In this document: one piece after another, positions 1-64,000 of the stretch
How positions within the stretch are numbered: position 1 is the stretch's first letter
How the letters are laid out: each line of letters opens with the position of its first letter
Assembly: GCA_021234155.1 (NCBI GenBank)
Contig: JAJEKV010000013.1
Coordinates: 16,223,877 to 16,287,876 of the forward strand
Source of the DNA: Isoetes taiwanensis
Lineage: Eukaryota; Streptophyta; Lycopodiopsida; Isoetales; Isoetaceae
DNA length: 64,000 nt
Reading direction: 5' to 3'
Made by a program: the position numbers and the translations under genes
The notes under the pieces: model-generated
Seen by the model: the letters and a program-made list of their open reading frames with translations, nothing else
Told to the model about the DNA's origin: nothing
Databases searched by the model: none

Positions 1-593
1 CATCCAAGTTACCTATGTATGTCCCAAAGAATTGAGTTGAGTAAGAAAAAGCTTGGTTTGGAAAAATGATCGATGCATAATAAGTTAAAGAGAAACCATA
101 TTCTAAGAGTGAAAGAAATACTAGCAAACTCATGGGTAAATATCGGACATGGTCATATTTAAACCAGCCTTAAATCACAAAACTTACGTTGCTGTAAAAG
201 CCTTGTGTATTCTTTGTTTTGGGGCTTTAACATGATAAAGACCCGAATATACCACAAATATGCCCATGGTTTACACATGACTGCCTCTGAGATTTAAGGC
301 ACTTGGATATAGATGACAAGAGAGACATATAACGTGATAACACTGCCTATGCTCCAAGAAAGGTGCGGTCAACAAAAAGAAATGACAAAGGGGGAAAGGT
401 ATGAAATCCAAGAAATGAAAAAAATAGCGGGAGCAAGGATCTCATTTTTGTCAATCATACGCCAGGCTTTTTATCTTGTTGATGTGGAGAAAAATACGTG
501 TCAACATTGCAAGAGTGCATGCAAAATCTTAATATTTTAGCTGGCAGTGGGTACTGATAAAACAAGACAACATTTGGCACTTATTTTTTGCAG
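1..593. other. intergenic, no gene recognised
   Basis: AT-rich sequence without a convincing coding exon. A 75-codon open frame at 313-540 has no recognisable domain, and nothing around it suggests splicing or a promoter, so it is not called as a gene. Confidence 0.5.
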
Positions 594-628
594 AATGAGA
601 TTATGAAGCCGGATTTGCTAGAACAAAA

Positions 629-757
629 GGGTGAAATTAAATTTACCCATAAGTTAGTGTCGTGGCAGAATTATAACCGTTGAAATTCTGTGGGATGGAA
701 TACCCAACCGTTGAGATCGCACCACATCACTACATTAAGGTAAATTTAATTTCACCC
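629..757. mobile_element. MITE-like foldback element with about 19-bp terminal inverted repeats
   Basis: The left end GGGTGAAATTAAATTTACC (629-647) is the reverse complement of the right end at 739-757. The pairing continues inward with mismatches over about 50 bp per arm, so nearly the whole 129 bp can fold back. It has no coding capacity. A target-site duplication is not clear because both flanks are A-rich. Size and structure fit a non-autonomous DNA transposon; the superfamily cannot be assigned from sequence alone. Confidence 0.7.
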
Positions 758-818
758 CAAAAAAAATATCGATCAAAGATAATGCTAGATGGATTATATA
801 TTTATTTTTTACTTGCAG

Positions 819-981
819 TTGTGGCATAACAGGGCGCCGTTACTCAGGGATTGATTATTTTCCAGGTGGCATTGAAGCCAAGTGTCAGACGGAGGGATGC
901 CACCTGCCCAGCTTTATATTCCGGCAATCAGATACATGGAGGAGGAAGAAGTATGGTGCAGACCGATCTTTGCACTAGACG
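819..981 (+). CDS. candidate exon of an upstream or neighbouring gene, unrecognised
   Basis: A stretch bounded by a polypyrimidine-TTGCAG acceptor (ends 818) and a GGTACGT-type donor (GT at 982-983) has one frame open for 52 codons. It contains two Cys close together (AKCQTEGCHLPSF) and a basic WRRKKYG segment. The frame meets TAG at 976-978, just before the donor. It may therefore be a terminal exon, or a donor further upstream (for example GT at 951) may be used. Its phase does not join cleanly to the exon at 1235, so membership of the Lys-rich gene downstream is unproven. I do not recognise the domain. Confidence 0.35.
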
Positions 982-1234
982 GTACGTCTCAGTTATTTAT
1001 CTAGGTTTTTCTCTTATGTTTCCTGTTTAATTTTAAGAATGTTAGCTAGAATGTTTGTTAGTACCTTACAAGCAAAGATTCTTAGGACATGTGCATCAGC
1101 AATAGGATTTAAGAATATGAGGAATTCAGGACTTAACATTGTAACATTGAAAAATATGAATTTTGATGAGGCAGTAGCGACATCACATGAATAGTCTACC
1201 TCTGTGGTAATTCCATCTAATTTGGGGCTTGCAG

Positions 1235-2988
1235 GGCACAGAGATGAGCAATCTGAATACAACAAAGTCCAACTCTGAAATTTCTGAAGAACAAAGGGTA
1301 TTTCTTTCTTTATGCCAAGTTTTTAAATGTTCATTGGTAGTTATGACAGGGGGTTAACCAATTAGATGTGGTTTTTTATGAGAGCTTGTTTCACCCCACC
1401 TCTGTTACTGCTCTATGCTAAAACCTTTACTTCATGATCTTTAAATTGAATATTAAGTTACCAGATGGAGCCATGAACCAAAGATTCCCCTGTTTCTTCC
1501 TCTATGTGACATTTGATGAAGCTGGAGCATTAAAGTAAATTAACATGGTCACATGGAAGGATGACATGCCATTTAAAGTTCTTTGATTCAATATTGTTCT
1601 CACTTCTGTACCTCTGGCTCTTGAGCTTCTGGGTTTTGTGGGCATCCTGACGTTTTATGAACGATTGGTCCATAGCAATAACCAGTGAACTGTGAACTAT
1701 TGCATGTTAGAAAAATATCTTGCCTATTTTAAATCATTTGCCTTGTACAAAAAGCTGCAGTGGTGACCTACAGAAAAAATTAGTTAAAATGGCATCTCAT
1801 GTTTTACAGACTTCACTGTTTTTTATGTACAGTGTGGAAAACTATGTGCAAGTACTTTATAAATGTTAATTTGAGATACAGAAGGCTAAGATGCGGACTG
1901 ATTTTATATTGATCCTTTGCTGCATTGGTAACAAGTTGATTGTCTGAGAGAGGATTTTGTTGTTGTAGAATCTTCACTCATCATTCTGCTAATATGTTTA
2001 TGTTCTTTATTTGTAGGAAGGAGCAAATACAGGAAACGACATACCTGCAGCAAACATAAAGGCCAGTAAGGTTAGTGATAAACGTATCGAGCAGAAGAGA
2101 GGTGGCACAAAGGACCTTGAATATGGAATCCACCAAGATGCGGATGAAATTGAGGGCAAAGAGAACAGTGAGACGTATTGTGAAAATAAAAATCATGCCG
2201 AGGAACTGGTCAATGGGTTGGATTTTTCGGAAAATAAGAAGGAAAATGCGTGCAAGGAAGATGCAGAGATTGCCTTAAAAAATAAATTAGCAGACAATTG
2301 TTGTAATAGGCAACTGTCTGATAAGATGGGTGAACCCGATGAGGATCATGTTTTGGACGACATTGGAGAAATCAGCGAGGGGGATGAAAGGTGTGCCAGG
2401 CAACACAATTTGGGACAGCAGAATTTGGGTACAACTGCTCAGTCTCTTGACAATGGTAAAAGTTCCCAGGAAACTAGAAGAGAGGACCAGGGGGAATATG
2501 ATGAAGTTCACAAAGAAGATGAGGAAGACTGGGTTGATGTGCTAGAGGGTGGAGATAACATGGACAGCAAGGATAAGGTTAAGAAAAGAAAGATCAGCGA
2601 ACATGACGATAAAGCCATGGGAGAAGATAAAGAAGCAAAAGCAAAGAAGAAGGAAAAGAAAGAGAAAGACAAGAAGGACAAGAAAGACAAGAAGCAGAAG
2701 GAGGCCAAGAAAAAGAACAAGGAGAAGGCAAAAAACAAGGACAAGAAGAAGGATGGGAAGGAATATGATGTTGATCGGTTGAAGCAGAAGCTTGAAAAGA
2801 TAGACTACAAAATGTCTAAACTTATGGCCAAGAAAGCAAATTATCTTAGAAAGCTAGACCATGCACTACAAAAAAAGCTTGTTGAGGCCGAGGCTGTAGT
2901 ATCCACTAAGGACAGCCTGTTAAAAGGAGTTGAGGAATTGGGTGCAAAGATTTCTGAGTTTGAGTGTTGCACGTACTTAGTAGATTAA
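1235..2988 (+). CDS. Lys/Glu-rich coiled-coil protein, last two exons
   Basis: Exon 1235-1297 (21 codons, after CTTGCAG, donor GT at 1298) joins in phase to a long terminal exon 2017-2988 (after TTTGTAG, stop TAA at 2986-2988). Together they give about 345 residues. The first two thirds are acidic and low in complexity, with an EDEEDWVDVLEGG patch. A highly charged block of alternating KK/KD/KE follows at about 2570-2760 and looks like a nuclear-localisation-type basic region. The C-terminal 75 residues have heptad-like spacing and should form a coiled coil. A nuclear or nucleolar protein is a guess from composition only; no named domain is visible. The 5' exons are not certain, because the start codon was not located. 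Confidence 0.6.
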
Positions 2989-3015
2989 TGTAGTTGTTCA
3001 AGGCACTACCTTGGC

Positions 3016-3442
3016 TTTTATCTATCAATGCAATTGTTATTCTATATCAATTTTTTTGCGGAGCTTTTCTATATGTAATCCAGAATTGGACCATGTATAA
3101 TGCATGCATCTGCTAACTCGTATAAGTTGAAATTGGAAGGCTTAGTGCAGCATTTAATCTACTAGCATTTAGTTTCACACAAGTAGTTTGCTGCTTTTTT
3201 TTTTTTGCCTGAAAGTTGAATTTGAATATGGGTCTTCTTGAGATCCAAACTTTGTTGCCTTTGAGAAGATGGATGATAGATATTGCCAGTAGAACATTTT
3301 GATTAGTAACAAACTTTTATTACTCAATACATAAGAGTTTTTAATTAGAATATAATTAGAATGTCCACGTTTCAAGATCCAAAAATGTTACTTTGGATGA
3401 AAAGAGATAATCAAATACATATACATATTAGTTCAAAAGAAA
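3016..3442. repeat. diverged direct repeat, copy 1
   Basis: This segment resembles 3570-4023 in order. Shared landmarks are the GCAATTRTTATTCT stretch, a TGCGGARCTTTT stretch followed by TAATCCAGARTTGG, then TTTGTTGCCTWTGARAAGATG, and finally a 'dGTTCAAAA' end. It is an old tandem duplication of intergenic or 3'-flanking sequence. It has no coding potential. Confidence 0.55.
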
Positions 3443-3569
3443 CGCAAAGTTTTGGCAGAATGAAAAGCACTGGAACAGAAAAAGCTCGTACAGGCTGAGT
3501 TTTCAAAAGCTTGTATAATATGTAGCCGTTCAACGTGGCTTGTATAAAGCATGTATGTAATGTGTAGCT

Positions 3570-4023
3570 TTTATTTATTAAAGCAATTATTATTCTCTTA
3601 TCAACGATTCTGCGGAACTTTTTATGTATATATAATCCAGAGTTGGTTGGACCCCTCATCTTCTCTTCTATATAGTTGAAAGGGTCTAAAAAATTTACTC
3701 ACATCAACGTCTCCCTCAACATCTGCAATATTTCTTTGTCCAGCAAAAATCCAGCAACGAAGAAATAGTTTCCCACAAAAGTTGGAAGTTCTAATCAAAT
3801 CATTCTTTTGATGGTCAAATTTGTTGCCTATGAAAAGATGAATGATAAATATTAAAAGATCAAACCAGTAGAACAGGATCAAATCTTGACTAGCAACAAT
3901 TTCTACCAGGTTTTAAGAAGACAAGAGTATCAGGCTTTTGAGGTCTAAAAATGTTGCTCTGAATAAAAAGACGATCGATATTATGTGTAGATGAAATGCA
4001 TACTATATGTTGGTTCAAAACTC
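3570..4023. repeat. diverged direct repeat, copy 2
   Basis: Second copy of the repeat described at 3016-3442, offset by about 560 bp. It ends about 70 bp past the beta-tubulin stop codon on that gene's 3' side, so it probably includes tubulin 3'-UTR or 3'-flank sequence. Confidence 0.55.
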
Positions 4024-4090
4024 AAAACAGGCTCTGAAACAGACTCTCCTGTTTCTAGCACAATACAGAAAGTAATTCTAACTTATAAAA

Positions 4091-5842
<1,752 letters not shown>

Positions 5843-5915
5843 TTTGGGCACAGAATAGAAAAAAATGAAGGCGGGTTTATGTAGAGAATTGATCGGCGGA
5901 ATGGATGGGAAATCT

Positions 5916-5997
5916 AACGGAGTTAAATTAGGTGTTCAATTTTAAATTTAACGGCTAGGCTCTATTTTCCACTTCAACGGTCTAAAATAATCAACGG
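5916..5997. promoter_or_regulatory. cluster of four AACGG (MSA-type, MYB3R-binding) cores upstream of beta-tubulin
   Basis: AACGG occurs at 5916-5920, 5950-5954, 5976-5980 and 5993-5997, 74-155 bp upstream of the tubulin ATG. Two are in CAACGGT context and one in AACGGCTA context. Plant mitosis-specific activator elements have an AACGG core bound by three-repeat MYB proteins and drive G2/M transcription. That fits a tubulin gene. The assignment is by motif and position only. Confidence 0.5.
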
Positions 5998-5999
5998 TA

Positions 6000-7038
6000 A
6001 CTTCTTTTTCTGACGTGTAATGCTGGCGGGTAAAATAATAATAAACAAAATATCAAGCCCATGTTGCCCATCTTATCCGTATACAGAAATGGCAATTCCT
6101 GGCATGGAAAATAAGGTGGGGTGCCCAGTGTTGGCTCACTTTGTTGCAAAGTGTCCAGAAACTTGACCTCCTCTTCAAATCTGCCAATAAAAAATATATC
6201 ACCATGTGCCCCTCAGGATCTTCGTACAAGTATCTTATTATTTAAGGATTGTATGAGGCCGAATCATTGTCTGTTCAACCAAAATGCTTTCTATGCCAAA
6301 GTTGAGACACTGTATTGTTAGACTTATATTTATTGAGATTCTACAAACAGCTCTATCTATATTGTGGAATGTAGATAAACGATTTGTATGGGTCAACCCA
6401 TCGAATGAACTCCAAAAGCAAAATCCAACTTCAAGTTGAGAGTTAAACACAAGGCAAAGGCCATATATAGGGAACTTGAATATAAATATATATTACAAGA
6501 AATTTATCGCGGCGGCCAAGGCCGCCTCGAACATTTCTCTTCATTCATATTGTCAACATGTTTAAAAACATGCATGACTTGGACTTGCGTTTCCTTACCT
6601 TGTAGGAAGTAATCTGTGATTAAGAAGCGACGACATAAAGTAATTGCCCTTCCAAACCTATGAAATTGGACCTATTATTAACGACCAATATATCTATTAA
6701 AGCAATTTGTGAAATACACTCGAATTAGCTTTGTCTCCTCGTGAGTAGACTGATATTATAAATGGCTAAATGGTTCGTAGATAGTATTTGATATAATGGA
6801 TTTCTAACAACTTCATGCAGGGCCTTAAACTATTAATATGGTTTTCAGGGCATTAACCTAGCAAGGTTAGTGCTGCAGTAAGTGTCAATTAAGCTCAATT
6901 AATGTCATGGACCACACAATTAACTTCATAGTCAACATAAAAATGTGAGAGGCAAATATGATCTTCCTTGTCCACCCATCAATTTATATCTTCCCAGAAA
7001 ATTTTCAATCAATGTAAGATCTTATTCCATCAATATAA
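6000..7038. other. intergenic, nothing recognised
   Basis: AT-rich sequence upstream of the tubulin promoter. Only short open frames without domain similarity are present. No repeat boundary or RNA gene was seen. Confidence 0.5.
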
Positions 7039-7049
7039 GATCTTGTGCC

Positions 7050-7274
7050 CGGGATTAGTAGAGCGGAAGTTTGCCATTTGGCGGGACTTCTTGGGTGTTG
7101 TAGATGGTGATGGTCGGTTTGTACAGTAGTAGAGTTGCAGTTTTTCTGTGAGTTTGTTGTGGAGTGTCGAGGTATCGCTGTCTCTTTGGGGTAGTTCTCC
7201 TTCCTCCTCACTTGCTTTGTAACATTACCATTCTTTTAATATATTGATGACACAGTTCTTCAAAAAAAAAAAAG
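7050..7274 (+). mobile_element. 5'-truncated LINE insertion with poly(A) tail
   Basis: A 225-bp insertion ends in TTCTTCAAAAAAAAAAAA, the usual 3' tail style of plant non-LTR elements. It is flanked by an 11-bp target-site duplication GATCTTGTGCC at 7039-7049 and 7275-7285. No ORF survives; only the 3' UTR was copied. Confidence 0.8.
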
Positions 7275-7533
7275 GATCTTGTGCCTACACTGATATAATC
7301 AACGAACTACCTTTCAAAGCCTGAAATCCTCAAGACCAAAGGCTTTGAAAAGATATCATATTTTCTACATATAAATCATGGCAAATACTGCAGTGCCACT
7401 CTAAAAGAACCAAGGAAAAAGCCACACAATACATATTTCTACTTTGAAATCAATTGTTCGCATGATCATGGTCTAAAATAGAAGTCATGAAAGCCTTGAC
7501 AGAAAGAAATTACCTATTGTGTGTTGATATAGC

Positions 7534-7587
7534 TCGAGGGTCTAATTGGCTATAGCATTGCTTCGAGGGTCTAATTGGCTATAGCAT
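7534..7587 (+). repeat. short tandem duplication
   Basis: The 24-bp string beginning CGAGGGTCTAATTGG occurs twice, spaced by five bases, just before the open frame starting at 7586. Confidence 0.7.
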
Positions 7588-8142
7588 GAAGGACATTGGT
7601 AAGCCACACTTTAGGCTGCATATAAAGAATGTTTCAGAGCGACAACTGGACATGGGCAAGGATTTGTACTTGTTGTATGGTGCTGGTGATATTAAACATA
7701 TAGTTGTCTTGGATAACAAGAACATTTTGGGGAGAGCACTTCACTTCGCGAACTATCACGGAGGAAGGTAGCTTAATGCAACCTTGTCTATACAATAACC
7801 CGTATGCTTAGGACTGGCAAGTTCATCTTGTCAACCAGTTGGATACTCCCTGCAAACATCGCCATCATTTCTGAGCGTTGAGTTAAGGCTGCTTGGCATC
7901 TGACCTTAAATCCCAAAGTGGCCATGCCTAGTGACGTCAAGTGTGTTCTGTATGGCATACCAGCTGGGATGGAGCCCATTCAACGGATTGGGAAAGGGCA
8001 CAAATACTATTGGGATGAGGCTGGCACGCCTGGGGACATGGACGAGAATTTTGTTGAGGGCCAAGATGATGAGTACAGGCCTGAGTTCTGCCTGACATGC
8101 CTGAGACTTCCTACATTCCTTTGGATACCACTGACTATATGA
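7586..8142 (+). CDS. unrecognised coding segments (two open frames)
   Basis: Open frame 7586-7771 (61 codons) and open frame 7918-8142 (74 codons) have protein-like composition. The first contains DLYLLYGAGDIKHIVVLD and the second GHKYYWDEAGTPGDMDENF. They may be parts of one gene that also includes 8302-8828. I do not recognise a family and cannot show the splice sites that would join them. An old DNA-transposon gene is possible. Confidence 0.3.
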
Positions 8143-8147
8143 TGGCT

Positions 8148-8248
8148 GTTGTCTAAGTATTAGATTGTTGGGGCTGTTTGTAAATATGTTTGTCTAAGTA
8201 TTAGATTGTTGGGGCTGTTTTGTTGTCTAAGTATTAGATTGTTGAGGC
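8148..8248 (+). repeat. three tandem copies of a TTGTCTAAGTATTAGATTGT-type unit
   Basis: TGTCTAAGTATTAGATTGTTG occurs three times (near 8149, 8190 and 8223), each followed by G(G/A)GGCT. It is a local tandem repeat without coding meaning. Confidence 0.75.
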
Positions 8249-8301
8249 TTTTACATCTTCTTTATTTGTTTTGCAGTTGTTTCATAATGCTCTGCTTAGA
8301 G

Positions 8302-8828
8302 ATGGACGTGGATCATGGGACCAGTAGGGCTGCTGTTGGCAGGCAGCCCATGGCTGATCATAGCAGCAGCCCTGTGGCTGCTGTGGGGGCCAGGGCAGTA
8401 CCTCCTACTGAGGTGATTGACCTCACTAGTGATGATAAAACTTAGCTTCTCCTCCTCAGAGGCCTCCTACACCTGGGCCGACCATCCATGATGTGATACA
8501 CAACGCAATGCCGTCCCATATTGTCTTCTCTCCAAATGGAGAGCGAGTGCAGGTAGCCTTGGAAGTCATGTCTTCCATTGTGAATATACACATCCTTGCC
8601 GAGTTAGTGGCGGCTTCGGTTCAACTGTTTAGGATGCAATCGGGGCGCCTTTTTGCAGCCTTGGAGGATGTCGTGTCACATATGGAATGGGAAGAGGTTC
8701 ACGTGAGCCAATCGGAGAAGCAGCATATGCGGGTGCATATGAACCTGGCAAGGGCCCTTCTCATTAGGAAGTTAAGGAGGATTGACGCCATGGCAAGGCG
8801 GCACAATGCTGTCATGAACAATAATTAG
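8302..8828 (+). CDS. unrecognised protein with a SUMO-interaction-like VIDLTSDD motif
   Basis: One open frame (ATG at 8302 to TAG at 8443-8445) ends in VIDLTSDDKT, a classic hydrophobic-acidic SUMO-interacting motif. A second frame follows a CTCCTCAG acceptor-like site at about 8458 and runs to the TAG at 8826-8828. It encodes PPTPGPTIHDVIHNAMPSH and then an alpha-helical, Arg-rich C-terminus ending RRHNAVMNNN. No donor joins them clearly, so an intron or a frame error lies between. The family is unknown. Confidence 0.35.
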
Positions 8829-10155
8829 GTGATCATTTGCTTTCCTATTTTTCTTGTGCTGTTTTTTTATTGTAGATGTTTGGCATTGTGGAAACTGATA
8901 AAACCATAAAAAATTCCTCATTTTTGCTTGGAAATCGTGTGCATATGTGTTTTGGAGAAAAGAAGTTTGTGGCTTTCTGTATAAAACCAAGATTCTTTAT
9001 GTTCTTGTTACTCATTGTGTGGGGAATGGAAAAATGCATTGGTGTATGTGTGCTTGAGCATGTGCATGGGATTAGCCCCTGCCTTTAAGGGCAAGCAGGC
9101 CTCTTGGGGTTGCGCAATGCGCAGAGGGTCTATTTCTTCATTGTGTTTACAGGTGCTGAAGAATTCTTGGGGCAGATTGGTGTATGGACGTGAAGGCATG
9201 AGGCCGATGCTCCCAGCCGAGTTTGCTGTGGGCTTGCTTGCTTACCAGGGAAGTTTGTGGCACACACCTCTCTATTCTAATTTGACTGTATTATCCACTC
9301 TTGTTTTACTGCATGTAATATGGTGTGGCATGCTTTAGAATAGGGCCTTGCTATTTTGAAGTCAAACCCATGTTGGAATCCTTTCCAATGGTTGTCAAAT
9401 GCCCTTAAGAATAGGGCTACATCAGCATTTGATCCCATCTCCTGCTGAGGTGTAGGCATGGGATCGCACTAGAGGGAATATCCCTCAGAATATTCTCGCA
9501 TCTGATGGTCAATAATTCAAGTCAAACACAAAGATAAATTAAATGTAAGGTCAAATTAAGTTTGTACCAAGTTATCTGTATGGAACGTATGTGTCTGCAA
9601 ATTTATAAAAAATAACTTCAAAAGTGAAAGTCAAACCACACAGTCCAGTCAATACAAAATCCATGAAGTGAAGTCAATATGTAATATCAAAGTCAAGATA
9701 GAACGGAAGTCAAATTATATATGAAGGTTTTAGCATTAAGATTTCCTCAAGATTCCCTTATTCCACGAAGATTGCATTATGTTTGTTGCATTTTTTCAGG
9801 ATTCCCATAAATTCTCCTACATCCTTAAAGATGCATTCTCAGACACTTAAAGAACTTTCATCTCTTAAAGATTCCATACATGTCTCTTCAAATTCCCCAA
9901 GATTTTTTTAAGACTCCTTTGGGCTCCCTCAAAACTTCTTAAGTATCCTTTAAGCTAGTAATACGAGTTCTTACAGCGACTAAAAGATGTCGTCATCAGT
10001 CATTTGAGAGCTGTCCACAAGAGACTTCCCCTTGTTTTGCTACTATTCAATGGCACACCAGACGTCATTGTATAACTCTACAAAACCAGCTCCATCTCGA
10101 GCTTCTTTCCTAGGACCATAAAGCCAAGACCATGCTCTACAACTTACTTGACATC
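8829..10155. other. intergenic, AT-rich; degenerate AGATTCC repeats at about 9730-9960
   Basis: No gene seen. From about 9730 to 9960 the sequence is built from degenerate copies of a short AGATTCCYTTA-like word. The same kind of sequence recurs at 15820-16560 and 31508-31625. Confidence 0.45.
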
Positions 10156-10160
10156 CCATC
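10156..10160. repeat. 5-bp target-site duplication CCATC, left copy
   Basis: CCATC directly precedes the TG of the 5' LTR and recurs directly after the CA of the 3' LTR (31193-31197). This shows the two LTRs belong to a single insertion event. Confidence 0.9.
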
Positions 10161-11648
10161 TGTGACGTTCCAGCACAGTATACGGTCCCAGGACGTATAT
10201 TGTACTGCCTCGTCACGCGTACACGCCATCCCGACTGACGTGTACGCCGACGTGTAGCCAAGCAAGTAGCACCCTAGGGGGCAACTTGCAAGGTGTGTGC
10301 ATTTATTTATGTGCACATTTATCTAAGTGTACACACTTACCCATGTGGACACTTTATGCCACCTAGTTAATAAAGGCAAGTGGGGCATACCCAATTAGGG
10401 ATAATGGGAAACCCTAGCCCTAACCCCTTGTCTATTTAGGTAAAGGAAACCCTAACTTGCTATTTTCGTCCATAGCATTCTAGGTCTCTGTTTTGCTTGC
10501 TCCAGGAGCCAAACCCGCCTCCCAAACTCTGTCTGAGCGATTTAGCTCATCAGTTTTCCACTTCTAGCTTCATCTTCTAGCAGTTCAGCAGGATGGTTGA
10601 GTTCAGAGCAGGAGGAGCGAGCCAAGGATCGGGTATTTTGTCAATTTAATAGCCTAAACCGCCTCCCAGTCATCTAAGTCTGTGATTTAGATTAGATCTT
10701 GTTCTTTAGTTCTTCTGTGATGTGTATGATGATGTATCTCTGTGGACTCATTGTATTGGGGAAGGGGGGTAGAGACCTTAAAGCCTGGTAGTTGATGCTC
10801 CTAGCTAGCCTCTTTAGCACTTGTAAGCCGGCACGTGTACAAGAGCCACAGGGTTATGGGTGAAGGGGCCGGCCCGGCTCATAAGGAGGTTCATGTCACG
10901 ACTCATGAGAGCGATCCCTCGAGGGTGTGTAAAAGCCTACCGGGGACCCTCGGAGACTAGGTCTAATGGCTTGCCCTTGCTGCGTGTGGGCAAGGCATGG
11001 GCTCACACCAGGTGGAGTGATCGTCACTCTCCATTGGGTTCAAGTCGAATAAGGCGGTGGCCCTCTAGTCACCTTGAGTCGGCATGTAGATCTCGGGAGG
11101 GAGTGATCCCTACCGCCCCCATGGGAATTGGGGAGATGCAACCCGGGAATAGCCCCTTTGGCTATGCATCCCGTGGGGCTACTGGTCGAGGTCCCAACAC
11201 TTTTCAACCCATGCACGCAAAGTGTGCACAGGAGGGGCGGATGGAGTGGACTACCCTAAGCCATGTTTTATGCCAGCCAAATCCATTGCCATGAATTCTG
11301 TCTGCGAACTCTAGAGACCCAAGCTGTCGGTCATCCCCTTTGAGTCTGAGCCTTGGGTAGGATTTCCTCATGTGATGTACTGATCTTTGTCTATGCAGAT
11401 ATGTGATGAGCCATCCTTCGAGATGGTTATGTGATGTTGTTATTGTATACTGACATGTATGTTTACGCTTCCGCAGCTAGGTAGGCCCTGAGGGAGACAG
11501 GGTAAAATGACCCCTTCGTTCTTCCCACTGGAACTCATCAAGATTGCAGTGTTACATGGAGGGCCCTGTATCAGTATGGAGCTGGTATGGGGGATGAACT
11601 CCTGTTCGTATATGGTGAGTGCACCGTATATGAGTAGGGGACGTCACA
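10161..11648 (+). repeat. 5' LTR
   Basis: 1488 bp, TGTGACGTTCC to GGGGACGTCACA, with 7-bp inverted ends. It matches the 3' LTR throughout, apart from about 77 bp missing near 10675, about 15 bp missing near 10397, and scattered differences concentrated at CG/CAG/CTG sites. The apparent 144-codon frame inside it (10860-11294) is not supported by the other LTR. Confidence 0.92.
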
Positions 11649-11649
11649 G

Positions 11650-11661
11650 TGGTATCAGAGC
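11650..11661 (+). promoter_or_regulatory. primer-binding site, initiator tRNA-Met
   Basis: TGGTATCAGAGC lies one base after the LTR end and matches the standard plant retroelement PBS complementary to the 3' end of initiator tRNA-Met. Confidence 0.92.
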
Positions 11662-11856
11662 TATGTTCTTGGTGACCAAGAGCAAAGCACTGACCATGCT
11701 CCCAGTAGTACTAACTTAGTAGGATTCTCAAACCTCGAAAAAGTGAGAAAATTTTTTCTAATTTTTGTAGTATATGCTAAGCTAGTAACAGTTAGGAGAA
11801 TTGAAAAAATAAGCAAAAACTAAAAAGATTGAATAAATTTTGACCAAAAGTAGCAA

Positions 11857-12135
11857 TGTCTCACGGTATGCGCCCAGGCCAAAAACCAACTTTTGGTTTT
11901 GCACCCCAGCGCACACCTTGAGACATGGCCATAATCTCCTTGAAACATGATGAATTTTAACAAACTAACATGCTAAATCGAGTTTTAAGGTAAGAATTAG
12001 TCAGATCTGTATGTTATACCCCTAAGAATATGCCTAGAAATCATATAATTTAGTCAAAAATGCCAAATGTCTCACGGTATGCGCCCAGACCCAAAACCAA
12101 CTTTTGGTTTTGCATCCCAGCGCACACCGTGAGAC
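11857..12135 (+). repeat. hairpin repeats 1 and 2 (promoter A)
   Basis: Two copies of a foldback unit of about 69 bp lie at 11857-11925 and 12068-12135. The outer arms are CTCACGGTATGCGCC and GCGCACACCGTGAG. The inner arms are CCAAAACCAA and TTTTGGTTTTG. Each can form one long imperfect hairpin. They lie upstream of the TATA box at 12238 and are repeated in the same arrangement before the second cassette. Confidence 0.8.
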
Positions 12136-12237
12136 CAATGGGTTAGAAAAGTCAGAAGTAAGCATATGTAATAGATTAATAGGTGTCTTGGCACATCCAA
12201 AAGAGTAACTTGAAATTTGACCTAAAATTGGACAAAC

Positions 12238-12246
12238 TATAAATAG
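12238..12246 (+). promoter_or_regulatory. TATA box A
   Basis: TATAAATAG lies 111 bp before the ATG of the histone cassette. It is followed by a TTTGCTCCCG...GAGGCGATTTTTAAGCGCC leader that is also found, in similar form, after TATA box B. The paired arrangement argues for a real internal promoter separate from the LTR. Confidence 0.6.
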
Positions 12247-12348
12247 ACCTAGACCCCCCTCATTTGTAGACTTCCTGTTTAGAAATTTGCTCCCGCTTTT
12301 TGAGGCGATTTTTAAGCGCCCTAACCTCCGTCGAAGAGTCGTGAGAAC

Positions 12349-13572
12349 ATGGCGAGAACCAAGTGATCGCTTTCGAGGTTCCCGAGGAGATGGAAGGCTA
12401 GCGCCCAACTTCACCGGATATTTCCGAGCCGCCTTCTCCGAGAAGACCAGCCTTCATCGAAAGTGAGGGATTTGTGAGGAGCACCGGGGAAGGATCAGCG
12501 GAAAGCACAGACCGAGAGATAGACCGTGGTAGACCAAGAGGACGTGCACTCTCGGAGGCCTCAGCCAAATGCTCGAGGGAAATAGAGGGCTTACCTACCG
12601 GCTAAATGCGAAAAGTACTTTCGGCGGATAGAAGGAGAAGCAAGGTAAGGGCGAGGAGAGCGTGAGGCAAAGGCGGGACTAAGAGCAGAGGGAGCCGACT
12701 CGAGCCGATCCCCCGAGCCCGACCCCGGAGGAAGAACTCGCGGTCTGGATTCGAAAGCATGAGGCGAAGGAGAGGCGCCGAGAGAAGAAAAGGGCCGAGA
12801 AGAAGAGAAGAAGAAGAAAAAGGGCAAAGCCGCGGAACAGCCCAAGAGAAGAATTAAGAAGACTCCGAAAACGAAGATCGTCATCGAAGAGCGCCCGGCC
12901 GACAAACCAGCCTCGTCGGACGACTCGGATGATGAAGACTTCAACCCTAACCTTGAAGGTGGGAGTTCTTCCAAGCCCCCAGGTGATGAGCAAGGAGATC
13001 AGGAGCAGCCAGAGCAGGTGCAAATGCCCCCGCCCTACCCGACTTGGGATAGGAAGAAACCGCCACGACCTGCCCGGGAATCTTATGTGATAGACCCTAT
13101 CAGGGTCTACCAGAAGAAGCTCAAGGAGCACAATGAATTCATGAAGAAGTGGGAGGCTTACAACTCCTACTATCAGGAGAACAAGGTAACTTTTGTAATA
13201 GGTGGACGGCCATCCAAGAAGCAGACGCTCAAGCCGCCGCCAGATAAGCCGGTTCCTCCAAAGAAGCCAGCGAAAAGGAAAGCCAAGGCCAACCAGAAAC
13301 GAGCACTACGGGAGATTAGGCATTTTCAGCGCAGCTTTGGCTTCCTTATTCCCCGTGCACCGTTCGCCCGACTGGTGAGAGAAGTCATACAAGAGTACAA
13401 CACCGGCATGAGGGTAACGGACGAGATGCTGCTGGCATTATAGGAAGCAACCGAGCAGAAGCTGGTGCAGCATTTTGAAGATTCGACAGCCTGCACTGTA
13501 CATGCTAAGAGGGTAACCTTAATGAAGAAAAACATGCAACTTTCCAGTTACATTAAGGGAGAACCCCAGTAA
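12349..13572 (+). CDS. CENH3 (CENP-A)-like histone H3 variant encoded inside the retrotransposon, with breaks
   Basis: The ATG at 12349 starts MARTK, the N-terminus shared by H3 and plant CENH3, followed at once by TGA (12364). Frame changes follow. From 12763 one frame is open to a TAG at 13441-13443, then on to TAA at 13570-13572. It gives a Lys-rich segment, an acidic patch (SSDDSDDEDFN), a Pro/Lys-rich tail and a complete histone fold (13303-13569). The fold shows alpha-N ALREIRHFQRS, alpha-1 LIPRAPFARLVREV, loop 1 NTGMRV, alpha-2 ending LVQHFEDS, and alpha-3 AKRVTLMKKNMQL. It aligns with H3 without gaps. HFQ, LIP and VTLM are CENH3-like rather than canonical. The TAG sits where H3 has a conserved Gln (CAG). 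The fold has no introns, suggesting a cDNA origin. The protein would replace H3 in nucleosomes, possibly at centromeres; that role is inferred. Intact expression is unproven. Confidence 0.85.
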
Positions 13573-13715
13573 TCTTGTAAATGATAAAATTTTGACTAAG
13601 ACAAACTGTTTAGTTGTAAGTTATATGTGCATAATTGATGTTAATTAGGTTGAATTAGCAACAATTGCACTTTGTTTTAGTAAATTTGGACATTTGTAGG
13701 CCAAGTTGTGCCCAA

Positions 13716-13969
13716 TGTCTCACGGTATGCGCCCAAACCAAAAACCCCTGGTGCACACCGTGAGACCTTCATGCCCAAACTAGTCCAAAACGTCTCCAAA
13801 TCGGCCAAGTAAGGGGTCAATCTTGAATATCTCGATGAGATTATCATGTTTTAACCCTTATTTCACCTTGATTGGATAAGTCTAGATCAAATTAGGGCCA
13901 ATGTCTCACGGTATGTGCCTAGACCAAAAACCAAATTTTGGTTTTGCTTCCTGGCGCACACCGTGAGAC
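13716..13969 (+). repeat. hairpin repeats 3 and 4 (promoter B)
   Basis: Copies 3 (13716-13766, loop shortened) and 4 (13902-13969) of the hairpin described at 11857-12135. They lie between the histone cassette and the second cassette, again as a pair spaced by about 190 bp. Confidence 0.8.
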
Positions 13970-14162
13970 CTTCTAGAAATTTCTCCAACATGCCATACCC
14001 AATTGACCTCTAGTTTGTTGCAATAGGTTCATTAGATAGTCCTAGTCATGCTCAAACCCTCAAATCAGCCTTCCAATCCCCATTTGGACCTCAAGATAGG
14101 TCAGATGTGCTCAACCCCAAGAGTTTTCCAAGTCATCCAAAAATTAGGGTTTTTCCCTTGTT

Positions 14163-14171
14163 TATAAATAG
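14163..14171 (+). promoter_or_regulatory. TATA box B
   Basis: TATAAATAG lies 121 bp before the ATG at 14284. It is followed by a TTTGCTCCCGACC...CTAGGCGATCTTCC leader related to that of cassette A. The hairpin-hairpin-TATA-leader-ATG order matches cassette A. Confidence 0.6.
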
Positions 14172-14283
14172 GCCCCCATTTCTCACTTAGCATCCTACAA
14201 GTTTGCTCCCGACCTCCTAGGCGATCTTCCAGCTCCCTGAGGCGCTTTTGCATCCGTTTGTTAGTCCAATCTCCTCTAGATCC

Positions 14284-15785
14284 ATGGCAACTGTGACTTT
14301 AGGCAATGGGCGGCCAGCTTGTCCATGTAGAGACCGATGTCAATGCCATTTTCCAAGTTTTCCGGAAAGAGATAGATGTCCAAGCCACTCTGCACGCAAC
14401 CCCAGCCTATAGAGAAGTCATGACCGAGTTCCAAGCTAGAGTAGGACCGTCCTTAATGCAGTTCCCCTTGTACAGCTATTTTGTTCCTGTGTCATCCCTC
14501 CAAAGCAGCCTTGGGTGATGTTCCCAACATTGCCAAATATCCACCAACAAGGCTCGAGAGGTTGCCGCACTACATGGTCTTGACCGATTGATAGAACCAA
14601 GTATTTCTCCTACACCGCCTCTAGCAATTTTCCTCTCCCACTGCCCGAGAACCCCATTGGGGAAACCTCCATTCCTCCCATGGATGTAGACCCCTTAGCC
14701 TCCTCGGCGGAAGGTCAACTCCTTTTGCGGTATCTTGAGCAAGAAGGAAGAGCCAAGACGAATCGATGGCGAAGACTACGTCGAGCTTCGACCGAAGAAG
14801 CGCCGACTAGCGAGCGGTGGCATCGGTTTTGAGCGGGGACCGGCGGACACTTCGGGGATCGCTTCCGCTTGGGCTAGGTATCACAAGCCTAGCCCCCCAT
14901 CATCATCGGTGACGAGTACACGCTCCCCTCGGTGACATCAAAACCTCGAATGCGAGGGAAAGGGAGTACCGGCTTGACGAAGTTGTTGCATCTTTGCGGC
15001 AACAACCGGATCTAGATGATTTCATCGTCAGGAACTGACTTCCGATTCGGTGGGAGGCTTCGACACCTACGGAGAGTCGACTTGAACATCCAACCCTCTG
15101 GCTGACATCCGCGATGATGGAAGCTTCGAGACCGACCGAAGAAGAGTTCCCATGCCATCCAAAACGGATGGGGATCCGTGGCAAGACCACGAACATTTTG
15201 ATGAAGTTCGCCGACACCCGATTCCCGTAGAGAAGAGGCTAGATCGACCTCGGGCAAAATCACTTCAACAATAAGAGACTATGGGGAGATCCACCCGCAG
15301 ATTGACGTCCGGCGAATCACGCTAGAAGAAGACCGTGAGCCGGTGGGGCACGACGGCTAATAATCGAATCAGCCAGGCGAGAGGCAGATCACTTTGGTAC
15401 TACCTTCCTCTACCGATGGGCCGGAAGAATAGCGGCCATACACCGCAAGTTCAACCTAAGGGCTTAAGAAGGAGTGTTCATGCTCATCAAGCACTCTCCG
15501 GCTTTGTAGGCATGCTTTCGGCCTCCCAAGGGTCGACCACGTCATCCTAGTCAAGAGAACGATGGCACTTGGCCTCTTCGACCGCCATACCCACCTGCGC
15601 TAGTGGAAGACTAGCAAAGGATCAAGGGCCTATACTTCCAAGCGAGAGGTAGAAGAGGTGGTGCAAGCCTTGCAAAGGCGGGGACATCAACCAACATCCT
15701 CAGGAACTTGGGACGCTCCGTAGGAACGGCCCAAGTTAAGAAGTTTCTTCAGGATAACCCATCCTACCGGCGATTTCAAGAATAG
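14284..15785 (+). CDS. second leader ORF of the retrotransposon, unrecognised protein, frame broken
   Basis: The ATG at 14284 (MATVTLGNG) soon loses frame. The frame from 14306 reads HVETDVNAIFQVFRKEID and PAYREVMTEFQARVG, stops at 14518, and continues one base out as LGDVPNIAKYPPTRLERLPH. Later pieces in other frames include FPLPLPENPIGETSIPP, EEPRRIDGEDYVELRPKKRR and YRLDEVVASLRQQPDLDDF. The last piece ends KKFLQDNPSYRRFQE and TAG at 15783-15785. About 500 codons would be covered. The N-terminal third looks helical and globular; the middle is basic. I do not recognise the family. Its promoter shares structure with that of the histone ORF, so the two may be co-expressed. A histone partner is an attractive but untested idea. 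Confidence 0.5.
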
Positions 15786-15819
15786 TTAGACTCTTGCTCC
15801 CGATATTATACATATATAC

Positions 15820-16560
15820 AAGAAATTTAATGCGTCCTACGGTGCATGTTCGAGTTTTAGCATGTTCCTACGTGCAAGTTCTTGTGAAAGAATCTCTTGA
15901 GAATACTCTAAATTCATAGATTGTCTAAGATTCTACCAAGGTTCTCTTAGAGGGTTCGTGAGCATTTCTCTAAATTTTATAAGATTCCCTCTAGATTCCA
16001 TTAGATTTCCCTAGATTCTCCAAGATTCTATGAAGATCCCCTTAGATTCTCTTAGATTCATTTAGATTTTATGAGATTGCCCTAGGTTCCCTTACATTAC
16101 ATGAGATTCAAAGAGATTCTATAAAGATTCCCTTAGATACTCTAAGATTTCATTAACATTTTCTTAGATTCCTTAGATTTTATGAAGATTCCTTTAGATC
16201 CCCCAGATTTTAAGATATTCCCTTAGGCTTGTAAATATTTTCCTAGATTCTCTTACATTTTATAAGATTTTCTTACATTCTATTAGATTCTTCTGGATTC
16301 CTTTACATCCTAGAACTTTTTAGAACATTCTAAGACTTTCTGGAACATTCTAAGACTTTCAATATATTCTAGAACTTTCTGGAAGTATTTCCCTAGATTT
16401 CTTTACATTCTCGTAGATTCCCCTACATTCTAGAACATTCTAAAACTTATTAGAACAATTTGGAACTTTCTGGAAGAATTTTCTTAGATTCCCCCTAGAT
16501 TCTCTTATGTTCTAGAACTTTCTAGAAGATTCTAGAACTTTCTAGAGCCTTCCAAAACAT
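15820..16560. repeat. degenerate AGATTCC/TAGAACTTTC short-word repeats
   Basis: About 740 bp are composed of imperfect repeats of AGATTCCCTTAGATT-like and CTAGAACATT-like words. There is no coding potential. Related sequence flanks the whole retrotransposon at 9730-9960 and 31508-31625. Confidence 0.6.
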
Positions 16561-16661
16561 TCTAGAAACTTCTTGAACTAGCTAGAATGTTATAGTCTAT
16601 TTTATCTTAATAGGAACATTACCCTTAAGTATATTTGAAAACATAAATTATTTATAGAATT

Positions 16662-16735
16662 AATGCTTGGTCTAGTGGTTAGAATGGGGGGTTGGGGGGT
16701 CAATGTCCAGGGTTTGAATCCTCAACACGACATTA
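16662..16735 (+). mobile_element. tRNA-derived SINE head or degenerate tRNA
   Basis: An A-box-like TGGTCTAGTGGTTAGAATGG (16668-16687) and a B-box-like GGTTTGAATCC (16711-16721) are spaced as in RNA polymerase III promoters. The ends do not pair into an acceptor stem, so it is not a working tRNA gene. A SINE head is the simplest reading. Confidence 0.55.
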
Positions 16736-16779
16736 AAATTTTAAAAGCCTTTTCCTAAGGATGAGCATTCAACTTGGGC

Positions 16780-17405
16780 CGTAGGATCTTGGACTCGATC
16801 AAGGATCGAGATCTTACGCAACATGAGCCATAGGATCTATTACATATCATTCCCAAAGTCATGTGCACCGTAGGATGTGTGCCAAGCCACGTGAGCCGTA
16901 AGATCCTGGATCGACGATCAGGATCGAATCAGCCTGGACCGTAGGATCGATTACATATAATTCCCAAAGCCATGTGCACCGTAGGATGTGTCTCAAAACA
17001 ACGTGAGCCGTAGGATCTCGGACCGACGATCAGGATCGAATCAACCTGGACCGTAGGATCGCGTCTATACGAATTATATATAAACTCCCAAGTCATCTGG
17101 GCCGTAGGATAGTCCCAAAGCTACGTGAGCCGTCGGATTTCGAATGGACGGTCGGATAAGTGCGACAAACATAAGAACATATATAAGCGACAAACAAACT
17201 CCCAAGCCATCGGGCGTAGGATACGTCCCAAAGCCCGCGGAGCCGTTCGGATCTCCGGATGGGCCGGTCCGGATAAAGCGACAAACATAAGAACATATAT
17301 AAGCGACAAACAAACTCCCAAGCCATCGGGCAGTAGGATACGTCCCAAAGTTAACGGAGCCGAGGGATCTGGATCAACGGTCGGATTGAGTGTTACAAAC
17401 ATAAG
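16780..17405. repeat. tandem repeats around a 'gtgaGCCGTAGGATCt' word
   Basis: The word (G/A)CCGTAGGAT recurs every 50-60 bp. In the right half a longer unit of about 115-120 bp recurs at about 17150, 17271 and 17385; it contains CAAACATAAGAACATATAT. It is satellite-like and noncoding. The short open frames here are products of the repeat. Confidence 0.7.
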
Positions 17406-17419
17406 AACATATATATGTT

Positions 17420-17478
17420 ATGATATGATATGATATGATATGATATGATATGATATGATATGATATGATATGATATGA
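17420..17478. repeat. (TGATA)n microsatellite
   Basis: About 11 perfect TGATA units directly follow the tandem repeat block. Confidence 0.95.
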
Positions 17479-18066
17479 AATCTTTTGCAATCAGAATGTT
17501 TTGGGTTGCCCCGGGGCAAGCCCCCTTGTTGATATTGGGTTTATGGCATATTCTCGGTATATGTCAAGATATAAATCGAGGAATATGCCAATGATTTGCT
17601 AAAAACTTCCCTACGAGTGTAAACTGGGCGGTCGCGGGTCGTATTTGTTCTTGTGAAACTATTTTCGCAACCGGCTAACCGGATTCTACAATCATTTTCT
17701 TCTTGTTCTTCTACAAGGTGTCTCTAGTTCCCGATTGGTGGACTTACAATACAGTAATAAGGGCATATGGATGTGTTGGGGGCCGAATCGGTGCGTATTT
17801 TTTTAAGGAGATGCATCAGCCGGAACTTTGTCTTCGATAAGGTAAGTTATGTTAATTTGATATTCGCCGAGCGGTGGGAATCTTCTTGAAGCGGCCCGCC
17901 TCATGTCGTCTCGCTTGTTTACTCATGCCGCGTCTTTGAAGTGCATTATAATGAGGATTGTGTAATAGAGGTTATTTGGCATCTAAGGATCCCGAACAAC
18001 ATGTAGGCATTGCGGATGACGAGGCTTTGTGGTGGTGGTCTTCACTCTGTGTTCAGTTTACTACAG

Positions 18067-19680
18067 GGTAAACTAAATGGACTTGAATCTGAGATGAAGA
18101 TAGCAAGACAATGCCTCCAGGAAACCAAAGAGGAAAATCACAGGTTGGCTGAATATATTGCTACATCTGAGATGGAGTCAAAGTCAATAAAGCAAACGAA
18201 CTCTGAGCTAAATCATCAGTTGGAAATATTGAAGATGGAAAATGCTTGTGAGAGAAACAAATTTGAAACTGAACTGAGTGTTATTGGAGAGCAATTGGAT
18301 GAAGCTGCAAACCAATTTGCAAGTATGAAATTACTTTTGCAGCACTTAGAAGAAGATAAGCACATGCAATCAGAGTTTCTCGTGCTTGTAAGCTTATGAT
18401 GATTTTGCAACTATTAAGGGAATAGTACAACGCAATGCCAGTTAAAAATGGGTCAGAAGGGATGGAGAATGTTGCGGTTATTCCATCTATGGTAACGAGT
18501 AACTATAAAAATGTTCCATTTGCGTGCAATCCAGAAACTTTGTTAGTTGATTTGTTAAACTCTATAGATGCAACTACGCATTGATGCAAGCATTAGTAGT
18601 CCGTAAATGATCCAAGCTCATCTTTTTGAAAGTTTTTGCAATAGATTTTGATCGTGATACAAGGAGGTTATTGATCATGCAATGAGTTTGCGAGGAACGG
18701 CTTTCCTCTGCACTTTCCAAACTAGAGCAATCTAATCTCGATATTCAGGAGCATGTCAGAGAGTATGGAACTTTAAAGGAGGAGAAGGAACAGGAACTAA
18801 GTGAATTGTATAGGCGTGTACAAGTTACATGCATGCGTCAGCTTGATTATCGGTCCGGGGTTGAAAGATTGTCCTTTTGAAATCTCGCCAGATTATCATC
18901 GAAAAAAGAGAATTCACAGTTGGACTGGTAGAAACCGAACAACAAAGACTCTCCACAACAAGGGGAGAAATTGAGCCTAGGCTATCCAATAAAGGGAAGG
19001 GATCGTTCTTGTTGGGGGCGCATTGAAACGAGCTTTTTAAAAGACAAATCGAGAACAATCGGAATTATTAAAAGTTGAGCTTGAAGGAAAGAGAACAATT
19101 TAATTTGGAACTCTGAGAATATATGAGAGAGGTTTGCGGTCTCTTAGTGAGAGATGGTGGCATTCGCGAAAAGATTACCTCGCTTCGGCAAAGTGTGAAT
19201 GCTATTGAAAGGTTGAAGGAAACCATCTTGGAATATCAGATATTATCGGACATTGATGCTGATGCACCATCATCACTTGTAGACAAAGTTTCTTTCTTTC
19301 TGAGGGATTCCCATGAAGCAAAGCAAAAATTAGCTGAGATGAAGCAGCAGATGGAAGTTACTAAACAACTTGTTAAGTCTCTCCTACTTGAAATGGAGAA
19401 CGAAATTGGTAATCTTGAAATTATTGAAGAAGGAGATGGTTCTGCTTCCAAACTTATTGATTTGCTGCAGAGTGTGGTGATAAGGTTAGTGAATTGAGAA
19501 ATCAAAATGTTTTGTTTGGTCAGTTTTTGCTTAAGGCCTTGGAAGGTGAAGGTGTTGAGATTGTGGAAATAGCAGAGAATGATTGTCCTTTGGGAGAGCC
19601 TGGTTATGATGGAAGTACTCTCCTTTGCTGGGTCTTAGTTGATCCAAACTGCAAACATGGATTTATAAGGTACTGCTGAT
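18067..19680 (+). pseudogene. captured or nested fragments of a long coiled-coil protein gene
   Basis: An exon-like block (18067-18389, acceptor TACTACAG, donor GTAAGC) encodes a continuous coiled coil with heptads such as LNGLESEMKIARQ and FASMKLLLQHLEED. More coiled-coil segments follow: around 18690-18840 (ALSKLEQSNLDIQEHV), 19123-19497 (KLAEMKQQMEVTKQLVKSL) and 19475-19679 (GQFLLKALEGEGVEIVEIA, frame shifted). Introns are retained, so this is genomic host sequence rather than cDNA. The composition resembles plant kinesin or golgin-type tails, but no motor or other diagnostic domain is present. Stops and frame shifts between blocks suggest a decayed fragment carried inside the retrotransposon. 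Confidence 0.5.
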
Positions 19681-20827
19681 CAAAATTTGTCTCTATAAGA
19701 GATGCAAAGCCAAATGCCATTATTGCGTTGTGAGCAGTTTTTTTAACAAATAGGACACCTGAAACTTCCCAAAATTTGTATACAGAGCACATCAGTTGCG
19801 TGGGTAGGGCATCATAACAATCGAAGAATTCTCTCATTTATAGCGCGCACCATCATGAGTCATGACAGTTTCTAGAAGAAATTTGCCTGGTCTAAATTTA
19901 TAGAGCATGCCAATCTATGAGTTTGGCAAGTGCAAGCCAGTAGAAATTATCGGCACATGATGATAAGATTTCATGGGTAACATCATTACAGTTTCATGCG
20001 GTTAATGCACACTGTAGAACAAAGTACAACTCTGTCATTGAAAATAACCATCAAGCATTCTGCTACCTTGTCAAGAGAAAGATTTTTTAGTTTGATAATT
20101 GTGAGGTTGCTTGATGAAGTGTAGTGGCGTGTTTGCTAGGTCCATCCTCAAAAAAAGAGCTTTGGTCTTATAAGATTCCAGGCCTTTTTTGATAGCTATT
20201 GGCAGGTTGCTTTAGCAGCTAGTGCCTTTGTTAGGATTCTTTCAAATTTCTTCTAGCTTTTCGAAATTGCAACTTCTTTTTTCTTTTTGTCGGTCATTTT
20301 GACTTCAACAAGAATCTGTATATAGCAAGATCAATATATTGCCGGCCAAGAGCCAAGGCGGAATCAAAAGCACTATTTATCAATGGGTTTATCTTTGATG
20401 AGTTATCGCTGCCGTTGTTCTTTACGCAATTGAATGCTTGCGCATAGTTCAAGGTGCTCGTATTTTTGATCCAGGCCCAAGGGGCAAGGCATTTTATGAG
20501 GAAGCTTTGGAGCGAAAGTTTTTCTGAGACAATGGCTGGCCTCGACAATGTGCTTCTTTTAACAGCCGGATGAGGTATTTTCCCTTTCTACAACGCATTA
20601 TAACAATGTAAACCACTTGGCTATTGTCTTTGGTAATTCTTCCCTGGACCTTGTACAATTGTTGTTCTTCCACTATGCACATATTTGATGCTTGGGGACT
20701 TTGTGCTAACTTCTGACTTTTCTTTTTTTCCCTTTGGTGACATCAATGCGTATATTGATATTGCGGGCTGAAATATTGACGGGCATATCTAATCAATTTG
20801 GTCGTGAGAGGTACTTTTGACAAGAAG

Positions 20828-20923
20828 CAAATGTCTGAGAATGGGTCATTATCAAGTTGGTTGCCACAGGCTGTTTTGATGACAACATCGAGGTGGTACC
20901 ACAAACATGTTCGAGGGTTTAAG
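20828..20923 (+). pseudogene. isolated exon-like segment
   Basis: A 32-codon open segment (NGSLSSWLPQAVLMTTSRW, then YHKHVRGFK) ends exactly at a strong donor AAG|GTAAGTG. It may belong to the same host gene as the coiled-coil fragments upstream or to another one. I do not recognise it. The rest of 19681-22700 shows no convincing coding sequence. Confidence 0.3.
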
Positions 20924-22704
20924 GTAAGTGTAAGTGTAGTTTAAATTGCAAGTGGGTTATTGGAAAAGCTGAGCGGGTATGCTAAAGGTTATATTCGTCA
21001 AGTTGATGTTGTGAACCTGATGGAGCTGCGGTGATAGTTTTGCAGCGGCGGCTGTTCTGGGCTACACATAACACGAATATTACAACCACCCTTATGCTAG
21101 CTAATGCGATTAAGCCATTTGCCATACCGAGTTGAGGAGCTGGCCGCAATGTGGCCACTTTAAAAAAATGTCTTTACTTCTATCAATCCAAACCTCAAAA
21201 GAGTGTATAAATGGCGAGAAATTTTTGTTGGTAAGCATGAAGGTGTCTTGGCGGTTTAGGTGAAGGCGATGTGAGATCTTTGCCATGAGTGCTTTGAACA
21301 GGAAGCCTCAGATTTTGTGAACACAGAATTTAACCTTAAAAGCACATTTCAAACAGATAGTCCCATGCAAATGCACGAGTCTGTTTAAGGCAGTTCTCAA
21401 AGCAAGCTTCTTCAATAGGATTGCTAATTTATGCCTAGTTTCTCATGGCGACTCATTTATAAAGGCCTATTATAAGGAGTGCATTGATAACTTTCTTGGC
21501 TAGCTTTCCAGATTAAGGGATAGGTCCTTACACGTAATGTGCTCCTTTGGAGCAACATTGACGGAAATTCGAAAAGGTACTTATACTTTTGGATTATTGT
21601 GGTTCAAAGGGAGTGGATAAAATTTCCCTAGCATATCACATATTAAGAAGAAGATTTGCTACTAAGGAATCATGCTTTTCTACCTTAAAACTGTGGGAAT
21701 TTTACTAGATATGATGCAGATGAGAGACAATTTGGATGATTTGCGAGGATCGCAGGAGAGGTAGTAGCTTAAGCATCAGCAATTCTTTATGAAATTGTAT
21801 TTATTAAATTCTCTATTTGGTCATTGCATCACACATTCTTCTCAATATTGGCCTTGCAAGTTCTTATGGCTTCATTGTAGAGGGCGACTACAAAAAACAA
21901 TGCATTTGAGGACACAATTTATGTACAAGACTTCTTACCTTCTATACTAGTTGGAGATTGTTTAGAAAAACTTGCATAAAGAATTTCACTTTTCTTTTTT
22001 GAACAAAACTAAAAACTAAATTCTTGTATTTGAGTTTTTGTAGAAAAACTTGATATAAATGTGATTAAAATGACATCATTAAAAGATAAAGATAAAAAGT
22101 TTAACGTTCACAGTTCACAGAGACCTTACCTTTGGACCATGGATCACGATTGTTTCTTTAGGTTTAATGTTTGTATATGAGAACATTCTTCTGTATCAAC
22201 AAGGGCCATCTTTTTTTAACATGAAAACGGCTCTCCTAGTTAATGGTGCGAGGATCCTTTGAAAAAAATCCAGAAACCATTGTGAGATTTCGTTGAAGGT
22301 TCTCGTAGAAGACAACTTGTTTGAAGCATTTGCAAGTTCTACTCTGTCGTTGAGGGCAAATCTAGGCGACCTCTCTTCAAGCGAGACGGTCAGGATGACC
22401 TTCCGTTCCCAATGCAACCTGCATTCGGGCTCTCTATGATATATTAGCTTTGCCCCTTAGTTTTCAGTGCAACCTGCATTCTGAGGCTCTGCGTATAAAG
22501 GAAAGGCCCTTGAGAACATTTTACGGACAGGCCAAAAACAGCCCAAGGGGCCTTTGGCCCCTTATAAAGTTGGCTTATTAGCTGAATTTTGGAGTAACAC
22601 TTTTTTATATGGTGGCGTGGCGGAATATACGCTAAGCCAACTTTTAGTTACAAAAGCGAACTAGATCCTAGATCCAAAAGCGCGGGGGTTGATGTTTGTT
22701 GTAC

Positions 22705-22830
22705 TTGAACAAAGCAATCATGAAAATGCTTTCTGAGAAGGGGACCAGCTATACGAGAATCGTTAAATATCATCTGACTCATTTGGTCCCTGACAATAGA
22801 CTCAACCTCAAGAGAATTCTGATCATAAAA
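22705..22830 (-). pseudogene. class III peroxidase exon fragment
   Basis: Read on the minus strand, 42 codons run from FYDQNS through ESIVRDQM to LLRKHFHDCFVQ and then an intron donor GTAC. Secreted plant peroxidases have FY..SCP..E.IVR at the mature N-terminus and LLRxHFHDCFVQ with the distal catalytic Arg and His. Their first intron commonly falls right after this Gln, as here. The Cys-Pro normally following the FY segment is missing (SLEV instead of SCPxA), and no signal peptide or later exons were found. It is a fragment, probably captured host DNA inside the retrotransposon. Confidence 0.7.
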
Positions 22831-22839
22831 GCCTATGGG

Positions 22840-23450
22840 GAAAGCACATCTCCTCGCAATTCGGGACGACATAAAACCCCATCGGGTATGAACCCTCCCA
22901 TGGTGCAACAGCGACAATGTTGTCGTCGAAGTCCTGGATGTTCTCATGCTGCATATTCCACAGTAGAGTCTGTCCCACATGCGCTGGATCATGATCATCC
23001 CTGTTAGGCCCCGCACCATCTAGCTCGAGGACTGTGCATTGATCGTTAAACTGTGTAGCCCATTCTTCGTTCACCTTGATGCCTGCTTCCACATACAGGG
23101 GCTGCTTGTGAAGGTAGTGCACAGCTTGCATCACGGCAGTTGGATTCACTGGTCCTTCCAATACGGGCATGTGTCTGCCATTTTTTTTTCAGTTGCAGCC
23201 TAATTGACGCATGGCCGTCGCTGAGCCTGGGTAGTGCGACATGTATTGCTTCAACGTTTGATGCAACATGAATAACAGACCCGTGCAACTTGTTCTGCCC
23301 AACCCATTGGTCTGATAGCGCTATTCTCGCAAAGGGTATCCTCATCGATACCAATCTCTCTTCCAAGTCTGTGAGTGACCTCCGCGGTTCCGTCTTGCAT
23401 TCATTCCTATGCGTCTGGGATTCTTCATAAATTGTTTCGTATGTTATCAA
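22840..23450 (-). pseudogene. unrecognised minus-strand coding remnant
   Basis: Two overlapping minus-strand frames read like one protein with a single frame shift near 23170. The first (from 23450) contains SLTDLEERLVSMRIPFARI; the second (23170-22823) contains NPTAVMQAVHYLHKQPLYVE and IVAVAPWEGSYPMGFYVVPN. The composition is protein-like, but I do not recognise the family. It lies directly upstream of the peroxidase fragment on the same strand, so the two may have been captured together from one locus. Confidence 0.35.
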
Positions 23451-23970
23451 GTACTCCCATGTATATCATCCTATTAATAAACTCATAGTTTCAGGTACTC
23501 TGTTGTCTAGAAGTAGCAATTTGAATTGATTGTCAAAACATAACTTTCAACTACGATTTAAGCCACTTCACAAAACATGTATTTCCATTCTCTCCTCTAT
23601 TACACTTTTCCTTATGCTTATGCCATCCTAGTTCCATACCAAGCACCAAACACCAATACGTTGCACTCAAACCCCAAAGTCCATGTGTCCACCTGGATCC
23701 TAGTCCAACAAGAGCTCAATATCTAAGGAGAAGTTAGTGATGCAAATGGGTACCATCACCTTCACAAAATGTCAATGTTTTAAAATAGCAATTTCGATTC
23801 AAATACTCTATTGTCTACAACTATGCCTTAAGCCACTTCACTCTCCGGCCATGGAGGGCAACCCTTCGTGCGCAGCACCTTGTTGTTGATGTATCTTGTT
23901 CCACAACTATACCAACAAACACATATAATGCAAATAGAACAAATAAAGCTAACCATAAGGCCATGATCTA
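23451..23970. other. noncoding, nothing recognised
   Basis: AT-rich sequence between the minus-strand remnant and gag. No promoter, repeat boundary or splice pattern could be supported. Confidence 0.4.
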
Positions 23971-23973
23971 CTT

Positions 23974-25205
23974 GTGTATGCAGCTAGAGGTCCAGGCACA
24001 GCTGAACAAGAACGGCGAGCCCGTAGGGATGAACAGACTTCGCCCAGACCGCACCCGGCAAGGAACCTGTATGAAGCATTTGGTCCCATGACTCCCGAAG
24101 AGGAGATGTCGCAGATGAGAACAGACCTTGATCAGATAAAGGCACTTTTGGCAGCACAAGCAGGAGTTGGCCCAGACAACAACGCCCAGTTGCTGCAGGC
24201 ACCATCTCGGAAGGCGAAGGATAAGAGGAAGAGCAAGAGAAGGAGGTCCCCCAGCACATAATCCTCTGACTCAAGCTCGGATTCGGACTCTGATTCCGAG
24301 GAAGAGGCAGAACAGGTGCAGGACCGTAGGGATAGTAGACCCAAAGACACAAGGGCCTCGGACTATCGGAAGAAAGGTAGACAGGTGGCTGGGTAATGTA
24401 TGGAAGGCCAGAAAGCTTGAGCAATTCTCAGGCGACAGCAGATCAGGCATGGAAGCGGAGGCTTGGCTAGACGAGATGAGTGAGTATGGCAAGCTTATAG
24501 CATGAAGGATAAGGACAAAGGCATGGTAGCAACGCGACCAACCTCAAGGGCGGCTTCGCATTTGGTGGAAAGGCTACGCCAAAGGCCTATGGGTTGAACG
24601 AGGGGCGATTGCGAGGTTCAAAAAGTTTGTTTAAGGCTTTCAAAGCGCCATTATGTACCGGGAACATAAGTGTCATATGATGCGGCCGGTTTCACCCATT
24701 CTTGCCGGAACCTTGAAGCGATCTGATGCAAGTACGGAGGAGTTCATGAGGCTTAGGTTGTATGTGCCAAAAGCCCGGCGAGCGCCCCTTGATGAAGGCT
24801 ACATCGAGGACTCAATGAGGGAGATAAGGAAGGCTGGTAAAAGCAATCAACCCTCGAGCGATGCTCGGAATCAAAGGCGATAAGCTTGCAAGGGAATGAG
24901 GGCCTCGTTGCAATGGGCCGAACTTGGCGGCACTATCGGGATAAGGGCAAGGCAGCGAGGAAGCTATAGCCCTAGGCGGCTAGCCAGTCAGTGAAGGCTC
25001 CATATAGCGGCAACTATGGGAAGCGGCGGAGAAAAGCCGAGGTGTCCTTCAAGGACAAGCGAGGAGGGGTCAAACTACTCCCAAAGCGGTCGCGGTCCTT
25101 TTGCAAGCAATGTCCAAGGAGAAGAAGCGGGGAGTGCATAAAGCGACTTTTAGCAGGTGCTTCCAGTAGAGCCCCGCGAAACGTGACTGCCCCTTCGTCA
25201 TGAGT
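23974..25205 (+). CDS. gag: Ty3/gypsy gag polyprotein, frame broken
   Basis: The structural capsid protein region. Pieces appear in successive frames: an N-terminal helical segment (PMTPEEEMSQMRTDLDQIKA), a Lys/Arg-Ser-rich linker, the capsid start KLEQFSGDSRSGMEAEAWLD at about 24415, a mid-capsid piece around 24650-24880 (STEEFMRLRLYV), and a basic C-terminal region with CKQC at about 25100 where a CCHC zinc knuckle is expected. The rest of the knuckle is not readable. At least four frame shifts separate the pieces, mostly near CG-rich or CAG/CTG sites. It lies 12.3 kb from the PBS, far more than the few hundred bases usual for gag. Confidence 0.75.
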
Positions 25206-25288
25206 GCAGCATTAGCGGAGTTGGGTGGATGGGACACTCCGTCTGACAATGACGGCGAGGCAGCACACGACTTCATTCAGGGTGAGTG

Positions 25289-25879
25289 TCACATTTTTGC
25301 TGCCATAGATCGGAACAAGCGAAAAAAATCGATGCTCGGGTAATCTCCACAGTAGGAAAGGCCAAAACCAAGTCATTCACAATCCTGATAGACTCGGGAA
25401 GTAGCCACAACTTTGCATCCCCAAGAATGGTTGAGATGTTGAAGCTAAAGCCGTTGAAGTCGAAGCCAAGACCCGTGGTGTTAGCAAGTGGAGCAGTAAG
25501 ACACACGGCAGGCAAGAGAATAAACTTCGACATTGACTTGCCAGGGATCAACATCCAGATGGGGGCAGAAGTGATGGGTATCGGGAAGTACGACTTGATC
25601 ATAGGAATGGAGTATCTTGGACTAGCAGGGGCCATCATTGATTGTGGGAAGCGGAAGGTGACCCTCACAGCGCCCAACGGCAAAATCATAGAGATTACAG
25701 GTAAAGAAGTTATTCCCATCATGCAGTGTATGTCTAGTAAGCAGCTGCTCAAGTGCATAAAGAGCGAGCAGATAGCATATATCTTCAAGCTTCAGCTCGA
25801 AGAGCCTGAGTCAGAAGAAAGCAAGGAAGATAAGGTGCTCAGCAAGTTGCCAAAGCAGATAGCTAAGTTGATTCACTGA
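25289..25879 (+). CDS. pol-PR: retrotransposon aspartic protease
   Basis: A 197-codon open frame contains the active-site motif LIDSGSSHNF, a conserved GAVRHTAGK loop, and a C-terminal DLIIGMEYLG that matches the (I/L)LG(M/R)D(W/F)L position of retropepsins. It cleaves the Gag-Pol polyprotein inside the particle. This is the best-preserved pol domain in the element. It ends at TGA 25877-25879, just before the RT connection. Confidence 0.85.
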   Translation, partial: SHFCCHRSEQAKKIDARVISTVGKAKTKSFTILIDSGSSHNFASPRMVEMLKLKPLKSKPRPVVLASGAVRHTAGKRINFDIDLPGINIQMGAEVMGIGKYDLIIGMEYLGLAGAIIDCGKRKVTLTAPNGKIIEITGKEVIPIMQCMSSKQLLKCIKSEQIAYIFKLQLEEPESEESKEDKVLSKLPKQIAKLIH

Positions 25880-26039
25880 GTTCCATGATCTCTTCGGGCG
25901 AGATCAGCGGCTTCCTCCTTACGGGGAGTTGAGTGTGAGATAGCACTTTCGAACCAGGAGCAAGCCGGCGAGCAAGGCTCCATCTGAGAATGGCCAGCCA
26001 GGGGGCTGGCGAGCTAAAGAAGCAATTGCGGGGAGTTGC

Positions 26040-26480
26040 TCGACCTAGGCTTCATTAGACCTAGCGTCTCACCATTTGGGGCACCCATTCTTTTTGTGAA
26101 GAAGGCGGATGGCGGCTTGATGATGTGCATAGATTATGGCGGTGAACAAGCACACCATCAAGAATAAGTTTGCACTCCCGGATCGGACGACTTGATGGAT
26201 CAACTCCAAGGGGCAAAAGTCTTCTCCAAAATTGACCTAAGGTCGGGCTACCATCAAATCAGGATCAAGGAAGAAGGCGTCCACAAAGCGGCTTCGGGAC
26301 CCGGTATGGGCATTACGAGTTCCGCGGTAATGCCATTTGGTTTATCAAATGCCCGGCTTAGCGTTCATGAGGCTCATGAGCGACATCTTCGAGGAGTTCT
26401 TGGATACTTTCATGATAGTATTCTTTGGCGATATTACGGTGTATAGCGGATCCACGGAAGAACACGCGTACAACACCTAA
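26040..26480 (+). CDS. pol-RT: reverse transcriptase domain, frame broken
   Basis: Recognisable blocks are [25 protein letters not shown], then [20 protein letters not shown] and YHQIRIKEE (first catalytic Asp), and VMPFGLSNA. The second catalytic region reads FFGD where gypsy RTs have F(F/A)DD, so one catalytic Asp appears as Gly. Short deletions fall between MCIDY and the NKHTIKNK segment and again before DDLMD. The enzyme copies the RNA genome into cDNA. As sequenced it cannot be functional. Confidence 0.85.
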
Positions 26481-26919
26481 GGAGAGTGCTCGAGAAGTTG
26501 AGGAGGCACCGGTTATGCGCCAAGTTGTCGAAGTGCCGCCGCCTTGAGAGAGGGTGGAATACGGGTCATGTGATCTGTGAAGGAATTTCGACGGATCACG
26601 CCAAGATTGAAGCGGTGTCTGATGGCGTAGGCACCAAAGAATGTCCATGAGGTCGAAGCTTTCTTGGCCTAGGTGGTACTCTGAGGAAGTTTGTGAAGAA
26701 CTTTGCAAAGATAAGCGGACCTGTGGACGGACGAGGCGGAAAAAGTGAAAGATTGGGCGGATCATTGGCACAAAGAAAGCCCAAAGCGGGGTTTGAATTG
26801 TTGAAGGAAGCTTTGACAACCGCCCCGTCTTGACCACGCGGACCGAGAGAAGGACAAGCTTGTGGCGGCAGGCGCAAGTAAGATTGCCGCAGTGCGGTGC
26901 TCATGAAGGAAGAAGCGGG

Positions 26920-27210
26920 TAGTAGCCTACGATTCGAGGAAAGATGAAGCGAAAACGGCGCTTGCGCTACAGCACAATCAAGAATTGCTTGCAGTTGTCA
27001 GGGCACTAAGAATTTGGAGGCACTACCTGTTGGGGAGGAAGTTCCAGTTGGACACGGATCATCAGAGTCTCCAATATGTGTTCACGTAACCACATCTCAA
27101 TCTGAGGCAACGAAGGTGGATGGAGTTCCTCGAAGAATATGACTTTGATATAGTCTATAAGCTGGGGAAGCTCAATGTGGTAGCCGATGCGCTTTCAAGG
27201 CATCCCTTGA
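26920..27210 (+). CDS. pol-RH: RNase H domain
   Basis: The segment reads AYDSRKDEAKT, NQELLAVVRALRIWRHYL, FQLDTDHQSLQYV and, after a stop in the middle, MEFLEEYDFDIVYKLGKLNV then ADALSRHP. These are the usual gypsy RNase H blocks, including the (T/S)DH Asp and the ADALSR ending. It removes the RNA strand during reverse transcription. It is joined to RT upstream through a poorly readable thumb/connection region (26480-26920). Confidence 0.8.
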
Positions 27211-27427
27211 CAACAAGAGTGCACTACAATGCAATTTCGACGCTCACCAGCGACTTTGGTAAGAAGATCAAAGAAACCTTGCCGACAGATGCAGACTTCA
27301 AGGAAGTGTGGGCAAGCTTGTGCAAGGAGGCAAGAACAGATAAGGAGAGGGAAACCTTCAAGAATTTTAAGAAGGAAGCAACCTTTTATACCATAAGAAC
27401 AAGTTGTGTGTGCCTGAATCATCAGGG

Positions 27428-28360
27428 GTGAAGAAGTTGATTCTACACGACACCCACAACAGCCCAATAGCTGGCCACGCAGGATTTATGAAGACATATT
27501 TCAAAGTCATAACAGCTATTATTGTAGAATGAAGAAGCGGTGCTTCGCTACATCAAAGAGTGTCGGTATTATTCGTGACGAAGGTAAAGCGACTTAATTC
27601 GGGAGCATTGGAACCTTTAGCGATCTTGCGAGCGTGGACTTCATAACGGGGCTCCAGAAGGGCGGTAAGAGGGAAAGATGCCTTGATGGTTGTGGTCGAC
27701 AAGTTGTCGAAGATGGCACACTTGTGCCTTGCAGGACCACCGACACAGCTATGGATACAGCGAAGCTCTTAACCAAAGAAATCTTCAGGTTCCATGGTAT
27801 GCCAAGAGAGATCATCTCCGACAGAGACCCGAAGTTCATAAGTGCCTTTTGGCAGGACCTCCTTGCGACGATTCAGACGAAGTTGTCCATGAGCACAGGC
27901 TATCATCCTCAGACGGATGGGCAAACAGAGCGGACCAACAGAATTTTGGAGGATATGCTACGAAACTATGTCTGGAACAAGCAGAGTATGTGGGAAGAGT
28001 ATATTCACTTGGTGGAGTTTGCGTATAATAGCACCAAGCAAGAATCATCCCAAATGGTCGCCATTTATGATCAACTACGGCTACCAATGTCTAACTCCAG
28101 ACACTTGGCACAATCCTGTGTCAAAAGTAGAGGTTTCGCAGCAAATGTTGGCCGACATGCGGCGGCGGTGGTGGAAAGAGGATGAGGATATCTTCTTGCG
28201 GCGCAAGGAGTCAACAAAAGGCGTCGTAGACAAGCATCGGACAGTCAGAGAGTTCCAAGTTGGCGACGACGTGTGGCTCAAGATCAAAGTGAAGCAGGCA
28301 AAGCTCCGCATCGGAAATTGTAAGAAGCTTGCTCCAAGGTGAGCTGGACCCTTCAGAATA
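27428..28360 (+). CDS. pol-IN: integrase domain
   Basis: The HHCC zinc region begins LILHDTHNSPIAGHAGFMK (two His); its Cys pair is not readable. The core retains all three catalytic acids: Asp in DFITGL (27634), Asp in IISDRDPKF (about 27811) and Glu in ERTNRILEDML (about 27930). The STGYHPQTDGQ motif is present. The C-terminal part continues in another frame (VGDDVWLKIKVKQAKLR). It inserts the cDNA into the genome. Confidence 0.85.
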
Positions 28361-28390
28361 GTCAGGAGAGTAGGTAATCAATCCTATAAG

Positions 28391-28732
28391 TTGGACCTAC
28401 CAGCACACCTAAAGATTCATAAAGTCTTCCACGTGAGTTTGTTGAAGAAGCATACTTCCAATCCAGACGAAGTCTTGGACACTCCAACGTTGTTGGAAAT
28501 AACAGAAGAGCAGCTGGAGATAGTTCCAGAATTGATTCTTGATAAAGCCTTCAAGAAAACAAGGAGATCAGAGTTTCTCCAATATTTAGTCAAGTGGAAA
28601 CACTTGCCGGTGGAAGACGCGACATGGGTACTTAAGAAGGATCTAATAAAGCAGTACCCCCAGTTTATGGAGCAATGGGACGGCAAGGTCATCTTCGAAG
28701 AAATCGGCTCAGACATGTTGATTTGTATTTAG
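28391..28732 (+). CDS. pol-CHD: integrase C-terminus with chromodomain
   Basis: An open frame to TAG (28730-28732) encodes HKVFHVSLLKKHTSNPDEV and then the chromodomain-like block FLQYLVKWKHLPVEDATWV followed by KKDLIKQYPQFMEQW. This is the usual C-terminus of plant chromoviruses. In related elements the domain reads histone marks and steers integration to heterochromatin. It matters here because the same element also carries a histone H3 variant. Confidence 0.85.
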   Translation: MDLPAHLKIHKVFHVSLLKKHTSNPDEVLDTPTLLEITEEQLEIVPELILDKAFKKTRRSEFLQYLVKWKHLPVEDATWVLKKDLIKQYPQFMEQWDGKVIFEEIGSDMLICI

Positions 28733-29600
28733 ATTAATTCATGTGTAGTTAAGATTAATCTACGTATGCAACCTATGCTAGGTATGGATTGCATGCGTTG
28801 TTACCGATGATGGGACCACTATGGTGATCTCTAGGATGTGGTGTAATGTCATTGTAGGCATGACCGCAGTTTTGCTTGGATGGTATATTAAAGTCTACTT
28901 CCGTCCCACGGAAGTAGATGACCTCGAGAGATAAGAGGCCATTCAGGCATGCATTGATAGGAAAGCACCTCTAGTCAATGTCTACGGGGAGGACCCTATC
29001 CTTCACGCCCCAAATATGGGAAGGACCCTATCCTCCACGCTTGGGCAACTAAAGGTGTAGGCATGAGCGTCATATAGGCATAATAGGGCGTTGTCTCCAC
29101 GGCCACGATGGAAGAAGCATCCTCTTCCTACGCCGGGAGATTAGTCATGCATTCATGTAGAAAGATGGGGTGGTTCCCTTATAACCATAATTTTATTAAT
29201 AATTAAAATGGTACTAACGTAGTGTCGACTTGCAGGCCAATAGAGCGCTCCGGAGGGCAAGGAGGTCGAGCTACGAAGACTTGCAACACAAATTTTGTTG
29301 GAATGCGTTGCAAGGAATGAAGAGTACCTCGAAGGATAATTGTATATGAAACTGTTAAATTTTGATAAACTAAATGTTGTGATGAGTGAAACTAATAAGT
29401 ACCTTGTTTTAAAGAAGTTATGAATTGATAAGTTATTGATTAATATAATGTCGTAATAATGTTTAAAAGAATATTACCTTAAAGTAATTCTAATAATTGT
29501 ATAAGTGTAATAGTAATAAATTGTATGCATCAAGTTGGTTGCAGGACAAGAAGTTTCCAAGGTGGGGAGACCCACGATGTTGCGGACAACATCATTTCAA
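28733..29600 (+). other. noncoding region between pol and PPT
   Basis: About 870 bp without a supported ORF. It contains a duplicated GACCCTATCC phrase near 28990-29030 and an upstream copy of the PPT-like CAAGGTGGGGAGA near 29558. Confidence 0.6.
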
Positions 29601-29611
29601 GGTGGGGAGAA
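29601..29611 (+). promoter_or_regulatory. polypurine tract
   Basis: GGTGGGGAGAA directly abuts the TG of the 3' LTR, where plus-strand DNA synthesis is primed. Confidence 0.85.
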
Positions 29612-31192
29612 TGTGACGTTCCAGCACAGTATACGGTCCCAGAACATATACTGTACTGCCTCGTCACGCGTACACGCCATCCCGACTGACGTGTACGCCG
29701 ACGTGTAGCCAAGCAAGTAGCACCCTAGGGGGCAACTTGCAAGGTGTGTGCATTTATTTATGTGCACATTTATCTAAATGTACACACTTACCCATGTGGA
29801 CACTTTATGCCACGTAGTTAATAAAGGCAAGTGGGCCATACCCAATTATCCCACATGCTTAAAGGGATAATGGGAAACCCTAGCCCTAACCCCTTGTCTA
29901 TTTAGTTAAAGGAAACCCTAACTTGCTATTTTCATCCATAGCATTCTAGGTCTCTGTTTTGCTTGCTCCAGGAGCCAAACCCGCCTCCCGAACTCTGTCT
30001 GAGCGATTTAGCTCATCAGTTTTCCACTTCTAGCTTCATCTTCTAGCAGTTCAGCAGGATGGTCGAGTTCAGAGCAGGAGGAGCGAGCCAAGGATCAGGT
30101 ATTTTGTCAATTTAATAGCCTAAACCGCCTCCCAGTCATTGAATAAGTAGGTTTAGCCTATTAAATTGCCCATAGCAGCCATCTAGATCCCTAGATATCG
30201 AGCCCTAACTAAAGAACCTAACTCTGTGATTTATATTAAATCTTGTTCTTTAGTTCTTCTGTGATGTGTATGATGATGTATCTCTGTGGACTCATTGTAT
30301 TGGGAAGGGGGGGTAGAGACCTTAAAGCCTGGTAGTTGATGCTCCTAGCTACCCTCTTTAGCACACTGTAAATTCGGCCTGTGTACAAGAACCACACCGG
30401 GTTGTGGGTGAAGGGGCCAGATTGGCTCATAAGGAGGTTCATGTCCTGACTCATGAGAACGATTCCTCTGGTGTGTAAAGCCTACCGGGGACCCCTGTAG
30501 ACTAGGTCTAATGGCTTGGCACTGCATGTGGGCAAGGCATGGGCTCGACACCCGTGGAGTGATGCGTCACTCTCCATTGGGTTCAAGTCGAATAAGGGCA
30601 GTGGCCCTCTAGTCACCTTGAGTCAACATGTAGATCTCCGGAGGGAGTGATCCCTACCTGCCCCATCGGAACTGGGGAGATGCAACCCAGGAATAGCCCC
30701 TTTGGCTATGCATCTGGTGGGCTACAGTCAGGTCCCAACACTTTTCAACCCAATCTGCAAAGTGTGCACAGGAGGGGCGGATGGAGTGGACTACCCTAAG
30801 CCATGTTCTTATGCCAGCCAAATCCATTGCCATGAATTCTGTCTGCAATGAACTCTGGAGACCCAAGCTGTCGGTCATCCCCTTTGAGTCTGAGCCTTGG
30901 GTAGGATTTCCTCATGTGATGTACTGATCTTTGTCTATGCAGATATGTGATGAGCCATCCTTCGAGATGGTTATGTGATGTTATTATTGTATACTGACAT
31001 GTATGTTTGCGCTTCCGCAGCTAGGTAGGCCCTGAGGGAGACAGGGTAAAATGACCCCTTCATTCTTCCCACTGGAACTCATCAAGGTTGCAGTGTTACG
31101 TGGAGGGCCCTGTATCAGTATGGAGCTGGTATGGGGGATGAACTCCTGTTCGTATACGGTGAGTGCACCGTATATGAGTAGGGGACGTCACA
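29612..31192 (+). repeat. 3' LTR
   Basis: 1581 bp, TGTGACG to CGTCACA. It is longer than the 5' LTR because it keeps segments missing there, notably the one around 30140-30220. Outside those gaps the two LTRs are very similar, so the insertion is fairly young. Confidence 0.92.
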
Positions 31193-31197
31193 CCATC
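31193..31197. repeat. 5-bp target-site duplication CCATC, right copy
   Basis: Matches 10156-10160. Removing the element rejoins GACATCCCATC with TTAGCTCC. Confidence 0.9.
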
Positions 31198-31786
31198 TTA
31201 GCTCCTTCTTGCAACCACGAAGAGTTGAAGCTTAGTTTCATTTATTGAATATTATTTTCCTTTAATTTGGGAAATAATACTGAAAGAATTTAAATCCCTT
31301 TACCAAAGAAGAGGAAAAAAGGTTGCCATATCAATTCATCAATAAAGTGAAGGCAATAGATACCACAGAGAAAATAGCACCCGAATTGGTGGCACTCAGC
31401 TCTAACAAGTATTTGGCAATAATTGTGTGTACTTCCAATAATTGTTGCTCCAAAAATTTTCTCTACCTCCATGTATTCAAAAGGGTCATTACAAGGACGT
31501 CCAAATCCCCCTAGATTCTTGAAGATTCTATATAGATTCCCATAAAGTTTATAGAGATTTTCCTAGATTCTGTAAAATTCCCTGAACATTCTATAAATGC
31601 TCCTCTACATTCTTTAAGATTAGTAATGGCGCTCAGTAAGCTGAGAACCTTTGTGGACGGAAACCTATTCAGCTCAGACTCCTTTTTTCATAAATTTAAT
31701 ATAATGGAAACTAAGTCCAGTGTTGCTGGACTATAAGAGGTTTTTGTGCATTCAACATAATTTCCCCTTCCCTTTGCCTTTTGGTA
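31198..31786. other. intergenic; AGATTCC-type degenerate repeats at 31508-31625
   Basis: No gene seen. The short-word repeats resemble those at 9730-9960 on the other side of the retrotransposon. Confidence 0.45.
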
Positions 31787-31841
31787 CCTCCTCCTCCTCC
31801 TCCTCCTCCTCCTCCTCCTCCTCCTCCTCCTCCTCCTCCTC
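31787..31841. repeat. (CTC)n microsatellite
   Basis: About 18 perfect CTC/CCT units. The poly-Arg open frame on the minus strand is an artefact of it. Confidence 0.95.
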
Positions 31842-31902
31842 TTAGGTTGGGACGACACATGTTGGGAAAGACGGTTCAGCTCTGAAACTTCGGCCTCTGA
31901 AA

Positions 31903-32585
31903 CTTTGCACACGAGCGAACGAACGGCTTTCAGATAAGTTTTCTGTTTCATTTTGAATCAAGGCAATGACCAATTCTGTTAGCTTGGGGTAGCATATATT
32001 TTGATTTCAAGACATTGCATTTAGTAAAGACATTTTCTGGCATGTTAGTCACTCTAATTTGCTCTCTACTTTTCTCTGGCTTTGAGATTTCTTTAGCTCT
32101 TAAGTTTATAAGAGAGATCAAATATTTCTAGTTTATAATCTGATATGATATAAAAGATCATATCAGATATAAAAGAATCTGATATGAAATCTCCATCATG
32201 ACTGCTTGGAAAACAAATATCAAGAACGTTTGCATATTCAAACAGCAGCAAAGGGCAGCAAGAATGCAGGTTCCAAATGGTGGTATTGCAAATGGAGTTT
32301 CAAATGGAGTTTCTTCTGCTAGGATGATCCCAGGCTACAGGCTACTGTAAAGATAAGAAGGCGCTTTTGTAAGATTTGCACACGGACGAATGGTTTCCAG
32401 ATAAGTTTTCTGTTTCATTTTGAATCAAGGCAATGACCAATTCTGTTAGCTTGGGGTAGCATATATTTTGATTTCAAGACATTGCATTTAGTAAAGACAT
32501 TTTCTGGCATGTTAGTCACTCTAACTTGCCCTCTATTTCTCTCTGGTTTTGAGATTTCTTTAGCTCTTTATAAAAGAGATCAAAT
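31903..32585. repeat. direct repeat of about 205 bp
   Basis: 31903-32110 and 32378-32585 are near-identical, starting at GCACACGRRCGAA and running through CAGATAAGTTTTCTG, TTGGGGTAGCATATATT and ACATTTTCTGGCATG. The 270 bp between them are unique. No ORF is shared. It is probably a local duplication of intergenic DNA. Confidence 0.8.
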
Positions 32586-32694
32586 ATTTCCAAAGAGAAA
32601 GTATGGAGTAGAGATGTATATATGATATGTATGAACGCAGATGTATAGATGTACGGATACAATCTAATAAACAGTGAAAAGGAGAAGATGGTGC

Positions 32695-33020
32695 AAATAG
32701 GGAGAGCGAAGTGATGGGGACGGAGAGATCGGGCGTCTTCGCCATCCACTAGGACAAAGTGGGGGTAATTAGCCCACCGAGGTGGTGCCTTCTACTAAGC
32801 TACGAGACACCAAGCTATCCGGCCCTGGAGATACAACAGCCACAAAGGATGGACAAAAGGAAACGAATAAACAAGGGAACCAGGAGTAGATGGTGCAAAT
32901 AGGGGGAGGCAAAGCTATGGGACAGAGAGACGGACGTCTCCGCCATACACCAGGCAGTGTTGGGAAATAGCCCACCGGCTGGTGCCTACCACTAAGCAAC
33001 AGACATCAACTTCTCCGGCC
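32695..33020. repeat. diverged tandem duplication, unit about 195 bp
   Basis: The GGTGCAAATAGGGRGAG...TCTCCGGCCC-type sequence occurs at about 32690-32830 and again at 32890-33020. Shared phrases are AGCCCACCG and GGTGCCT.CYACTAAGC. No coding function was seen. Confidence 0.6.
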
Positions 33021-33120
33021 CCATAAGACGCGTATACAAGTGTGACTTTTTGCCACGTATGACTTTTTGCCAACTGCAGAATGGCCAACAAAAGTGGAAC
33101 AGGGAATAGCACAATCAATT

Positions 33121-34240
33121 ATGCTGCAGGCCTTCAAAAAACTCGAAGATGAGGACGTTCATCTAATCAGGTTTTTTCATTTGAATTGAATAGCTAGTAA
33201 CACACAAAACAAGGGAAGGGTGATACCACTATCGCATAACGGATGATTGATGAGTCTTTTATCATCATTAGGTATAAATATAGATTGGTCATTGTAGGCT
33301 ATGAAATTGGATGGTTTCTTTGCACCGCGTATCATCAGGTTCTATCAACATAGTATATGCATGCTATGTATGAAATTAGGAAGTTTCTTTAGGCGCTTTA
33401 CACTAATATAAATCACGGACTATTAGGCGTTGACTACATAAGTTGGGGATTGTGTTAACATAGTGTAGTTAGAATATTTCAAGATGGTGTATAAATCACG
33501 GACCTTTGGACACGTGATGTTATGTTGACAATAATTACTACACATTCATAGCTCGGATTGGAGCTCTAATCGATACTAATCAGTTTAGTTTAGAGTTTTT
33601 GCAGCCTAACAATAATGGCATGGAAAAATCAAAATCGAGAATGATGTAAAACGGATGATAATAATATCGTGCATCGGTGAGCCCATTACTATTAAGGTTT
33701 TTCTCGAAAACCCTTGGTAAGGGTTTTAATCACGATAGTAATCGGGCGTCACTAATAGATGAGCAGCAGTGAATATGTCGACTATGTGACTCAAGAAAAA
33801 TAGAAGGCGAAGCTACGTATGGTCAAGGAATGCCGGTCTACTAGGACATAAGGTCCAAATTTAACAAGGTCGGTGGAATTTCCCACTCAAAGCGCCTTGA
33901 TGGACAAAGAAGAGACACTCACGGATGTATGAAAGCTATAAAAAGATGATAATAAGACAGGGGGTGCACAAAGAGAGGGCCAAATAATCGAGAAACCTTT
34001 GTTGAGGCGAATCGAGAGGCCCACAAAGTCTGATTCAAAACTGTTTTATAGCGATGCATTGTATATGGCCAAGAAGCCGACTATAAAGCCGCGATCTTGG
34101 GTACTACAAAGAACAAGAGAAGCCAGCTAGATGGCTACATAAACCTATCGCGTCGTTTGTTGGCCAACACCCTATTGGGGATTTCGCGGGGATGCTACAC
34201 ACAAGTCAGGGGCCTCACGGCTGAGGGGCGTTAATGTATA
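33121..34240. other. intergenic; detached LINE 3'-tail hairpin at 33690-33765
   Basis: No gene recognised. Positions 33702-33735 read TTTCTCGAAAACCCTTGG and then TAAGGGTTTTAATCACG, and the match continues through AGTAATC. The same order ends the LINE units at 57895-57950 and 61080-61120. This looks like an isolated LINE tail. Confidence 0.5.
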
Positions 34241-34287
34241 TTCTATTCTATTCTATTCTATTCTATTCTATTCTATTCTATTCTATT
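34241..34287. repeat. (TTCTA)n microsatellite
   Basis: Nine perfect TTCTA units, followed directly by the pyrimidine tract. Confidence 0.95.
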
Positions 34288-34985
34288 TCCCTTTTCCTTT
34301 TTTTTCTTTTTTTTAGCTCTCTTTCACTTCCCTTTCATTCTTTCCCGCCCTTCCTCTTTCTCGTGCCCTTTTTCCGTTTCCTTTCTCTCATCTTTTTCCT
34401 TTTCTCTTTCCCCTTCCCTTTCCCTTTTCCTATGCATTTTTCCGTTCTCTTTCCCCCAACTTTTTCTTGTGCCCCTTTTCCTTCTTTCTCCACCCTCTTC
34501 TCCCTTTTTCTGTGCACATTCCCCCTCATTTTTTCTTTTTTCTATTCCCTTTTCACATGTTCTTTTTTCCTTCTTTTTCCCACTTTCCTCACCCTTTCCC
34601 TCTTCCCTTTTTTCTCGTGCCATTTTCCCCCTCTTTTTCCATTTCCCTCTTCCCTTTTCCTTGTGCCCATTTTCCATTCTCTTTCCTCTTTTTTTGCCTC
34701 CCTTTTTCTTTTTCCTTTCCTTTCCTTTCCCTTCCCTCCTTCCCTTCCCCTTTTTCCCATTGCCCCTTTCCCATTTCCTTTCCTTTTTCTCTCTCTCTTT
34801 CCTTTCCCTTTCCCTTTTGTAATGTCCTTTTTTACTTTATTTTTTTCCTTTTCCCCATTTTTTCCATGTGACCCTTTTCCTCGTGCCCAAGCCCTTCAGT
34901 TTTTCCCTTTCCCCTTAAGAGATCAAAGCGAGACCTCTTTCCCTTTTTCACTTTCTTTTCCCCTTTCTCCCCCTTTTCCTCGTGC
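34288..34985. repeat. 700-bp low-complexity pyrimidine tract
   Basis: Almost pure C and T with CCCTTTTCC and TTTCCCT words. The long hydrophobic Phe/Pro/Leu open frame on the plus strand and the Lys/Glu-rich ones on the minus strand are produced by this composition and are not genes. It could adopt triplex (H-DNA) structures. Confidence 0.9.
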
Positions 34986-35033
34986 CCAAGCCCTTCACTT
35001 TTCCCCTTTCCCCTTAAGAGATCAAAGCGAGAC
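34868..35033. repeat. direct repeat of about 60 bp
   Basis: The TCGTGCCCAAGCCCTTCA...CCCCTTAAGAGATCAAAGCG phrase occurs at 34883-34935 and again at 34980-35030. Confidence 0.75.
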
Positions 35034-35094
35034 CAATCATGATGTAGGAAGTCGTGCGATAAATCTCATCCTTCGGATGCAATGTGATGATCTT

Positions 35095-35260
35095 AGCTAT
35101 AATGTTCCTGAGCCTAACCAACTGGCCAAAACATCCGAATATCTATGGGAAATCCATCCCACCCCTTATGGTGGTATCAGAAAATGCCACATCAAGATCT
35201 AATCGAGCAGTCTCCCATGAGTCCGTTACAATCTCTTCTACTAGAACTATGCTCGTCCTC
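35095..35260 (+). mobile_element. partial LTR remnant
   Basis: It shares AATGTTC..., AACCAACTGG..., GTTACAA.CTCT and AGAACTATGCTYGTYCTCGAGCATC with the LTR at 35416-35836, in the same order. It is shorter and decayed. Confidence 0.5.
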
Positions 35261-35415
35261 GAGCATCATGCTTCCACTGTGATCAGAACTAACGCCTCCA
35301 CGACAGTCCATGCTCGTCCTCGAACATCATGCTTCTAATGCGATCACACCATATAACATTTGTGTCATTTATGCCCCCATGAAGACTCGAACTCGAGCCA
35401 TGCTCTGATACTAAA

Positions 35416-35836
35416 TGTAATGTTCGTAACCAATACGCCCTTAACCAACTGGACAAAACTATCTAGACATTCATGAGTAGCTGCTTCTACACATTTATAT
35501 TGATGTCTCGGGAATGCCTCACAGGCACATTCAATGATCGAATACTCCAGTGGTCAACCATGGGTCGGTTACAATTTCATGGTGGGACAATGCATAGACC
35601 ATCCATCACAGGTGCCTAGAGAAGTTTTGTAAACGATGACGACCATGATCACTTTATATCGATGTCTAGAAAGTAATCGATGTTGTCATTATGGTTGGCT
35701 TCTCGAGTATTCGATCCATGAATGTGCATGTGGAGTGTTTTTGAGACACCGGCATAAATGGGTAGCAACCGCTACTCATAAATGTCTAGACAGTCCTTTC
35801 CAGTTGGTTAAGGGCATGTCGATTAGGAACGTTACA
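35416..35836 (-). mobile_element. LTR with adjacent PBS on the minus strand
   Basis: A 421-bp segment starts TGTAATGTTCG and ends AACGTTACA. Just outside it, 35402-35413 reads GCTCTGATACTA. That is the reverse complement of a tRNA-Met-type PBS, which puts the element on the minus strand. No internal coding region remains, so this is a truncated or TRIM-like LTR retrotransposon. Confidence 0.6.
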
Positions 35837-36600
35837 AGCTCTCCCACCAGAACTATGCTTGTTCTCGAGCATCCAAGACTATGATTTTAACCGGTACACC
35901 GGTGGATAGTTACCAAGGTTAGTTTGTGCAAATTACTTAGTTAAGTAATTTCAACCATTAACAGCAATGCACTTGTGTTTATTCTACCAGAAGTATGATA
36001 GTCGAGCCCGCCCTCCAACACACCTTAAGCTTTGCACACCATTAGACCTTCAGCTTTACCATTTAGAAGATCTTTCATTGTTTCTATCAGTTAGTTAAGT
36101 TGTTAACATAGAGACGAGAAATATATCAAAGCAATACAAAACTCGTGCCAAAATAACAAGACTGTAACAGCAACATAGAAGAGCTTGTGGCACCCTCAAT
36201 CTTGATCGATTCCTCTAGAATCATGGTCATTTTTTATGCTAAAGCCTTTCCTGACAAACTCACAGTGGATTCACATCATTTTAGGGCGGTTCTAAGCGAT
36301 TTTAGGCTACTCTTTGGCAAATTTCTACTAATTCGAATACCTTTGAGTCTTCTGATACAATTATCCCGACGAAATTGTCCCTGGCTAACTCAGATTTGGT
36401 CCTTTTCAAGCATTTTCGTCTTGACACATTTCAGTTTGCATGCCTTTTAGGTCCTCTTTCATTCAAGTATCCTGACCCAACGTTGAATCTAATCAAAGCT
36501 CCAAATCCATGTCTGATTGAAGTCCAAGCATCAAAATTACCCATCCAAGATGTTCTAGAGATCACTTCAATGATTTTTCAGATTCCTTAACTGTGGTTGA
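35837..36600. other. intergenic, nothing recognised
   Basis: AT-rich sequence. Short open frames only, without domain or splice support. Confidence 0.45.
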
Positions 36601-36679
36601 TGCAGCATCCTCTACAAATCCAACCTTAGAAAGGTATTGATCCATTATTCCTGCTTTAGTTTCTGTGCACTTAGTGAAC

Positions 36680-39054
36680 TCAAAGCTAACAAAATTAAGG
36701 TACATAAAATTCGGCCTGAGTTTTCTAAAGAGCTCCACGATCTAGTTGCTAGGGTTTATCAGACTGGACAAGAATAAGGAGGCCAGAACTAAATTTGCCA
36801 GGGCATTTGCTTGGCAGCATACCAAGACAACACTTGCTAATCCAGATAAGTTCAAAGTTAATTGGGCAAGGTTTGCATGGAATACTTTGCGGATATTAAA
36901 AAGGACAAGACCCAATAGAACTGGTAGAGAAGACAGAGGCTATGGTAATATTGCAGAAATGATTTCATGTTTAGAGGCTGACCTCAATTTAGTGTCTGAA
37001 GAAGTTTTAGAATTGAAGAAACAATTAAAAAAAAAAGAAATAAAACTTGTTGAGATTAAGGGTTTGCTTCAAGGCTTTGATTTAACAGCTTCCATATGCA
37101 AAGGCATTGAAGGTATTAAGCAATCATAGAAAGACCGGGTAGCATTATGTCCCGAAGAAGATGTGGCTATTAAACAATTAAGAGATGAAGAGAATAGGCT
37201 AGGGCTCTCACTACTTTCATTGCTAAAGAGTAAGGATCAAGCAAACCATACGCAAGAATTAATTGATCATGTAGAGCAGCTAAATTTCTTGATGAGTGTG
37301 AAGGGAGATAAGGAAAAAGAGATGCAAGCAAAAATCTGTAACTTGCAGCGTATGAGATCTTCTTACGTAGCAAAGATGACTATTATACCTACACCTAGAT
37401 CTTGATTAGTAATAGATGGCATCCAAGGTTGTCTCATTTGTGGCATGTCATTTAGTATCAAATTTGTGTTATGTGATGTAATTGTTATGTGGCCACAAAT
37501 TCCATCCGTGGTCCCGCAAAAAGTGTATGGAGAGCCTGCAATATTATGTGTGTAAAGCGCGAAATTCCAAAAGATTTGTATATGGAATTGGGATACCTTC
37601 ACTCTATGCCCGAGATTGATAATGAAGATGAGGATGTTGACAATGCCACGACCAAGCCGATAGGCGATGATGATGAGGAAGTGGAGTACAAAACGCCTCT
37701 TAAATTGCGGGGTTAAGAAGCGTTCGAAACTCGTTCAATGACAAGCCCAAAAAGGAGGTAAGCTCCATATCATGCCTCGTAAGTGTTTACATATTTGCTG
37801 GTTGGATTTATATTCTAGTATTATTCGCGGCCGATTCTAGAAGGGTGGTAGCTAACTCGTCACCTTTTATGCTACAAGTGCAGCTAAGAAGAAAAATAAA
37901 ATTGATCTATCCTGCTAGTGAGAATGAATCAAATGCACCGCACAAAAAAGATGCCACAAACCCAAAGGAAAATGATGAGGCCAACTTGCCTCAAAAGTCA
38001 CAATTCAAGAAACATCCCCAAATTCGTTCGGTCACCTCCAAAATTCAAGCTGGTATGTTATGTTATTTGCTTTAAAATTAACATGTTAACTGAGTAGTTA
38101 TCACAGATGCACATAAGAAATCAAACGAACCAAAATTATCTGCTACTAATTCGAAGAAAGATGCTGAAGAAGATGCCACATCACAGCAAGATACCACTTC
38201 TGGTAATTGGATAAGTGTTTATTTATATGTACTCGATTTTACAAAGTAAACTGTCATTTGGTTTGTCTAACTGGTCAGGCTACTCAACTTGAAGCAAGAG
38301 CATGTGCCAAGTTGGAAAGAAAGAGGCCTTCAAAATGATTTAACTTTTCTGCAAAATAAAATGAGCTTGTCAAACCCCAAGCAATGGGAAAAGGCCCAGA
38401 GTTGGCTATAGAGAAGAAGTGACAGGTGGCTGACTTAAAAATAGGTGTACAAAAGCATGTGATTATATCAGAAACTACTCCTTCTGTTGATAATGACAAT
38501 GAAACCACAATAGGGTGTCCCACAAGTAGCTACTTATGCTCTATTTAATTGGCAAATAAATTTTTGTTAGTTCTAACACATTCCATTGTCGAGGATCAAA
38601 ATTTATTAGCACTAGCCAACAAAGTAATCATGGAACAATAGCAAGATTGAAGCCTATAGTTTCCTTCACAAAACCTCAATCCGTATTTGAAAATAAGTTT
38701 GGCAAGATCCATGTTCCCTCGGTGCTAAACTTGTTCGACACGATTCTAGCAATAGTGCAACTTTAAACCGGTCATGTCCATGAAGTCAAATCTTTGCAGA
38801 CATAGGCCGAGGTCCCTAAAGTTGTAGCGGTGAAGATAAGACACACTTCCATTCTTTTAAATGCTAATGCAGAAGCTGGAAATCATGTTGGGGTTGGCTC
38901 ACCTGATAAAATTGCAAACAATGATGGAGATGAAGTGCAGTCTCCTTTGAAACATGAAGAACAGATTGTCGATGCTGATGGTCACTCAGGGGCTGAATCA
39001 GATGACTCAGAAATGACTCTAGCACAATACACTAAGGCTAGGAAGGCTCGATGA
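36680..39054 (+). CDS. coiled-coil/RING-finger protein gene, copy 1 (transposon-associated, decayed)
   Basis: Segments in order: IRPEFSKELHDLVARVYQTG (36710-36773), then a basic helix-rich block VNWARFAWNTLRILKRTRPN, a coiled coil (VSEEVLELKKQLKKKEIKLV), and, past a TAG, another coiled coil (LIDHVEQLNFLMSVKGDKEK). A RING-like Cys/His block follows at about 37428-37560: CLIC, GHKFH, then spaced Cys, better read in copy 2. Next come an acidic tail (NEDEDVDNA) and Lys-rich exons. A last exon (to TGA 39052-39054) ends ESDDSEMTLAQYTKARKAR. RING proteins are usually ubiquitin or SUMO ligases; that activity is not shown here. In-frame stops in both copies suggest decay. It lies tail to tail with the transposase gene. 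Confidence 0.5.
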
Positions 39055-39777
39055 CATATTAATTTTATGCTTGATGTAGGGTTTTTTTTAAGTGTATACT
39101 TTTATGTAATAGCCTGGAAAAAGTTTTTTGTTATAATGTAACAGGCTTTAGTAGACTGAGAAAAGTTTTTTGTTATAATGTAACAAGCTGTAATAGTTCT
39201 GTTTGAATCCATAGACTGAATCCTTTTGCAGCTATCGATGGTATCACAAAGCAGGCACAAAACATTCAGCTCGCATTACAAAATATAGGAATTCTATTTT
39301 GGTTGATTACCATTGTCATAATGGTTATTGCATCATTTAATACTTCTAAGATTGAACAATGGTCTCTTGGAAACATGTTTATAATACTCTATCATTATCA
39401 ATTGACCATTTAACTAGCACCAAGTCACTAGTATAATCAGTTTGAGTTCACTATTTAAATTCAATATCGATTCACCAGCTCCAACACTATTGGCAACAAA
39501 AAGAAGTAAGCACAATTATTGCTGATCCTTGAAGTCCAAATCAATCTCTGAGTTAGATATCATTTGAAAAGAGATTAAATCAATAACAGAACATTGCCAA
39601 GCATCAAAATTTGATCAAACAGTTTCTTATCTTCAATTCATCGCTCTTATGCTACAACATTTTTGGTTTTATATGCAAGAAGCATCAAATAGATAAACTA
39701 AACAATGGCCTATATGGCTTACATGCTAGCCAATCTGTCAAAGCTGTTTATTTGCACAACACAAGGGGCTATCTATT

Positions 39778-39909
39778 TCACATGAGGGCAAATGCAGAAA
39801 GCATTAGGGCAACTATGGCAAGTATTGCAACCAGGCCAGTCTGTGCACCATGGTCTCGTGCTGCCTCCATGAACCTATCCATGAAGGCTTTGACAACATA
39901 CTTCCTAAT
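39778..39909 (-). CDS. small exon with C-terminal membrane anchor, copy 1
   Basis: After an acceptor ATAACTAG, 43 codons read IRKYVVKAFMDRFMEAARDH, then GAQTGLVAILAIVALML and SAFALM with TGA. An amphipathic basic helix followed by one hydrophobic helix at the very C-terminus is a tail-anchor layout. It lies 3' of the transposase gene on the same strand. The identity is unknown. It is identical in copy 2 (50368-50237), so it has not decayed since the duplication. Confidence 0.4.
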   Translation of the reverse strand: MRKYVVKAFMDRFMEAARDHGAQTGLVAILAIVALMLSAFALM

Positions 39910-40198
39910 CTAGTTATCACTATCTGACAACATTCATTCTGATCTAAGTATTCAAGTCTGTGCATGTGTGATAAGCATACTTGATTTAAGACTTCAAATA
40001 AGTAGAGCCTGCACAATGATCCTTGCATGTTCAGCCCTGTATAATCTCTTTGTATCAGACTATCTACTTACTTATTTATTAGACTACCTGTACTTATTTA
40101 AACTTACATAAATGAACCATTTCTTGAATACAAAGACACAAAGAATAACTTGAAACTTTCAGCATATCAGATTATCGAGGAATATCCACACCTATTAC

Positions 40199-40350
40199 AA
40201 TTTTTTTTTTGAAGGACGTCATACTTTATTAATAACACTCCATCATAATACATAATACAATGCAGAGACAGGAATAAAAAACCCAGTGGACAATCAGATC
40301 CAACTGAGCAGGGCCACCCATCTAAGCATGACAGTATAATGCAGTTCACA
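40199..40350 (-). mobile_element. LINE/SINE 3'-tail insertion, copy 1 (copy 2 at 50658-50810)
   Basis: Read on the minus strand, the segment ends ATTAATAAAGTATGACGTCC and then TTCAAAAAAAAA, the same style of tail as the element at 7050-7274. No target-site duplication was identified. Confidence 0.5.
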
Positions 40351-40410
40351 CTATTCTCTTCTCCTACAAAGAGAAGAATAATATATAATCATATTTATAA
40401 AAAAGTTACT

Positions 40411-42180
40411 TTAACCAGGGCGAACTTCCACATCCATAGAATCATTAACAACAACTTGATCTGCTCCCTGGTGTCTCAATGCCACTGAAACAGGGACATC
40501 CACTGTAACAATCGTAGCAGATACTGGAGCTACAGCAACAAGGTCTATGACAGTTTCAACAATTAAGCGATGCTCTTATCTACACACTTTCCATCTTTTT
40601 CATGTTTCCTTCTTTTGTAATGCTTTTACTATCCTTTGTTTTGCCTTTCCTTTCTTACCTTTTGCGGGACATGCCTACCATGGCATGCACTTGTTTTTTT
40701 CTTCTTGTTCACTATCGTCTTCCTAACTTACTGTAAAATATCTTGCTTTGTAAGCTGGATCTTCTTTCTTGCTTTGGATATGCCACTAACAAGTGTTTCT
40801 AAGTCATGAAGTGGCAAAGAATCTATGATCTGCTCATTTGTTTTCCACTACGAGATGATATATGTTCTCATCATCGAGAATCAGCTATTAATTCTACCTT
40901 TGCGCAAATGAAGAGATGGGAATAGCAATTAACTTCTGGCATATGATTTAGAAGTTCATATTTATCCTCACCCAAGTATTTGTAGTACTTACCTGTTAGA
41001 ATAACCTCCTGCCTGCTGAATTTTGAACTCCATTGATCTTTGAATGCATTTTCCATCGTGTTTAGGTTCTGTGTGTTTCACAATCCAAAAGTCCACATTA
41101 TCTACATTGTTTGCTTCGCATTGATGACAAAGTTGTCACCTACTTTGACAAGGCTGGTTTTCCATTGGTTGTCTCCCTCATATTGAACATGAGTGACAAT
41201 TGTATTCTCATGCATGATCTTGGGTTTTAAGGTTGAAAATGCATAGCGTCCCAACCGCTTTATGTTCTTACACCTGTTCCATAGACCCAGCCAACAACTG
41301 ATACAAAAACAAGATAAAAGCTTTGTGAGCAACTATGGTCGGGTCCTCTTGACAAATTGGTCGAATGGCATGTATGCTTTTGGTCCCCTTCAAAGTATCA
41401 TAGTCATAAGTCACCTTCCTGCAAACATCATTTATTTCTATATGCCAAAACACCCTACGCACACAATAGACTATAATTAGCAACTTCTCCCACATTAGCA
41501 TGTATTGAAAGATGACAAAGAAAACTTGAATGCATGTTTGTACCTGATGATCTTGCTATCTTTGATGCCTCTTTTCTCGCGAAAGTACTAATTCAAGAAC
41601 AACACAACATCCCTTGCATTCCTCAAATTTCTTTTTAACATCTCACTCATGAGAATCCTCTTTATGACTGCCCCGGCACCATCATGCTTCCCTTTACCAT
41701 GGCAAGATGCAAAAAGGTTTCATGAAATCTTAACTCCAGTAGATTGGAAAAATCTTCCTAAATAGTAGAAACACCTCGAGGACTTGGCTGTCTTTGCACA
41801 ACCATCGGACCGAAATACATGTTTTGAATAAGAAGTACCTTTGCTTGACAAATAATCAACATGCTTTTGGAGACAATGTTATACAAATAATGTGTCATGC
41901 AAGCGATCATCTGAGATATAAAAACGAGTTTACTTCACCAGTTTGTGGTCGCCAACAATAAGACTTGCCTCCTCGTCTTTCTTAGATGCCCAGATGTAAT
42001 GTGTACAAGTAAAGAACAACGATCGTTATGCCAATGCATTGTTTGTATCTCGTGTTGGATTTTGAACATATAGTTCTCCGCAAAATCAATGACAGAGACA
42101 ACCGTATTTCCTGGGAATGTTTGCAAGCACTCCTTAAACTGATCCACCTGCCACCTAGCCGTGTAATTGTGATGAATGAA
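40411..42180 (-). CDS. DDE-type DNA transposase, copy 1 (decayed)
   Basis: Minus-strand gene in several exons, from about 42180 down to TAA at 40413-40411. The catalytic region reads FPGNTVVSVIDFAENYMFKI, EIQTMHWHNDRCSLLVHIT, RSDGCA, then HGKGKHDGAGAVIKRIL. A C-terminal module follows (FWIVKRTEP, VILTGKYYKYLGEDKYELL), and the last exon ends VVVNDSMDVEVRPG. Proteins with DFAENY, SDG-AQFK and HGKG-DG-G blocks occur in many eukaryotes as transposases whose acidic residues (Asp, Asp, Glu or Asp) do the cutting; I cannot name the superfamily. In-frame TAA and TGA where Gln and Trp codons are expected indicate decay. Confidence 0.65.
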
Positions 42181-42534
42181 TTTCTAAACTCATATAATGA
42201 AGTGCTTTTTGTAAGCCAACTTCATCACATCCCTGGTCTTGACAATGGGTTTTCCACCCTTTTCCTAATGTTTCTTTGACCTACAAAATTACAAGCAATT
42301 TAGCAACAATGATAATTCAAACAGAAATACTATATCCATACCAACATAATCTAAAAAATAGTACATAACTAGAATTAAGCCCTAACCTTCTCAAAGTTTT
42401 TCCAATCTAATTTCATTCTCTTGCTCTTTTCACTCTCTCTCCAGCGCCCTCACTGCCCTTGCATAGAGCCCCCTTGATTTGCCCCTTTTACGGCTTTCTC
42501 TCTCTAGGGTTTACAATCTCTCTCTAGCCCCAAA

Positions 42535-42850
42535 ACCCCCAAACCCCCAAAAGGTGCTCTGTGGCGATTTTGAGTCCCCAAATTGGATTACGAGCACCCG
42601 TTTGCAACCAGAGACCCCTCAAACTTTGGAACCCCCAAAACCCCCAAACCTCCAAACCCCCAAACCCCCAAAAGGTGCTCGACATTGGCGATTTTGAGTC
42701 CCCAAATTGGATTATGAGCACCTTTTCGCAGCCGAGAACCCCTCAAACTTTGGAACCCCAAAACCCCAAAAGGTGCTCAATGGCGATTTTGAGTCCCCAA
42801 ATTGGATTTCGAAGCACCTTTTTCGCAGCAGAGACCCCTCAAACTTTGGA
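42535..42850 (+). promoter_or_regulatory. LINE 5'-UTR monomers, copy 1
   Basis: Three monomers start AAAAGGTGCTC at 42549, 42670 and 42769 (periods about 121 and 99 bp). Each contains GATTTTGAGTCCCCAAATTG and GAGACCCCTCAAACTTTGGA. The last one runs straight into the LINE ORF1 ATG at about 42855. The layout resembles the repeated promoter monomers of mouse L1. Confidence 0.6.
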
Positions 42851-42854
42851 AGTC

Positions 42855-44280
42855 ATGGCCACAGAAGATGGGCCAGCTTTTGGGAAAACCAAGGGGCGCC
42901 ACGCATAAGCGGTCCCGATCAGCCATCATGGACATGGGAGAGTCATCCTCCATGAAGAAGGAGGCTCGGGCTAAGGCTAAAACTCCCTTAGCGCCGGGCC
43001 AGCCCGGCGGAAGGGATTGATTGCTTTCGAGACCACCTGCGGAACTCCTGCCTCGGCAGAAGAATTGAGCCACGTCAAAGCGGCCGTGGAGGCTAACGGT
43101 GCGGTATTGAGGCTAACGGTGCCCTTTGGCATGGCATGGCATGGAGATGGGTTCTCGGCACCCCATGTGCTGAAGGCAAATCGGTGGTCGAAGAACCGCG
43201 ATCCACGAGGCACGGAGATCTGACACAAGATAGAAGATGGCCTTGGCCCGGCACACTTGAACGCAGAATAAAGCCAGGCAGACGCGGCGACATCGCGGGC
43301 CGCTGGACTCGCGGTCCATCGTTCGACACCATGACCACGGGGAGAGGGAGTGGGCAATGCTGCGAGGCGATGGTCGCGGTGTCGGCTTGATCCCGGAGGT
43401 TGAGGAAGCCACCACCAGCGAAAGCGCGGGGGCGCGGGCGGCTCTTGCAAACAACCCGCATACAAACCGGGTTCTTGAGTCACGATCAGACAGCAAGCCC
43501 GGCTGCCGGGCGCCCGTGTCTTTGGGGCTCGAAACTGCACGCCCCGCTGAGCCGGGGAGCTCTGGGGTTCGCGGGCAGCCCATCCAAAGACGGGGCTGTG
43601 GTCTCCCTTACCGAAGAGTTCATAGTGTTGCGGCCATGTGATCTGTGATGGGGGGCGGCGGCCAGGCTTAAGAGCTGCGGCTCCCGTGCTTCCACCAGGA
43701 GAGGGAGGGGCTCGGGCCGCTACCCCGCGGCCCCTCCGGTATGCACCCCGGCCTCGCGACGCTGGGACCAGACTAACTTTGCTGCGCCGCGCACTCAAGC
43801 CACCCCACGCCATCCCGCCCACCACCACCAAACCCCAGCCCCAGCCCGGGCCACCTTTGACCCAGTGTGCAGACCAAGAGCTGCTGAGGAGGCCACACCT
43901 GGTAGTCCGACGATGCGATGAAGAGGAGGAGGAGAGTTCACAACAACATCCAACACACATTCTCGACGGATGACATTCCCGGGCCGCCCACATTTCCCGA
44001 AAGCAGCCCGCCATGGGGCTCGGCCACCGTCAGAACCGCATTGTCATATTCGGCGTTGCGATGGTGCGATGCCATATTGCCGTGTGGCAAGATGCCGGCG
44101 GGGACGCCCCTCAGACGCGGACCGACCACACCCGCGACAACAGGAGGCACGCAGACATGAGCTTGTCAGGTCGAGGCATCCGCCACCAAGGATGCGCCGA
44201 TTGGTTCGGGCAGATGCACATTTTCAGCCAAACAAGCATCGCCGCACCTTTCGCAGCCCAACCGCACCTGAACGCGGCCC
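42855..44280 (+). pseudogene. LINE ORF1, copy 1 (heavily frame-broken)
   Basis: It starts MATEDGPAFGKTKG and matches ORF1 of copy 2 throughout, but has lost or changed bases at many CAG/CTG/CG sites, so no long frame remains. The minus-strand 345-codon frame across it is a GC-rich shadow. Pieces such as ATTTCCCGA...CGCATTGTCATATTCG line up with the RNA-binding part of the copy 2 protein. Confidence 0.65.
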
Positions 44281-44458
44281 CGCTTTCGCTTATCCTACCA
44301 CAGCCCCCCTTCTCCTGCTCCTATCACTGCTCCCTCCCGACCCGCCCTCCGGCCACATCTTTGCCTCAGCTCCATCTACTTTTCACTTTCGGCCTCTGCT
44401 TCGGAGTCCTCCCCCGCTGACTTCATTTTGCGCGCCTACGGCTGGCGACAAATAGGAA

Positions 44459-47041
44459 TTGTGCCTCGGTTGCGTCTCATGGAATTGTGAGGCTTCCCTT
44501 GGCGAGGAAGGGGGACAGTCTCAACTCTCGTGGCGACCAATATGGATCTCATCTTTCTCATGGAGACATGGGAGCATCTTTGGGCATAGGCTACGATCTG
44601 TAGGGTTACCAACATTTCTCGGTCTTCAATGCACATGCGAGGGCCGGGGGTCATGGTGGGGTTGCTTGCCACTACCGGACAACCTTGGCACGACCGGTTA
44701 CCCTCGAGCGGGGCAGACGGATACAACCCATTGCTTGTGGGTTACCCTCTTTTACGGCCGCTGTTATTTCCCTCGAGAGCACCTTCTATCGTAGCTTCTC
44801 CGATGCGGATAGGATGGACCCTTATGTCGATCTATATGATGACATACAGCACAAGCGAGTTGGATAGGGTCGTCCTTCTTGGGGATTTCAATGCACGGGA
44901 CAGAGTAGAGCAGTCCATGAGACTTGACCCCCTCACGACGATGTCCTCGGCTTCGTCGTCCATGAGACGCACCTGGCCACCCGGGATCGGATAGCGGCTA
45001 GGTCACTCGCTTTGGTAGACGGTTGCTCCGCTATGTGGTATTTTGACTTGATAATTTGCAATGGCTGTCGCGGTGGCTGGCCTCGCCCAAGTGCACTGCG
45101 CAGGGGAGGACAATCGGGGAGGGTCTAGTGTGGTGGACTATGTGCTCGTGAAGTTGCACAAGATATGCATCTCATCGATCGTTTCGGGTGGCACCGACGG
45201 TCGAGATGAGGAGGTCAATTCGAGATCACCTCCCACTTTATTTGGACATGGTTTGGCAAGCGCGGAACCCCCACTATATGCCCCCATCATCCTCGATTGC
45301 GACTAGATTATGAGCCGTAGAGGACTACGCCGAGATGCTCATGCATTTTCCCCTGCCGGCAATTATGACGGACCCCCACACTAGAGCAGCGCACAGAGGC
45401 CCATACCCCCGATGGATGGCCCCATTGGTTCTCGGAGGAGGATGTTGTGGAGGCCCGCAACGGCCGGGCTAATGGGAAGGCGGTGACCTCGATGATATGC
45501 GGCGGAGTTACTCAAATGAGGCGGGGCGACGCTGGCCCGATCCTCACTACCCCCATTCAGCGAGCATTGCAGGAAGGTTTCCCTCGATAATGGACCACAA
45601 GCAGAGTTGTCCCCATTCACAAGGCGGGCGACCCACATTGTCCGGCCAATTACCGGACGATCATGGTCAGTTCAGTGTTTGCCAAACTGTTGGCTGGCAT
45701 TCTCGAGCAGCGATTGACCCGCACGGGCAGCGGCGGATGTGTGAGCCCTCACACAAGCGGGCTTTAGACCCGCCACTCAACGATTGACCATATCTTTACA
45801 CTTTGCGGGCAGCGATTGAAGCGGCCGGAACCATCGGCAGGACTTGTATTCTTTGCTTTGTGGACTTCGAAGGCTTTTGATACGTCCCAAAGGGAAAGCT
45901 ATGGGCTAGATCAAAATCAATCTGGGGCTGTCGTTACGTGCGTAATGCCATATATACGAGGCTGTATGAGAGTTGTTTTGGCGAGGATGCGGCCGGCCGG
46001 GCCAAGCATTCACCAAGTATCGAGTCGGCAGGCTGCCCCCTCTCACCAACACTTTTGGCCTCTACATTGATCGTTAGAGCCACGGCTTACTGAGCATGGG
46101 GATGGCATACGACTTTTGCACGGGTCATCACCCGGCTCATCTATCTGCGGATGATGTTGACCTTCCGCCCACACCCGAAGCTATGCGATCTCATCACGGA
46201 TGCCCTAGACACATTACAGCCGGCCTCTGCACATGCTTGGCGTGAATCCGCCAAGACCGGTGGTTCTCATATCCTCTTCACGCCACCCCATGCCTCTGCA
46301 CTCACATATCCGGGGGCTCCTCGTGGAGGTCGCCCACCTATAAGTACCTAGGGATGGAGTTCCCCTCCTCGCCTGTTGGAAGGCGCCCATCCCGCTTGAG
46401 GGTGACAGCCGGGAAAGCTTTATGCCATGCGCGAACAACAGTCACCTGCCGAGCTCTATGATTGGGGCCATCAGTCACACTGTTTGCACCGGTCGAACCT
46501 GTCCTTCCAGACGGTCGAGGTTTGGCACCTAGAATGACTTGGAGCAGTGCGTAAGGCATTTTTGGCACGGGCACGGGTGAAACCTTCAGTCCCCTATCGG
46601 ATTCGCTGCAGGAGAGCTGGATTTTGCCGCTTCACGGGCAGCCCTTGATAGACACATCGTCTATTTTCAGAAAGTGATTAATATGGGTGATGCTGGCTCC
46701 CTTGACCGGGCTTTCTATTTGTGGGCAATGGGCCCGGCAAATGCTTAGGCCTGTTGGAGGGTAAGAGAGATGGTTCACCGTGATGGAATGTGCGGAGCAC
46801 AAAAGGCGTGCAGTGGACCACGATGCCGATCGTGGCGACCTGGGGGGTACCGGACGCTTGCTTCCTTGGCAAGCTCTGGGACCCCAGCGCTCTAGAGCAG
46901 GTCAAAATGGCCCATTACAAGGAGCACATCAACCCCGTGTTAGCCCGGGGCCCGCAGCTCTACCTGCGTTCCCAGCTGCCCCTGAAAAAGCGCAGACTCA
47001 TTGCCTCCATTCGCACAGGTGCCCACCATCTTTGCATCAAG
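44459..47041 (+). pseudogene. LINE ORF2 (endonuclease-RT), copy 1, broken and 3'-truncated
   Basis: The endonuclease start (VSWNC-type), the MDLIFLMETW segment, the LLGDFNARD motif and the reverse transcriptase region are recognisable by alignment with copy 2. Frames change every 50-100 bp. The sequence stops at 47041, within the C-terminal region, where the second tandem unit begins. Confidence 0.7.
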
Positions 47042-47139
47042 ACGCAGCATCCTCTACAAGATGCAGCATCCTCTACAAATCCAACCTTAGAAAGGTATTG
47101 ATCCATTATTCCTGCTTTAGTTTCTGTGCACTTAGTGAA

Positions 47140-49513
47140 CTCAAAGCTAACAAAATTAAGGTACATAAAATTCGGCCTGAGTTTTCTAAAGAGCTCCACG
47201 ATCTAGTTGCTAGGGTTTATCAGACTGGACAAGAATAAGGAGGCCAGAACTAAATTTGCCAGGGCATTTGCTTGGCAGCATACCAAGACAACACTTGCTA
47301 ATCCAGATAAGTTCAAAGTTAATTGGGCAAGGTTTGCATGGAATACTTTGCGGATATTAAAAAGGACAAGGCCCAATAGAACTGGTAGAGAAGACAGAGG
47401 CTATGGTAATATTGCAGAAATGATTTCATGTTTAGAGGCTGACCTCAATTTAGTGTCTGAAGAAGTTTTAAAATTGAAGAAACAATTAAAAAAAAAAGAA
47501 ATAAAACTTGTTGAGATTAAGGGTTTGCTTCAAGGCTTTGATTTAACAGCAGCTTCCATATGCAAAGACATTGAAGGTATTAAGCAATCATAGAAAGACC
47601 GGGTAGCATTATGTCCCGAAGAAGATGTGGCTATTAAACAATTAAGAGATGAAGAGAATAGGCTAGGGCTCTCACTACTTTCATTGCTAAAGAGTAAGGA
47701 TCAAGCAAACCATACGCAAGAATTAATTGATCATGTAGAGCAGCTAAATTTCTTGATGAGTGTGAAGGGAGATAAGGAAAAAGAGATGCAAGCAAAAATC
47801 TGTAACTTGCAGCGTATGAGATCTTCTTACGTAGCAAAGATGACTATTATACCTACACCTAGATACTGATTAGTAATAGATGGCATCCAAGGTTGTCTCA
47901 TTTGTGGCATGTCATTTAGTATCGAATTTGTGTTGCGCGTGCAATTGTTATGTGGCCACAAATTCCATCTGTGGTCCTGCCAAAAGTGTATGGAGAGCCT
48001 GCAATATTATGTGTGTAAGGCAGAAATTCCAAAAGATTTGTATATGGAATTGGGATACCTTCACTCTATGCCCGAGATTGATAATGAAGATGAGGATGTT
48101 GACAATGCCACAGACCAAGCTTCGATAGACGATGATGATGAGGAAGTGGAGTACAAATCGCCTCAGAAATTGCAGGTTAAGAAGCGTTCTGAAACTCGTT
48201 CAATGACAAGCCCAAAAGGAGGTAAGCTCCATATCATGCTCGTAAGTGTTTACATATTTGCTGGTTGGATTTATATTCTAGTATTATTCGTGCCGATTCT
48301 AGAAGGGTGGTAGCTAATCCTGTCACCTTTTATGCTACAAGTGCAGCTAAGAAGAAAAAATAAAATTGATCTATCTGCTAGTGAGAATGAATCAAATGCA
48401 CCTGCACAAAAAGATGCCACAAACCCAAAGGAAAATGATGAGGCCAACTTGCCTCAAAAGTCACAATTCAAGAAACATCCCCAAATTCGTTCGGTCACCT
48501 CCAAAATTCAAGCTGGTATGTTATGTTATTTGCTTTAAAATTAACATGTTAACTGAGTAGTTATCACAGATGCACATAAGAAATCAAACGAACCAAAATT
48601 ATCTGCTACTAATTCGAAGAAAGATGCTGAAGAAGATGCCACATCACAGCAAGATACCACTTCTGGTAATTGGATAAGTGTTTATTTATATGTACTCGAT
48701 TTTACAAAGTAAACTGTCATTTGGTTTGTCTAACTGGTCAGGCTACTCAACTTGAAGCAAGAGCATGTGCCAAGTTGGAAAGAAAGAGGCCTTCAAAATG
48801 ATTTAACTTTTCTGCAAAATAAAATGAGCTTGTCAAACCCCAAGCAATGGGAAAAGGCCCAGAGTTGGCTATAGAGAAGAAGTGACAGGTGGCTGACTTA
48901 AAAATAGGTGTACAAAAGCATGTGATTATATCAGAAACTACTCCTTCTGTTGATAATGACAATGAAACCACAATAGGGTGTCCCACAAGTAGCTACTTAT
49001 GCTCTATTTAATTGGCAAATAAATTTTTTGTTAGTTCTAACACATTCCATTGTCAGATCCAGCTATTAGCACTAGCCAACAGGCAGAATCATGGAACAGT
49101 AGCAAGATTGGAAGCCTATAGTTTCCTTCACAAAACCTCAATCCTGTATTTGAAAATAAGTTTGGCAAGATCCATGTTCCCTCGGTGCTAAACTTGCCTG
49201 ACACGATTCTAGCAATAGTGCAACTTAAACTGTCATGTCCATGAAGTCAATGCTGCAGACATAGCTGAGGTCCCTAAAGTTGTAGCAGGTGAAGATAAGA
49301 CACACTTCCATTCTTTTAAATGCTAATGCAGAAGCTGGAAATCATGTTGGGGTTGGCTCACCTGATAAAATTGCAAACAATGATGGAGATGAAGTGCAGT
49401 CTCCTTTGAAACATGAAGAACAGATTGTCGATGCTGATGGTCACTCAGGGGCTGAATCAGATGACTCAGAAATGACTCTAGCACAATACACTAAGGCTAG
49501 GAAGGCTCGATGA
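47140..49513 (+). CDS. coiled-coil/RING-finger protein gene, copy 2
   Basis: Same layout as copy 1 with a better-preserved RING-like block. Around 47898-48020 one frame reads CLICGMSF, LLCGHKFHLWSCQKCMESLQ and YYVC, giving a C-x2-C...C-x-H-x2-H...C-x2-C...C pattern. The last Cys pair of a full C3HC4 RING is incomplete. The acidic tail NEDEDVDNATDQASIDDDDE follows in the same frame. Stops at TAG (after GIKQS, 47593) and TGA (after PTPRY, 47869) are shared or nearly shared with copy 1, so they predate the duplication. Confidence 0.5.
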
Positions 49514-50236
49514 CATATTAATTTTATGCTTGATGTAGGGTTTTTTTTAAGTGTATACTTTTATGTAATAGCCTGGAAAAAGTTTTTTGTTATAATGTAA
49601 TAGGCTTTAGTAGACTGAGAAAAGTTTTTTGTTATAATGTAACAAGCTGTAATAGTTCTGTTTGAATCCATAGACTGAATCCTTTTGCAGCTATCGATGG
49701 TATCACAAAGCAGGCACAAAACATTCAGCTCGCATTACAAAATATAGGAATTCTATTTTGGTTGATTACCATTGTCATAATGGTTATTGCATCATTTAAT
49801 ACTTCTAAGATTGAACAATGGTCTCTTGGAAACATGTTTATAATACTCTATCATTATCAATTGACCATTTAACTAGCACCAAGTCACTAGTATAATCAGT
49901 TTCAGTTCACTATTTAAATTCAATATCGATTCACCAGCTCCAACACTATTGGCAACAAAAAGAAGTAAGCACAATTATTGCTGATCCTTGAAGTCCAAAT
50001 CAATCTCTGAGTTAGATATCATTTGAAAAGAGATTAAATCAATAACTGAACATTGCCAAGCATCAAAATTTGATCAAACAGTTTCTTATCTTCAATTCAT
50101 CGCTCTTATGCTACAACATTTTTGGTTTTATATGCAAGAAGCATCAAATAGATAAACTAAACAATGGCCTATATGGCTTACATGCTAGCCAATCTGTCAA
50201 AGCTGTTTATTTGCACAACACAAGGGGCTATCTATT

Positions 50237-50368
50237 TCACATGAGGGCAAATGCAGAAAGCATTAGGGCAACTATGGCAAGTATTGCAACCAGGCCAGTC
50301 TGTGCACCATGGTCTCGTGCTGCCTCCATGAACCTATCCATGAAGGCTTTGACAACATACTTCCTAAT
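50237..50368 (-). CDS. small exon with C-terminal membrane anchor, copy 2
   Basis: Same 43-codon tail-anchor exon as at 39909-39778. The opposite strand nearby (49690-49815) also has an exon-like frame with a membrane segment (GILFWLITIVIMVIASF) after a TTTTGCAG acceptor. Two unrelated membrane-anchor exons in this unit hint at further host or transposon genes that I cannot reconstruct. Confidence 0.35.
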   Translation of the reverse strand: MRKYVVKAFMDRFMEAARDHGAQTGLVAILAIVALMLSAFALM

Positions 50369-50870
50369 CTAGTTATCACTATCTGACAACATTCATTCTG
50401 ATCTAAGTATTCAAGTCTGTGCATGTGTGATAAGCATACTTGATTTAAGACTTCAAATAAGTAGAGCCTGCACAATGATCCTTGCATGTTCAGCCCTGTA
50501 TAATCTCTTTGTATCAGACTATCTACTTACTTATTTATTAGACTACCTGTACTTATTTAAACTTACATAAATGAACCATTTCTTGAATACAAAGACACAA
50601 AGAATAACTTGAAACTTTCAGCATATCAGATTATCGAGGAATATCCACACCTATTACAATTTTTTTTTTTGAAGGACGTCATACTTTATTAATAACACTC
50701 CATCATAATACATAATACAATGCAGAGACAGGAATAAAAAACCCAGTGGACAATCAGATCCAACTGAGCAGAGCCACCCATCTAAGCATGACAGTATAAT
50801 GCAGTTCACACTATTCTCTTCTCCTACAAAGAGAAGAATAATATATAATCATATTTATAAAAAAGTTACT

Positions 50871-52640
50871 TTAACCAGGGCGAACTTCCACATCCATAGA
50901 ATCATTAACAACAACTTGATCTGCTCCCTGGTGTCTCAATGCCACTGAAACAGGGACATCCACTGTAACAATCGTAGCAGATACTGGAGCTACAGCAACA
51001 AGGTCTATGACAGTTTCAACAATTAAGCGATGCTCTTATCTACACACTTTCCATCTTTTTCATGTTTCCTTCTTTTGCACAGCTTTACTATCCACTGTTT
51101 TGCCTTTCCCTTTCTTACCTTTTGCCAGGACATGCCTACCATGGCATGCACTTGTTTTTTTCTTCTTGTTCACTATCGTCTTCCTAACTTACTGTAAAAT
51201 ATCTTGCTTTGTAAGCTGGATCTTCTTTCTTGCTTTGGATATGCCACTAACAAGTGTTTCTAAGTCATGAAGTGGCAAAGAATCTATGATCTGCTCATTT
51301 GTTTTCCACTGCAGATGATATATGTTCTCATCATCAGAATCAGCTATTAATTCTACCTTTGCGCAAATGAAGAGATGGGAATAGCAATTAACTTCTGGCA
51401 TATGATTTAGAAGTTCATATTTATCCTCACCCAAGTATTTGTAGTACTTACCTGTTAGAATAACCTCCTGCCTGCTGAATTTTGAACTCCATTGATCTTT
51501 GAATGCATTTTCCATCACGTGTTTAGGTTCTGTGCGTTTCACAATCCAAAAGTCCACATTATCTACATTGTTTGCTTCCGCATTGATGACAAAGTTGTCA
51601 CCTACTTTGACAAGGCTGGTTTTCCATTGGTTGTCTCCCTCATATTGAACATGAGTGACAATTGTATTCTCATGCATGATCTTGGGTTTTAAGGTTGAAA
51701 ATGCATAGCGTCCCAACCGCTTTATGTTCTTACACCTGTTCCATAGACCCAGCCAACAACTGATACAAAAACAAGATAAAAGCTTTGTGAGCAACTATGG
51801 TCGGGTCCTCTTGACAAATTGGTCGAATGGCATGTATGCTTTTGGTCCCCTTCAAAGTATCATAGTCATAAGTCACCTTCCTGCAAACATCATTTATTTC
51901 TATATGCCAAAACACCCTACGCACACAATAGACTATAATTAGCAACTTCTCCCACATTAGCATGTATTGAAAGATGACAAAGAAAACTTGAATGCATGTT
52001 TGTACCTGATGATCTTGCTATCTTTGATGCCTCTTTTCTCGCGAAAGTACTAATTCAAGAACAACACAACATCCCTTGCATTCCTCAAATTTCTTTTTAA
52101 CATCTCACTCATGAGAATCCTCTTTATGACTGCCCCGGCACCATCATGCTTCCCTTTACCATGGCAAGATGCAAAAAGGTTTCATGAAATCTTAACTCCA
52201 GTAGATTGGAAAAATCTTCCTAAATAGTAGAAACACCTCGAGGACTTGAACTGTGCTGCACAACCATCGGACCGAAATACATGTTTTGAATAAGAAGTAC
52301 CTTTGCTTGACAAATAATCAACATGCTTTTGGAGACAATGTTATACAAATAATGTGTCATGCAAGCGATCATCTGAGATATAAAAACGAGTTTACTTCAC
52401 CAGTTTGTGGTCGCCAACAATAAGACTTGCCTCCTCGTCTTTCTTCGCATGCCTGTATGTAATGTGTACAAGTAAAGAACAACGATCGTTATGCCAATGC
52501 ATTGTTTGTATCTCGTGTTGGATTTTGAACATATAGTTCTCCGCAAAATCAATGACAGAGACAACCGTATTTCCTGGGAATGTTTGCAAGCACTCCTTAA
52601 ACTGATCCACCTGCCACCTAGCCGTGTAATTGTGATGAAT
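50871..52640 (-). CDS. DDE-type DNA transposase, copy 2 (decayed)
   Basis: Second copy of the minus-strand transposase, easier to read. SDGCAAQFKSSRCFYYLGRF is intact here (about 52210-52275), followed by HGKGKHDGAGAVIKR. The C-terminal module is open over 201 codons (51794-51189), including GDNQWKTSLVKVGDNFVINA and WSSKFSRQEVILTGKYYKYL. That exon ends at a donor-like ACA|GTAAGT. A Lys-rich exon and a final acidic exon lead to TAA at 50873-50871. Stops at expected Gln and Trp positions are shared with copy 1. Confidence 0.65.
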
Positions 52641-52994
52641 GAATTTCTAAACTCATATAATGAAGTGCTTTTGTAAGCCAACTTCATCACATCCCTGGTC
52701 TTGACAATGGGTTTTCCACCCTTTTCCTAATGTTTCTTTGACCTACAAAATTACAAGCAATTTAGCAACAATGATAATTCAAACAGAAATACTATATCCA
52801 TACCAACATAATCTAAAAAATAGTACATAACTAGAATTAAGCCCTAACCTTCTCAAAGTTTTTCCAATCTAATTTCATTCTCTTGCTCTTTTCACTCTCT
52901 CTCCAGCGCCCTCACTGCCCTTGCATAGAGCCCCCTTGATTTGCCCCTTTCTGGCTTTCTCTCTCTAGGGTTTACAATCTCTCTCTAGCCCCAA

Positions 52995-53320
52995 AACCCC
53001 CAAACCCCCAAAAGGTGCTCTGACCGCGATTTTGAGTCCCCAAATTGGATTACGAGCACGGATTTAGCCGAGAGACCCCTCAAACTTTGGAACCCCCAAA
53101 ACCCCCAAACCTCCAAAACCCCCAAACCCCCAAAAGGTGCTCTGACCGCGATTTTGAGTCCCCAAATTGGATTATGAGCACCCTTTTCGCAGCCAGAGAC
53201 CCCTCAAACTTTGGAACCCCAAAACCCCCCAAAAGGTGCTCGACCACGCGATTTTTGAGTCCCCAAATTGGATTCTGAGCACCCTTTTCGCAGCCAGAGA
53301 CCCCTCAAACTTTGGAAGTC
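52995..53320 (+). promoter_or_regulatory. LINE 5'-UTR monomers, copy 2
   Basis: Three monomers matching those at 42535-42850, starting near 53009, 53132 and 53234, and ending at the ORF1 ATG (53321). The CCCAAAACCCCCAAACC spacer between monomers varies in length. Confidence 0.6.
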
Positions 53321-54778
53321 ATGGCCACAGAAGATGGGCCAGCCTGGGAAAACCAAGGCGAGGGGCCGCCACGCAAACGGTCCCGATCAGCCATCATGGA
53401 CATGGGAGAGTCATCCTCCATGAAGAAGGAGGCTCGGGCTAAGGCTAAGGCTCCCTTAGCGCGGCCAGCCCGGCCGGAAGGGATTGATTGCTCAGACCAC
53501 ACAGGAACTCCTGCCTCGGCAGAGAATTGGAGCCACGTCAAAGCGGCCGTGGAGGCTAACAAAGGTCTGCGATATTGAGGCTAACAAGGTGCCGCGGGCC
53601 GGGCATGGCAGTGGAGATGGAGTCCTCGGCACCCCATGTGCTCAGAAGGCAACTGGTGGTCGAGAAGAACCGCATCACAGGCCTGGAGACCCGCACACAG
53701 CACGTAGAAGATGGCCTTGGCCTGGCACACTTCGAACGGCAACAGGCCAGGCAGGAGCTCGCTGACATGCGGGCCCGCCTAGACTCTGTGTTCATCACTC
53801 TGGACACCATGACACAGGAGAGGGAGCGGGCAATGCGAGACGATGGTCACGGTGTCTCGGCTTCAGTCAGAGGTTGAGGAAGCCACCACCATGGCACGGG
53901 GAGCGCAGGCCGCTCTTGCAGACAGCCAGACACAGCTTCGGGTTCTTCAGAGTACGATCGGAGCAGCAAGCCCGGCTCTGGACGCCCGTGTGCTGGGGCT
54001 CGAGCACGCCCTCGCTACTCAGAGCCTGGAGCTCCAGGGGTTGCGGGCAGCCATCCATAGACAGGGCCAGGGTCTCCCTACCGAGGTTCATAGTCAGCTG
54101 CAGCAGTGCAGGCAGGAGATGGCCAAGCAGCAGCAGGCCCTGCAAGAGCTGTGCTCCCGACTTCACAGGGCCGAGGACGCGGCTCAGACCGCTACCCCGC
54201 AACCCCCCCAGTATGCACAGCCTGCACGCCGGCAGCCAGGACCACGCACTGCTGCCCCGCACTCAAGCCACCCCACGCCATCCCAGCCACCACCACCACC
54301 ACCCCAGCACAGGCCCCGGCCCTCGCCCACCTTTGACCCGCAGGCCGCAGAACTCCAAGAGCGCAGACGGAGAGGCCACAATCTGGTAGTCCGAGGCATG
54401 CCAGAAGAGGAGGGGGAGAGTCTCGCCCACAACATCCGAACACACATTCTCGATCGGATGACATTCCCTGGGCCAGTTCACATTTCCCGAGCAGCCCGCC
54501 ATGGGGCTCAGCGCCCGGGTCGTAACCGCATTGTCATATTCGCGGTTGCGGATGCGCAGGTGCGTGATGCCATATTGCGCCAGGGCAAGATGCTGAAGGG
54601 GACGTCCCTGTACGTGGACCGGGACCTCACACCCGCACAACAGGAGGCACGCAGACAGGAGCTTGTCAGGGTCAGAGGCATCCGCCACCAAGGGGGTGCC
54701 GCAGGATTGGTTCGGGGCAGGATGCACATTTTTCGCAAACTGCCATCGCTGCGAGACCTCGCAGCCCAACCGCGGTGA
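53321..54778 (+). CDS. L1-like LINE ORF1 protein, copy 2 (best preserved)
   Basis: The nucleic-acid-binding chaperone protein of the LINE. It starts MATEDGPAWENQGEG, changes frame near 53570 and 53860, and is then open to TGA at 54776-54778. Regions in order: a basic N-terminus (PPRKRSRSAI), a long Gln-rich coiled coil (RLQSEVEEATTMARGAQAA to QQALQELCSRLHRAED), a Pro/His-rich linker, an RRM-like domain (RRRRGHNLVVRGMPEEEGES...NRIVIFAVADAQVRDAI), and a C-terminal ADLTP-style block (LYVDRDLTPAQQEARRQELV). The coiled coil plus RRM plus C-terminal domain is the L1 ORF1p order. Total about 485 codons. Confidence 0.75.
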
Positions 54779-54961
54779 GCGTGGCCCTGTTTACCCGCTT
54801 ATCCTACCACGGCCCCCTACTCCCCGCTCCTACTCACGCTCCCTCACGACCCGCCCTCTGACCACATCTTTGCCTCCGCTCCATCTACTTTTTCTTTTCG
54901 GCCGCTTCCCCGTCCTCCCCGACTCAGTTTGCGATACCACGGGCTGGGCGACAAATAGGAA

Positions 54962-57655
54962 TTGTGCCTCCGGGTGGTCTCATGGAATTGTCGAGGCTTC
55001 CCTTGGCAGAAGGGGGACAGTCTCAACTACGTGGCAGCCAATATGGATCTCATCTTTCTCATGGAGACATGGGAGCATGCTGGGCATAGGCTACCTGATC
55101 TGCCGGGTTACCAACATTTCTCGGTCTTCAATACCATGACAGACGGGGGTCATGGTGGGGTTGCTTGCCACTACCGGACAACCTTGGCACATTCGGTTAC
55201 CCTCGGAGACGCACCGCATACAACCCGTACTTGTGGGTTACCCTCTTTTTACCGCACTTTGTTATTTCCCACGCGAGAGAGCACCTTCTATCGTAGCTAC
55301 TTTCCGTGCGGATAGGATGGACCCTTATGTCGATCTATATGATGACATACTGGAAAGCCAAGCAGTTGGATAGGGTCGTCCTTCTTGGGGATTTCAATGC
55401 ACGGACAGGAGTAGAGCAAAATCCATGAGACTTGACCCCCTCGGCCGACGATGTCCTGCGGCCTACGTCCCATGACGCAACTCCGGGCCACGGAGGATCG
55501 GATGGATTTAGGTCACTCGCTTTGGTAGGTGGGTTGCTCCCGCTATGTGGTATTTTTGACTTGATAATTTGCAATGGCTGTCCGCGGTGGCTGCTTCGCA
55601 AGTGCACTGCCGGGCAAGGGACAATCGAGGGGAGGGTCTAGTGTGGTGGACTATGTGCTCGTAGTTGCACAAGATATGCATCTCATCGATCGTTTAAGGG
55701 TGGGCACCGCGATCGAGATGAGGGAGGTCGACTCAGATCACCTCCCACTTTATTTGGACATGGTTTGGCAAGCCGAGAACCCCACTATACCCGCCCTCGC
55801 CATCCTCGATTCGCGACTAGATTATGAGCGTAGAGAGAGGACTACTGGCAGAGATGCTCATGGACGCCACCGCCCGGCAATTATGCGGACCCCACACTAG
55901 AGCAGACAGAGGCCCATACCCCCACGGATGGCCCCCATTGGTTCTGCGGAGGAGGATGTTGTGGAGGCCTGCAACGGTGGCTAATGGGAAGGCGGTGACC
56001 TCGATGATATGCGGGGCCGAAGTTACTCAAATGGGCGGGGAGCGGCGTGATGCTGCCGATCCTCACTACCCCCGTTCAGCGAGCATTGCAGGAAGGTTTC
56101 CCTCGATAATGGACCACAAGCGAGTTGTCCCCATTCACAAGGCAAGGCGACCCACATTGTCCGCCAATTACCGGGACGATCATGGTCGATTCGGTGTTTG
56201 CCAAAGTTGTTGGCGGCATTCTCGAAAGCGGCAGTTGACGTGAGGAGGCCAGGATGTGTGAGCCCTCACACAAGCGGGCTTTAGACCCGCCACTCAACGA
56301 TTGACCATATCTTTGCTGCGAACGCGATTGAAGACAGCGGAACCATCGGGAGGACTTGTATTCTGCTTTGTGGACTTGTGAAGGCTTTTGATCTGGTCCC
56401 CGAAAGCTATGGGCTAAGACGTCAAGGCCAAGAGTTTTGTCGTTGCACATCGCGCGGAATGCCATATCTGATTTTGTATGAGAGTTGTTTTGGCGGGATG
56501 CGACCGGCGGGCCAAGCATTCACGGTGGTATCGGTCGGCGTGGCTGCCCTCTCACCAACACTTTTTGGCCTCTACATTGTCGAGTTAGGCCGGCCATCGA
56601 AAGCATGGGGGGATGGCATCTGACTTTTGCACCGTGTCATCGCGGCTCATCTATGCGGATGATGTTGACCTTCCGCCCACACCCCGAAGCTATGCGATCT
56701 CATCTGGATGCCCTAGACACGATGCGTCCGGGCTCGGACATGCAGCGTGAATCTGGCCAAGACGGGGTGGTTCTCATATCCTCTTCCGCCACCCCATGCC
56801 TCTGCACTCACATATCGGGGGCTGACTGTGGAGGTCCCGCCCACCTATAAGTACCTAGGGATGGAGTTCCCCTCCTCGCTCTGTTGGAAGGCGTCCATCC
56901 GGCTATGCGGTGAAAGAAGCCGAAAGCGCTTTTATGCCATGCGAGAACAAATCACCGAGCGAGCTCTATGATTGGGGCCATCGGTCCACATCACATTTTG
57001 AGACACCGTCGACTGTCTTCAATGCGGGTCGAGGTTTGGCGACCTAGAATGAATTGGAGCAGGTGCGTAAGGCATTTTTGGCACGGGCACGGGGTGAAAC
57101 CTTCAGTCCCCTATCGGATTCTGCTGAACCGGATTCTTGCGCCGGCAGCCCTATGATAGACATACATCGTCTATTTTCGAAAGTGATTAATATGGGTGAT
57201 GCTCGCTCCCTTTTGGCTTCTGCCGTGGCAATGGGCCCGCGGCGGCTTAGGGATTTGTTGGAGGGTAAGAGAGATAAGTGGTTCACCGGATGGAATGTGC
57301 GGGGAGCAGTGCGCGCCGGTGGACCGCAGGATGCCGATCGTGGCGGACTGCGGGGAGTGCACGGGCGCTTGCTTCCTTGGCAAACTCACGGGACCCCTGG
57401 CTCTAGAAGCGAGTCAAAATGGCCCATTACAAGGAGCACATCAACCCGTGTTAGCGGGGCCATCAGCTCTACTGCGTTCCCGGCGAAAAAAGCGGAACTC
57501 ATTGCCTCCATTACGCCGCGGTGCCCACCATCTTTGCATCAAGGCCAGGCGGTGGATTGGGAGCCCGCCCGGGGGCGGGCTCTGTCGATCTTTGTCAACG
57601 GGTGCCATTGAGGATGAGTCTCACACCTTCGAGTTACTTGACAAAGATTGATCCG
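54962..57655 (+). CDS. LINE ORF2: endonuclease, reverse transcriptase, zinc finger; array unit B
   Basis: The endonuclease is clear: CLRVVSWNCRGFPWQKGDS, MDLIFLMETWEH (catalytic Glu), then GDFNARTG and SDHLPLYLD. RT blocks are out of frame with each other but readable: PSIMDHKRVVPIHK, CFVDL, RLIYADDVDL (catalytic YADD), then ELYDWGHRS and NMGDARSLL. The C-terminus has a CIKARR...ESHTFELLDKD remnant of the usual LINE Cys/His zinc knuckle. The gap to ORF1 is about 180 bp. The protein would nick DNA and copy its own RNA. Frame shifts occur about every 200-300 bp, so it is inactive as sequenced. Confidence 0.8.
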
Positions 57656-57984
57656 GGGCGGAATCACGCTCCGCCAAATGCGCCCGGACTGCCCCTTTAC
57701 ATTTCTTTGATGAACGGCTGTCGATGCGTGCTTTCGGGGTCATTACGGGGAGAGGTTGGATCTGTGAGCTCACCTTTGCCCACTTCGGCTGCCGCTAATC
57801 AGGCACTACGAGTCGCGGTGCATGAGTGTATATATATTTGTGTGTTTTGCATTTTAGTATATTGGAGCGGTTTGTCGTGGGTGATTCGCGCCCGCGGTTT
57901 TCCCTCGAAAACCCTTGATGAGGGGTTTTAATCCAGGGTAGTAATCAAACTGGCGCAACAGCGGTGAAGCGCATTACCGGTTTT
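57656..57984 (+). other. LINE 3' tail with conserved stem-loop, and junction to next unit
   Basis: Positions 57904-57932 hold CGAAAACCCTTGATGAGGGG followed by TTTTAATC, a perfect hairpin apart from its loop. It recurs at 61088-61114 and in diverged form at 33705-33730. The next ORF2 unit begins about 30 bp later, with no poly(A) between them. Confidence 0.65.
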
Positions 57985-60835
57985 ACGCTTATCCTACCCG
58001 ACCCCCCTACTCCTGCTCCTACTCCTGCTCCCCCCACGACCCGCCCCTCGGCCACATCTTTGCCTCGGCTCCATCTACTTTTCACTTTCGACCTCTGCTT
58101 CCGTCCTCCCCGCTGACTTCGTTGCGCGATACCGCCTGGCCGCTGCGACAAATAGGAATTGTGCCTCGAGATTGCGTCTCATGGAATTATCGAGGCTTCC
58201 CTTGGCGGAAGGGGCGATCTCAACTTCACGTGGCGACCAATATGGATCTCATCTTTCTCATGGAACATGGGAGCATCTTTGGGCATAGGCTACGATACTG
58301 TAGGGTTACCAACATTTCTCGGTCTTCAATACATGCGGGGCCGACGGGGTCATGGTGGGGTTGCTTGCCACTACTGGGACAACCTTGGCACATTCGGTTA
58401 CCCTCGAGCAGACGGATACAGCCGGTACTTGTGGGTTACCCTCTTTTACGGCGCTGTTATTTCCCTCCGAGAGAGCACCTTCTATCGTAGCTACTCGATG
58501 CGGATAGGATGGACCCTTATGTCGATCTATATGATGACATACAGCAGCACAAGCGGTTGGATAGGGTCGTCCTTCTTGGGGATTTCAATGCGGACGGGGA
58601 GTAGAAGCGATCCATGAGACTTGACCCCCTCTCGGCGATGTCTACCTTCGCCACGTCCCTTGAGCGCAACGTACGAGGATCGGATGGACGGCTAGGTCAC
58701 TTCGCTTTGGTAAACGGTTGCTCCGCTATGTGGTATTTTTGACTTGATAATTTGCAATGGCACATCCGCGTGGCTGCTTCTACCGCAAGTGCACTGTGAG
58801 CCAGGGACAATCGAGGGGAGGGTCTAGTGTGGTGGACTATGTGCCGTAGTTGCACAAGATATGCATCTCATCGATCGTTTCGGGGTGGGGCCGAGCGGTC
58901 GAGATGAGGAGGTCGACTTCGGATCACCTCCCACTTTATTTGGACATGGTTTGGCAAACGCGGAACCCCCACTATACCAGCCCTCGCCATCCTCGATTCT
59001 GCGACTAGATTATGAGCGGTAGAGGACTACATTGCCGAGATGCTCATGGGCCCGCCCGGCAATTATCGCGGACCCCCACACTAGAGCGTGACAGAGGCCC
59101 ATACCCCCACAGGATGGCCCCCCATTGGTTCTCCTGGAGGAGGATGTTGTGGAGGGCACGCGCTTGGTGGCTAATGGGAAAGCGGTGACCTCGATGATAT
59201 GCGAGGCGAGTTACTCAAATGGGCGGGGGCGGCCGGGTGCCCGATCCTCACTACCCTGTTCAGCGAGCATTGCGGGGAAGGTTTCCCTCGATAATGGACC
59301 ACAAGCGAGTTGTCCCCATTCACAAAGGCGGGCGACCCACATTGTCCCAATTACCGGACGATCATGAATCCGATTCGGTGTTTGCCAAAGCGTTGGCTGG
59401 CATTCTCGGCGGCGATTGACGTAGGCGGGAGGCGGCCGATGTGTGAGCCCTCACACAAGCGAGGCTTTAGACCGCCACTCAACGATTGACCATATCTTTA
59501 CTGCTGCGGGCGATTGAAGGCGGCCGGAACCATCGGCGGAGGACTTGTATTCTTTGCTTTGTGGACTTAGCGAAGGCTTTTGATCACGGTCCCGAAAGCT
59601 ATGGGCTAGGCTGCGTCAGGTGGAAATTTTTGTCGTTTTGTCGTGAATGCCATATACAGGCTGTATGAGAGTTGTTTTGGCGGGGATGCGGCCGGCGGGC
59701 CAAGCATTCACCGGTGTATCGAGTCCGGCGGGGCTGCCCCTCTCACCAACACTTTTTGGCCTCTACATTGTCCGGTTAGAGCCGGCTTCGCGAGCATGGG
59801 GATGGCATCGACTTTTGCACCGGTCATCGCGGCTCATCTATGCGGATGATGTTGACCTTTCGGCCCACACCCGAAGCTATGCGGTCTCATCGGATGCCCT
59901 AGACACATTACGTGGGGCTCTGAGACATGCTGGCGTGAATCGGCCAAGACGGGGTGGTTCTCATATCCTCTTCCGCCACCCCATGCCTCCTGCACTCACA
60001 TATCGGGGGGCGGCTGTGGAGGTCGCGCCCACCTATAAGTACCCTAGGGATGGAGTTCCCCTCCTGCTCTGTTGGAAGGCGTCCATGCTTAACTGGTGAC
60101 GCGGCGGGGAAGCGCTTTATGCCATGCCCGAACAGTCACCGAGTGAAGCTCTATGATTGGGGCCATCGATCACATCTGTTTGAACTGGTGAGAACTGTCA
60201 TACATGCGAGGGTCGAGGTTTGGCGACCTAGAATGAATTGGAAGCGAGGTGCGAAGGCATTTTTAGCGCGGGCACTTGGGTAGAAACCTTGGTCCCCTAT
60301 CAGTGCTGCTGCGAGGCGGATTCTTGCCGCTTGGCAGTATGATAGACACATCGTCTATTTTGAGAAAGTGATTAATATGGGTGATGCTCGGCTCCCGCTT
60401 TGGCTTCTGTTGTGGCAATGGGCCCGCCAGCGGCTTAGGAATTTGTTGGAGGGGTAAGAGATAAGTGGTTCACCGGATGGAATGTGCGGAGAACGCAGTG
60501 CGTGCAGTGGACACAGATGCCGATCGTGACGACTGCGGGAGTACACGGGCGGCTTGCTTCCTTGGCAAGCTCACGGAGTTGGCGCTCTAGAGCAGGTCAA
60601 AATGGCCCATTACAAGGAGCACATCAACCCGTGTTAGCCCGGGGCCCTTGACTCTCCTGGCGTTCCCGGCCCACAGCGGACTCATTGCCTCCATTCGCCG
60701 CAGGTGCCCACCATCTTTGCATCAAGGCAGGCGGTGGATTGGGGGGGAGCCGGGGCGAAGCTCTGTCGGTCTTTGTCAAGCGGGTGCCATTGAGGATGAG
60801 TCTCACACCTTCGAGTTGCCCAAAGATTGATCGGT
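57985..60835 (+). pseudogene. LINE ORF2, array unit C
   Basis: Head-to-tail repeat of unit B: endonuclease (MDLIFLME; GISMRTGSRSDP in place of GDFNARTG), RT with LIYADDVDL at about 59834, and an ESHTFEL end at about 60810. There is no ORF1 before it. It starts at the last codons of ORF1 (CAGCGGTGA-like) and the CGCTTATCCTACC leader. Frames are broken throughout. Confidence 0.75.
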
Positions 60836-61069
60836 CCGGGCCGGATACGCTCCCTTAGAATGCGGCGGACTTGCCCCTACATTTGCGATGAACACGCCGC
60901 CGATGCGTGCTGCGGGTCGTACATTCAGGAGGTCGGATGCGAGCTCACCTTTGCCCCTGGTGCACGCTAATGTCGGGCACTACGGGTCTTGATTGCATGA
61001 GTGTATATATATTTGTGTGTTTTTGCATTTTATATATATTGGAGCGGTTTGTCGGCCGGGCTGATTCTG

Positions 61070-61163
61070 CCGCCCTGGGGTTTTCCCTCGAAAACCCTTG
61101 GGGAGGGTTTTTAATCAGGGTAGTATCCGCTAACGCTGGCGCAGCGGTGAGCGGGCCACGTTT
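61070..61163 (+). other. LINE 3' tail stem-loop, unit C to D junction
   Basis: CTCGAAAACCCTTGGGGAGG then GTTTTTAATC at about 61087-61115 repeats the hairpin at 57904-57932. The leader of unit D follows directly. Confidence 0.6.
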
Positions 61164-64000
61164 ACGCTTATCCTACCCACGACCCCCTACTCCGCTCCTA
61201 CTCCCGCTCCCTCCGCGACCCACGCCCTCTCGGCCACATCGCGCCTCAGCTCCATCTACTTTTCACTCACCTGCGCTTCCGTCCTCCCCAGCTGACTTCA
61301 GTTTGCGCGCATACCATTGGCCGACAAATAGGAATTGTGCCTCCGGGTCGTCTCATGGAATTGTCGAGGCTTCCCTTGGCAGAAGGGGGGACAGTCTCAA
61401 CTACGTGGCAGCCAATATGGATCTCATCTTTCTCATGGAGACATGGGAGCATCTTTGGGCATAGGCTACGATCTGTAGGGTTACCAACATTTTCGGTCTT
61501 CAATACACATGCGGGGACCGGGGGTCATGGTGGGGTTGCTTGCCACTCTGGGACAACCTTGGCACATTCGGTTACCCTCGGAAGGCAGACAACCGGTACT
61601 TGTGGGTTACCCTCTTTTTCTGGCCGCCTGTTATTTCCCTCACGCAGAGAGCACCTTCTATCGTAGCTACTCCGATGCGGATAGGATGGACCCTTATGTC
61701 GATCTATATGATGACATCTGGCCCGGCCAAGAGTTGGATAGAGTTCGTCCTTCTTGGGATTTCAATGCAGACGAGGGTAGAAGCGATCCATGAGACTTGA
61801 CCCCTCGGCGATGTCTGCGGCTTCGTCCCCATGAGCTTAACGGCCACGGATCGGATGGCGGCTAGGTCACTTTCGCTTTGGTAGGCGGTTGCTCCGCTAT
61901 GTGGTATTTTTGACTTGATAATTTGCAATGGCTGTCATAGTGGCACGCTTCACCATAAGTGCACTGCCGAGCGGGACAATGGGGGGGGAGGGTCTAGTGT
62001 GGTGGACTATGTGCTCGTAGTTGCACAAGATATGCATCTCATCGATCGTTTAGGGTGGGCAAAGCGATCGAGATGAGGAGGTCGACTCAGATCACCTCCC
62101 ACTTTATTTGGACATGGTTTGGCAAGCCGCCGAAACCCCACTATACCGACCCCTCGCCATCCCTCGGTTGCGACTAGATTATGAGCGGTAGAGGACTACT
62201 GTAGAGATGCTCATGGGCCACCCGGCAATTATGCGGACCCCCACACTAGAGCGGACGGACGTTGACAGAGGCCCATACCCCCGCCGGGATGGCCCCCCCC
62301 CATTGGTTCCCAGCGGAGGAGGATGTTGTGGAGGGCACGCTTGGTGGCTAATGGGAAAAGCGGTGACCTCGATGATATAGGCCGAGTTACTCAAATGGGG
62401 CGGGGCAGCGGCGGTCTTGCGATCCTCACTACCTGTTTCAGCGAGCATTGCGGGAAGGTTTCCCTCGATAATGGACCACAAGCGAGTTGTCCCCATTCAC
62501 AAAGGCGGAGGCGACCCACATTGTCGACCAATTACCGGACGATCATGGTGATTCGGTGTTTGCCAAGCTGTTGGTGGCATTCTCGGCGTGATTGACCGGG
62601 GGAGGCGGCCAATGTGTGAGCCCTCACACAAGCGGGCTTTAGACCCGCCACTCAGCGATTGACCATATCTTTACACTTTGCGGGCGGCGATTGAAGGCGG
62701 TAGGAACCATCGTTGAGGACTTGTATTCTTTGCTTTGTGGACTTCGAAGGCTTTTGATACGGTCCCCCTATGGGCTAGGCTGCGTCAGCTGGGGCTGTCG
62801 TTGCTGTGCGCGAGAATGCCATATCTGAGGCTGTATGAGAGTTGTTTTGGCGAGGATGCGGCCGACGGGCCAAGCATTCACCGGATAGTATCGGGGTCGG
62901 CGGGGGCCCCTCTCACCAACACTTTTGGCCTCTACATTGATCGGTTAGAGCCACGGCTTCGCGAGCATGGGGGGATGGCATCTGACTTTTGCACCGGGTC
63001 ATCTGCCGGCTCATCTATGCGGATGATGTTGACCTTCCGCCCACACCCGAAAGCTATGCGGTCTCATCTGGATGCCCTAGACACGATACAATGGGACTCT
63101 GGACATGCGGCGTGAATCGGCCAAGACCGGTGGTTCTCATATCCTCTTCCGCCACCCCATGCCTCCACGCACTCACATATCGGGGGCGACTGTGGAGGTC
63201 CGCCCACCTATAAGTACCTAGGGATGGAGTTCCCCTCCTCGCTTCTGTTGGAAGCGTCCATCCCGCTTGCGGGTGCCGGCCGGGAAGCGCTTTATGCCAT
63301 GCGAGAACATGATCCTGGCCGAGCTCTATGATTGGGGCCATCAGTCACATCTGTTTTGGCGGGTCGAGCTGTCATTCATGCGGGGTCGAGGTTTGGCGAC
63401 CTAGAATGACTTGGGCAGTGCGCGAAGGCATTTTTAGCACGGGCGCAGGGGGTGAAACCTTGATCCCCTATCGATTCTGCTGCGTAGAAGCTGGATTCTT
63501 GCCGCCGGGAGTGACCCTTGATAGACACATCGTCTATTTTGAAAGTGATTAATATGGGTGATGCTCGGCTCCCTTTTTGGCTTCTGTTGTGGCAATGGGG
63601 CCCTTGGCGGCTTAGGGCCTGTTGGAGGGTAAGAGAGATAAGTGGTTCACCGGATGGAATGTGCGAGAACGAGCAGTGCGTCGCAGTGGGACACGGTGCC
63701 CGTCGTGGCGACTGCGGGAGTACACGGGCGCTTGCTTCCTTGGCAAGCTCTGGGACCCGGCTCTAGAAGCGAGGTCAAAATGGCCCATTACAAGGAGCAC
63801 ATCAACCCCGTGTTAGCGGGGCCATGACTCTACCTGCGTTCCCGGTACCCACTGAAAAGCATGGACTCATTGCCTCCATTCCCGCGAGGTGCCCACCATC
63901 TTTGCATCAAGGCGGGCGGGTGGATTGGGGAGCCCGCCGGGGCGAACTCTGTCGGTCTTTGTCAAGCGGGTGCCATTGAGGATGAGTCTCACACCTTCGA
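61164..64000 (+). pseudogene. LINE ORF2, array unit D, runs off the window
   Basis: Third consecutive ORF2 unit. The endonuclease segment, MDLIFLMETWEHLWA, LLGISMQT and LIYADDVDLPPTPESY blocks are readable. The last bases (GAGGATGAGTCTCACACCTTCGA) match the ESHTFE zinc-knuckle remnant of units B and C, so the unit is nearly complete at the window edge. Whether the array continues cannot be seen. Confidence 0.75.

Follow-up and report, generated by a model that had tools for sequence, protein, structure and literature searches.

A maintained H3-type histone gene in Ty3/gypsy chromoviruses of Isoetes taiwanensis

Background

Whether a mobile element that carries a histone gene keeps it as a gene of its own is the question raised by a 64,000-nucleotide stretch of the Isoetes taiwanensis genome (contig JAJEKV010000013.1, positions 16,223,877 to 16,287,876; hereafter the window). 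A preliminary description of this stretch had claimed that a CENH3-like histone H3 variant is encoded between the primer-binding site (PBS) and gag of a Ty3/gypsy retrotransposon, and had suggested a role in centromeric chromatin. Histones encoded by parasites are known from viruses, among them giant DNA viruses and, for H4, bracovirus. The elements described here resemble these in being parasites with a core histone of their own and differ from them in kind, as those are DNA viruses and, to our knowledge, no retroelement is among them.

Results

The chromovirus in the window

The LTR retrotransposon in the window is a 21-kb Ty3/gypsy chromovirus at 10161-31192, complete in outline, with an LTR pair, a target-site duplication, a PBS and a polypurine tract all present (Table 1); the PBS TGGTATCAGAGC is presumably of the initiator tRNA-Met type. 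Protease, reverse transcriptase, RNase H and integrase follow in this order and end in a C-terminal chromodomain, RNase H being recognised by eye and by similarity to a sister element, and the pol frame of this copy has many breaks. In the chromodomain, read by eye, the tryptophan of KWK is kept and the first and last cage places, which we take to be those known from HP1, are non-aromatic; by eye it is therefore of type II, with two of the three cage residues missing.

The gap of about 8 kb that separates gene 2 from gag was rejected as an original feature of the element, as gag starts at most 470 bases from gene 2 in 25/25 other copies showing both. The intervening DNA is a foreign, nested insert, probably of Helitron type and perhaps a gene-capturing one; it contains a DUF6570 fragment (E 1e-4, 23.2 bits vs a cut-off of 24.3), a domain that we assume to be a Helitron companion; a peroxidase fragment lies in the same insert (E 4e-4, below cut-off).

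Elsewhere in the window, the clearest host gene is a tubulin gene at 4091-5935 (-), with Tubulin_C at E 1e-40 and a start that reads by eye as beta-tubulin. A tandem duplication of 10.46 kb (36599-47041 vs 47060-57543) is 91% identical, with many small indels and several 300-base stretches at 100%. Positions 54772-64000 hold about three head-to-tail copies of a unit of about 3.18 kb with decayed ORFs (RT-like by eye); these units differ mainly by short indels, apparently clustered around CNG sites, perhaps through nanopore assembly error.

Table 1 Coordinates of the chromovirus, its two-gene cassette and the nested insert in the window
Feature	Position	Strand	Evidence or remark
Target-site duplication CCATC, left	10156..10160	.	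Read directly; identical 5 bases after 3' LTR
5' LTR, start TGTGACGT, end ACGTCACA	10161..11648	+	blastn vs 3' LTR, two pieces, 95.1% and 92.6%
Primer-binding site TGGTATCAGAGC	11650..11661	+	Read in sequence
Palindromic hairpin 1, upstream of H3-like gene	11856..11926	+	z -6.7
Palindromic hairpin 2, upstream of H3-like gene	12067..12137	+	z -9.6
TATA-like box TATAAATAGACC, H3-like gene	12238..12249	+	1 of 2 exact TATAAATAGRCC matches in window
H3-like gene, decayed: MARTK and stop, linker with stops, fold, final stop	12349..13572	+	ORF reading
H3 histone fold, one in-frame TAG at 13441-13443	13303..13569	+	phmmer and Pfam
Hairpin 3, upstream of gene 2	13715..13768	+	z -6.8
Hairpin 4, upstream of gene 2	13901..13971	+	z -8.0
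TATA-like box TATAAATAGGCC, gene 2	14163..14174	+	Other exact TATAAATAGRCC match
Gene 2, decayed here	14284..15785	+	tblastn with L027 protein spans 14330-15782
Nested foreign insert, approximate limits	15786..23900	.	DUF6570 fragment, peroxidase fragment, coiled-coil ORFs
gag, decayed, approximate limits	23950..25270	+	ORF pieces by eye; same peptide after gene 2 in other copies
Protease piece	25286..25876	+	Pfam RVP_2 E 4.5e-10, above cut-off
Reverse transcriptase piece	26168..26443	+	RVT_1 E 4e-6, below cut-off
Integrase piece	27598..28182	+	rve E 6e-6, below cut-off
Integrase C-terminus with chromodomain	28343..28729	+	Chromo E 1.4e-10, above cut-off
Polypurine tract AGGTGGGGAGAA	29600..29611	+	By eye
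3' LTR	29612..31192	+	blastn vs 5' LTR
Target-site duplication CCATC, right	31193..31197	.	Read directly

A decayed H3-like gene between PBS and gag

The claim that an ATG with MARTK and, further on, an H3 fold lie between PBS and gag holds: MARTK at 12349-12363 is directly followed by TGA, and the fold shares its frame. Against PDB H3 chains the fold scores 83.7 bits (phmmer, E 7e-23), free of gaps over residues 1-87 of 89, that is, from alphaN to the C-terminal end, and Pfam Histone is above cut-off on either side of the internal TAG. With stops after codon 5, at several places in 12349-12762 and once in the fold, and with an open piece at 12763-13440, the window copy is a pseudogene; as other copies show, the gene product is one long protein (414 aa in the single fully open copy) with a start of H3 type. 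The gene is free of introns, as had been described, which fits capture through cDNA. The canonical H3 N-terminal tail is absent, as the window's family keeps residues 1-8 only and then runs into a linker.

Copies in the genome

The genome searched comprised 1,658,258,908 bases in 1110 contigs; the assembly is published as 1658.30 Mb in 204 scaffolds and 909 contigs, built from nanopore reads (flow cell v9.4.1) with polishing, in a paper whose main text has the word 'histone' 0 times (PMC8566536). Since this is a nanopore assembly, some of the stops and frameshifts may stem from errors in it, in which case open copies may be undercounted.

A DNA search with 13018-13572 as query returned 2318 candidates, the best 40 of which were scored (83-100% match; the window and L009-L047) and are thus selected by similarity in the H3 gene. 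The H3 fold was matched in all 40, and the family layout is an H3-like start, a linker of about 310 aa and the fold. A fully open frame of 414 codons from the MAR start was found in one of these copies, L010, a deletion derivative in which gene 2 and gag are both incomplete and end before an LTR. Among the 32 alignable, ungapped starts, a count that omits 8/40 copies including the window's own, MARTKQTAR is exact in 18 and MARTKQTARVPR occurs in 13; the Lys4 codon is identical in 32/32, and Thr3 and Arg8 are each kept in 31/32, with synonymous changes around them. Lys9 is replaced in the window's family. At the protein level, the genome search gave 8541 candidate places; in the best 150, a best-first ranking that favours intact copies, 132 were stop-free in the fold and 18 had open frames of at least 400 aa, two of these 18 with a stop in the fold. 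The 150 places are spread over many contigs. An H3 gene unique to the window locus was rejected by the 40/40 copies and these 150 places. In L016 a second, decayed H3 fold lies beside the first (L016:5640-5906, match orientation; 46% identical, 4 stops), from which it follows that more distant members exist.

Selection on the histone gene

Rates of substitution were compared for the 32 of the 40 folds that were ungapped (22 of them stop-free; 8 gapped or partial folds were omitted), in 496 pairs. The dN/dS of the fold was 0.10 as the ratio of mean dN to mean dS, and by rising dS class it was 0.40 (dS <0.1, 5 pairs), 0.34, 0.18, 0.15, 0.11 and 0.085 (dS >0.7, 218 pairs). By region, the ratio was 0.12 in the fold, 0.26 in the linker and 0.30-0.46 in gene 2, where it climbs to 0.47-0.55 among distant pairs and may be inflated by frameshifted stretches; the gene-2 values thus speak weakly for constraint, or are an artefact of frameshifts. 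Mean variability by codon position was 0.095/0.060/0.270 in the fold vs 0.21/0.24/0.20 in the noncoding DNA just 3' of it, a codon-phase bias in the fold that the adjacent DNA lacks. In a quick tree all 22 stop-free folds fall into a single clade (SH-aLRT 100) whose stem is long; therefore the divergence of the fold arose inside the element lineage, and the window's family is poorly explained by a conserved host H3 that was captured repeatedly.

A chance match and a simple host H3 retrocopy were both rejected, given the score of the fold, its presence throughout the family and dN/dS. The preliminary description had asked whether other elements of the genome carry the gene, and had named as refuting outcomes the absence of the ORF from other members and a recent host retrocopy at this single locus; the fold is found in 40/40 scored copies, selection kept the gene, and neither outcome turned up. 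Judging from the pattern of substitution, the histone gene is almost certainly a maintained, element-encoded H3 and not a dead capture.

A second gene with repeated upstream sequences

Downstream of the H3 gene lies a gene of about 500 aa, gene 2, which has an open frame in L018 (511 aa) and L027 (502 aa); the L027 protein had no match in Pfam or PDB. In the 6-kb stretches taken around the 40 copies, an upstream LTR/PBS was seen in 31, gene 2 in 36 and gag in 25, L025 being entered as a miss in this architecture count though its fold was matched elsewhere; the order H3 gene, gene 2, gag held in 25/25 copies showing all three.

In the window a TATAAATAG-type box precedes each cassette gene, and these are the sole two exact TATAAATAGRCC matches there, though with two mismatches the pattern is no commoner in the window than by chance. 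The leaders after both boxes are weakly similar (72% over 43 bases, E 0.003), and each cassette gene has two copies of a long palindrome. Across the 40 copies, the box (at most 1 mismatch) precedes the H3 gene in 22 and gene 2 in 34, and the two-armed palindrome occurs in 32. No palindrome was found under the same pattern in L028, L030, L031, L033, L035, L036, L044 and L046, in which the H3 gene is present and the gene-2 box is found in 8/8. The palindrome is kept as sequence: in the first 60 of 83 distinct units, 94% of cells are paired and 8 are double-changed, a result that speaks for sequence conservation and not for an RNA fold, and RNA-level covariation of the hairpins was left unsupported.

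The kind of H3

The residues on which the CENH3-like assignment had been based, HFQ (alpha-N), LIP (before alpha-1) and VTLM (alpha-3), are indeed present in the alignment. However, the start MARTKQTAR is canonical, and in comparison with 14 database rows loop 1 and the C-terminal end have the length of H3, with neither the extra loop-1 residue of the plant CENH3 rows nor the RW...EAL motif. When the window piece was searched against 5.8 billion proteins, the best 120 of 926 matches were histone folds only; the best was pomegranate CENH3 (50% identity), and many of the 120, plant and fungal, are named CENH3. A longer query from the decayed window copy retrieved no annotated whole-protein relative, with 1 weak match among 770 candidates. 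A careful tree of 57 rows groups the window's family, on a long branch, with plant CENH3 at 94/89 (unstarred), whereas a quick tree of 143 rows places it outside plant CENH3, and a single clade of window-family and sister-family folds was not rejected (AU p 0.337). The CENH3 label is therefore unproven as it was given.

Window-family folds are identical to host H3 at 45-49 of 87 positions (8 folds compared; 49/87 in the window type) and belong to a fused protein under selection, so they are not host-like captured H3 of the kind seen in fungal hAT elements. The window-type fold is changed against host H3 at 109, 111 and 129, positions that we take to lie near the H3-H3' face. Compared with plant CENH3, several fold residues are alike, while the length of loop 1 and the C-terminal end are H3-type and the start is canonical. 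The fold may have arisen from CENH3, from an H3.3 that changed fast, or by replacement.

A sister family with an H3.3-type fold

A search of the genome with a fern CENH3 fold (P0008) was scored for the best 150 of 8083 candidates. Host CENH3 was not found among these 150, the places being H3-like; the first 15 resemble host canonical H3 (two read, L048 and L049), frames reach 400 aa or more in 40, and a stop interrupts the match in 12. Ten loci of a second kind of H3 fusion, picked for long frames or higher identity, were read, nine with a whole fold and one (L052) with the fold cut. They join a new N-terminal domain, for which Pfam gave nothing above cut-off in the two loci scanned, to a charged linker and an H3.3-type fold; the L058 fold has an H3.3 chain as its best PDB match and is identical to host H3 at 77/87 positions. 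Compared with plant H3.3, the fold of this family is thus alike and the tail is replaced by the new domain and linker. The dN/dS was 0.031 in the fold (19 usable pairs) and 0.139 in the N-terminal domain (23 pairs), with 19-27 of 45 pairs usable and mean dS near or above 1; host H3.3 captured again and again could account for part of the low values, although the N-terminal domain is also at 0.139.

A K9-like motif, KSTARKSG, is kept in 4/10 sister loci, and a PBS of the same sequence as the window's lies upstream in 4/10. One sister element was followed downstream: it has a weakly matching relative of gene 2 (27-37%, two collinear pieces, E 2e-6 and 1e-4) and then protease, reverse transcriptase, RNase H, integrase and chromodomain 32-74% like those of the window element. 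A further open frame of 152 aa, with no Pfam match, follows the gene-2 relative (L060:1727-2182, -). As far as their sequences tell, and with one sister element followed downstream, an H3 gene occupies the same position in two related chromovirus families, which probably share the same partner gene.

Discussion

Our results suggest that these elements may manage their chromatin with a histone that they themselves encode. The window element is a member of a high-copy group of related Ty3/gypsy chromoviruses with an accessory two-gene cassette (an H3-type gene and gene 2) in the interval between PBS and gag. We propose that this cassette places an H3 surrogate on element DNA, perhaps against silencing; we rate the chances of this proposal as about even. 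The element H3 would pair with host H4 and enter nucleosomes on the cDNA or new insertions of the element. Such entry seems rather probable to us, with uncertainty because the fold matches host H3 at 49/87 positions and is changed at 109, 111 and 129. As the start in the window's family keeps the Lys4 segment ARTKQTAR, with Lys9 replaced and the rest of the tail turned into a linker, nucleosomes of this kind could receive the active K4 mark and not H3K9 methylation, and H3K9me-dependent silencing would be blunted. That escape from silencing is the main benefit is plausible, though we would lean slightly against it, and loss of K9 is no rule, because the K9-like motif is kept in 4/10 sister loci. 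Still more doubtful, if attractive, is a complete chromatin system in which the element H3 and gene 2, perhaps a chaperone or loader, would act from their own promoters to build element-specific nucleosomes on new copies that host silencing could not mark.

Other uses of the protein have to be weighed against this proposal. If the element H3 marked the chromatin of existing copies and the integrase chromodomain bound this H3 or a host tail mark, insertion would be directed to self-marked, permissive sites; the integrase does end in a chromodomain, type II by eye, and both the window element and the single sister element traced downstream combine it with the H3 gene, but the window's family has another residue in place of K9, which would be the one read by a type I cage, and we consider such targeting unlikely. 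Because the partners of type II chromodomains are described as not identified (PMC6317226), the element H3 may be one of them. It is very improbable that a CENH3-type histone takes the element into centromeric chromatin or disturbs it there: the HFQ, LIP and VTLM residues, the CENH3 names of the best match and of many of the best 120 of 926, and the 94/89 grouping would favour this, but loop 1 without the insertion common to plant CENH3 rows, the canonical-type start, the quick 143-row tree and the spread of the 150 scored places over many contigs point the other way, and a centromeric role is not the economical reading because the sister family carries an H3.3-type fold.

As a basic histone-fold protein with a highly charged linker and fold, encoded ahead of gag in the same element, the protein might act outside host chromatin and condense the RNA or cDNA of the element within its particle or pre-integration complex; retention of the H3 1-8 segment, irrelevant to condensation, and the CCHC knuckle that gag itself has (by eye, L005) make this improbable. 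The same segment, kept ahead of a long foreign linker, is what histone mimicry would predict, with the protein staying outside nucleosomes and its H3-like start occupying host tail readers or writers; we give this little credence, as a decoy has no need of the fold, the most constrained part (0.12 vs 0.26 in the linker). Finally, many copies are broken, the window's included, as expected if H3 cDNA had been captured once and copied along without function, yet this is hardly credible, being contradicted by the dN/dS of 0.10, by a codon-phase bias absent from adjacent noncoding DNA and by H3 genes in two families. The preferred reading thus remains an H3 surrogate on element DNA.

In the open-licence literature searched, no LTR retrotransposon was found to be described as encoding a histone. 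Fungal hAT DNA transposons that carry histone H3 are described from Pseudocercospora fijiensis and relatives (PMC6710886) and from Pyrenophora tritici-repentis (PMC3538342), the H3 copies being RIP-inactivated in P. fijiensis and 23 of them potentially functional in P. tritici-repentis. As there, an intron-free H3 coding sequence has been multiplied by a mobile element; unlike those DNA transposons with a host H3, the present elements are retrotransposons of two families, with a second gene and with an H3 that is fused, diverged and under selection within the element. Orchid Ty3/gypsy elements are likewise reported to have acquired a host-type domain, which is an m6A RNA demethylase and not a histone (PMC9289625). 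With plant chromoviruses as described (PMC6317226), the window element shares protease, reverse transcriptase, RNase H, integrase, chromodomain, PBS and LTRs, and it differs from them in having two extra genes upstream of gag, a histone gene among them.

Should the protein be incorporated into chromatin, a transposon would here be altering the nucleosome itself and not its marks or readers. If true, it would become testable how mobile elements escape H3K9-based silencing and what type II chromodomains bind, and also whether host H3 and CENH3 evolve under the pressure of element-encoded rivals. Given the scale, with the best 150 of 8541 and the best 150 of 8083 places scored, H3 annotation and histone proteomics in I. 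taiwanensis need care.
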